Under the pieces are notes generated by a model. It was not told the origin of the DNA. It saw only the letters and a program-made list of their open reading frames with translations, and searched no databases. Shown piece after piece: positions 1-28,048 of a stretch of DNA of 28,048 nucleotides. A program made the translations under genes and the position numbers. The stretch is from a virus. Every line of letters starts with the position of its first letter. The stretch's first letter is position 1. The stretch is taken from IMG/VR virus record IMGVR_UViG_3300032132_000760, positions 1-28,048 of that record; one strand, 5' to 3'.

Positions 1-255
1 CTAGCGCCCGCTGGGGGCGAATTGCCCCCAGTCGAGCGGTTCATCGATAGCATCCTCATTTTCCAGCGCAAATTCACAGATTTGGGCCCACGCGGTGAAA
101 TCCTCAGCCTTAAAAATCCGGCCTTCGGGGTAATCCTGCTTGAGCTCATTGATGGTGCCGGCGAGGTCAGCGTAGAGCGCTTGACAGACTTGCTGGCTCG
201 TCAGTGAATGCTCCGTCACGGGCCGGCGCGATGGGTTCTTTTCGAAGTCCAACAT
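1..255 (-). CDS. Hypothetical 84-aa protein
   Basis: Small unrecognised acidic protein, probably cytoplasmic (no signal peptide or membrane segment). The ATG at 255 is chosen over the in-frame GTG at 264 because an AGGAGG lies about 8 bases upstream of the ATG but touches the GTG. The stop TAG is at the very edge of the window, so the gene is complete. It is the last visible gene of the leftward cluster and its 5' part overlaps the end of the preceding gene by 89 bases. The sequence is rich in Asp/Glu/Ala with aromatic residues near the C-terminus (DWGQF), as in many small phage regulatory or accessory proteins. Function unknown; that it is coding rests on the good ribosome site and plausible composition. 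Confidence 0.6.
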   Translation of the reverse strand: MLDFEKNPSRRPVTEHSLTSQQVCQALYADLAGTINELKQDYPEGRIFKAEDFTAWAQICEFALENEDAIDEPLDWGQFAPSGR

Positions 256-490
256 CCCGCACACCTCCTCTCTTTAAAACAATTTTGCCCGCCGGAGAAA
301 GTACGACTCCAATCTCTCCGGGGTAAAGGAAAAAGGCCTCAAAATCTTCCTTGATTGCCTCAAGAGACTTCCGGGTTCCCACAAAAAAAGTCTGGTCCTT
401 CTCATCGCTCAGAAACATCCTATAGGTATGCCCGGGCCGATTGAGCGGAACCTTGCCGGGTATAGCCACCATTCTCCGAATCGGTATCAT
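167..490 (-). CDS. Hypothetical 107-aa protein
   Basis: Unrecognised protein. The chosen ATG at 490 overlaps the stop of the Sel1-repeat gene as ATGA, the usual sign of translational coupling; a longer in-frame start at 511 lies inside that gene and is less likely. Residues 20-73 (HTYRMF, FFVGTRKSLEAI, FFLYPGEIGVVL, GKIVLKRGG) look like a compact alpha/beta domain. The last 30 residues overlap the next gene and have a composition typical of an out-of-frame tail, so the gene may originally have ended near residue 75 and run on after loss of a stop. No signal peptide or transmembrane segment. Function unknown. Confidence 0.55.
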   Translation of the reverse strand: MIPIRRMVAIPGKVPLNRPGHTYRMFLSDEKDQTFFVGTRKSLEAIKEDFEAFFLYPGEIGVVLSPAGKIVLKRGGVRDVGLRKEPIAPARDGAFTDEPASLSSALR

Positions 491-915
491 GCGGTTTCCT
501 TTTCCGGGCACGCGGCCATCAAGTTCATCTGCCGCCCGTGTTGTTCCCCGACGAGGCGCTGGGATGAAATCTGCTCCTCGTCGTCGGTTTTATCGCGGGT
601 ATCTTCTAAAATCTGTAGCATCGTTTCGCGCCGAATCACCGCTAGCTCGTCGCCGGATTCAGCCGCCCGTGAGTACAGCCGCAGAGCTCGCGGGAAGTCG
701 GCTCGGACATTCCCCTCCCCGGACGTGAGGAGGTCGCCGAGGCGGGTATGGGCGCGGAGGTGGCCCATCGCTACGGCGCGTGTATACCACTCCACCGCCT
801 GTGGATAATCAATGGGGGCGTCGATGCCCATCTCGCTGACAAACCCCCGGGCAAAATTCTCCTCGGGAGTTTCAGCCTCTGAGAGTTCATTCGGATTCAA
901 GACTGCTACAGACAT
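487..915 (-). CDS. Sel1-like repeat protein
   Basis: 142-aa protein with one clear and one partial Sel1-like (TPR-related) repeat. Residues about 36-52 (DYPQAVEWYTRAVAMGH) and 73-90 (DFPRALRLYSRAAESGDE) show the A-x-x-W/L-Y-x-x-A-A-x-x-G pattern of these helical hairpins, linked by residues 53-67 (LRAHTRLGDLLTSGEG). Such repeats are protein-protein interaction scaffolds. No signal peptide, so it is predicted to act in the cytoplasm, unlike many secreted Sel1 proteins. The start at 915 has a strong GGAGGAG nine bases upstream. The C-terminal 45 residues are charged and not repeat-like. It lies in the leftward accessory cluster and is coupled by ATGA to the next gene. The partner is unknown; a regulatory or host-takeover role is only a guess. 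Confidence 0.75.
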   Translation of the reverse strand: MSVAVLNPNELSEAETPEENFARGFVSEMGIDAPIDYPQAVEWYTRAVAMGHLRAHTRLGDLLTSGEGNVRADFPRALRLYSRAAESGDELAVIRRETMLQILEDTRDKTDDEEQISSQRLVGEQHGRQMNLMAACPEKETA

Positions 916-1054
916 CAGGACTTACTCCTCCAGGCGGAAGGTTGGTTTTTCTCAATTCTTGAAACAATTCAGATTTTCGAGTTCGATTAATCGCCTCCTC
1001 CGATATTCCTAACTCCAGCGAAATTTCTTCCGTTGAAACATCAGCGAGTAGCAT
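887..1054 (-). CDS. Short helix-turn-helix ORF, probably degenerate 5' end
   Basis: A 55-aa reading frame whose translation reads as a genuine helix-turn-helix: STEEISLELGISEEAINRTR has the pattern of LuxR/sigma-region-4-type DNA-binding helices. The frame stays open for 35 codons upstream of the only ATG (residues including LRLFQRKHHIEKLLK look helical and real) back to a TGA, but has no ATG, GTG or TTG there, and the ATG at 1054 lacks a good ribosome site. Its 3' end overlaps the Sel1 gene by 29 bases and contains that gene's ribosome site. Either a rare start (CTG) is used or the gene has lost its start. DNA-binding is inferred from the motif only. Confidence 0.4.
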   Translation of the reverse strand: MLLADVSTEEISLELGISEEAINRTRKSELFQELRKTNLPPGGVSPDVCSSLESE

Positions 1055-1138
1055 CTTTAAAAGTTTTTCGATGTGATGCTTCCTTTGAAAAAGCCGGAGC
1101 TGGGTATGAAGAGGAGGAGGCCCCAGCCCCGGCCGGAT

Positions 1139-1161
1139 GAAGAGGGTAGGCGGCCCTCTTC
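1139..1161 (-). terminator. Stem-loop after the 16-residue-repeat gene
   Basis: Perfect 8-bp inverted repeat GAAGAGGG/CCCTCTTC with a 7-base loop, immediately downstream (leftward) of the stop of the gene ending at 1165. There is no T-run on either side, so it may slow or punctuate transcription or protect an mRNA 3' end rather than act as a classical terminator. Confidence 0.35.
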
Positions 1162-1164
1162 AGA

Positions 1165-1476
1165 TTAATTGAAGGTATATGTCTTCGGCGGCTCGACGTC
1201 CTTGTCCTCATAAGTTGGCGCGACATAATGCTTCACAGGCTCGACGGCCTTGTCCTCATAAGTTGGCGCGACAACTGTCTTCACAGGCTCGACGTCCTGG
1301 GCCTCTAGTAAGGCGGTTGTCGAGTGGTAGCCCCCATCGTCGCATTCGATAAATGCGGGGCGCGTCGAGTGCTTGTAGGGCCGCCCGTCTCGGATACATA
1401 AAATCATCTCGTGCTCGTCCTCCAATAACCGAATCTCTCTTTTCAAACGCTCCAACTTTTGCTCAAATTTCGGCAT
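1165..1476 (-). CDS. Coiled-coil protein with C-terminal 16-residue tandem repeats
   Basis: 103-aa protein of unknown function. The ATG at 1476 is preceded by AGGAGA six bases away; the longer frame to 1584 runs into the recombinase gene and is not needed. Residues 3-25 (FEQKLERLKREIRLLEDEHE) form a short charged amphipathic helix suited to a coiled coil. Residues 61-76 and 77-92 are near-identical copies of (A/D)VEPVKxxVAPTYEDK, followed by a partial third copy ending PKTYTFN. The Pro/Glu/Lys-rich repeats are probably extended and solvent-exposed. It sits between the serine recombinase (37 bases upstream) and the helix-turn-helix/Sel1 genes. Role unknown; a linker or multivalent binding protein is possible. 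Confidence 0.65.
   Translation of the reverse strand: MPKFEQKLERLKREIRLLEDEHEMILCIRDGRPYKHSTRPAFIECDDGGYHSTTALLEAQDVEPVKTVVAPTYEDKAVEPVKHYVAPTYEDKDVEPPKTYTFN
1195..1290 (-). repeat. 48-bp in-frame tandem repeat (2 full copies plus partial)
   Basis: Two consecutive 48-base units (1195-1242 and 1243-1290) are identical at 42 of 48 positions by eye, and a third, partial unit begins at 1291. Differences cluster in a 5-base patch. The unit encodes 16 residues of the protein at 1165-1476, and the copy number could vary by slippage. Confidence 0.85.
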
Positions 1477-1513
1477 AATAAATCTCCTCTCTCTTCCGGT
1501 GAATGGGTTGCCT

Positions 1514-2173
1514 CTAGGCGGCAACCACGCGTTTAATCGTCTGGCCGCGAAGGATGTTGCCGTTCCGGCCCCGGTATCCTTCATCTCTCAATCGTCTTCC
1601 GATGGCGCGGTAGCCAAGCCCCTCAGAGCGAAGAGCTTTGGCCCGGCGAATGGCGTTCTGCTCCTCTTCGCTCTCAACGAGCTTTCCGGCCTTGTGGCGG
1701 TATCCGAATGGCGCTTGGCCGCTGTATCGCCGGCCGCTCTTCTTCAATATCTCGAGGGCCCCAGCAGTTTTCTCGCCGACGAGACATTTGTAGTGTTCCG
1801 CAATGAGTGCCTGCACGCCGACGGTGATAAGTCCACTTGAAGTCTTGATTTCGATGAGGCCGGCGCCGACTGCATGAATCTCAATCCCTCGCCGAGCCCA
1901 CTCACGAAGCCAGTGGAGTGTGCCGGCCGTATCACGGCCGAGCCTGTCGATGTGGAATACAACTAGCGATTTGGAGCCAGAGGACTTCAGAGCCGCATCA
2001 ATTCGTTCGAATCGTGCAGAGTCTCCGCCGCTCACCCCGTCGTCCTCGACGACGGGCCCGGGTGCCCAGCCCTGCTTGGCGATGTAGTCGCCGATTGCGG
2101 CGCGTTGCTGTGTAAGGCTTACGGTGTTCTCTGTGGATTCAGCCGACCTGCGGATATAAACGGTGGTTTTCAT
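1514..2173 (-). CDS. Serine recombinase (resolvase/invertase family), small
   Basis: 219-aa site-specific DNA recombinase. Residues 1-130 are the resolvase catalytic domain: YIRRS at 6-10 gives Arg8 and nucleophile Ser10, and HIDRLGRD at 74-81 gives the Asp76/Arg77/Arg80 set typical of the family. Residues 140-219 (SGQAPFGYR, GYRAIGRRLRDEG, a terminal TIKRVV) form the recombinase-linker plus helix-turn-helix DNA-binding part seen in short phage and plasmid serine recombinases, without the long zinc/coiled-coil region of large serine integrases. All key residues are intact. Start ATG at 2173 has GGAGGAG six bases upstream and a sigma70-like promoter at 2227-2200. It lies directly behind a tyrosine integrase. 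It could resolve multimers, invert a segment, or provide a second integration route; which one is not shown by the sequence. Confidence 0.92.
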   Translation of the reverse strand: MKTTVYIRRSAESTENTVSLTQQRAAIGDYIAKQGWAPGPVVEDDGVSGGDSARFERIDAALKSSGSKSLVVFHIDRLGRDTAGTLHWLREWARRGIEIHAVGAGLIEIKTSSGLITVGVQALIAEHYKCLVGEKTAGALEILKKSGRRYSGQAPFGYRHKAGKLVESEEEQNAIRRAKALRSEGLGYRAIGRRLRDEGYRGRNGNILRGQTIKRVVAA

Positions 2174-2189
2174 GGTTGACTCCTCCTTT

Positions 2190-2227
2190 CACGCACTACA
2201 AAATAGCACAAAATAAGGAGAAGTCAA
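2190..2227 (-). promoter_or_regulatory. Promoter of the serine recombinase, with overlapping half-site
   Basis: Leftward promoter: -35 TTGACT (2227-2222), 16-base spacer, -10 TATTTT (2205-2200). The plus-strand sequence CACGCACTACAAA at 2190-2202 overlaps the -10 and start point and matches 9 of 13 positions of the half-site in the palindrome at 5978-6011, so it may be a weak operator. Confidence 0.6.
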
Positions 2228-2255
2228 GTATTTACGGGCCTTTTGGGCCTTTATT

Positions 2256-2271
2256 CTTGCACTACATTATA
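2256..2271 (-). promoter_or_regulatory. TATAAT plus strong copy of the palindrome half-site
   Basis: A leftward TATAAT (2271-2266) just past the integrase stop overlaps CTTGCACTACATT (plus strand, 2256-2268), which matches 12 of 13 bases of the right half of the palindrome at 5978-6011. No good -35 is visible at normal spacing. It may be an operator or an integrase arm-type site rather than an independent promoter. Confidence 0.45.
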
Positions 2272-2283
2272 ACTATTCCATAA

Positions 2284-3402
2284 TCAGTGGTTTGCAATGG
2301 CTCTTTTTTCCGAAATCCGGTGCCCAAAGCCCCCCGGGAGAGGTACAAGCCCTTCTCTGTAGTGGCGGGCGTAAAGTTGAAAAGTTGTCTTGATGTCAGA
2401 ATGACCCATCCAGTGTTGTAATTTCTTTGGCGGTATCTCGTTCCTGAATGCATGAATAGTGGCAAACGTCCGCCGCAGAATCTGCGGCGACACGTGCGGA
2501 AGATTCGCGGCAAGAGTGACGCGGCGAATCGGCTTGTCTATCCCGTCGGGGTGATAAGGAAATATACGGGAGCGGGCATTCTTGTTGGGGCAAGCCAGGT
2601 ACCATTCTCTTAGCGCCAACAAAAAATCAGGAAAGAGGGGAAGCTCCCGTCGGCCCGAGTATGTCTTTGGCGTAATGAATCCAGCTTTCTGGTCCCAGTT
2701 TTTTCTGACCCGAAGCACTGGGCTTTTTTTGTTGAGTTCGCTTTTGACATCGCCCCATGTGAGCGCAAGCGCTTCATTACGGCGGAGCCCCTGCACGCAG
2801 TAGCAGATGAGCAATGCTCGGCTCGCAACTGTTGGGGGGAAAATTTCAAGACACGTTTCAATAAATAAATCCGCCTGAGTCTCTTCGAGTGCGTCTATAT
2901 TTTCTTTCTCATCCAAGGACACCGTATGGTCCCGCGTCACAGCTGGAATCTTAATTGCAATCGCTGGGTTATCGCTTAGCAAATTATCGTCCACGGCCGA
3001 CTCTAAGATGCTACTGATTTGGCTTTTGATATTTTTGGTTGTCTTGAAGGCCAAGCCTTTTTCTTTTCGTAAATTTTCCAAAAACGATTTTATCATTCGT
3101 TTGCCGAGAGCCTGAATTTTGATGTCGCCTAGTGCGGGGAGGATATGTTTTTCTAAGTTCGTTCGGTGAGCCCGCAGGGTGGAGGGTTTCATTCCACTTT
3201 TCTTGAAGAGTCGCTCAGCATATTCACCAAAGGTAACGCCGGACGGCTCCACAAAATCGCCGCGATATTTTTTGGACTGTGCATCGGCCTCGTAAGCCTC
3301 GGCCTCGGCTTTTGTGGGGAAAGTTTTCCAGATTTGCTTCCCGCCAGGCGTACGAACCATGCAAGTCCAGAGTTTGCTGCCTTTTCGCTTAAATATCGCC
3401 AT
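2284..3402 (-). CDS. int: Tyrosine-recombinase phage integrase
   Basis: 372-aa integrase that would insert and excise the phage genome at an att site. Residues 1-50 form an N-terminal arm-binding-like region (AIFKRKGSKLWTCMV, GGKQIWKTF), 56-150 the SAM-like core-binding domain (TFGEYAERLF, HILPALGDIKI), and 165-350 the catalytic domain. Catalytic residues: Arg207 in GLRRNEALALTWGD, Lys246 in PKTYSGRR, Arg310 in QILRRTFAT, His334 in WMGHSDIKTT and nucleophile Tyr344 in FQLYARHY. The usual HxLRHT motif reads QILRRT, so the box-II His is Gln308. Length is normal for the family. ATG at 3402 has GGGAGA upstream and the gene has its own promoter at 3522-3495. An attP is most likely near its 3' end (2174-2283) or 5' gap, but no core is identifiable. 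Confidence 0.95.
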   Translation of the reverse strand: MAIFKRKGSKLWTCMVRTPGGKQIWKTFPTKAEAEAYEADAQSKKYRGDFVEPSGVTFGEYAERLFKKSGMKPSTLRAHRTNLEKHILPALGDIKIQALGKRMIKSFLENLRKEKGLAFKTTKNIKSQISSILESAVDDNLLSDNPAIAIKIPAVTRDHTVSLDEKENIDALEETQADLFIETCLEIFPPTVASRALLICYCVQGLRRNEALALTWGDVKSELNKKSPVLRVRKNWDQKAGFITPKTYSGRRELPLFPDFLLALREWYLACPNKNARSRIFPYHPDGIDKPIRRVTLAANLPHVSPQILRRTFATIHAFRNEIPPKKLQHWMGHSDIKTTFQLYARHYREGLVPLPGGFGHRISEKRAIANH

Positions 3403-3494
3403 CCGCCCATTCTCCCGGGTTGTTGTCGGGCAAAATTTAGATTACCAAGCAGGCCGCCTCCCCCCAGACGGTGTATTTCACTAAGCCCAGAGGG

Positions 3495-3522
3495 AATATA
3501 GCAAGATTACAGGATGCGTCAA
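3495..3522 (-). promoter_or_regulatory. Integrase promoter
   Basis: Leftward sigma70-like promoter: -35 TTGACG (3522-3517), 16-base spacer, -10 TATATT (3500-3495), about 90 bases upstream of the integrase ATG. Both hexamers are one mismatch from consensus. Confidence 0.65.
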
Positions 3523-3558
3523 GCAAAATATTGGAAAATATGAGGATTATCAATTAAT

Positions 3559-3624
3559 TTGACAACTTTATTCACCTTTTATACAACATTTATGTTAGTT
3601 TTTCACTTGCCTTATAGGTAAAGT
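3559..3624 (+). promoter_or_regulatory. Repressor promoter region with candidate operators
   Basis: A perfect -35 TTGACA (3559-3564) is followed by TATACA at 3580-3585 (15-base spacer) or TACAAC at 3582 (17-base spacer). Two dyads lie downstream: AACAT-TT-ATGTT (3585-3596), overlapping the -10/start region, and an imperfect ACTT...AAGT dyad at 3605-3624. They are plausible autoregulatory sites for the repressor whose ATG is at 3659. The rest of the 3403-3658 gap is AT-rich with no ORF. Confidence 0.5.
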
Positions 3625-3658
3625 CAAATTGGTCTACTGATATGTCCAAGGAAAATCT

Positions 3659-4747
3659 ATGAGCCCTAAAGACGAAAAACCAGAGACTGCCGGTGAGAAG
3701 GCTTTTAGGACAGCCCGGTCAAATATGGAAGGGGGCTGGATTCAGAGAAGTTATGACAAAGATGATTTGAGGGATTATCTCCAAGAAGAAAAATACGCCA
3801 ATGATAAAGAACTTGTCCGCGAAGGTTTGGGCGATAGGATGCGCCGGGTACGCGATGACTCTAATTTGACGGGCGTGCAGATGAGCGAACGGATGGGTTG
3901 CGATGGTTCCCAAATTTCAAAATGGGAAACCGGGACACAAGTCCCGAGTTGGCGAACTCTGGTGAAGTGGACGCGTGCCACGCGGCCCGAGCTCCTCTCG
4001 TATTTATTTCACGGCTCCGCTTGGATAGAAGAGACTGCCGGGAGTTTGGGGCCAGATTCCGAAGCACGCCACGTCGGGGTTGTTCATCTTCGCTCCAATG
4101 TCGCAGATGAATTAAGTCGCAAGCTATTCTCTGCTTTTATAGAGATACTTGACTCGTATCAAACTGTGTCAGGCAGAGCTCTCAAGAGTGGAACTCGAAC
4201 ACAATCCAACCTTAATCGTCTGCTCGAAGAGCACGGCGATACTATCCGATGGCAAGTAGACCATCCTCGGCGGAACGCGGGCCAATGGCTTAATGGGCTA
4301 CTGTTTTCGATGGCCCTCGACACGGATTCAGTGTTCCCGGTTTCCAATAAGGAAGACATCATAGTTGTCGATATGGCGGACAGGGATATTCGACCCGACT
4401 GTTTGTACGCGTTCCTCCCCGCATTGATAGGCGTGATACAACCGCGCATATTTGCTGTGGGCTCCGTTTATGAGTCCCTTCATATGGCGCTTGAAAGTCC
4501 GCCGAAAGATTCCGATAAATGGGAAAAAGAAACGTGGGATGATAGCCCGTGGCATATCGGCGGCAAGGATTTTCCTACACTGAGTCACACCCCGCGCCAT
4601 GTCGCAGTGTATGGAGTCGGGGCGGGCGCTCCCATCATGAGCCCTGATATGCACCGCCCGATGTTTGGCGGGACGCAACAGCAAATTCAAAACTGCCTCC
4701 TCGGAAGAGTAATCTACCGTGGCGGGCCACCGGCGATGAAGCCATAG
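3659..4747 (+). CDS. XRE-family repressor with long C-terminal region
   Basis: 362-aa putative lysogeny regulator. Residues 56-107 are a Cro/cI-type helix-turn-helix (LGDRMRRVRDDSNLTG, MSERMGCDGSQISKWETGT, PSWRTLVKW). A 55-residue charged extension precedes it. The C-terminal region (about 215-357) contains EDIIVVDMADRDIRPDCLYAF and ends LLGRVIYRGG, which resemble strands of the S24/LexA-like repressor domain, but no convincing Ser-Lys catalytic pair is visible, so self-cleavage is doubtful. The position between the divergent integrase promoter and the exported-protein genes, with possible operators upstream, fits a prophage repressor. ATG at 3659 has AAGGA six bases upstream. The next gene starts only 12 bases downstream, so the exported-protein genes are probably co-expressed in the lysogen. 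DNA binding is well supported; the S24 relationship is inference. Confidence 0.8.
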   Translation: MSPKDEKPETAGEKAFRTARSNMEGGWIQRSYDKDDLRDYLQEEKYANDKELVREGLGDRMRRVRDDSNLTGVQMSERMGCDGSQISKWETGTQVPSWRTLVKWTRATRPELLSYLFHGSAWIEETAGSLGPDSEARHVGVVHLRSNVADELSRKLFSAFIEILDSYQTVSGRALKSGTRTQSNLNRLLEEHGDTIRWQVDHPRRNAGQWLNGLLFSMALDTDSVFPVSNKEDIIVVDMADRDIRPDCLYAFLPALIGVIQPRIFAVGSVYESLHMALESPPKDSDKWEKETWDDSPWHIGGKDFPTLSHTPRHVAVYGVGAGAPIMSPDMHRPMFGGTQQQIQNCLLGRVIYRGGPPAMKP

Positions 4748-4758
4748 GGAGAGAAAAA

Positions 4759-4983
4759 ATGAAAACCGTCTTTGTCTTCATGCTTTTTCTTTCAGTCGTA
4801 GTTTCAGGGTGTGCTGTCGGAGATGTTGTTTATATGAAAAATAAAACAACTGGAAAGACCGTAAAATGTGGAGGACATCTGACTTTTGGGAATATCCCTG
4901 CGGGGAATGAACTCAACCTCCAGAAACAACGATATTGTATGGATGACTTCCGAAGACAGGGATATGTAAGGACTGAAAAATAA
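4759..4983 (+). CDS. Small Cys-containing lipoprotein
   Basis: 74-aa lipoprotein. Residues 1-17 form a short hydrophobic signal ending in the lipobox VSGC, with Cys18 the lipidated residue; the following Ala (not Asp) suggests sorting to the outer membrane. The mature part is about 57 residues, with Cys37 (TVKCGG) and Cys60 (RYCMDD) able to form one disulphide, and ends DFRRQGYVR. The pattern K-N-x-x-T-G-x-x-V-x-C-G ... C-x-x-D-x-x-x-Q-G-Y resembles small proteobacterial lipoproteins of unknown function that I recall from other genomes (memory, not a search). A GGGAGA lies upstream of the ATG. It follows the repressor by 12 bases and abuts the next exported protein, so it is likely expressed in lysogens; a surface role such as superinfection exclusion is inference. 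Confidence 0.8.
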   Translation: MKTVFVFMLFLSVVVSGCAVGDVVYMKNKTTGKTVKCGGHLTFGNIPAGNELNLQKQRYCMDDFRRQGYVRTEK

Positions 4984-5466
4984 ATGAAAACGACCTTAAT
5001 CCTTTTCCTGGCCCTTCTCATCCCGGGGACGGCTATGAGCGCAGAGCTTTATTACTGCGCGGAGACTCAAGGCTCGGGATTCAGTATCACAAAATCGGGC
5101 AAGTACTCTCCCGCCAAATTTCGGGGGCGTAAATTCAACCTCCTTCTTAATAAGAAGCGCAAGAATATTCTGGTGACGTGGCCTTATGTTTTCGGAGCGC
5201 CGGCGCCTATCAAATCGGGCGATGGGCTCACCGAGCTTTATGCGTGCAGAGCGGCGATAGCGTACAAAGTAAAACTGTTTGACTGCCACGGTGCCGCAAC
5301 AACGAACTTCGCCAGCCTAGCTCTCAATCCCTCAAACGGCCGTTTCACCCGCAGTATGATTTTTGGCAATCTCGTGAGCCCGAGCTCTAAAGGCAAATGG
5401 GCGCGGGATGCAGAGGACGCCTACGTCAGCCACGGCCAGTGCTCGAAGGTTTCGGGGAAGAAGTAA
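4984..5466 (+). CDS. Secreted protein with signal peptide and four cysteines
   Basis: 160-aa exported protein of unknown function. Residues 2-20 are a classical signal peptide (KTTLILFLALLIPGTAMSA) with a signal peptidase I site after AMSA. The mature 140-residue protein has cysteines at 25, 88, 101 and 153, enough for two disulphides, and is basic and beta-rich (ELYYCAETQGSGFSI, RKNILVTWPYV). Its ATG directly follows the lipoprotein's TAA with no gap, so the two are translated together. Probably periplasmic. The pairing with a lipoprotein and a membrane protein behind a repressor suggests a lysogenic-conversion role at the envelope, but nothing in the sequence proves it. Confidence 0.75.
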   Translation: MKTTLILFLALLIPGTAMSAELYYCAETQGSGFSITKSGKYSPAKFRGRKFNLLLNKKRKNILVTWPYVFGAPAPIKSGDGLTELYACRAAIAYKVKLFDCHGAATTNFASLALNPSNGRFTRSMIFGNLVSPSSKGKWARDAEDAYVSHGQCSKVSGKK

Positions 5467-5485
5467 CGCCAGGAGGGGAAGTCAG

Positions 5486-5728
5486 ATGGAGATGCAAGCA
5501 TTTCTGAATATGGTCATCGAGCCCTGGACGCAGGGGGCTTTCTCATGGGGGCCTCATTTCTTTGTTCTTAATGGGTGTATGTGTATTTCTGTGTACTTTT
5601 TTTGCGGTCCTGATGACCCCCTTCATTACGGCATGATTTTTGGAGTTATTTTTTATTTCTTCCCACTGGAGTTCGCCTATTGGTTAGCCTACTGGCTCCC
5701 TAAAATCGTCAAATTCCTCTGGCCTTGA
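5486..5728 (+). CDS. Small two-helix membrane protein
   Basis: 80-aa hydrophobic protein. Two transmembrane segments are evident, about residues 24-40 (HFFVLNGCMCISVYFFC) and 47-70, rich in Phe/Tyr/Trp, separated by a short GPDDPL turn. The ATG at 5486 has AGGAGG nine bases upstream; the longer frame back to 5408 overlaps the previous gene and reads as an out-of-frame shadow. It is the last gene of the repressor-exported protein operon and faces the excisionase-like gene. Its unusually aromatic helices and position fit an inner-membrane partner of the two exported proteins. A holin is an alternative, but its place next to the repressor makes that less likely. Confidence 0.65.
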   Translation: MEMQAFLNMVIEPWTQGAFSWGPHFFVLNGCMCISVYFFCGPDDPLHYGMIFGVIFYFFPLEFAYWLAYWLPKIVKFLWP

Positions 5729-5753
5729 GTTGCCTGACATAAAATCAACGGAG

Positions 5754-5945
5754 TTAACTGGGCGTGCTCTGTTTTTCCAGCCACTCGCGGAGCTCATCCT
5801 CGTTGAAGCGATATCCCACCGCTAGCTTGTAATTGGGGATTTCGTTACGCTTACAGAGCTCATAAACCGTCTTTTTTGAGCAACCAAGCCACCCCGCCAC
5901 ATCCACAGCAGTGAGCAAGCTCTTTATTTCATTATGTTTACGCAT
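5754..5945 (-). CDS. Excisionase-like MerR-type helix-turn-helix protein
   Basis: 63-aa DNA-binding protein of the HTH_17/excisionase type: residues 10-57 read LLTAVDVAGWLGCSKKTVYE, then a basic strand (IPNYKLAVGYRF), then the NEDELREWLEKQ helix typical of these proteins. They bind bent DNA as excision factors or small regulators. It is leftward, convergent with the accessory operon and divergent from the ribbon-helix-helix gene, with a palindrome in the shared upstream region. No strong ribosome site precedes the ATG at 5945, so it may be weakly translated or leaderless. Whether it works with the integrase or the serine recombinase is unknown. Confidence 0.8.
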   Translation of the reverse strand: MRKHNEIKSLLTAVDVAGWLGCSKKTVYELCKRNEIPNYKLAVGYRFNEDELREWLEKQSTPS

Positions 5946-5977
5946 TTAAAGTGTCCCAACGGGCTATTATTCAAATA

Positions 5978-6011
5978 CTTGCAGGACAGTGAAGATATAC
6001 TGTAGTGCAAG
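5978..6011. promoter_or_regulatory. 34-bp palindromic operator between excisionase-like and RHH genes
   Basis: Inverted repeat with half-site CTTGCA-nn-ACAGT: left half 5978-5990, right half 5999-6011, 8-base centre. Eleven of 13 arm positions pair, and the two mismatches sit between the blocks. TATACT, a possible rightward -10, lies at the centre. The right half recurs at 2256-2268 (12/13) and weakly at 2190-2202 (9/13). The rest of the 5946-6087 gap is AT-rich with no ORF. Confidence 0.7.
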
Positions 6012-6087
6012 GCTTGTCAACTAATTTCATAATATGTAAGGTTTGGGGGCTGAAGCAGAACCTTATCGCCTAGAGGGGGGATTGGTT

Positions 6088-6381
6088 ATGGCATCGGAGG
6101 AGAAATTATCCCGTGGGATTGGCGCTCTCAACGGTGGAAAGCGCCGAGGAAGACCGCCACGCGCAAAGGCGAGCAACCTGAGCGCCGTCTATTCCATCCG
6201 GTTCAACCAAGAGCACCTAAAGCTTATCAAGGCGGCCGCTGTGCTTGCGGATAAAGAAGTGAGCGCCTACATCCGCGAGGCCGCAGTCAAGATGGCGCAA
6301 CTTTCAATCGGCAAAGAAGCCAGAGCATCGTATCTTAAAGGACTCAAGGGCGGCGTCGACGACTTTAAAAACTTCTCTTAG
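6088..6381 (+). CDS. Ribbon-helix-helix protein with AT-hook-like arm
   Basis: 97-aa putative DNA-binding regulator. Residues 18-27 (KRRGRPPRAK) are an AT-hook-like basic arm for the minor groove. Residues 33-70 (AVYSIRFNQEHLKLIKAAAV, VSAYIREAAVKMAQ) match a ribbon-helix-helix fold: a beta strand followed by two helices, as in Arc/CopG and DUF1778-type proteins. The ATG at 6088 has a G-rich site (GGGGGGA) seven bases upstream; an earlier TTG at 6043 is less likely. It is divergent from the excisionase-like gene across the 34-bp palindrome, which it may bind, and is followed by a strong terminator, so it forms a single-gene unit. It could be an early switch regulator; no toxin partner is adjacent. 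Confidence 0.75.
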   Translation: MASEEKLSRGIGALNGGKRRGRPPRAKASNLSAVYSIRFNQEHLKLIKAAAVLADKEVSAYIREAAVKMAQLSIGKEARASYLKGLKGGVDDFKNFS

Positions 6382-6404
6382 AATTTCCTACCCAACCGAT
6401 TCAT

Positions 6405-6439
6405 CCTCCTCGGCATCTGTCGGGGAGGGTTTTTGTTTC
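6405..6439 (+). terminator. Rho-independent terminator after the RHH gene
   Basis: A 10-bp stem (CCTCCTCGGC with GTCGGGGAGG, two G-U pairs) with an ATCT tetraloop, followed by GTTTTTGTTTCT. It starts 24 bases after the stop of the regulator gene and isolates the lysogeny region from the late module. Confidence 0.85.
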
Positions 6440-6512
6440 TCTGGGGATATCCACCCTCAATCGAATCTTTTTTCATCTTTTTTTTAAAAAACCTCAGACA
6501 AAACCACCCAAA

Positions 6513-6534
6513 ATTACGTCTACTCTATAGAGAG
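6513..6534 (+). promoter_or_regulatory. Candidate late promoter, resembling a phage-RNAP promoter
   Basis: The 6440-6613 gap before the late genes holds ATTACGTCTACTCTATAGAG. Allowing one extra base, it lines up with the T7 promoter (TACGaCT..C-CTATAGggAGA). CTCTATAGAG at 6523-6532 is itself a perfect palindrome. No bacterial -35 is visible at normal spacing. Position fits a late promoter; no RNA polymerase gene is in the window. The same gap has a T-tract at about 6470-6490. Confidence 0.35.
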
Positions 6535-6550
6535 TTTATTTGCGTCGAAA

Positions 6551-6568
6551 GCGGGCCAACCGGCCCGC
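6551..6568 (+). other. Leader hairpin of the late transcript
   Basis: Perfect 7-bp stem GCGGGCC/GGCCCGC with an AACC loop, about 45 bases upstream of the first late gene and 20 bases downstream of the candidate promoter. There is no T-run. It may stabilise the 5' end of the long late mRNA. Confidence 0.5.
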
Positions 6569-6613
6569 CGCTTACGGCAACCGAGTAGAAACGGAAGTGT
6601 AATCTTTTAGAAG

Positions 6614-6802
6614 ATGAACGAGTGGTTAGCAGAATACCTAAAGCTGGAGGAGGAGACGCGGGACATCGAGGCGGGCATCATCCAGAGCAAGCAACCGCCG
6701 AATCCTCTGGCACCCACGGTGCGCCTCCTCCTGTCGGAGTCGGCACCACGCCCCTCAGTCAGCCGCTCTTCTGCCCACATTGCTGGAGTCCCGTCGAAGT
6801 GA
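6614..6802 (+). CDS. Small hypothetical protein at head of late module
   Basis: 62-aa frame. The first 35 residues (MNEWLAEYLKLEEETRDIEA, then GIIQSKQPPNPLAP) look like a real amphipathic helix plus a Pro-rich linker. The remaining part is Ser/Arg/Pro-rich and looks out of frame: in the -1 frame the same DNA reads GVGTTPLSQPLFCPHCWSPV, which joins straight into the next gene. So this is either a short gene coupled by TGATG to the next one, or the front half of a single protein interrupted by a frameshift near 6700. The ribosome site (TTAGAAG directly before ATG) is weak. Function unknown. Confidence 0.5.
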   Translation: MNEWLAEYLKLEEETRDIEAGIIQSKQPPNPLAPTVRLLLSESAPRPSVSRSSAHIAGVPSK

Positions 6803-7035
6803 TGTTGCCGGTTGAGCCAATGTACGATTTGCGGTTCGTTGCCGGCATTCTTCCGATGAAGTATCAGTCATTAATTGGTGTTCTCCGCAAAAAGTATAAG
6901 GGTTGGCCCCGGCGATACCGCCAGTCCGGCGGCCGGGGCACCACACGCGTCCGGTTGCTGTCGGCATCAGAAGTCCGCGAGCTACGAGCTCATATCCTCG
7001 GCCAACGTAAGGCGAAGTGGCCGGTGGCCACATAA
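6802..7035 (+). CDS. Small HTH-like protein, possibly 3' half of a longer protein
   Basis: 77-aa frame starting at an ATG that overlaps the upstream stop (TGATG). Residues 7-30 (MYDLRFVAGILPMKYQSLIG, VLRKKY) resemble a MerR/excisionase-type helix-turn-helix, followed by a basic strand (RGTTRVRLL) and the helix SASEVRELRAHIL. The frame continues open upstream of the ATG for about 60 codons and there includes FCPHCW, so the true protein may be longer and joined by a frameshift to the 6614 gene. It lies 9 bases before the putative small terminase, so it may be a DNA-binding helper of packaging or a late regulator. Confidence 0.6.
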   Translation: MLPVEPMYDLRFVAGILPMKYQSLIGVLRKKYKGWPRRYRQSGGRGTTRVRLLSASEVRELRAHILGQRKAKWPVAT

Positions 7036-7044
7036 GGCGGTGAC

Positions 7045-7494
7045 ATGAATGAAGTAGCAAAGCGTGTTCCTACTCTTCCGATGGAGCCCGAGGATGCTCG
7101 GTTGATGCTCCTCGAGGAAGCTGGATGGGGGCGAGAAGAGCTAAAGAAGCTTACTCAAGAATCTATGCTTGCTTTGGAAAGGGGGCTCCGGGCCACGTTA
7201 GTAAAATATACAACGCACGGCGGCCGCTTCTCGGACAAAGCAGAGTCAGAAGACACCGCAAGCCAACTGAAAGCAGTCCGTGAAGTGATTGAACTCCTCG
7301 GACTGAAGGCTCCCCGGGCCTCCTCGGCCGGAGGTGGACAGCCAGTCGTTGTCAACGTCGCAGTTCAAGGATTTGCGAAAGAAACTGGAGGTAATGAGGA
7401 AGCAGTAAAGGTTTCAAAGACTTCTTTGAACGCAACAGAGGTGTCGCGTTCAGAAGTCCTAGAGGAAGAGGGGGTGGGTCAGTTGGAATCATAA
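7045..7494 (+). CDS. Putative small terminase-like protein
   Basis: 149-aa protein placed upstream of the large terminase, the usual place for the small subunit that recognises packaging DNA. Residues 12-50 (MEPEDARLMLLEEAGWGREE, LKKLTQESMLALERGLRA) and 66-87 (AESEDTASQLKAVREVIELL) are strongly helical and could form an oligomerising coiled coil. Residues 92-112 (RASSAGGGQPVVVNVAVQGF) form a Gly-rich segment and a beta strand, and the tail is acidic. No clear helix-turn-helix is seen, so the assignment is by position and helical character. It could instead be an unrelated structural helper. The ATG at 7045 follows the previous stop by 9 bases. Confidence 0.55.
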   Translation: MNEVAKRVPTLPMEPEDARLMLLEEAGWGREELKKLTQESMLALERGLRATLVKYTTHGGRFSDKAESEDTASQLKAVREVIELLGLKAPRASSAGGGQPVVVNVAVQGFAKETGGNEEAVKVSKTSLNATEVSRSEVLEEEGVGQLES

Positions 7495-7504
7495 GGTGGG
7501 CCTC

Positions 7505-7526
7505 GGGATTCTTGAATTCAAGTCCC
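7505..7526 (+). other. Stem-loop between putative small and large terminase genes
   Basis: GGGA-(TT bulge)-CTTG-AATT-CAAG-TCCC, containing the 12-bp palindrome CTTGAATTCAAG, followed by a T-rich tract (AATTCTTTTCTTCG). It starts 10 bases after the stop at 7494. It could be a weak terminator or part of a packaging site. No other feature is seen in 7527-7650. Confidence 0.45.
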
Positions 7527-7662
7527 AAATTCTTTTCTTCGTTTCGATTAAAAGATGAGAATATCCGAAACCCCCCATCCCTTAAATAAAATTCCCCGGA
7601 ACCCTGCGTAGGTAGCCGCTCGAAAACTTAGGACATTTTTCAAACCCAATATGGAGCCCCCC

Positions 7663-7755
7663 ATGTGCAGTTGCTCTCCCTTTTGCAAATGTAGCTTCAT
7701 CTCCGCCGCGATAGTTGCGGCCCTCCTTTTGGGCGCGATGTATCTGTGGAAGTAG
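7663..7755 (+). CDS. Tiny Cys-rich single-helix membrane peptide
   Basis: A 30-aa frame: MCSCSPFCKC, then a hydrophobic stretch (FISAAIVAALLLGAMYLWK). Four cysteines sit in the first ten residues, before one transmembrane helix. GGAG lies six bases before the ATG at 7663; an in-frame ATG at 7651 would add four residues but has no ribosome site. It ends 3 bases before the next gene and fills the otherwise empty gap between the putative small terminase and the HExxH gene. Short phage membrane peptides are often missed. Coding status is uncertain because the frame is so short. Confidence 0.4.
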   Translation: MCSCSPFCKCSFISAAIVAALLLGAMYLWK

Positions 7756-7758
7756 TCG

Positions 7759-8067
7759 GTGCAGGCTCCCAAGCGCCTCAAGGTCTTCTACCGCCATGTT
7801 CCTGTGTTGTATCTCCCCCGTTCGCGGATGGACGGGAACGATGGGATTTGGGACCAGACCCGCATAACGATTGCCGCAGAACTTCGGGGGCGAGAGCTTG
7901 CGGATACCTTTCTCCACGAAGTACTCCATGCTATCCGGGACACGTTTGGGCATGAGCGAGCGAAGGACGAGGACGCAGTTCAATTTCATGCTACGGCAAT
8001 CACCACATTTTGGAGCGACAACCCCAGCGCGTTGCGCTGGTGGGCAAAATTAATATCACGTGACTAA
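7759..8067 (+). CDS. Small HExxH putative metalloprotein
   Basis: 102-aa protein starting at GTG. Residues 53-57 read HEVLH within LADTFLHEVLHAIRDTFG, the zinc-binding HExxH motif of zincins such as the SprT and ImmA/IrrE families; His65, Glu71 or Asp72 (GHERAKDED) could supply the third ligand. Residues 8-20 form beta strands (KVFYRHVPVLYLP) and 29-45 a strand-turn (GIWDQTRITIAAELRGR), so the fold is a minimal metallopeptidase. It overlaps the large terminase by GTGACTAA and so is co-translated with it. Small HExxH proteins next to the large terminase recur in related phages (general recollection). Substrate unknown; it could process a capsid or host protein, or simply bind metal. Confidence 0.75.
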   Translation: MQAPKRLKVFYRHVPVLYLPRSRMDGNDGIWDQTRITIAAELRGRELADTFLHEVLHAIRDTFGHERAKDEDAVQFHATAITTFWSDNPSALRWWAKLISRD

Positions 8068-9412
8068 TCTAACGCTTCCTTTTAACTACCAGCCCCGCGA
8101 CTATCAGCGCCCTTTCTGGACGGCTATGGCGCAGGGGGCAAAGCGAGCCATGCTCGTTTGGCATCGTCGGAGCGGCAAAGACAAAACCGTCCTTAATTTT
8201 CTTGTCTCTCGCGCCTTCGAGCGAACGGGCACGTACTTTTATTTCCTTCCGACGTATCGTCAGGGAAAGAAAATCATATGGGACGGCTATGACAAGTCGG
8301 GCTTTAAGTTCTTGGACCATGTCCCTCATGATATCCGCGTTCCTGGCGGAACCAACGAAACTGAAATGCAAGTCGCCATATACAATCGCCTCGGCGAAGT
8401 CTCCATCATCCAGTTTGTTGCTTCCGATAGCATCGACAGCCTAGTCGGCACGAATCCCGTGGGCGTGGTGTTCAGCGAATTCAGTCTAATGAAGCGCAAG
8501 GCTTGGGACTTGATGCGTCCAGTGCTCAGAGAGAACGAAGGCTGGGCTGTGATGATTATGACGCCCCGAGGCAAGAACCACGCGTTCAAGATGTGGGAGA
8601 GGGTGCAAGTCAGTAAGAATTGGTTCACTTCTCTCCTCACCGTACACGACACGGCGCTCCCCAACGGGGAGCCAGTTGTCTCAGAGGACATGATTCAAGA
8701 AGACCGAGAAGAAGGCATGGCCGAGGAGGACGTGCAGTCCGAGTATTTTTGCTCGTGGGAAGGTTCAGTCGTTGGCGCTTATTACACGTCTGCTTTTGGA
8801 ATCCTCGACAAGCGCGATGCAATCAAGGATGTGGCCTGGGATACGGATAAGCCGGTTCACACGGCGTGGGACATTGGACACGACACCACTTCAATCTTCT
8901 TCTTCCAATTAGATGGAAACCAACCTCGCTGGATTGATTATTTTGAATCACATGATGAAGGGCTAGAGTTTTACGCAAAGATGTTGCGGGACAAGCCATA
9001 TGTGTATGGCACGCACCTTGGGCCTTGGGATATTCGCCATAGAGAATTTACAAGTTCAGCCTCTAGGATAAGCCGTGCCGCATCGCTCGGTATTCACTTC
9101 GTTGCAGTTCGCAAGCTTCCGATTGACGAAGGCATCAACGCTGTACGTTCGTTGCTGGTGAAGTCCGTATTTGATTCGATTGAATGCGCTCGCGGGATTG
9201 ATTGCCTCAGAAATTACCGGCGTACCTTTAATGAAGACTTGCAAGTTTTTGGCAAGAGCCCCGTCCACGATTGGGCCAGTCATGGGGCGGACTCCTTCCG
9301 CACTGCGGCAGTCGGCTTGGCGGACGGACAAGTCACTGAAGAAATGGGAACGGAACGGCAAACAACGGCTGATTGCAATTTTAATGTTTACGACTATGCA
9401 GAGGTTGGATAA
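8060..9412 (+). CDS. terL: Terminase large subunit
   Basis: 450-aa packaging motor: ATPase plus nuclease. Residues 31-42 (MLVWHRRSGKDK) are the Walker A of the Terminase_6 family (HRRSGKDKT). Residues 135-140 (GVVFSE) are the Walker B position, with Ser in place of the usual Asp before the catalytic Glu140. Residues 165-171 (MIMTPRG) are the coupling motif. The C-terminal RNase H-like nuclease has Asp271 (AWDIGHDTTS), Asp324 (GPWDIRH) and Asp404/Asp411 (HDWASHGADSF). Length is typical of short podovirus terminases. Start is GTG at 8060, inside the previous gene; homologues begin with a similar PFNYQPRDYQRPFW. It is followed without a gap by the Pro/Ala-rich gene. Confidence 0.97.
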   Translation: MTNLTLPFNYQPRDYQRPFWTAMAQGAKRAMLVWHRRSGKDKTVLNFLVSRAFERTGTYFYFLPTYRQGKKIIWDGYDKSGFKFLDHVPHDIRVPGGTNETEMQVAIYNRLGEVSIIQFVASDSIDSLVGTNPVGVVFSEFSLMKRKAWDLMRPVLRENEGWAVMIMTPRGKNHAFKMWERVQVSKNWFTSLLTVHDTALPNGEPVVSEDMIQEDREEGMAEEDVQSEYFCSWEGSVVGAYYTSAFGILDKRDAIKDVAWDTDKPVHTAWDIGHDTTSIFFFQLDGNQPRWIDYFESHDEGLEFYAKMLRDKPYVYGTHLGPWDIRHREFTSSASRISRAASLGIHFVAVRKLPIDEGINAVRSLLVKSVFDSIECARGIDCLRNYRRTFNEDLQVFGKSPVHDWASHGADSFRTAAVGLADGQVTEEMGTERQTTADCNFNVYDYAEVG

Positions 9413-10126
9413 ATGTCTCAGTTTTCGCAGTATTTGAGCCCGCGGCCTTCCGGCAACTTTGGTTCGCAGATGCAACGCTCGTTCGCAGACTTGGAGCGCC
9501 AAGCGATGGGGCGCCTTGGCAGAACGGCTACCTCATCACGCCTAAATCAGGCCGGCAATCTGGCTATGGCCATGCTCGGTAGCGACGCTGTAGCTCCTTA
9601 TAAAGCTTTAATGGAAAAAGTTGTTGGCCACCTCGAATCAGGAAGAGCCAGCAATGTGCTTCAAGCTTTGGAAGTCGTGAACCCCGCCTCCTTGCGGAAT
9701 GTGTATCCGCGTATGTCGGGCAAAACTCTCATCGGCACAACGCTGGACAAGCCGCCGGAGCCCGCACCAGTACCCCCCGCGTCGCCCACGCCGGCCGCGC
9801 CGAAGCCGGAACCTGTGCCATCACCAGCACCCGCCGCCGCTGTAGAACCCAAAACTCCTCCGGCTGTTGCGTCGCCGCCAGCGGCAACAACTCCCAAATT
9901 GCCGGCTTTACCCGGCCTCGTGGGCGGCCCGGGGGGCGTCACTTCACCCGCTCCAACAAGAGCACCGACCCTCGTTCCTGGTAGCCCTGTAGGAACTGCG
10001 GAATCTAAGGCGGCGGTGAAAGCCAAGCGAAGAGTTGTGGGGGGCGCGTACCGTTCGCCCGCAAATCTCACTGGAATTTTGGGAAGTCTCATAGCGGGCA
10101 AAAAGAAGCTCGGGAGTGCCGCATAG
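9413..10126 (+). CDS. Pro/Ala-rich linker protein before portal
   Basis: 237-aa protein of unknown function. Residues 1-105 are helical (SQMQRSFADLERQAMGRLG, ALEVVNPASL). Residues 112-195 are a low-complexity Pro/Ala tract, probably an extended flexible linker. Residues 196-237 are basic (AVKAKRRVVGGAY, GSLIAGKKKLGS). Its ATG follows the terminase TAA directly, and it ends directly before the portal ATG. The layout (helical head, long disordered linker, basic tail) suggests a protein that tethers DNA or a packaging component to the portal, but this is inference. BPP-1-like and T7-like modules often carry a poorly conserved gene here. Confidence 0.75.
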   Translation: MSQFSQYLSPRPSGNFGSQMQRSFADLERQAMGRLGRTATSSRLNQAGNLAMAMLGSDAVAPYKALMEKVVGHLESGRASNVLQALEVVNPASLRNVYPRMSGKTLIGTTLDKPPEPAPVPPASPTPAAPKPEPVPSPAPAAAVEPKTPPAVASPPAATTPKLPALPGLVGGPGGVTSPAPTRAPTLVPGSPVGTAESKAAVKAKRRVVGGAYRSPANLTGILGSLIAGKKKLGSAA

Positions 10127-11827
10127 ATGGCAGAGCGCGTTGAAATTATCAAACGCAACTATGGCCGCTTAAAATCACAGCGCGCCAATTGGGAAGAAAT
10201 CTGGCAAGAGATTGCCGACTACATTATCCCGCAAAAAAATCAGATTCAAACCCGCGCCTCCGGTGGTGAGAAGCGAACAGAAAAGCAGTTCGATTCCACC
10301 GCACAGGACGCAAACGACAAACTCGCGGCCGCGATTCATGGAGCTTTATCCGGCCCAACGAACACATGGTTCAACTTGCGGACGGAAGTCCCAGAGCTCC
10401 TCGACGACCCAGAGGTGAACTACTGGGTGTCGGGGGCGACAGATAAAATCTTTACGGCACTTCAGCAGTCTAATTTTGATGGCGAGATTGAAGAGGTGTA
10501 TTCGGACGTTTCAGCGTTTGGAACAGGAGCTCTAGGGATTGAAGAACACCTGAGCCCCGGGGCCGCTGGCTTTGGCGGGCTTCGATTTGAATCCCTGCAA
10601 ATAGGCACCTATTGCATTGACGAGGGTGCAGACGGTTTAGTCAACACCGTGATGCGGACAGTGACGATGAGCCGCGCCGCGTGGGCGGAAAAACTACCTG
10701 ACGGCAAGTTCTCCTCCGAGAGCAAAGAAAAATTAAAAGAGAACCCCCATGAAAAGGTGACGTACCTTCATGTGGTTCAGCCCCGGATGAATGTTCCGAA
10801 ACAAACCTCTGCCGGCACACGCGCAAAAAAGATGCCCATAGAGTCCCTCTACGTCGAAACTGAAAACGAATGGAAGATTCTCCACGAATCAGGCTTTGCG
10901 GAGCTCCCGTTCGCCGTTGTTCGGTGGCGCAAAGACAGCGGAGCCGGCGAAAATTTTGGGCGAGGCAGGGGAGAAGTCGCTCTTCCTGACATTAGAACTC
11001 TCAACCGGGCAGTCGAAATGAGACTGAAGGCGTGGGCGAAGGCGATAGACCCACCTATTTGGATGCGCGACAGGGGTGTGATTGGGCGCGTAAGACTTCG
11101 TCCTGGGAGCATCAATACAGTAAGGGATGGCGAAGTGTTCGGCGCCATGCCGATGGGCGCGCAGTTCGACGTGGCGAACTTTCATGAAGAGCAATTAAGA
11201 ACACAAATCCGAGGCATCTTTTATAACGACCAATTACAACTACCGGATAAGTCCATCATCACCGCAACGGAAGCCGATAGACGCATTGAGTTGATGCAAC
11301 GCCTCCTCGGGCCTGCACTGTCGAGATTAGATTTGGAGTTGCTCGCGGTTGTCATTAACCGTGTCTTCCAAATCATGCTTCGCGCTGAAGTGTTAGGGCC
11401 TCCTCCCGATACCTTGCTTGAAGCCGCAGAAACCGGCGGGGGAAATCTTGCTATCGAATACTCTGGCCCACTTGCTCGAGCACAGAGAGGTGCCGATTTA
11501 GTGGGGCAAGACAGATTCCTTGCCAGCATTCTTCCTTTAAGAGACATGAATCCAGAAGTAATGGACTTAGTCAATCTCGACGAATATGTGCGCTCTGCGG
11601 GTGAATCCGCTCTTATTAATAAACGCATTCTTCGCACGAGCAACGAAGTCCGACAAATCCGCGAACAGCGCGCCGCAGAGGCGGCAAGACAACAGCAGAT
11701 TCAGGAGAACGCAATCACCGCTCAAGCCGCCGGCAGAGCGGCCCCCGCAATTCAAGCGATTCAAGAAGGCGGCGGTATTCCCGATGACATCATCGGGGAA
11801 GGGGAATTTGAGGAGGTAGAAGAATAG
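10127..11827 (+). CDS. Portal / head-tail connector protein
   Basis: 566-aa portal of the podovirus head-to-tail connector family (T7 gp8 type). It forms the ring at the capsid vertex through which DNA is packaged and to which the tail attaches. Diagnostic stretches: residues 5-36 (VEIIKRNYGRLKSQRANWEE, IWQEIADYIIP), about 60-85 (DANDKLAAAIHGALSGPTNT, WFNLR) and about 130 (SAFGTGALGIEEH). The C-terminus (about 500-566) is a Gln/Ala-rich helix and an acidic tail (EGEFEEVEE). Length fits the family (about 500-560). The start follows the previous TAG directly; GGGAG lies about 10 bases upstream. It is followed at once by the Bbp19-like gene. Confidence 0.95.
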   Translation: MAERVEIIKRNYGRLKSQRANWEEIWQEIADYIIPQKNQIQTRASGGEKRTEKQFDSTAQDANDKLAAAIHGALSGPTNTWFNLRTEVPELLDDPEVNYWVSGATDKIFTALQQSNFDGEIEEVYSDVSAFGTGALGIEEHLSPGAAGFGGLRFESLQIGTYCIDEGADGLVNTVMRTVTMSRAAWAEKLPDGKFSSESKEKLKENPHEKVTYLHVVQPRMNVPKQTSAGTRAKKMPIESLYVETENEWKILHESGFAELPFAVVRWRKDSGAGENFGRGRGEVALPDIRTLNRAVEMRLKAWAKAIDPPIWMRDRGVIGRVRLRPGSINTVRDGEVFGAMPMGAQFDVANFHEEQLRTQIRGIFYNDQLQLPDKSIITATEADRRIELMQRLLGPALSRLDLELLAVVINRVFQIMLRAEVLGPPPDTLLEAAETGGGNLAIEYSGPLARAQRGADLVGQDRFLASILPLRDMNPEVMDLVNLDEYVRSAGESALINKRILRTSNEVRQIREQRAAEAARQQQIQENAITAQAAGRAAPAIQAIQEGGGIPDDIIGEGEFEEVEE

Positions 11828-12106
11828 GTGGCGGACTGGCGTGTCGAGCTCCACGAAGAGGACGAAGGCGATGAAGATGAAGCGGCGCGAATTCTACGTG
11901 AAAAAGAAACCCTTGGCGCTTATCTTTCCGTTTTCGAAACGGAAGCAGGGCAGAAGGTGCTAGCCGATTTGCGCGAATGTTATCACGATGTGGAATCATT
12001 TTCCGAAAATCCATACCAAACGGCATTTAAAGAAGGCCAGAGGCACGTGTATCTGGCACTTATCGACACGCTCGCCCGTGCTGAACAGGAGATAAGAAGT
12101 GGCTGA
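11828..12106 (+). CDS. Bbp19-like small phage protein
   Basis: 92-aa protein resembling Bbp19 of Bordetella phage BPP-1 and relatives. The core at residues 31-83 (AYLSVFETEAGQKVLADLRE, then ENPYQTAFKEGQRHVYLALI) matches the family pattern F-x-T-x-x-G-x-x-V-L-x-D-L and Y-x-T-A-F-x-E-G-x-R. An acidic N-terminus precedes it. Start is GTG directly after the portal TAG. Its end overlaps the scaffold start by eight bases (GTGGCTGA). It sits between portal and scaffold as in BPP-1. Its role is not established in detail; it probably assists capsid assembly. Confidence 0.8.
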   Translation: MADWRVELHEEDEGDEDEAARILREKETLGAYLSVFETEAGQKVLADLRECYHDVESFSENPYQTAFKEGQRHVYLALIDTLARAEQEIRSG

Positions 12107-12920
12107 CGAAGAGAACCAGAATGGACAAGGCGATGAAGTTGAGGCCCCCAGCGATGGAGAATCTCAAGAGGAAGCAAAACCGGAAATCAAACTAGAAGAC
12201 ATCATCCCCGAAGAGTATCGCCAAGAAAAAATGTTCACGGCGGTGAAGGATGTCCCATCACTCGTTAAGAATTATGTAGAAGCGCAGAAGTACATCGGCG
12301 GCGCCGTCAAGATGCCGACGGAAGAATCCACTCAAGACGATTGGGATAAGTTCTACGGCAAGCTCGGACGCCCCGAGAGCTCCGAGGGCTATCACGTCCA
12401 GAGTCCTGAAACGCTTCAGGAGATTGGTTTCGATGACGGGGCGCGCCAGCAATTCCTCCGTGGCTTTCACAGTGCCGGACTAAATAATTCACAAGTTCAA
12501 AACGTCCTGAACGTAATCGGACAATACGTAACGGATTCCTATAACTCGGCGTCCGAAGGGAATGCCGAGGGCATGAATAAATTAATGGAAGACTGGGGGG
12601 AAAATTCAGAGCTCAACACTGCTCTCGCCCAACGGGCCGTGAGTCACCTCGGTGGTGACGATTTGAAGGACCGCATGGATAAGAGTGGGCTGGGCAATGA
12701 CCCTCTCATGGTTGGCGTGTTTGCAAAAGTGGGCGCGATGCTCGCAGAAGACGGCGTGATTGTAGGCAGCGTCGAAGGAGTCAAGACAACTGACTCCGCA
12801 AAAGAAGAAATCACACGCATCTTAAATGATGCCACCGACGCGTACCACAAGTCGGACAAGCCCGGTCACGAAGACAGGGTGAAATACATGAGCAAGCTCT
12901 ATCAGCTTGCTTACAACTAA
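12099..12920 (+). CDS. Capsid assembly scaffolding protein
   Basis: 273-aa scaffold-type protein. It is strongly acidic and helical, with an acidic disordered head (residues 1-30), a middle region (EYRQEKMFTAVKDVPSLVKN, YVEAQKYIGGAVKMP; DWDKFYGKLGRPES) and a helical C-terminal third (about 225-273) that would bind capsid subunits. VKMP and YxxLGRPxxxEGY are typical of podovirus scaffold or capsid-assembly proteins (T7 gp9/Bbp18 type). Start is GTG at 12099 with AGGAGA upstream, overlapping the previous gene. It immediately precedes the capsid gene. It should be present in procapsids and leave before DNA packaging is complete. Confidence 0.9.
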   Translation: MADEENQNGQGDEVEAPSDGESQEEAKPEIKLEDIIPEEYRQEKMFTAVKDVPSLVKNYVEAQKYIGGAVKMPTEESTQDDWDKFYGKLGRPESSEGYHVQSPETLQEIGFDDGARQQFLRGFHSAGLNNSQVQNVLNVIGQYVTDSYNSASEGNAEGMNKLMEDWGENSELNTALAQRAVSHLGGDDLKDRMDKSGLGNDPLMVGVFAKVGAMLAEDGVIVGSVEGVKTTDSAKEEITRILNDATDAYHKSDKPGHEDRVKYMSKLYQLAYN

Positions 12921-12993
12921 ACTTTTTGGGACCGCACGCGGAAAACCCCGAAGGTACTAAAAGAAGAGACAAATAACCTAAAGGAGTTTCAGT

Positions 12994-13851
12994 GTGTCTG
13001 AATTAATCACAGCAGCCTTTGTTCAGCAATACAAAGGCAACATCCATATCGCGTATCAGCAAGCGGCTTCGAAGCTGCGCGAGGCTGTCAATATTGAGCC
13101 TCAGCAGGGCGAGTTCGCTTACGTTGATATATTGAGTGCCACGACTGCACAGCCTTATTCAGGACGTGCGTCAGATACCACCTACGTTGACAGCATCCAC
13201 ACCCGTCGCCAGCGAGCGCTTCAGGACTATGTCTGGAGTGACTTGATTGACATGAGCGACAGAGTCCGCACCTTGATTCAGCCAGACAGCGCGTACGTAA
13301 CGAACTGCGCGATGGCATTTGGGCGTCGGACGGACGAGACAATTTTCACGGCGTTCAACGCAAGCGTAAAAGAAGGCAAGACCGGGTCAACCACCACGGC
13401 TTTTGATACTTCCAACTATCAAATTGCCCACGGCTCGGCCGGGCTTACACTGGCTAAAATTATTAGCGCCTCAAAAACGCTCAACCTAGGGGACGTCCCG
13501 ATGGACGATAGGTACTTTGCTATCGACCCGGCCGGCCTCGAAGACTTGCTTGCCGATTCCACCATCACAAGCGCGGACTACAATACTTTGCGAATGCTCC
13601 AGAGCGGCACCTTCCAAGGCGTGTTCATGGGATTCAAATGGATTGTGAGTACGTTAGTGCCGAAGTCTGGAAGCACGTACAGCGGGTTTGCGTGGCACAA
13701 GCGCTCGATGAGCTTGGGGATAGGCAAAGACTTGAACGTGAAAGTCACTGAGCTCCCCACGAAAAATTTCAATACGCAAGTCTGGGCGAGCATGATGCTC
13801 GGAGCAGTTCGTGTTGAGGACGCTGGAGTCGTAGAGGTTCAGTATCAATAG
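12994..13851 (+). CDS. Major capsid protein
   Basis: 285-aa major capsid protein of the short podovirus/BPP-1 (Bbp17) type. Diagnostic stretches: residues 1-27 (SELITAAFVQQYKGNIHIAY, QQAASKL), 66-92 (DSIHTRRQRALQDYVWSDLI, DMSDRVR) and the C-terminal beta domain (FNTQVWASMMLGAVRVEDAG). Length suits this compact class. Start is GTG at 12994 with AAAGGAG eight bases upstream, a strong site for a high-copy protein. The 73-base gap before it is the largest in the structural operon, but I see no promoter in it. Followed by the cement gene. Confidence 0.93.
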   Translation: MSELITAAFVQQYKGNIHIAYQQAASKLREAVNIEPQQGEFAYVDILSATTAQPYSGRASDTTYVDSIHTRRQRALQDYVWSDLIDMSDRVRTLIQPDSAYVTNCAMAFGRRTDETIFTAFNASVKEGKTGSTTTAFDTSNYQIAHGSAGLTLAKIISASKTLNLGDVPMDDRYFAIDPAGLEDLLADSTITSADYNTLRMLQSGTFQGVFMGFKWIVSTLVPKSGSTYSGFAWHKRSMSLGIGKDLNVKVTELPTKNFNTQVWASMMLGAVRVEDAGVVEVQYQ

Positions 13852-13876
13852 ACACATCAAATAAGGAGTAGAACAC

Positions 13877-14359
13877 ATGGCCTTTACTGGCTCACCTGTC
13901 AACGCCACCATTTATCAGAATCAAGTGGATGGCGATGGCACAAAAAATGTTACGGCCGACGTAACCGGCAAAATGCGTATTGCACGTTTTTCATATACGC
14001 ACGCTGCGGGGGCGGGGGTTGGAGAAATCAACTTAGTGAAGTTGCCTCCCGGCAAGACTCGCGTGCTTACCGACTTGTGTCGTCTCGTGACGACTCAGTT
14101 CGCGAGCAACGCGGATTTACATATTGGACACCGCGCCTACACCAATTTAGCGGGCACCGCGGTAGCTGAAGACGACGATGTTTTTGGTGCCAACATCGAT
14201 GCGGGTGGCGGTGCAATAGACGCCGCGTTTACTTTGCCCGCTGGCGGAATCAAAGAATTCGACAGCCGTGGCGAAGTAGGCATTTATGCGATGGTCGACA
14301 CCGGCAACATCGAAGATGACGACACAATAAACGGTTATATCGTTTACACGAAAGACTAG
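13877..14359 (+). CDS. Capsid cement / decoration protein (Bbp16-like)
   Basis: 160-aa beta-rich protein downstream of the capsid gene. Gly/Thr/Ala-rich strands (KMRIARFSYTHAAGAGVGEI; GKTRVLTDLCRLVTTQFASN; DLHIGHRAYTNLAG; EVGIYAMVDTGN) and a final IVYTKD match the general look of the BPP-1 Bbp16 cement family, which decorates and stabilises the capsid. Strong ribosome site AAGGAG eight bases before the ATG at 13877. Followed by a UUCG hairpin and the tail tube A gene, so it closes the head genes. The family assignment rests on gene order and composition, not a search. Confidence 0.8.
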   Translation: MAFTGSPVNATIYQNQVDGDGTKNVTADVTGKMRIARFSYTHAAGAGVGEINLVKLPPGKTRVLTDLCRLVTTQFASNADLHIGHRAYTNLAGTAVAEDDDVFGANIDAGGGAIDAAFTLPAGGIKEFDSRGEVGIYAMVDTGNIEDDDTINGYIVYTKD

Positions 14360-14366
14360 GTGTCAT

Positions 14367-14388
14367 CGGGGGGCCTTCGGGCCCCTCG
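14367..14388 (+). other. UUCG-capped hairpin between head and tail genes
   Basis: A 9-bp stem (CGGGGGGCC with GGCCCCTCG, one G-U pair) closed by a TTCG tetraloop, 8 bases after the cement gene stop and just before the AAGGAG of the tail tube A gene. There is no T-run. Such exceptionally stable hairpins often act as 3' stabilisers or processing/attenuation points that set a high head to low tail expression ratio. Confidence 0.7.
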
Positions 14389-14400
14389 TAAGGAGTTTGA

Positions 14401-14967
14401 ATGGCTGACAGTGAAACCGCCATCTGCAACATGGCGCTTATGCGCCTGGGCCAAAAGCCAATCCTATCGCTGACGGACGGTTCGAATCAGGCACTGACTT
14501 GCGCCACGTTTTATGAGGCGACGCGTGACAGCGTGCTTGCCGCGTTTCCGTGGGGGTTCGCGATGGCCAGAACGTCACTTGCGGCGGACGGAGACGCACC
14601 GTCGTTTGAGTTTGACGTAGCGTACAGTCTGCCGGCCGATGTCATAAACGTCTCGGAGGTAGACTTCGACCCTGACGATTACCCGTGGCGTGTCGAGGGA
14701 GGAAAGATTTTAACGGATGCCCCCGCGCCCATATACATCACGTACACTTCGCGGGTAACCGACACCACGAAATTCGACCCGCTTTTTGTGGATGCTCTCG
14801 CAGAATATCTAGCGGCAGACATCGCCTTCCCCATTACAAGGAAAGACACGCTTCGGCGAACGCACCTTGCGGTGGCCGAAGCAAAACTCGCTATTGCTCG
14901 CTCGAGAGATAGCCAGCAGGGAAGTCAGCAAGAATTCGAAGCAAACGATTTAATTGAGGTTCGTTGA
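14401..14967 (+). CDS. Tail tubular protein A (T7 gp11-like)
   Basis: 188-aa tail tube/adaptor protein joining portal to nozzle. Residues 5-25 (ETAICNMALMRLGQKPILSL) and 36-60 (FYEATRDSVLAAFPWGFAMA, RTSLA) are hallmarks of the gp11 family, as are 72-100 (DVAYSLPADVINVSE) and 126-145 (DALAEYLAADIAFPITRKDT). The 188-aa length matches T7 gp11 (about 196). AAGGAG lies seven bases before the ATG. It is followed without a gap by tail tubular B, as in T7-like phages. Confidence 0.93.
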   Translation: MADSETAICNMALMRLGQKPILSLTDGSNQALTCATFYEATRDSVLAAFPWGFAMARTSLAADGDAPSFEFDVAYSLPADVINVSEVDFDPDDYPWRVEGGKILTDAPAPIYITYTSRVTDTTKFDPLFVDALAEYLAADIAFPITRKDTLRRTHLAVAEAKLAIARSRDSQQGSQQEFEANDLIEVR

Positions 14968-17070
14968 TTGCCCAGAGCACCCGTTTTACAAAATTCATTC
15001 TTGAGTGGGGAAATATCACCCCGTTTATTTGCGCGCTCGGACTTCGAAAAGTTCCACTCCGGTGTAGCAGAATTATTGAACTACATCATCTTGCCCCACG
15101 GAGGAGTCCGCCGGCGCCCCGGACTGAAATTCGTGGCAGAGGTAAAAACCTCCTCGGCCAAAACGCGTCTTCTCCCTTTTTCATTTAGCGACGAGCAAAG
15201 TTATATCCTAGAGCTCGGAAATGGGTACATCCGCTTTTATAAAAATTCCGCAAAGATAGTTTCTGGCGATACGGACGCGAGCATCGCAAACGGAACCTTC
15301 GCCTCTGACATCGCGAGTTGGACGGCGCGCAATGCCGGCACGGGCGCCGTTACACATGAGAGCACGAACGATACTTTGAAACTTACGGGCGCTGGTTCCG
15401 GCAATGAGGCGCGTGCGTATCAGTCTGTGACGGTGGGCTCAAGTTATCGAAGCAATGAGCACGTCATCAAGTTTCGCGTTTATTCAGGCACTGCGAAATT
15501 TCGCATCGGTACGAGCGCCGGCGGGGAGCAATTATTTACAACGGCTGAATTTGAAAAAGGCTACCATTGCGTTGCCTTCACGCCCGGGGCTTCTCCGGTG
15601 TATGTCGAATTTGAAGAGAACGAGAGCGCTTCGTGCGAAGTCGACGACATCTCTCTTGTTGATAACGCGCAGATTGAAATCGATAGCCCCTACGCTACGG
15701 CGAACCTGTTTCAGCTTCAACGCAGTCAGTCAGCGGACACCATGTGGCTCACACATCGTCTGACGAAGCCCTACAAGCTGACGCGGAGCGGACATACTTC
15801 TTGGTCGCTTACCGAGTACACGCCAACAGCCGACCCATTCACATCGACGAATAACTATCCGGGCGCGGTTGGATTCTGGAAAAACCGGCTGTGGTTTGGC
15901 GGCACCGAGGCAAACCCAAACACCGTTTACTCCACAAAAGCCGGAAACGTCGAAGACATGACAACGGGCACCGATGCCGACCACGGCATCACCATCGCGC
16001 TCTTTGATGGCGAAGTGAACAAAATTGTTTGGCTTCGTTCTGCCGGCAACCTTCTTGTAGGAACAGTCGGGGGAGAGCACGAGCTCTCCGGGGATTCGGA
16101 TGGCGTGGTCACCCCGGGCTCCATCTCGAGCGCCGACGCGACAGAGCATGGATGCGCGCTTGTGCGGCCAGAAAAAATAGGCTCGGCGGTTGTGTTCCTG
16201 CAACGCGCAGGACGAAAGTACCGTCAAATTGTTTTTGATTTAAACACAGAAAAACTTGTGGCTCCTGATTTAACAATTTTAAGCGAGCACATCACCACGG
16301 GCGGAATCACAGAATTTTCTTACGCTCAGGAGCCTGATTCGATTCTTTGGGGAGTCCGTTCCGACGGAACTCTTATATCAATGACATTTATGCGCGACCA
16401 AAATGTTGTGGGATTCGGTAGGCACACCACGGCGGGTTCTTTTGAGACTGTCGCAACAATTCCGCACCAAGACGGTGACAGGGACCAGACTTGGGTAATC
16501 GTCTCGCGCACGGTGGGGGGTGCCACAAAAAGGTACGTAGAATATTTTGATGACGGTGACGGATTTTACGGAGTTCTGGGTACGGATAGCGCGCTCACTC
16601 TTGTCTCCGGCTCCGCGCAATCGAGCGTTTCGGGGTTAACTCATCTGGAAGGGCTGTCTGTTGATATTGTAGGAGACGGGGCGGTCTATCCAAGGGCGAC
16701 AGTTTCTTCTGGTGCAGTCGCGCTCTCTCCAACTGCTAAGGACATAGAGGTAGGCCTCCCATATACATCCACCTTAAAGACACTACGCCCTGCCACTCAG
16801 GACGGCGTCATTGAATCCAAAAAAGTATCTCGCTCCAGAATCATCGTTCGCCTCTATCAAACTATCGGCCTGACGGTAAACGACCAGCTTGTTCCGTTCC
16901 GCTCCTCAAATGATGAGATGGACCAGCCCCCGGACTTATTCACCGGCGAGCTCGAGATAATCGAATTGAACTGGGACGAGGACGGGGGTGTGGTGACAGT
17001 GACGCAAACACAGCCTCTTCCTTCCACAATCCTGTCCGTGTCTGGAGACATCGAGTGGGCGGATACCTAG
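14968..17070 (+). CDS. Tail tubular protein B (T7 gp12-like nozzle) with inserted CBM-like domain
   Basis: 700-aa nozzle protein. Residues 1-100 are the gp12 signature (FLSGEISPRLFARSDFEKFH; ILPHGGVRRRPGLKFVAEVK; YILELGNGYIRFY) and 240 to the end resume typical gp12-like beta propeller (NNYPGAVGFWKNRLWFGGTE; GGEHELSGDSD). Residues about 103-233 are an inserted jelly-roll resembling carbohydrate-binding modules of the CBM4_9 type (NGTFASDIASWT; AYQSVTVGSSY; CEVDDISLVDN). It begins with TTG: GAGG lies eight bases upstream and no ATG is in place, and homologues begin MPRAP in the same way. The end overlaps the next gene by TAGTG. The insert may bind capsular or lipopolysaccharide sugars. Confidence 0.92.
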   Translation: MPRAPVLQNSFLSGEISPRLFARSDFEKFHSGVAELLNYIILPHGGVRRRPGLKFVAEVKTSSAKTRLLPFSFSDEQSYILELGNGYIRFYKNSAKIVSGDTDASIANGTFASDIASWTARNAGTGAVTHESTNDTLKLTGAGSGNEARAYQSVTVGSSYRSNEHVIKFRVYSGTAKFRIGTSAGGEQLFTTAEFEKGYHCVAFTPGASPVYVEFEENESASCEVDDISLVDNAQIEIDSPYATANLFQLQRSQSADTMWLTHRLTKPYKLTRSGHTSWSLTEYTPTADPFTSTNNYPGAVGFWKNRLWFGGTEANPNTVYSTKAGNVEDMTTGTDADHGITIALFDGEVNKIVWLRSAGNLLVGTVGGEHELSGDSDGVVTPGSISSADATEHGCALVRPEKIGSAVVFLQRAGRKYRQIVFDLNTEKLVAPDLTILSEHITTGGITEFSYAQEPDSILWGVRSDGTLISMTFMRDQNVVGFGRHTTAGSFETVATIPHQDGDRDQTWVIVSRTVGGATKRYVEYFDDGDGFYGVLGTDSALTLVSGSAQSSVSGLTHLEGLSVDIVGDGAVYPRATVSSGAVALSPTAKDIEVGLPYTSTLKTLRPATQDGVIESKKVSRSRIIVRLYQTIGLTVNDQLVPFRSSNDEMDQPPDLFTGELEIIELNWDEDGGVVTVTQTQPLPSTILSVSGDIEWADT

Positions 17071-17474
17071 TGCCTTTTAAATCTTTTCATCGTGCGGAAA
17101 TTTTGGGTGGATTGAATTCTATGCCGGCAAGCATGGTGGCTGAGCTTGAGCGGTCCCTGTCTTTCACTTTAATGCTCGATAAAAAACCTATTGCGGCAGG
17201 GGGCATTATTACGTTGATGCCGGGAGTAGGTTCTGCTTGGGTGTTCGTTTCCCCGGCAGTAAAAGAGAATGTGCATCGCTTCCATAGAACGGTAGTTCGG
17301 AGTCTTCGCTCTTTCTTGCCAAAATTTCGGCGAATTCAGGCGGACGTTCATGATGAATTTACGATGGGGCACCGTTGGATTAAATCGCTTGGTTTCGCGT
17401 TTGAGTCGACGATGCCGCTCGCTGGCCTATCCGGTGAAACGCTGAAGCGATACGTAATTTTGAATAAGGATTGA
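17070..17474 (+). CDS. GNAT-like small virion-associated protein (gp13 position)
   Basis: 134-aa protein. Start GTG at 17070 overlaps the nozzle's stop (TAGTG); an earlier GTG at 17055 is possible but overlaps more. Residues 35-62 (MLDKKPIAAGGIITLMPGVG; WVFVSP), 78-97 (SLRSFLPKFRRIQADVHDEF) and 98-116 (TMGHRWIKSLGFAFESTMP) follow the GNAT acyltransferase pattern, with W-x-x-x-L-G-F-x-x-E at the usual motif-B position. T7 gp13, a virion protein in the same place, also has a GNAT-like fold. Acetyl-CoA binding residues (Q/R-x-x-G-x-G/A) are not evident, so it may be structural. It couples to the next gene through a TGATAATG junction. Confidence 0.7.
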   Translation: MPFKSFHRAEILGGLNSMPASMVAELERSLSFTLMLDKKPIAAGGIITLMPGVGSAWVFVSPAVKENVHRFHRTVVRSLRSFLPKFRRIQADVHDEFTMGHRWIKSLGFAFESTMPLAGLSGETLKRYVILNKD

Positions 17475-17476
17475 TA

Positions 17477-18274
17477 ATGGCTGACCCCGTAACTTGGATT
17501 TACGTACTGGCGGCCGCGACAGCGGTAAGTGCTTACTCGTCTTATGAAACTGGAAAAGGCCAGCAGAGGGCGATGAACAAAAACGCCGACTTGGCGCGTG
17601 TGGAAGGAATGCACGCGCAGGAAATGGCGGAACGAAATAACGAGCTTCTTGCTTTAGATATCACACGTGCGGAAGAAATAAATGAATTAAACCAAAAGAT
17701 TATTAGTGCAGACATTGAATTTGAGAAGCAACAGGAGGCGCGACGTCAAACATTAATCGAGACTGACAAAGAACGCGTTGACCGCGCTTCCACGGAAAGC
17801 CGGGAAGAGGTGGGCCGGGAGGCAAGTCGAATCCGGGCGAGACAGCGTGCCGTGTTTGCGTCTCGCGGAATCAATATCAGCATGGGAACTCCGATGTCGT
17901 TGCTCGCGGAGGTGGGGGAGGACGAACAGCGACTGATGGGCCGAATTGCTTTTAATGAAAGCTCCGCCTTAACGGATTTGGTGACGGAGGCAGATATATC
18001 TGCCACGCAAAGCGAACGCTTCCTCGGCAAGTTGACGGGAGAGAAAGCGGTTATCGGGAGGCAAACAACGGAAACAGTTCGGCGGCTTCGGAAAGAGCAG
18101 CAGATACAAACGTTCCGTGGGGCGACTGTCGTGGCTCAGCGCGCCATACAGCAGGACATTTACACCTCGAGAGCGCGGGAGGCGCGGAAGGCTGGTTTCA
18201 CCACGGCGGTTTCTACTGTGCTGGGCGGGTCCGCGAAGACATACAAATTCGGTTACGACACGGAGCTTTGGTAA
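17477..18274 (+). CDS. Internal virion protein (T7 gp14-like)
   Basis: 265-aa internal core/ejection protein. The ATG at 17477 (AAGGA before it) is chosen over TTG at 17471. Residues 5-21 (VTWIYVLAAATAVSAYS) are a hydrophobic N-terminal segment that could cross the membrane, followed by a long coiled coil (about 25-120, MAERNNELLALDITRAEEIN; EKQQEARRQTLIE). Residues about 122-160 (RARQRAVFASRGINISMGTP, MSLLAEVGEDEQRL) are the gp14-family signature S-Q/R-R-A-x-x-A-S-x-G-x-x-x-x-x-G-x-P. On infection it should form part of the trans-envelope DNA channel. Next gene starts 3 bases after its stop. Confidence 0.9.
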   Translation: MADPVTWIYVLAAATAVSAYSSYETGKGQQRAMNKNADLARVEGMHAQEMAERNNELLALDITRAEEINELNQKIISADIEFEKQQEARRQTLIETDKERVDRASTESREEVGREASRIRARQRAVFASRGINISMGTPMSLLAEVGEDEQRLMGRIAFNESSALTDLVTEADISATQSERFLGKLTGEKAVIGRQTTETVRRLRKEQQIQTFRGATVVAQRAIQQDIYTSRAREARKAGFTTAVSTVLGGSAKTYKFGYDTELW

Positions 18275-18277
18275 TAA

Positions 18278-20047
18278 ATGGCGTTACCTAATATTCAGAT
18301 TCAGCTTAGGAGTACCCCGAAGCCGGGGCGGACAGAACGGCCGCCGCTGTACGCATCGCCGCAACGAACGCCTCTGTTCCCTATTAGTGCGGGTCAGGGG
18401 CCGCGATACAAGCTCGACGAGTTTAGCGGCAGTGCAAAGCAAATGGCTGAGATGGCAAAAGCCACCACAAATCTCATTGGAACTGTCGGAGAGGTTCAGT
18501 ACAAGAAGCGGCTGGCTGAAGACAAGATGACAGCTACCGAGATTTTGAACGACATCAGTGTAGAGGTGAACGACAGCCTCAACAGCATCAGGACCGCCGG
18601 GTACAACACTGAACAATTTACAATGGAAGCAAACCGGACAGTTGATTATTTCTGGAAGCAGGCCCGGGAATATACTGCCGACTTAGTGCCCGCCGCACGG
18701 GCCGCGTTTTTAGCTCGTGCAAAAGCGGAGCAAACCAAATCTTTTATCGCAATCCAAAAAGAATCTAATGAGCGTTTTACTTCTGGTTTGCGGGGACGGT
18801 TTGAGCAAGAGCTTCCGTTGCTAATTGATAAGGCTGTAAAAAGCGACAGTGCCGAAGAATTGTCCTCAAAGTTAAAAAGTGTCATCGACCATATTAGTTC
18901 TCAGCGCGGCGTGACAATGGACGATGAAGACGTCGAGAAACGTCTGCAAATCGCAATGAAAGATGTTTATGTGGGCCGGTTTAAATTGGATGCCCGAAAA
19001 GACCCGGAAGCCGCTCTGAATATGCTGGCATCTAAAGAACTAAAATTTCCAGGAATAGGCCGCACGATTCATTTATCCCCGAAAGATGTGGAATCACTCA
19101 CGGTGTTTTCTTCTGCGCTGTTTACGAGAAAAATTAAATTACAAGAGCGTGCGGATAAAAAAGCACAACAGGACAAATTAAGAAGCGAAAAAGATACTGC
19201 AAATTCTTTCTACACATTAATTGGGAGTGGTGAGGATGTCCGTGTAAATGCTATTGCGGCCGCGGATGCCCTCGGTGACCAGCTTCGGCCAGTCCTTCAA
19301 TATAACAAAACGATGGTGGATGCCCGCGCCTCCGGGCATAAATCAAATTCCCTCGCGGCGGTGCGGACGGCGCATTCCGTTCAAACTGGAATCAACCAAT
19401 TTGAGGGTACGCCGGGATTTGGAAGTCCGTTCACGCACGCTGATATTCGGGCCTTGGTGAAAAACGAAAGTTTGTCTTTCATGGATGGGATAACGCATAT
19501 GTCCACTCTCGCTTCCACCCAGCAAAGGATGCGAGGAGAAAAGAATACAACTCGAAATACGCTGGTTGCCGCAGGAAAGAAGTTCATCAGCAACGTCATG
19601 CAGGAACTTCGAATCCCGGGACTGCCGTCCAAAATGACGGCCGACCAATCCCTTTTGTTAGCCAACGCACAACTCGAGTTTGCGAGCCGAATTGCGCGGG
19701 ACGCAAAAAATAAAGCAGACGTAGCAGAAGTTGCTCAAGAAATCGCATACAAGTATGCGCGTGTTGGCGCCCACAATCTTCTTAGTAACTGGAAATCCAT
19801 TCGGGCCACAATCCCATACAAAAACGAGACGGAAATATTTGAAGCATACCGCAAAAATAAAATATCCCTTGATGAAAGAAACCGCATGACCAACCTTCTG
19901 GGGCACCTCGACGCGATTAAAGCGGCTTCATATCAATTAAAGACAGTGACGCCTACGACGAAGAAGAAACCACCAGAAAAAGGGTTCGGTACTACGGTGT
20001 GGGATTTAATTTTTGGGGCCCATAAACCGAAAAGAGCAAACCCATAA
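18278..20047 (+). CDS. Internal virion protein (T7 gp15-like)
   Basis: 589-aa largely helical protein in the gp15 position of the ejection module. The head is Pro-rich (residues 1-45, ending FPISAGQGPRYKLDE), followed by a long helical region (about 60-560: EVQYKKRLAEDKMTATEILN; ADLVPAARAAFLARAKAEQT; KSLFAI-type patterns). It ends with a Lys/Pro-rich tail (TTKKKPPEKGFGTTVWDLI). Assignment as gp15-like is by position, size (T7 gp15 is 747 aa) and helical content rather than strong motifs. The ATG at 18278 follows double stops; its end overlaps the next gene by TAATG. It probably forms the periplasmic channel part of the ejectosome. Confidence 0.75.
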   Translation: MALPNIQIQLRSTPKPGRTERPPLYASPQRTPLFPISAGQGPRYKLDEFSGSAKQMAEMAKATTNLIGTVGEVQYKKRLAEDKMTATEILNDISVEVNDSLNSIRTAGYNTEQFTMEANRTVDYFWKQAREYTADLVPAARAAFLARAKAEQTKSFIAIQKESNERFTSGLRGRFEQELPLLIDKAVKSDSAEELSSKLKSVIDHISSQRGVTMDDEDVEKRLQIAMKDVYVGRFKLDARKDPEAALNMLASKELKFPGIGRTIHLSPKDVESLTVFSSALFTRKIKLQERADKKAQQDKLRSEKDTANSFYTLIGSGEDVRVNAIAAADALGDQLRPVLQYNKTMVDARASGHKSNSLAAVRTAHSVQTGINQFEGTPGFGSPFTHADIRALVKNESLSFMDGITHMSTLASTQQRMRGEKNTTRNTLVAAGKKFISNVMQELRIPGLPSKMTADQSLLLANAQLEFASRIARDAKNKADVAEVAQEIAYKYARVGAHNLLSNWKSIRATIPYKNETEIFEAYRKNKISLDERNRMTNLLGHLDAIKAASYQLKTVTPTTKKKPPEKGFGTTVWDLIFGAHKPKRANP

Positions 20048-22362
20048 TGCTGACAGACGATGAACGCGTTGACGAAGGATATATTACAAATGTACTCGAG
20101 CGGCGGGCGCTGGAAGCGGACATTGATTCATCAGAGATTGATGCCGCCTACGAGGACTGGCTCGTCGAAACGGGGCAGACGGATGCGCGGGTAGCCGGAG
20201 CGGTTGCCCCGGGCGAAGAGTGGAAACGTCAGCTTGCCCGCACGCAGGCTGGAGGCCCCGCCGGCTCGTTGGATGCCTACTGGCATAAAATGATGCCCCC
20301 CGGCGCGGTTTCGAGACTTACGACACTCAACACCCCCGAAGCGCCGTCGCCTTCAGGCACGTCTGGAACACCCGATATTTCAACCTACAAATACCCAGCC
20401 CAGGCAAACGATATGTCTCGGGCGCACCGAATGTCGAAAGAGGTAATTGAAGGCGAGACGCTTCAAGAACCGATAATGGACCCGCTGACTGCGGCAGTTA
20501 CCGCCGTGGGGAGCGCGTTCATGCTGGCCGGCAAAGCTACAGCCGCCGGGATTCCTCTATTAGTGCACAGAATGAATCAGGGCGCTGTCAGCGGTTTGGT
20601 TGCGGCCGCTTCCGAGATGGGAATTGTTGGGCCTGTCACACACAAACTAGAAGAAGAGCACCCGGAGTTGGCGCCCTTGTTCGCCATCGTGACGGGCCTT
20701 GTCGTCGGAATGTCAGTTGAGAATATGGCCGAGATAGGACTGTCCCGCGCCGGCGTACGCATATTTCAACGCCTCAAAACCAGCGCCGATAACTTTGTCG
20801 GTTTCGGTGCAAATCCAAAAGAGGCGGCGGAGGCCGCATACCGGGAGCTCGCCAGAAAAAAACCGAGCGACACTCTCGCGCTCACCCGTGAGCTCGGAGG
20901 AATGGCGGAATCCCGTGCAAAAAATTTAGCGGAGGTGCAGACAAAAGAGGCGGAAGATGCGAGGAAGATTGCGGGAGAGACAGAGAAACCTCCTCCAGCC
21001 AAGACCACGGAAGTTGTGCCTGCGGCACCTGTTGCGAAAAAACATCTTATTTGGGAGGGAGAAACTCCCGAGAACGTCGTACGAACACCGTTGATTGGCC
21101 GCTTCAAGCGCGCCGCCGCCTCAGCACTCACGTCACTTCGAGAAATTGGTGAGAATCTCCAACTCGGCCTGTCGCTGGATGTGCGGCCACGCGGCATCTA
21201 CGCCTCTGCGGACCCGAAGACTGGGCGTGTGGTGGAAAAGCTGGACGTGGTGGGGCAAGGCGTCATTGCGATGGGACGGGGCGGCACCGCCGCCGAGTTT
21301 AAGGGGGCGATGCTTGAGCAAGTCTCCGAGCTTTCGGAATTGCCATCAAAGGATTGGACGAAACTTCGCAAGACTTCCAAGCGAATGTTTCTTCAGAAAT
21401 CTAAGAAAGCTCTCAAAGAACTGGCGACATTGAAAAAGAAACCACTCGGCGAAATTACGGAAGGGACGAAGTTCGGCCTCGTGGGACGCTCTTCAAAGAC
21501 GGCGCTCCCGGAAGTAGAGCGAATGATGGGCCTTATCAAGAAAGGGAGCTTTCGGCTCGATTGGTATCACGACGCGCCGGATGAGCTCCGTAAATTCGCT
21601 GGCGAAGATTGGGAGTTTGTCGCGGACTTAATCGCCGTGTTCAGTCCTCAAAAGAGAGTGACGCCAAACATCAATGTGGCGCTGGATTTGTATCTTCACT
21701 TTAAAGCAAACGGAAAAACGATGGAGGCGTTCGAAGAATTCCGCGCTAAAAACTGGGACGGCGTGAAGTACGGAATGTTCCTAGGCGATTTCGTGAATCC
21801 GTCCGGCAATATGCAGGGTGGCGCGCACATGGCAAATCTCAGGCGCCTTTTGAACGGCGAACAACTTTCCGGGGCAAAAATTACGAACTTTGCGAAAGCA
21901 CTGAGAGGCGACCCAAACGCCGTCACCGTCGACACATGGATGAACCAGATTGTTTGGGGCCCAAAAGCTGGGGCTCCTTCTGAATCGCAGAATTTGTTTA
22001 TTCAGGAATGGGTGCGCCAACTGGCGCACAGGGTTGGCGAACCCCCGAGGGATGTACAAGCCGCGCTCTGGGTAGGTGCGAAGATGGAAGCTGAGCTTCT
22101 CAAGGCTACCGACCCAGAACTCAGAAGCGTGGGGGCGTTCATATCAGAACGCGCTGAAGCCCTCCGGGCATCTGGGTTGATGATTGATATTCCTACTACT
22201 GAAGCGCGTAAGAAAAGATTGGGAAAAATATTCGTACTCTCCCTTGTCGCCGCTGATGTGTTGTTTGGAGATGTGGATGAAGAGGGCGACGAACTTCCGA
22301 TGGAAACCCACTTTAATCTCGCACTGGAGAATTTGAAGGAGGGCGCCCTAGGTGCCTATTAA
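20047..22362 (+). CDS. Large internal virion protein with hydrophobic segments and a DUF7178-like domain
   Basis: 771-aa virion protein in the ejection module. Residues 145-195 and 208-222 (LTAAVTAVGSAFMLAG; AGIPLLVHRM; LFAIVTGLVVGMSVENMAEI) are hydrophobic and could insert in the host envelope. Residues about 250-335 are Lys/Glu/Pro-rich linker. Residues about 500-685 (LDWYHDAPDELRKFAGEDWE; SPQKRVTPNINVALDLYLHF; LRGDPNAVTVDTWMNQIVWG; PPRDVQAALWVGAKMEAEL) resemble a helical domain (DUF7178-like) that I recall from phage proteins and that looks related in pattern to helix-hairpin-helix glycosylases; function unproven. A short hydrophobic segment (KIFVLSLVAADVLF) is near the C-terminus. Start overlaps previous stop (TAATG). 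A cell-entry role with a carried enzymatic domain is inference. Confidence 0.75.
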   Translation: MLTDDERVDEGYITNVLERRALEADIDSSEIDAAYEDWLVETGQTDARVAGAVAPGEEWKRQLARTQAGGPAGSLDAYWHKMMPPGAVSRLTTLNTPEAPSPSGTSGTPDISTYKYPAQANDMSRAHRMSKEVIEGETLQEPIMDPLTAAVTAVGSAFMLAGKATAAGIPLLVHRMNQGAVSGLVAAASEMGIVGPVTHKLEEEHPELAPLFAIVTGLVVGMSVENMAEIGLSRAGVRIFQRLKTSADNFVGFGANPKEAAEAAYRELARKKPSDTLALTRELGGMAESRAKNLAEVQTKEAEDARKIAGETEKPPPAKTTEVVPAAPVAKKHLIWEGETPENVVRTPLIGRFKRAAASALTSLREIGENLQLGLSLDVRPRGIYASADPKTGRVVEKLDVVGQGVIAMGRGGTAAEFKGAMLEQVSELSELPSKDWTKLRKTSKRMFLQKSKKALKELATLKKKPLGEITEGTKFGLVGRSSKTALPEVERMMGLIKKGSFRLDWYHDAPDELRKFAGEDWEFVADLIAVFSPQKRVTPNINVALDLYLHFKANGKTMEAFEEFRAKNWDGVKYGMFLGDFVNPSGNMQGGAHMANLRRLLNGEQLSGAKITNFAKALRGDPNAVTVDTWMNQIVWGPKAGAPSESQNLFIQEWVRQLAHRVGEPPRDVQAALWVGAKMEAELLKATDPELRSVGAFISERAEALRASGLMIDIPTTEARKKRLGKIFVLSLVAADVLFGDVDEEGDELPMETHFNLALENLKEGALGAY

Positions 22363-25006
22363 GAAAATAATTTCCGCGTTTTCCGCGTTATCAAAATATT
22401 TTAATCCCCAGAAAATAAAGAAACCGAGGCTGACCGGAAAAATTCTAGACGCTCCCGGAGTTCCGCATCTATCTTCGACAGAACCGGATAAGTTCAAGAG
22501 CTATGCCGCAGAATATAAAAATCTAAGAGATGAGGCCGCTCGTCGTGACCCGAAAACAGGAACCCGTCCAGACGTTGTGCGGGATGCGGATGCAGATGCC
22601 CTCGGGCTCACCATCACTGAAGACCATGTTCGCGCCCTTTTCCCGGGGGCTGTGCTGAGCGACGCAGAAATCATCGCTTATGGAAAAGTCGTAACGAGGG
22701 CGGCAAACAAGACCAGCACACTCGGACATGAACTCATTCAGTCCAATTGGGCACCCGAGGCACAAGCTCGCTGGAATGAGCAGTTTAAAGTTTTTTCGGA
22801 ACTCAACGCAAAATTTCAGGCCGTCATGACAGAGAGCGGAAGAGCCCTTCGTGTTTATGATGAAGGGCCGGGGTTTGATGCACAGCATCTAGCTAAACTC
22901 GCCGAAGTTCCTGAACGCGCAACCACTACAGTTACCGACAGGCGTCTGGTGCATATGTTCATGCGTCTTGAAAAGCCATCGCAGAAAGCTAATTTCGCAA
23001 AACAGAGTTTAAAGCCGACATTCGGGGACTATTGGCCCGAGCTATGGATGGGTTCATTATTGTTGAATCCAAAATCATGGGCGGCGAATGGACTAGCGAC
23101 AGCCGCGCATCTTATGTGGCAGGTGCCGGTGCGGGGACTCGCAGGACAAATCGGGCGAGTTCGCCGCAAGGCGGGAGAAGCCGTCGGCGCGATTGCCGGC
23201 GAAGCCTATCGGTTTGGCGAGGAGGCGGCCGAGCCGGGAGAAGCCACGCAGATGTGGCTGGCTATGTGGCGACACCTTGGCGATGCTTGGCGCGCAAGCT
23301 ACCGCATTGCATTGTCCGATGATGCGGCGACGGCCACCCTCCATGCCGAGCGGGGAGTGAATAAGCAGGGACTGTCGCTTGAACCCCCCAAACTTTCGGC
23401 AGAGGCCTTTCAAAAGTCGGGATGGATAGGCAAAGGACTTGATTTGCTGGGCTGGTCCGTCCGTAGCGGACAAAGGATTCTATACGCCACAGACACTCTC
23501 ATCAGATTTGCCGGCTCCCGAATGCAAATGCAAGCCAACGCGCATCGAGTCGTAGTAAAAGAGGCGCGGAATCGGGGGCTAAGACGCGGCACAAAGAAAT
23601 ACAATGAATTTTATACGCATCGGGTTGAAGCAATCTTAGCGGACCCGGACCCAGCCATCTTAAAAGATGCAGAAGACTTCTCTTCATATGTCGCCTTTAC
23701 GCAGAGACTCGGCAAGTATGCGAGGCTGAAAAACAGCAAAGGCCAGAGCATCGGGCAAATCGTACAAGACTTTGGCCGGCATCCCCTCGGAAGGCTCGTT
23801 GCTCCATTTACCACAGCGCCGGCCAATGATGCCGGGGCGGCGGTGGAACATATCCCATTTTTTAATCTTGCAGTGGGGCGATACCGGAAAGCGATTGCCG
23901 CTGGCGATTATAAGAGTGATGTGGAGATGGCGCGGACTTCGCTAGGCGGCTTGGCCCTCGCCACGTTCGCTGGATTCGCCGCCCAAGGAATCCTTACGGG
24001 CGCCGCTCCCAAGCACCCGGGCTTGCGTGCGGCTTACTACGGTGCCGGGTTCCGGCCCTATAGCTGGGGCTACGACACGGACGGGGACGGCCAGCCCGAC
24101 TATTGGGTTGGGTATAACCGTCTGGGTTGGCTGGGAAGCATCATGGGGGCGGCGGCCGATTACGTCACCATCGCCAGTCAATGGACTGATGCGGATTTGG
24201 GTGACTTGGCATTCGGGATGTCCGCGTCAATTTCTCAAAACTTCACCAATAAAACGTATGTGCAGGGAATCAGTAAGGCGATAAACGCTTTGTCCGACCC
24301 GGCCCAAGGGCAGAAAAAGTTTATGGAGAATTTCGCTTCATCCCTCGTTCCCTTCGGGACGGGGCTTGGAGCCGTCGCACAGGAAATAGACCCGATTGTT
24401 CGAGATACGAACGGGGCAATCGACAGAATTCTCTCAAGGCTTCCCGGGATGGGGAAAGACCTTCCAGCCGACAGGGACTTGTTTGGAAATGCGAGGTTTG
24501 TCACCGGCGGATGGGGACGCGATATTCTTCCTCCTGTTTTCCAGCCGGCAATAGATTTTGTTTCTCCAGTTTATGTTGCTCGAGCATCCAACCCGCACAA
24601 AAAGATATTTAAGGTTTTATGGGACAACCAAATTGGTGTGCCTCAGTTCGGTGACATCATCGGAAATATTCGCATCACACCCAAACAGCGGGAGCGCGGA
24701 ATTATTTTAGCAGGCAGAGAAATAAAATTAAGAGGGAAAACCTTAGACAAATATTTAACGGACGTCATTTTCTCTACGCCCATTTGGAAAGCGGCGAAGG
24801 GCGGCCGGGGGAGTAGCCGTGAGCTTCAAGTAAAGAATGCCGTCAACGCCTTTTACACAGCCGCGAAACTCCAACTACAAAAAGAATACCCTGAGCTTGA
24901 GAAAATGGTTAAGGAGGAAAGACAGCGGCTTCTTAATTTGAAAATGATTCAACAGCAGTCCACCGGAACTCAAGAACGTCCTAGAAATGCGATTGGTGTG
25001 AGGTAA
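22352..25006 (+). CDS. Large polyvalent-type internal virion / ejection protein
   Basis: 884-aa protein, the last of the internal proteins. Start GTG at 22352 has AGGAGG nine bases upstream and overlaps the previous gene by 11 bases. Residues about 228-265 (YWPELWMGSLLLNPKSWAAN; GLATAAHLMWQV) and about 370-400 (LGWSVRSGQRILYATDTLIR; FAGSRMQMQANA) match a pattern common in large phage 'polyvalent' virion proteins. Residues about 530-565 (GLALATFAGFAAQGILTGAA) are hydrophobic. D575-T-D-G-D-G-Q-P-D is a calcium-loop-like acidic motif. The C-terminus is helical and basic. Role: DNA-ejection, possibly with membrane contact. It is of similar size to but not recognisably T7 gp16; no lytic transglycosylase motif is visible. 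Confidence 0.8.
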   Translation: MPIKKIISAFSALSKYFNPQKIKKPRLTGKILDAPGVPHLSSTEPDKFKSYAAEYKNLRDEAARRDPKTGTRPDVVRDADADALGLTITEDHVRALFPGAVLSDAEIIAYGKVVTRAANKTSTLGHELIQSNWAPEAQARWNEQFKVFSELNAKFQAVMTESGRALRVYDEGPGFDAQHLAKLAEVPERATTTVTDRRLVHMFMRLEKPSQKANFAKQSLKPTFGDYWPELWMGSLLLNPKSWAANGLATAAHLMWQVPVRGLAGQIGRVRRKAGEAVGAIAGEAYRFGEEAAEPGEATQMWLAMWRHLGDAWRASYRIALSDDAATATLHAERGVNKQGLSLEPPKLSAEAFQKSGWIGKGLDLLGWSVRSGQRILYATDTLIRFAGSRMQMQANAHRVVVKEARNRGLRRGTKKYNEFYTHRVEAILADPDPAILKDAEDFSSYVAFTQRLGKYARLKNSKGQSIGQIVQDFGRHPLGRLVAPFTTAPANDAGAAVEHIPFFNLAVGRYRKAIAAGDYKSDVEMARTSLGGLALATFAGFAAQGILTGAAPKHPGLRAAYYGAGFRPYSWGYDTDGDGQPDYWVGYNRLGWLGSIMGAAADYVTIASQWTDADLGDLAFGMSASISQNFTNKTYVQGISKAINALSDPAQGQKKFMENFASSLVPFGTGLGAVAQEIDPIVRDTNGAIDRILSRLPGMGKDLPADRDLFGNARFVTGGWGRDILPPVFQPAIDFVSPVYVARASNPHKKIFKVLWDNQIGVPQFGDIIGNIRITPKQRERGIILAGREIKLRGKTLDKYLTDVIFSTPIWKAAKGGRGSSRELQVKNAVNAFYTAAKLQLQKEYPELEKMVKEERQRLLNLKMIQQQSTGTQERPRNAIGVR

Positions 25007-25008
25007 AT

Positions 25009-27732
25009 ATGGTTCTTCAAACAACACTGTCAAAAGCTACTGCGACGGGGAATGGCTCGACAACGGACTTCACACTTGCTTGTCGAGTCATCGATAGTTC
25101 GCACGTAAAAGTTTACGTCAACGACGTCCTTCAAACGATTAGTACGCACTACATAATACCAACTAGTTTGCCGGCGAACTCCATCACCGTTCGCTTTAAT
25201 AGTGCGCCAGCAAGCGCGGCCGCAATATTTCTCAAGCGCCTCGTCCCGCTCACGCAACTCTACGACTACGTAGAGAACGCAAAATTTTCCGCAGATTCCC
25301 ACGAAGCCGCTTTAGATTTGAACATGATGTCGACTCAGCAAGTTGACGAGTCGAGCGCTCGCTCCCTCAAGTTTGGGTTGAGCTCAGCGTTTTCGGACGT
25401 GACGTTCCCCGAGTTAACGGGCAATGCGAACAAGTCGCTAGTCGTTAACGCAAGCGCGAACGGAATCCTATGGGAGACTACTCCAGCCGCCACGTTGCTG
25501 GATGCTAAAGGTGATTTGCTCGCTGCTTCTGCGGACAACGAAATTGCCCGAGTGGGGCCGGTGGGTTCTGACGGAGCCTACCTCAAGGCAGACTCGGGCG
25601 CGTCGGTTGGCGTCTCTTGGGCCACGCTCCCGGTAACGTCGTATACGAACACAGGTGACAACCGCGTTTTGACAAGCGGGGGAACCACCGTCATCAACGG
25701 TGAGAGCGGACTGACTTTCGACGGCACAACCTTGGTTTCGCCTCGACTGCAAATTGCGAACGATGGCCTTATTGGAAGCGCGGGTGATGTCGATGCAATG
25801 ACGATAAGCTCTGCTGGAATCGTCACCGTTAAATCAGGAATGCAGTTCAACGACGACATCCAGCTTATCTTTGGCAGTTCTCCTAATTCAGACATTGCCG
25901 TCAAGTATGACGAGTCTACAGGCGATGCGCTTGCAATCGGAGCCAACCTAGACGTCGACTTCAAGGTGCACTGGTACGAAGACCAGCACGATGACGCTGG
26001 GGACGGATGGGAGATGAAGCTCTCCAACCATGTGATGACTTGGGGGAATGACTTAGCGTCTAAAAATACTTACGAGCCCCATTTTACGGTAACCCCGAAT
26101 GCTACAGCCTCTAATTCTACGGTGGCGTTTTTGGGCAATGTAACTATCGCTAGCGATTTATCTCTAACGGGCTCAAACAAGGAACTGCGTTTCTACGAAG
26201 CCGCGAACTATGTTGGCTTCGAGGCGCCCTCTCTCTCGGCAAATCAAATCTGGGTTCTTCCTGCCGCAGACGGCTCAGCGTCGCAAGTCCTGAAAACGGA
26301 TGGCAGTGGAAATCTTGGATGGGTTTCAACAGCGTCGGGCGGAAGCATCGCCGGAAGCAACACGCAAGTTCAGTACAACAACTCTGGTTCTTTTGGAGCC
26401 AGCGCTAATCTTACATTCAACGGCACGACCCTCACGGCGGCAGGGTTCGCCGGACCTTTGACGGGCAACGTGACGGGAAACTGTAGTGGCACGGCTGGTG
26501 TCGCAACTGCCGTGACAATCACGGACAACGAAAGCAGTAACGAAGAGAACGCCATCATCTTCACTTCTGGTGGAGACCTAGATGGCGGGAATTTAGGGCT
26601 GGAGAGTGACGGAGACTTAAAATATAACCCTTCTTCGGGCACGCTAACCTCCACCGTTTTTGTAGGGGCGTTAACGGGTACCGCCGCGACAGCCACCGCC
26701 CTGGCATCAGGCCGGACAATCGGTTGCACTGGTGACGTTGTCTGGACGTCTGCATCCTTCGACGGTAGTGGCAATGTGACAGGCACCGCCACAATTCAGG
26801 CGAACAGCGTCGATTTAACCAGCCACACGACCGGAAATTACGTTGCAACAATTACAGGCGGAACGGGAATCACTTCGAGTGCCGGAACGAGTGGAGAAGG
26901 AACAACGCACTCGCTCTCGGTGGACGCCGCTCAGACTCAGATTACGAGTGTTGGGACAATCACATCATTGGATGCAGATGCGCTGACCGTAGACGATGTT
27001 GGAATCGATGGCGATACCATCACTTTTCAGGATGGTGAAACGATTCTCCGCAACGCCACTGACCAGATGTTCTTTAAGACCAATGGAAGTACCTCGGGCG
27101 GCAAGTGGCAATTTAATCTGGGTGCATCGAATTATAACGCACTGATGATAAAACAGACGGGCGATGGTATTGGCGAAACAATTTTTAACGAGGACAAAGT
27201 AGACCGAGACTTTCTGGTGAAAACGGATGACGTCGGCGGAACCGGATACGGACTCCTCACGATTAATGGCGGCTCAAACAACATGGCCATCAATGGTGAT
27301 GTCAGTGGCGTCGCTCCATTCAGAATTACAGGCTCTTGGACTCCGACAAGCCAGCCGGGTGGATTGTTGCTGATTGACGGCACAATGAATCCCTCTGCTG
27401 GCCAATATGCTAGAGGTGGATTGCAATGCAACCCCACCCTCGTGGAAGCGGGGTCAGGCACTCATGGATATTTAGCGGGTGCTTGGTTCGACATGACGGT
27501 CACCAATGGCTCGGCAACAACCACCACGGCGGCAACTGTCCAAATTACTGGCTTTACTGCCGGGGCTGGAACTACGAATGCGGCCAGCTTGTACATCGAT
27601 GGTCCGCCCGCCTCTGCCACAAACAATTACGCCGTATGGGTAGACGCAGGAAACGTGCGAATCGATTCGCTTGCAGGTAGCGGGTCCAGAACCGTTGTAG
27701 CAGATGCAAACGGGGTGCTTTCCGCACCATAA
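25009..27732 (+). CDS. Tail fibre protein (T7 gp17-like N-terminus, repeat-rich shaft)
   Basis: 907-aa receptor-binding fibre. Residues 1-130 are the T7 fibre N-terminal domain (KATATGNGSTTDFTLACRVI; VYVNDVLQT; IFLKRLVPLTQLYDYVENAK) that docks to the tail. The rest is a Gly/Thr/Ser/Ala-rich shaft with modules around LTFxGTTLxxxxF: residues about 230-250, 464-490 and 534-565 (LTGNVTGNCSGTAGVATAV; LTGTAATATALASG). QVQYNNSGSFGAS and DGETILRNATDQMF resemble fibres I know from aquatic phages. No peptidase-S74 chaperone, endosialidase or C-type-lectin (DGR variable region) tail is seen; the C-terminus ends WVDAGNVRIDSLAGSGS and a short tail. The ATG at 25009 is two bases after the previous stop. 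Receptor unknown. Confidence 0.92.
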   Translation: MVLQTTLSKATATGNGSTTDFTLACRVIDSSHVKVYVNDVLQTISTHYIIPTSLPANSITVRFNSAPASAAAIFLKRLVPLTQLYDYVENAKFSADSHEAALDLNMMSTQQVDESSARSLKFGLSSAFSDVTFPELTGNANKSLVVNASANGILWETTPAATLLDAKGDLLAASADNEIARVGPVGSDGAYLKADSGASVGVSWATLPVTSYTNTGDNRVLTSGGTTVINGESGLTFDGTTLVSPRLQIANDGLIGSAGDVDAMTISSAGIVTVKSGMQFNDDIQLIFGSSPNSDIAVKYDESTGDALAIGANLDVDFKVHWYEDQHDDAGDGWEMKLSNHVMTWGNDLASKNTYEPHFTVTPNATASNSTVAFLGNVTIASDLSLTGSNKELRFYEAANYVGFEAPSLSANQIWVLPAADGSASQVLKTDGSGNLGWVSTASGGSIAGSNTQVQYNNSGSFGASANLTFNGTTLTAAGFAGPLTGNVTGNCSGTAGVATAVTITDNESSNEENAIIFTSGGDLDGGNLGLESDGDLKYNPSSGTLTSTVFVGALTGTAATATALASGRTIGCTGDVVWTSASFDGSGNVTGTATIQANSVDLTSHTTGNYVATITGGTGITSSAGTSGEGTTHSLSVDAAQTQITSVGTITSLDADALTVDDVGIDGDTITFQDGETILRNATDQMFFKTNGSTSGGKWQFNLGASNYNALMIKQTGDGIGETIFNEDKVDRDFLVKTDDVGGTGYGLLTINGGSNNMAINGDVSGVAPFRITGSWTPTSQPGGLLLIDGTMNPSAGQYARGGLQCNPTLVEAGSGTHGYLAGAWFDMTVTNGSATTTTAATVQITGFTAGAGTTNAASLYIDGPPASATNNYAVWVDAGNVRIDSLAGSGSRTVVADANGVLSAP

Positions 27733-27750
27733 CAATCAGGAGATTTAAGA

Positions 27751-27963
27751 ATGGTTATCACTGAAGAAGAAATCGCCGCAATCACTGCGACAAAAACAGA
27801 GGACGAAAAAAAGCGAGAGGCAGGAGTATCTCTCCGCAATCGACTCGGCCACATCAACCAAACCGTCGAGGCTAACGTGGAAGGCGAGTCCCCTCTATTA
27901 GCCGACGATGCGGCTTGGTACAAGGCCCGCATTGATGGATGCCCCGTGAAGGAAGTGGAGTGA
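27751..27963 (+). CDS. Small hypothetical protein after tail fibre
   Basis: 70-aa acidic protein, unrecognised. Residues 1-30 (ITEEEIAAITATKTEDEKKR, EAGVSLRNRL) form a charged helix; the C-terminal part (LLADDAAWYKARIDGCPVKE) has a single Cys. GGAG lies eight bases before the ATG at 27751. No signal peptide or membrane segment. Position between fibre and the next gene fits a fibre-assembly helper or an accessory virion protein, but there is no direct evidence. Confidence 0.75.
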   Translation: MVITEEEIAAITATKTEDEKKREAGVSLRNRLGHINQTVEANVEGESPLLADDAAWYKARIDGCPVKEVE

Positions 27964-27964
27964 C

Positions 27965-28048
27965 ATGGCGTTTGATTTATCAGCTCTCACAGAAAACGGT
28001 GACGTCATTCTCGCTGGGGGTGGATATCTCCTCCTCAAGAGCCTCGGC
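27965..28048 (+). CDS. Partial gene running off the window edge
   Basis: Open frame from ATG at 27965, one base after the previous stop (TGACATG), to the window end: 28 residues visible, including AGGGYLLLKSLG. Too short to assign; could be a small virion or lysis-region protein. The 3' end is outside the window. Confidence 0.6.
   Translation, partial: MAFDLSALTENGDVILAGGGYLLLKSLG

Follow-up and report, generated by a model that had tools for sequence, protein, structure and literature searches.

The closest described counterparts of the locus analysed here are small phage lipoproteins, some of them carried in multi-gene loci. As described in the relevant part of PMC9586334, Llp contains a Cys11–Cys58 disulphide and blocks FhuA by altering its outer loops, acting from the inner face of the outer membrane. 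Rtp45, a protein of about 6 kDa, blocks LptDE by altering outer loops as well, according to the portion of PMC12685063 that deals with it. Cor is 78 amino acids (aa) long in N15, with cysteines at positions 17, 28 and 76, and 75 aa long in T1, with cysteines at 17, 25 and 73. A three-gene cor cassette, which encodes Cor, a membrane-associated protein and an outer-membrane protein, is reported for T1, HK022, N15, ES18 and phi80 in the pertinent section of PMC13164509. The region after the repressor is a common site for accessory loci, for example rexAB of lambda and also bstA of BTP1, and lom and bor are among the lambda genes expressed in the lysogen (both points from one part of PMC7067206).

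We analysed a viral record of 28,048 bases (the ‘window’, meaning the whole stretch of DNA), in which three small genes lie directly behind a gene for a helix-turn-helix (HTH) regulator. Judged from their sequence, the three open reading frames (ORFs) are real genes of no recognised family. Our preferred reading, to which we assign a probability of roughly 0.4, is that they belong to the regulator's transcript as accessory (moron) genes and encode a perhaps Llp-like lipoprotein and two further products that are separate cargo. The relevant features of the window are as follows.

1514–2173, minus strand: serine-recombinase/resolvase-type protein (family matches in Pfam and PHROGs)
2284–3402, minus strand: tyrosine integrase (PF00589, 7.9e-14; phrog_1, 7.7e-57), divergent from the regulator
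3659–4747, plus strand: HTH (XRE-type) regulator, 362 aa; presumed lysogeny regulator and head of the presumed operon
4759–4983, plus strand: lipoprotein gene, 74 aa; lipobox VSGC; Cys 18, 37 and 60
4984–5466, plus strand: secreted-protein gene, 160 aa; N-terminal hydrophobic segment, then AMSA; Cys 25, 88, 101 and 153
5486–5728, plus strand: membrane-protein gene, 80 aa; 28% aromatic; start ATG 5486
5754–5945, minus strand: HTH_17/excisionase-type protein (PF12728, 6.7e-14; TIGR01764, 7.8e-11)

In outline, the window lipoprotein resembles Cor, Llp and Rtp45 as a small, lipid-anchored phage lipoprotein with a mature part of about 60 residues, and like Llp and Cor it has two further cysteines. 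These stand at mature positions 20 and 43, whereas those of Llp lie near both ends (11 and 58, in the same part of PMC9586334) and those of Cor at 12 and 60 (N15) or 9 and 57 (T1). BLASTP against the N15 and T1 Cor proteins gave an E of 3.7 for T1 Cor and did not list N15 Cor, and none of the 30 sequences up to E 10 in a PDB sequence search was named Llp or Rtp45. The settings also differ, the window gene lying behind a regulator and the Cor gene by tail genes. By analogy, the window lipoprotein may nonetheless work like Llp, Cor or Rtp45.

The two multi-gene comparisons are likewise partial. Both the cor cassette and the window trio combine a phage lipoprotein gene with two envelope-type companions, but the cassette companions of T1 and N15 (100–101 aa and 225–229 aa) have no hydrophobic segment of at least 1.3 and show no similarity to the window proteins (best E 1.5). 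Gene order and location in T1 and N15 differ from those of the trio too. With rexAB and bstA the trio shares the position of accessory genes directly behind a regulator, here a presumed lysogeny regulator, on the same strand. Unlike those loci, it encodes a predicted lipoprotein, secreted protein and membrane protein that match no family, and its transcription as part of an operon is a prediction.

Gene organisation, coding signal and predicted targeting

The three genes are tightly packed behind the regulator. An 11-nt gap separates the regulator stop from the lipoprotein gene, the secreted-protein start follows the lipoprotein stop at 0 nt, and 19 nt lie between the secreted-protein stop and the membrane-protein start; the excisionase-type gene (5754–5945) is convergent with the trio and bounds the presumed operon. 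From this spacing we infer that the regulator and the three genes form one operon. The regulator carries an HTH domain at residues 57–103 (Pfam PF13560, 1.3e-9) and matches PHROG transcriptional repressor families (best 1.2e-7), while its long C-terminal part has no credible Pfam domain match; it is likely a lysogeny repressor. Searches with the regulator gave no match in viral contigs, nor in phages at E 0.01.

A first-pass annotation of the DNA had placed the trio in one operon behind the prophage repressor. An HTH gene does precede the trio on the same strand and the spacing suits an operon, but the repressor role is itself predicted from domain content, and a simple scan flagged a plus-strand promoter-like site inside the regulator gene (4424–4452, 9 of 12 matches) and none ahead of the regulator start at 3659. 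Promoter-like sites in the region exceed those in shuffles (10 versus 3.8), and terminator-like sites are at chance level (5 versus 4.3), including a stem inside the membrane-protein gene (5534–5555). The motif AACATTTATGTT at 3585–3596 was rejected as an operator, being not above chance. Downstream of the trio, an inverted repeat at 5978–6011 (13-nt arms, 85% complementary, 8 nt apart) is a candidate operator; it overlaps a minus-strand promoter-like site (6020–5992, TTGACA-17-TATCTT) ahead of the excisionase-type gene.

Codon usage was scored in bits per codon with a model trained on nine virion genes, and all six frames were compared. The gene's own frame is the top of the six for the lipoprotein (0.01), the secreted protein (0.16) and the membrane protein (0.08), and the remaining frames score −0.12 or below. 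The absolute score of the lipoprotein gene is low, no better than those of two antisense comparison ORFs (−0.01 and −0.02), but both of these have a better frame on the opposite strand (0.16 and 0.13), and the lipoprotein gene has none. For the membrane protein, ATG 5486, which is preceded by a Shine-Dalgarno sequence (AGGAGG, 5471–5476), is the preferred start, because the 78-nt extension to ATG 5408 scores as non-coding (−0.26 per codon versus +0.08). Lipoprotein-like ORFs number one in the window against a mean of 0.067 per shuffled window (60 mononucleotide shuffles; ORFs of 50–300 aa, first Met only). At 0.35, third-position G+C in the lipoprotein gene is lower than in the adjoining genes (0.53, 0.64 and 0.54), in keeping with a separate origin of this gene.

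Targeting and topology were read from the sequences and from hydrophobicity scores. The lipobox VSGC occupies residues 15–18 of the lipoprotein and leaves a mature part of 57 aa with an alanine after the lipid-bearing cysteine. Under the Lol rule, alanine at this position leads to outer-membrane sorting in a Gram-negative host, and the lipoprotein is predicted to reside in the outer membrane if the host is Gram-negative. The secreted protein has a single N-terminal hydrophobic segment (score 1.8), a predicted signal peptide ending AMSA, and four cysteines in its mature part. In the 80-aa membrane protein, the two hydrophobic segments have Kyte-Doolittle scores of 1.37, which is marginal, and 1.65, which is clear; two helices are likely, the first being marginal. 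The ORF sequence and the shuffle control bear out the earlier description of a lipoprotein with lipobox VSGC and two more cysteines, and the 0-nt junction and the best own-frame codon score do so for a secreted four-cysteine protein abutting it. The description of an aromatic, two-helix membrane protein holds for its aromatic content and second segment and is less secure for the first.

Phage context and host

Podovirus virion genes fill the right two thirds of the window, with matches to the PF12236 head–tail connector, a T7-type tail-fibre N-terminus, and tail tubular and internal virion proteins. An HTVC010P-like virion module (8060–27732) is joined to an integrase-carrying lysogeny region. 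The contig ends just past the tail fibre (25009–27732), and the final frame, from 27965, is cut by the contig end; in HTVC010P the endolysin sits after the tail-fibre region. The window proteins scanned, which represent part of the ORFs, include no recognisable replication or lysis gene product, and the window contains no tRNA and no Rfam family.

The left part of the window has further features. Two recombinases adjoin on the minus strand, the serine-recombinase/resolvase-type protein (1514–2173) and the tyrosine integrase (2284–3402). The C-terminal half of a minus-strand ORF (1165–1584) repeats a VEPVKxxVAPTYEDK-like unit about two and a half times; this ORF has no family match in Pfam or PHROGs. 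A Sel1-repeat protein (487–915; PF08238, 4.8e-12; phrog_8741, 1e-10) lies near the left contig end.

The capsid protein shares 43.7% identity with its counterpart in Pelagibacter phage HTVC010P and matches 135 phage records, mostly of Vibrio (89) and Pelagibacter (23) phages. The terminase matches 432 phage records, all at less than 60% identity, and its relatives include Pelagibacter, Vibrio, Alteromonas and Stenotrophomonas phages and also Microbacterium phages. A Gram-negative host is likely from these relationships, but not certain, because some of the terminase relatives infect Microbacterium. A terminase search of genome contigs returned one locus (L036, JAMOPD010000422.1), a terminase relative in a metagenome-assembled genome titled Thermococcaceae archaeon; it is possibly a mis-binned phage contig.

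Relatives of the three proteins and a lone lipoprotein homologue

Pfam, PHROGs, NCBIfam and PADLOC offer no credible match to any member of the trio (0 PADLOC families at E 1), and at E 1 no lytic enzyme, holin or spanin family was found for them in Pfam, PHROGs or NCBIfam. The statement of the first-pass annotation that no gene is recognised thus stands for the trio, which appears undescribed, a judgement that rests on the family libraries and a general literature search. Several weak hits were discounted. With the lipoprotein as query, two Pfam rows (DUF4265, 16.8 bits with a cut-off of 27; CI-B14_5a, 12.1 with a cut-off of 25) scored below threshold, as did two lipoprotein families of NCBIfam (14.3 and 12.8 bits with cut-offs of 50 and 33). 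The PDB sequence rows for the lipoprotein and the secreted protein (1, at E 0.58, and 30, best 0.26) are chance-like, and the membrane protein has none.

Broader searches gave the same picture. The lipoprotein and the secreted protein have no tblastn match in phage or plasmid records at E 1. Peptide-pattern scans of 2.9 million viral contigs with each of the three proteins, which detect close relatives, returned no relative, nor did one scan of bacterial genome contigs with exact peptide patterns of the first two proteins joined. Among 115 genomes of the phylum of the L036 genome, five gave weak hits to the secreted protein at E 0.01–0.05; four of the five contain internal stops, and we regard them as chance. 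A motif pattern for the secreted protein, suggested by a candidate family, returned a single locus, likewise by chance, in another frame of a terminase-like ORF.

Structure prediction assigned no fold. The model of the secreted protein (pLDDT 31) was set aside. The two-sequence model of the lipoprotein has a mean pLDDT of 65 and found no convincing Foldseek match in the PDB (best E 2.6, 50 of 56 rows) or in BFVD (best E 0.54, best 50 of 410), and VIA-align gave a best Z of 2.8. Llp and Rtp45 are absent among the structural matches listed for this pLDDT-65 model.

One homologue of the lipoprotein was found. A degenerate pattern for its C-terminal motif, suggested by a candidate family that served as a lead, was used on viral contigs and matched two near-identical IMG/VR contigs, L038 and L039 (fragments of 18,965 and 8,513 bases). 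The gene on the longer contig is:

L038, 2833–3033, minus strand: lone lipoprotein, 66 aa; inverted relative to its neighbours

On both contigs the gene lies just before genes read as terminase genes. The window and L038 lipoproteins align with 28% identity over 65 columns (E 1e-10 in two-sequence BLASTP; 1.5e-9 with other settings). Since the motif had selected the hit, the alignment was retested without it: the mature part ahead of the motif lies 6.3 standard deviations above shuffled sequences (1 of 5000 reaches its score), and the whole pre-motif part 7.4 standard deviations above (0 of 5000). The L038/L039 and window proteins have in common the lipobox, a spacing of 19 from the lipid-bearing to the second cysteine, and the C-terminal C..D(F/Y)..QGYVR. 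By these alignments, a small lipoprotein family spans two phages. In contrast to the window gene, the L038/L039 gene is single and on the strand opposite to its neighbours, and the two contigs contain no match to the secreted or the membrane protein. A homologue that lacks the partners speaks against an obligate trio, as far as one phage on fragment contigs can.

Further searches from this homologue added no member. A second version of the motif pattern matched inside a long ORF of another kind (L040), a chance hit. As a query, the L038 lipoprotein has no family model in Pfam, PHROGs or NCBIfam, and its weak PHROG match (phrog_1754, E 0.0036) covers the signal peptide. It also drew two phage and five plasmid records, none better than E 1. 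Of the plasmid places, four were rescored (0.002–0.014 per record) and read, two of them in six-frame detail on one strand; we take these four for chance because they fall within or straddle longer frames that encode different proteins.

The first-pass annotation had proposed a search for the trio as a conserved cassette in other prophages and had named a failure of the genes to co-occur elsewhere as a refuting outcome. Within the reach of our searches, which is short, that outcome was obtained: we found no second copy in viral contigs, in genome contigs, in the flanks of relatives or in whole records. Around 34 loci of terminase relatives, flanks of up to 8 kb were searched with 14 window proteins (tblastn, E 1); the three genes had no match there, and the integrase was likewise unmatched. 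The whole-record set (n = 37) comprised the records of the 34 relatives, the L036 genome and the L038 and L039 records, many of them short fragments. The secreted protein was found in 0 of the 37 (and 0 of 15 in an earlier set), nulls that lack a positive control, and the membrane protein in 0 of the 37. A lipoprotein profile matched two, namely L038 and L039, which built or duplicate the profile, and the regulator matched two in its HTH stretch only. Absence of the trio from these relatives says little, because none showed the integrase in its fetched flanks or the regulator beyond its HTH, and no relative was found with the same slot that would show variable content.

Readings of the locus

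The reading that we prefer casts the phage as a temperate HTVC010P-like podovirus and the trio as accessory (moron) genes in its lysogeny region. Transcribed with the HTH regulator, the three products would be produced even as the prophage stays silent. The lipoprotein would go to the inner face of the outer membrane and, by analogy with Llp, Cor and Rtp45, might there bind an outer-membrane protein used by phages and so bar superinfection; we regard this exclusion mechanism as a rather doubtful conjecture. Its two companions, the secreted protein of disulfide type and the small membrane protein, would be separate envelope-modifying cargo, not obligate subunits. The moron reading is supported by the tight same-strand packing behind the regulator together with the coding signal, by the adjoining integrase, HTH regulator and excisionase-type genes, by the known use of such a slot for accessory loci (PMC7067206), by the low third-position G+C of the lipoprotein gene, and by the L038/L039 lipoprotein, which stands alone and inverted, as morons do. 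Its Llp-like element draws on the resemblance to N15 and T1 Cor in size and make-up, and is weakened because sequence similarity to Cor is lacking, the cysteine spacing is different and no structural match is convincing. The moron reading as a whole is weakened because the plus-strand promoter-like site flagged lies inside the regulator gene, with none ahead of it, and the repressor role is itself a prediction.

The first-pass annotation had instead suggested one multi-part system, and the trio could form a single trans-envelope exclusion system of an outer-membrane lipoprotein, a periplasmic protein and a two-helix inner-membrane protein. The contiguous genes with their 0-nt first junction and the three different predicted compartments suit such a design, and the cor cassette of T1 and N15 demonstrates that multi-gene exclusion loci exist. 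Its companions are dissimilar from the window proteins (E 1.5 or worse), however, the searches turned up no further copy of the trio, and the contigs that carry the lipoprotein homologue show no match to its two partners here. That the trio works as one multi-part system is unproven and disfavoured by the sole comparison available. We consider the three-part version unlikely, and more improbable still the stronger claim that temperate HTVC010P-like podoviruses have an undescribed three-compartment system for superinfection exclusion or envelope defence, expressed from the regulator operon, in which a new lipoprotein family would work with a secreted disulfide protein and a small inner-membrane protein. 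Another reading is lysogenic conversion apart from phage defence, with the secreted and lipid-anchored proteins altering the surface or fitness of the host. The type of slot and the presumed expression are as in the moron reading, lom and bor of lambda are expressed from the prophage (in the part of PMC7067206 cited above) and an orphan four-cysteine secreted protein suits host-facing cargo, but no described conversion protein was matched in Pfam, PHROGs or NCBIfam, and we hold this reading to be possible though on the doubtful side.

Two further alternatives carry less weight. Two hydrophobic segments within 80 aa and a nearby lipoprotein could indicate a displaced lysis cassette (a class II holin-like protein, an outer-membrane spanin lipoprotein and a secreted lytic enzyme), and no lysis gene came to light in the part of the window's ORFs that was scanned. 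A place behind the lysogeny regulator is the wrong one for such genes, given that the endolysin of HTVC010P follows the tail-fibre region and the contig stops just past the tail fibre, and the secreted protein matches no lytic-enzyme family. By sequence, the window lipoprotein lacks the proline richness of spanin lipoproteins, and a long soluble part is likewise missing from the 80-aa protein. We consider the lysis cassette very improbable. Finally, the three could be unrelated orphan genes that share a location only and have no function that matters in the lysogen. The lack of a family for any of them and the single occurrence of the lipoprotein elsewhere are in keeping with this, but the own-frame coding signal and targeting sequences in all three argue against it, and we judge it quite improbable.

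For the present, the trio amounts to orphan cargo at a familiar kind of location. Together with its lone homologue, the window lipoprotein may belong to a small phage family that has no model in the protein-family libraries consulted. If the moron reading is true, the window represents a temperate HTVC010P-like phage with lysogen-expressed surface cargo, which could change the envelope of its host and the host's sensitivity to phages.

Follow-up and report, generated by a model that had tools for sequence, protein, structure and literature searches.

Fold-back protection is known from the transposase genes of IS10 and IS50. The excisionases 186 Apl and P2 Cox also regulate transcription, and excisionases of the fold discussed here occupy direct repeats or form head-to-tail filaments, not a spaced inverted repeat. 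In phages with a leftward int gene, attP often lies just beyond the int 3' end. The usual distance between RHH dimers is 8-12 bp, and the NikR operator has a two-turn spacing.

Some of these regulators have been described closely. RA3 MobC is an RHH autorepressor whose imperfect palindrome lies between the -35 and -10 elements (PMC4175270). The RelB dimer site, TTGTAATGACAT, is of the TG...CA type, and no extra spacing is tolerated between sites (PMC2812701). The excisionase RdfS binds attP as well as the promoter of its own gene, where it is a self-repressor, and its sites show no clear consensus (PMC11963761). Controls other than fold-back protection are described in PMC8450116.

The phage and its early genes

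The locus compared here with these systems lies in IMGVR_UViG_3300032132_000760, a linear virus contig of 28,048 bases that was analysed as a whole (the window). Its left end is of temperate type, carrying serine recombinase, tyrosine integrase, XRE-type repressor, excisionase-like and RHH-like genes, and its structural genes are those of a podovirus (terminase, portal, major head protein and a T7-type tail-fibre N-terminus). The portal is of the Pelagibacter-phage/VP2/epsilon15/BPP-1 kind, at an identity of 40% or less. The early genes are as follows.

1514-2173, minus strand: small serine recombinase, 219 aa (PF00239, 2.2e-19; phrog_95 / phrog_125)
2284-3402, minus strand: tyrosine integrase, 372 aa (PF00589, PF22022, PF14659; phrog_1, 7.7e-57)
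3659-4747, plus strand: HTH (XRE-type) repressor-like protein, 362 aa (PF13560, 1.3e-9; phrog_2328)
5754-5945, minus strand: excisionase-like HTH_17 protein, 63 aa (PF12728, 6.7e-14; TIGR01764; phrog_66 excisionase, 1.7e-9)
6088-6381, plus strand: RHH-like protein, 97 aa, ATG at 6088 with GAGGGGGG upstream (sub-threshold profile matches)

Elsewhere at this end, the gene at 487-915 (minus strand) encodes Sel1 repeats (PF08238, 4.8e-12), and positions 1183-1305 hold 48-bp tandem units within a minus-strand ORF (1165-1476), giving the repeated C-terminal peptide EPVKT.VAPTYEDK.

Searches of viral contigs with the RHH, excisionase and serine recombinase proteins returned no relatives, and the integrase returned one locus at 28% identity; the repressor gave none in genome contigs. 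Portal alignments recovered loci at 30-40% identity, 80 of them viral and 6 genomic, and none of the early genes was found in them. There was no match in viral contigs to the exact dyad patterns (two DNA patterns), none in phages or plasmids to the RHH-like protein by tblastn, and none in phages to the intergenic DNA by blastn. This absence of relatives is neutral for the sites described below, speaking neither for nor against them.

The dyad between the excisionase-like and RHH-like genes

An earlier note on this DNA had described an inverted repeat with an 8-base centre and 11/13 arm pairs, and direct reading gave the same figures: positions 5978-6011 read CTTGCAGGACAGT-GAAGATAT-ACTGTAGTGCAAG, with arms that pair at 11 of 13 positions around an 8-bp centre. 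Its placement was likewise borne out, in a 142-bp gap from which the excisionase-like gene runs leftward and the RHH-like gene rightward, the start codon of the latter lying 76 bp beyond the dyad end.

5978-6011, no strand: 34-bp dyad, proposed operator, with arms CTTGCAGGACAGT and ACTGTAGTGCAAG
5992-6020, minus strand: predicted promoter of the excisionase-like gene, TTGACA-17-TATCTT (10/12), the best-scoring near the dyad
5966-5993, minus strand: alternative leftward promoter, TTCACT-16-AATAAT (9/12), with its first hexamer within the dyad

The spacer of TTGACA-17-TATCTT is taken up by the right arm of the dyad, and the expected transcription start falls under the left arm, which is where a repressor usually lies. 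For the RHH-like gene, the promoter scan found no rightward consensus promoter, and a TATACT within the dyad has no -35. The arm centres are 21 bp apart, equal to two helix turns, and the core of the half-site, TGCANNACA, forms part of a TG...CA-type dyad. Two familiar elements were considered and rejected: a LexA (SOS) box needs CTG-N10-CAG, whereas the dyad has CAG-N10-CTG in the opposite orientation, and an intrinsic terminator is contradicted by the lack of a T run after the dyad, which is also absent from the terminator-like sites.

Across the whole window, 17 dyads of equal grade (spacer 0-20) were seen against 7.65 +/- 4.1 in shuffles, and because such dyads are common window-wide the dyad alone is weak evidence. 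The chance of one within the gap is P 0.019, or 0.002 if the spacer is fixed at 8 bp, a choice made post hoc.

Our main reading, which as a whole we hold at a probability of roughly 0.42, is that the dyad would act as a transcriptional operator in the divergent excisionase-like/RHH-like promoter region. A phage protein encoded beside it, RHH being likelier than excisionase, would bind both arms on one helix face and block leftward TTGACA-17-TATCTT, which the dyad overlaps from the spacer through the start site. The same regulator may perhaps tune its own rightward (RHH) transcription, and the lone half-site in the int-recombinase gap (2256-2268) would be a weaker secondary target. From the sequence we infer protein binding, the identity of the binder and repression; the dyad itself, its overlap with a predicted promoter, a non-chance copy in a second intergene and the flanking DNA-binding genes are observed. 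Support for an operator comes from the short gap that holds the dyad, with a gene for a probable DNA-binding protein on either side, from the low in-gap chance, from the predicted promoter lying across it, from the recurrence of its right half in the int-recombinase gap and from its TG...CA-type core; the commonplace dyads of the window, the unenriched 13-mer, the sub-threshold RHH call and the lack of a consensus promoter for the RHH gene count against it. The dyad is real and probably serves the excisionase-RHH promoter region as an operator, and one further half-site is credible; such a putative operator is an ordinary kind of element.

Half-site copies and candidate binding proteins

Exact matches to the 13-mer CTTGCANNACAGT occur in the whole window only at the two dyad arms, and matches with one mismatch at 2256-2268 and at 8360-8372, within the terL CDS. 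At up to two mismatches the degenerate 13-mer was matched 5 times in the window against 5.8 expected, and so by itself is unenriched.

2256-2274, minus strand: lone copy of the right half with adjoining TATA, AGTTATAATGTAGTGCAAG, matching 5993-6011 at 17/19
2190-2202, minus strand: weak half-site match (9/13), within the 2176-2227 inverted repeat

For the right-half copy at 2256-2268 we obtained the same match level as reported before, 12/13. A half-site of this quality is expected by chance in the remaining 1.16 kb of intergenic sequence with P = 0.0013 (shuffles), and appeared in 0/3000 shuffles of the int-recombinase gap. The longer 17/19 match at 2256-2274 compares with 12-14/19 for the best of 60 shuffled windows and was reached in 0/150 intergene-to-intergene comparisons. 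What beats chance is the specific right half, not the degenerate motif. No mirrored partner was found for the 2256 copy. The leftward -10 previously reported at each minor copy was also recovered, as an adjoining TATAAT at 2271-2266 (minus strand, with no -35 at normal spacing) and a TATTTT at 2205-2200.

The 2190-2202 match stands at 9/13 as first described, a level matched by many sites in coding DNA, and its proposed role as a third site is given up, the separate inverted repeat being the better explanation. The idea of a shared regulator site is supported in part: position and the 17/19 copy favour a link from the excisionase promoter to the gap between int and the serine recombinase, and the 2190 copy drops out. 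The int-repressor gap has no match above 9/13 to the half-site, which makes the XRE-type repressor a poor candidate for autoregulation through this motif. The heptamer GTAGTGC occurs only four times in the window, each time after TATNNT and once within the tail-fibre CDS, and the fourth copy of the TATNNTGTAGTGC pattern, TATTATGTAGTGC at 25146-25158 (minus strand), was judged chance coding in the T7-type tail-fibre N-terminal domain.

A coincidence of an unremarkable dyad and a random second match would agree with the window-wide counts of dyads and motifs, both near expectation. However, the in-gap P of 0.019 and the copy P of 0.0013 argue otherwise, as does the location of both sites in intergenic DNA beside predicted promoters, and we regard chance as improbable.

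The half-sites had also been proposed as arm-type sites of the tyrosine integrase, whose gene adjoins the 2256 and 2190 copies; these lie in direct orientation 66 bp apart in the int-recombinase gap, the 2190 copy being weak. Arm sites are expected to cluster at attP, but the sole mirrored and best copy is an inverted pair at a promoter, 3.7 kb away from the int 3' end. No copy lies in the int-repressor gap, and the 2190 copy is accounted for by a hairpin. The lone copies may be integrase arm sites, the dyad fits that role poorly, and we do not keep the proposal for the dyad; overall, this explanation appears very unlikely. Sites of res or inversion type for the serine recombinase are to us a highly improbable explanation too. 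Here the inverted 17/19 copies at 5993-6011 and 2256-2274, which flank int, repressor and excisionase with the serine recombinase gene adjoining, could bound an invertible 3.7-kb segment, and the 34-bp site with its arms of ~12 bp is similar in size to res subsite II. However, inversion would split the excisionase promoter, and the 2256 copy is not a two-armed crossover site, since it has no mirrored partner. No inverted form was seen, the searches having returned no relative with these genes.

If the dyad is an operator, the neighbouring proteins are the candidates to bind it. By its profile match, the excisionase-like protein is a member of the excisionase DNA-binding family (TIGR01764 'excise', 42.2 bits vs a cut-off of 28.8). 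The RHH-like protein has NikA-like/DUF6290/TacA1 and RelB matches, all below the curated cut-offs (Pfam/NCBIfam); its single-sequence model, with two RHH-like helices, is of low confidence, and it had no match in the PDB. Near its N-terminus, ahead of the RHH region, is an AT-hook-like KRRGRPPR (6121-6165).

Binding of both the dyad and the int-recombinase gap by the excisionase-like protein, as controller of its own promoter and as excision factor at an int-adjacent attP, is a possible though rather unlikely alternative. The above-cut-off TIGR01764 match favours it, and RdfS provides a precedent of an excisionase on attP and its own self-repressed promoter (PMC11963761). The region just past the int 3' end is the 2174-2283 gap, which contains the 2256 copy. 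However, no tRNA was found in the window to place attP, and the excisionase fold prefers direct repeats or filaments, whereas the dyad is a spaced inverted repeat. The locus resembles RdfS, 186 Apl and P2 Cox in that the promoter of the excisionase-like gene itself has a candidate site and a second one lies next to int, but those proteins bind direct repeats or extended tracts, in contrast to the main site here.

An RHH binder is preferred for the operator because the excisionase fold takes direct repeats or tracts and RHH autorepressors commonly use imperfect palindromes. As with RA3 MobC, E. coli RelB, CopG and NikR, whose operators are imperfect inverted repeats over a promoter with the RHH gene adjacent and cores of the TG...CA type, the inverted repeat here lies by position over a promoter beside an RHH-like gene, on the predicted excisionase promoter. 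The two-turn spacing of NikR resembles that of the dyad, whereas the arms are more narrowly spaced in MobC and RelB than the 21 bp seen here, and the RHH assignment is sub-threshold. The preference is not strong, since that assignment is below cut-off, the model is poor and the 21-bp spacing would need a tethered tetramer.

The inverted repeat over the serine recombinase start

The int-recombinase gap holds two further features.

2176-2227, minus strand: inverted repeat TTGACTTCTCCTT/AAGGAGGAGTCAA, in which read-through RNA is predicted to pair the serine recombinase Shine-Dalgarno
2200-2227, minus strand: predicted promoter proximal to the serine recombinase, TTGACT-16-TATTTT, whose second hexamer is preceded by TG and whose start point is a prediction

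On the minus strand, UUGACUUCUCCUU pairs with AAGGAGGAGUCAA, which includes the Shine-Dalgarno of the serine recombinase. The predicted fold has an energy of -25.3 kcal/mol vs -10.7 +/- 2.6 in shuffles (z -5.6, 0/200), and the hairpin is still predicted in a longer leader. The Shine-Dalgarno region is 1% unpaired in this predicted fold, the lowest among 30 window genes (next 17%), and the probability of such a repeat by chance in the 110-bp gap (2174-2283) is 0.0025. RNA from the proximal promoter, given its inferred start inside the repeat, lacks the left arm and leaves the Shine-Dalgarno open in the fold. Read-through transcripts thus appear to hide the Shine-Dalgarno, and the mRNA from the proximal promoter would escape. 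On these predictions, the read-through hairpin is a better supported regulatory feature than the operator. From a promoter at 2271, the recombinase mRNA would be translated poorly, so direct control by the 2256 copy is less likely.

The predicted hairpin is like the fold-back protection of IS10 and IS50, in which an inverted repeat lies over the promoter and only read-through RNA hides the Shine-Dalgarno. However, IS10 and IS50 protect transposase genes, whereas the gene here is a phage serine recombinase. A combined scheme, in which one RHH regulator governs excisionase and serine recombinase while the hairpin guards against integrase read-through, such that the two recombinases would never be made from the same transcript, strikes us as quite improbable.

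If the operator reading is true, the phage, whose lineage has no studied close relative, would carry a compact, testable circuit in which the control of excision is tied to a second recombinase. The read-through hairpin, if true, would carry over to a phage serine recombinase the kind of protection that is known for insertion sequences, and would offer a reason why two recombinase genes arranged head to tail need not be co-expressed.
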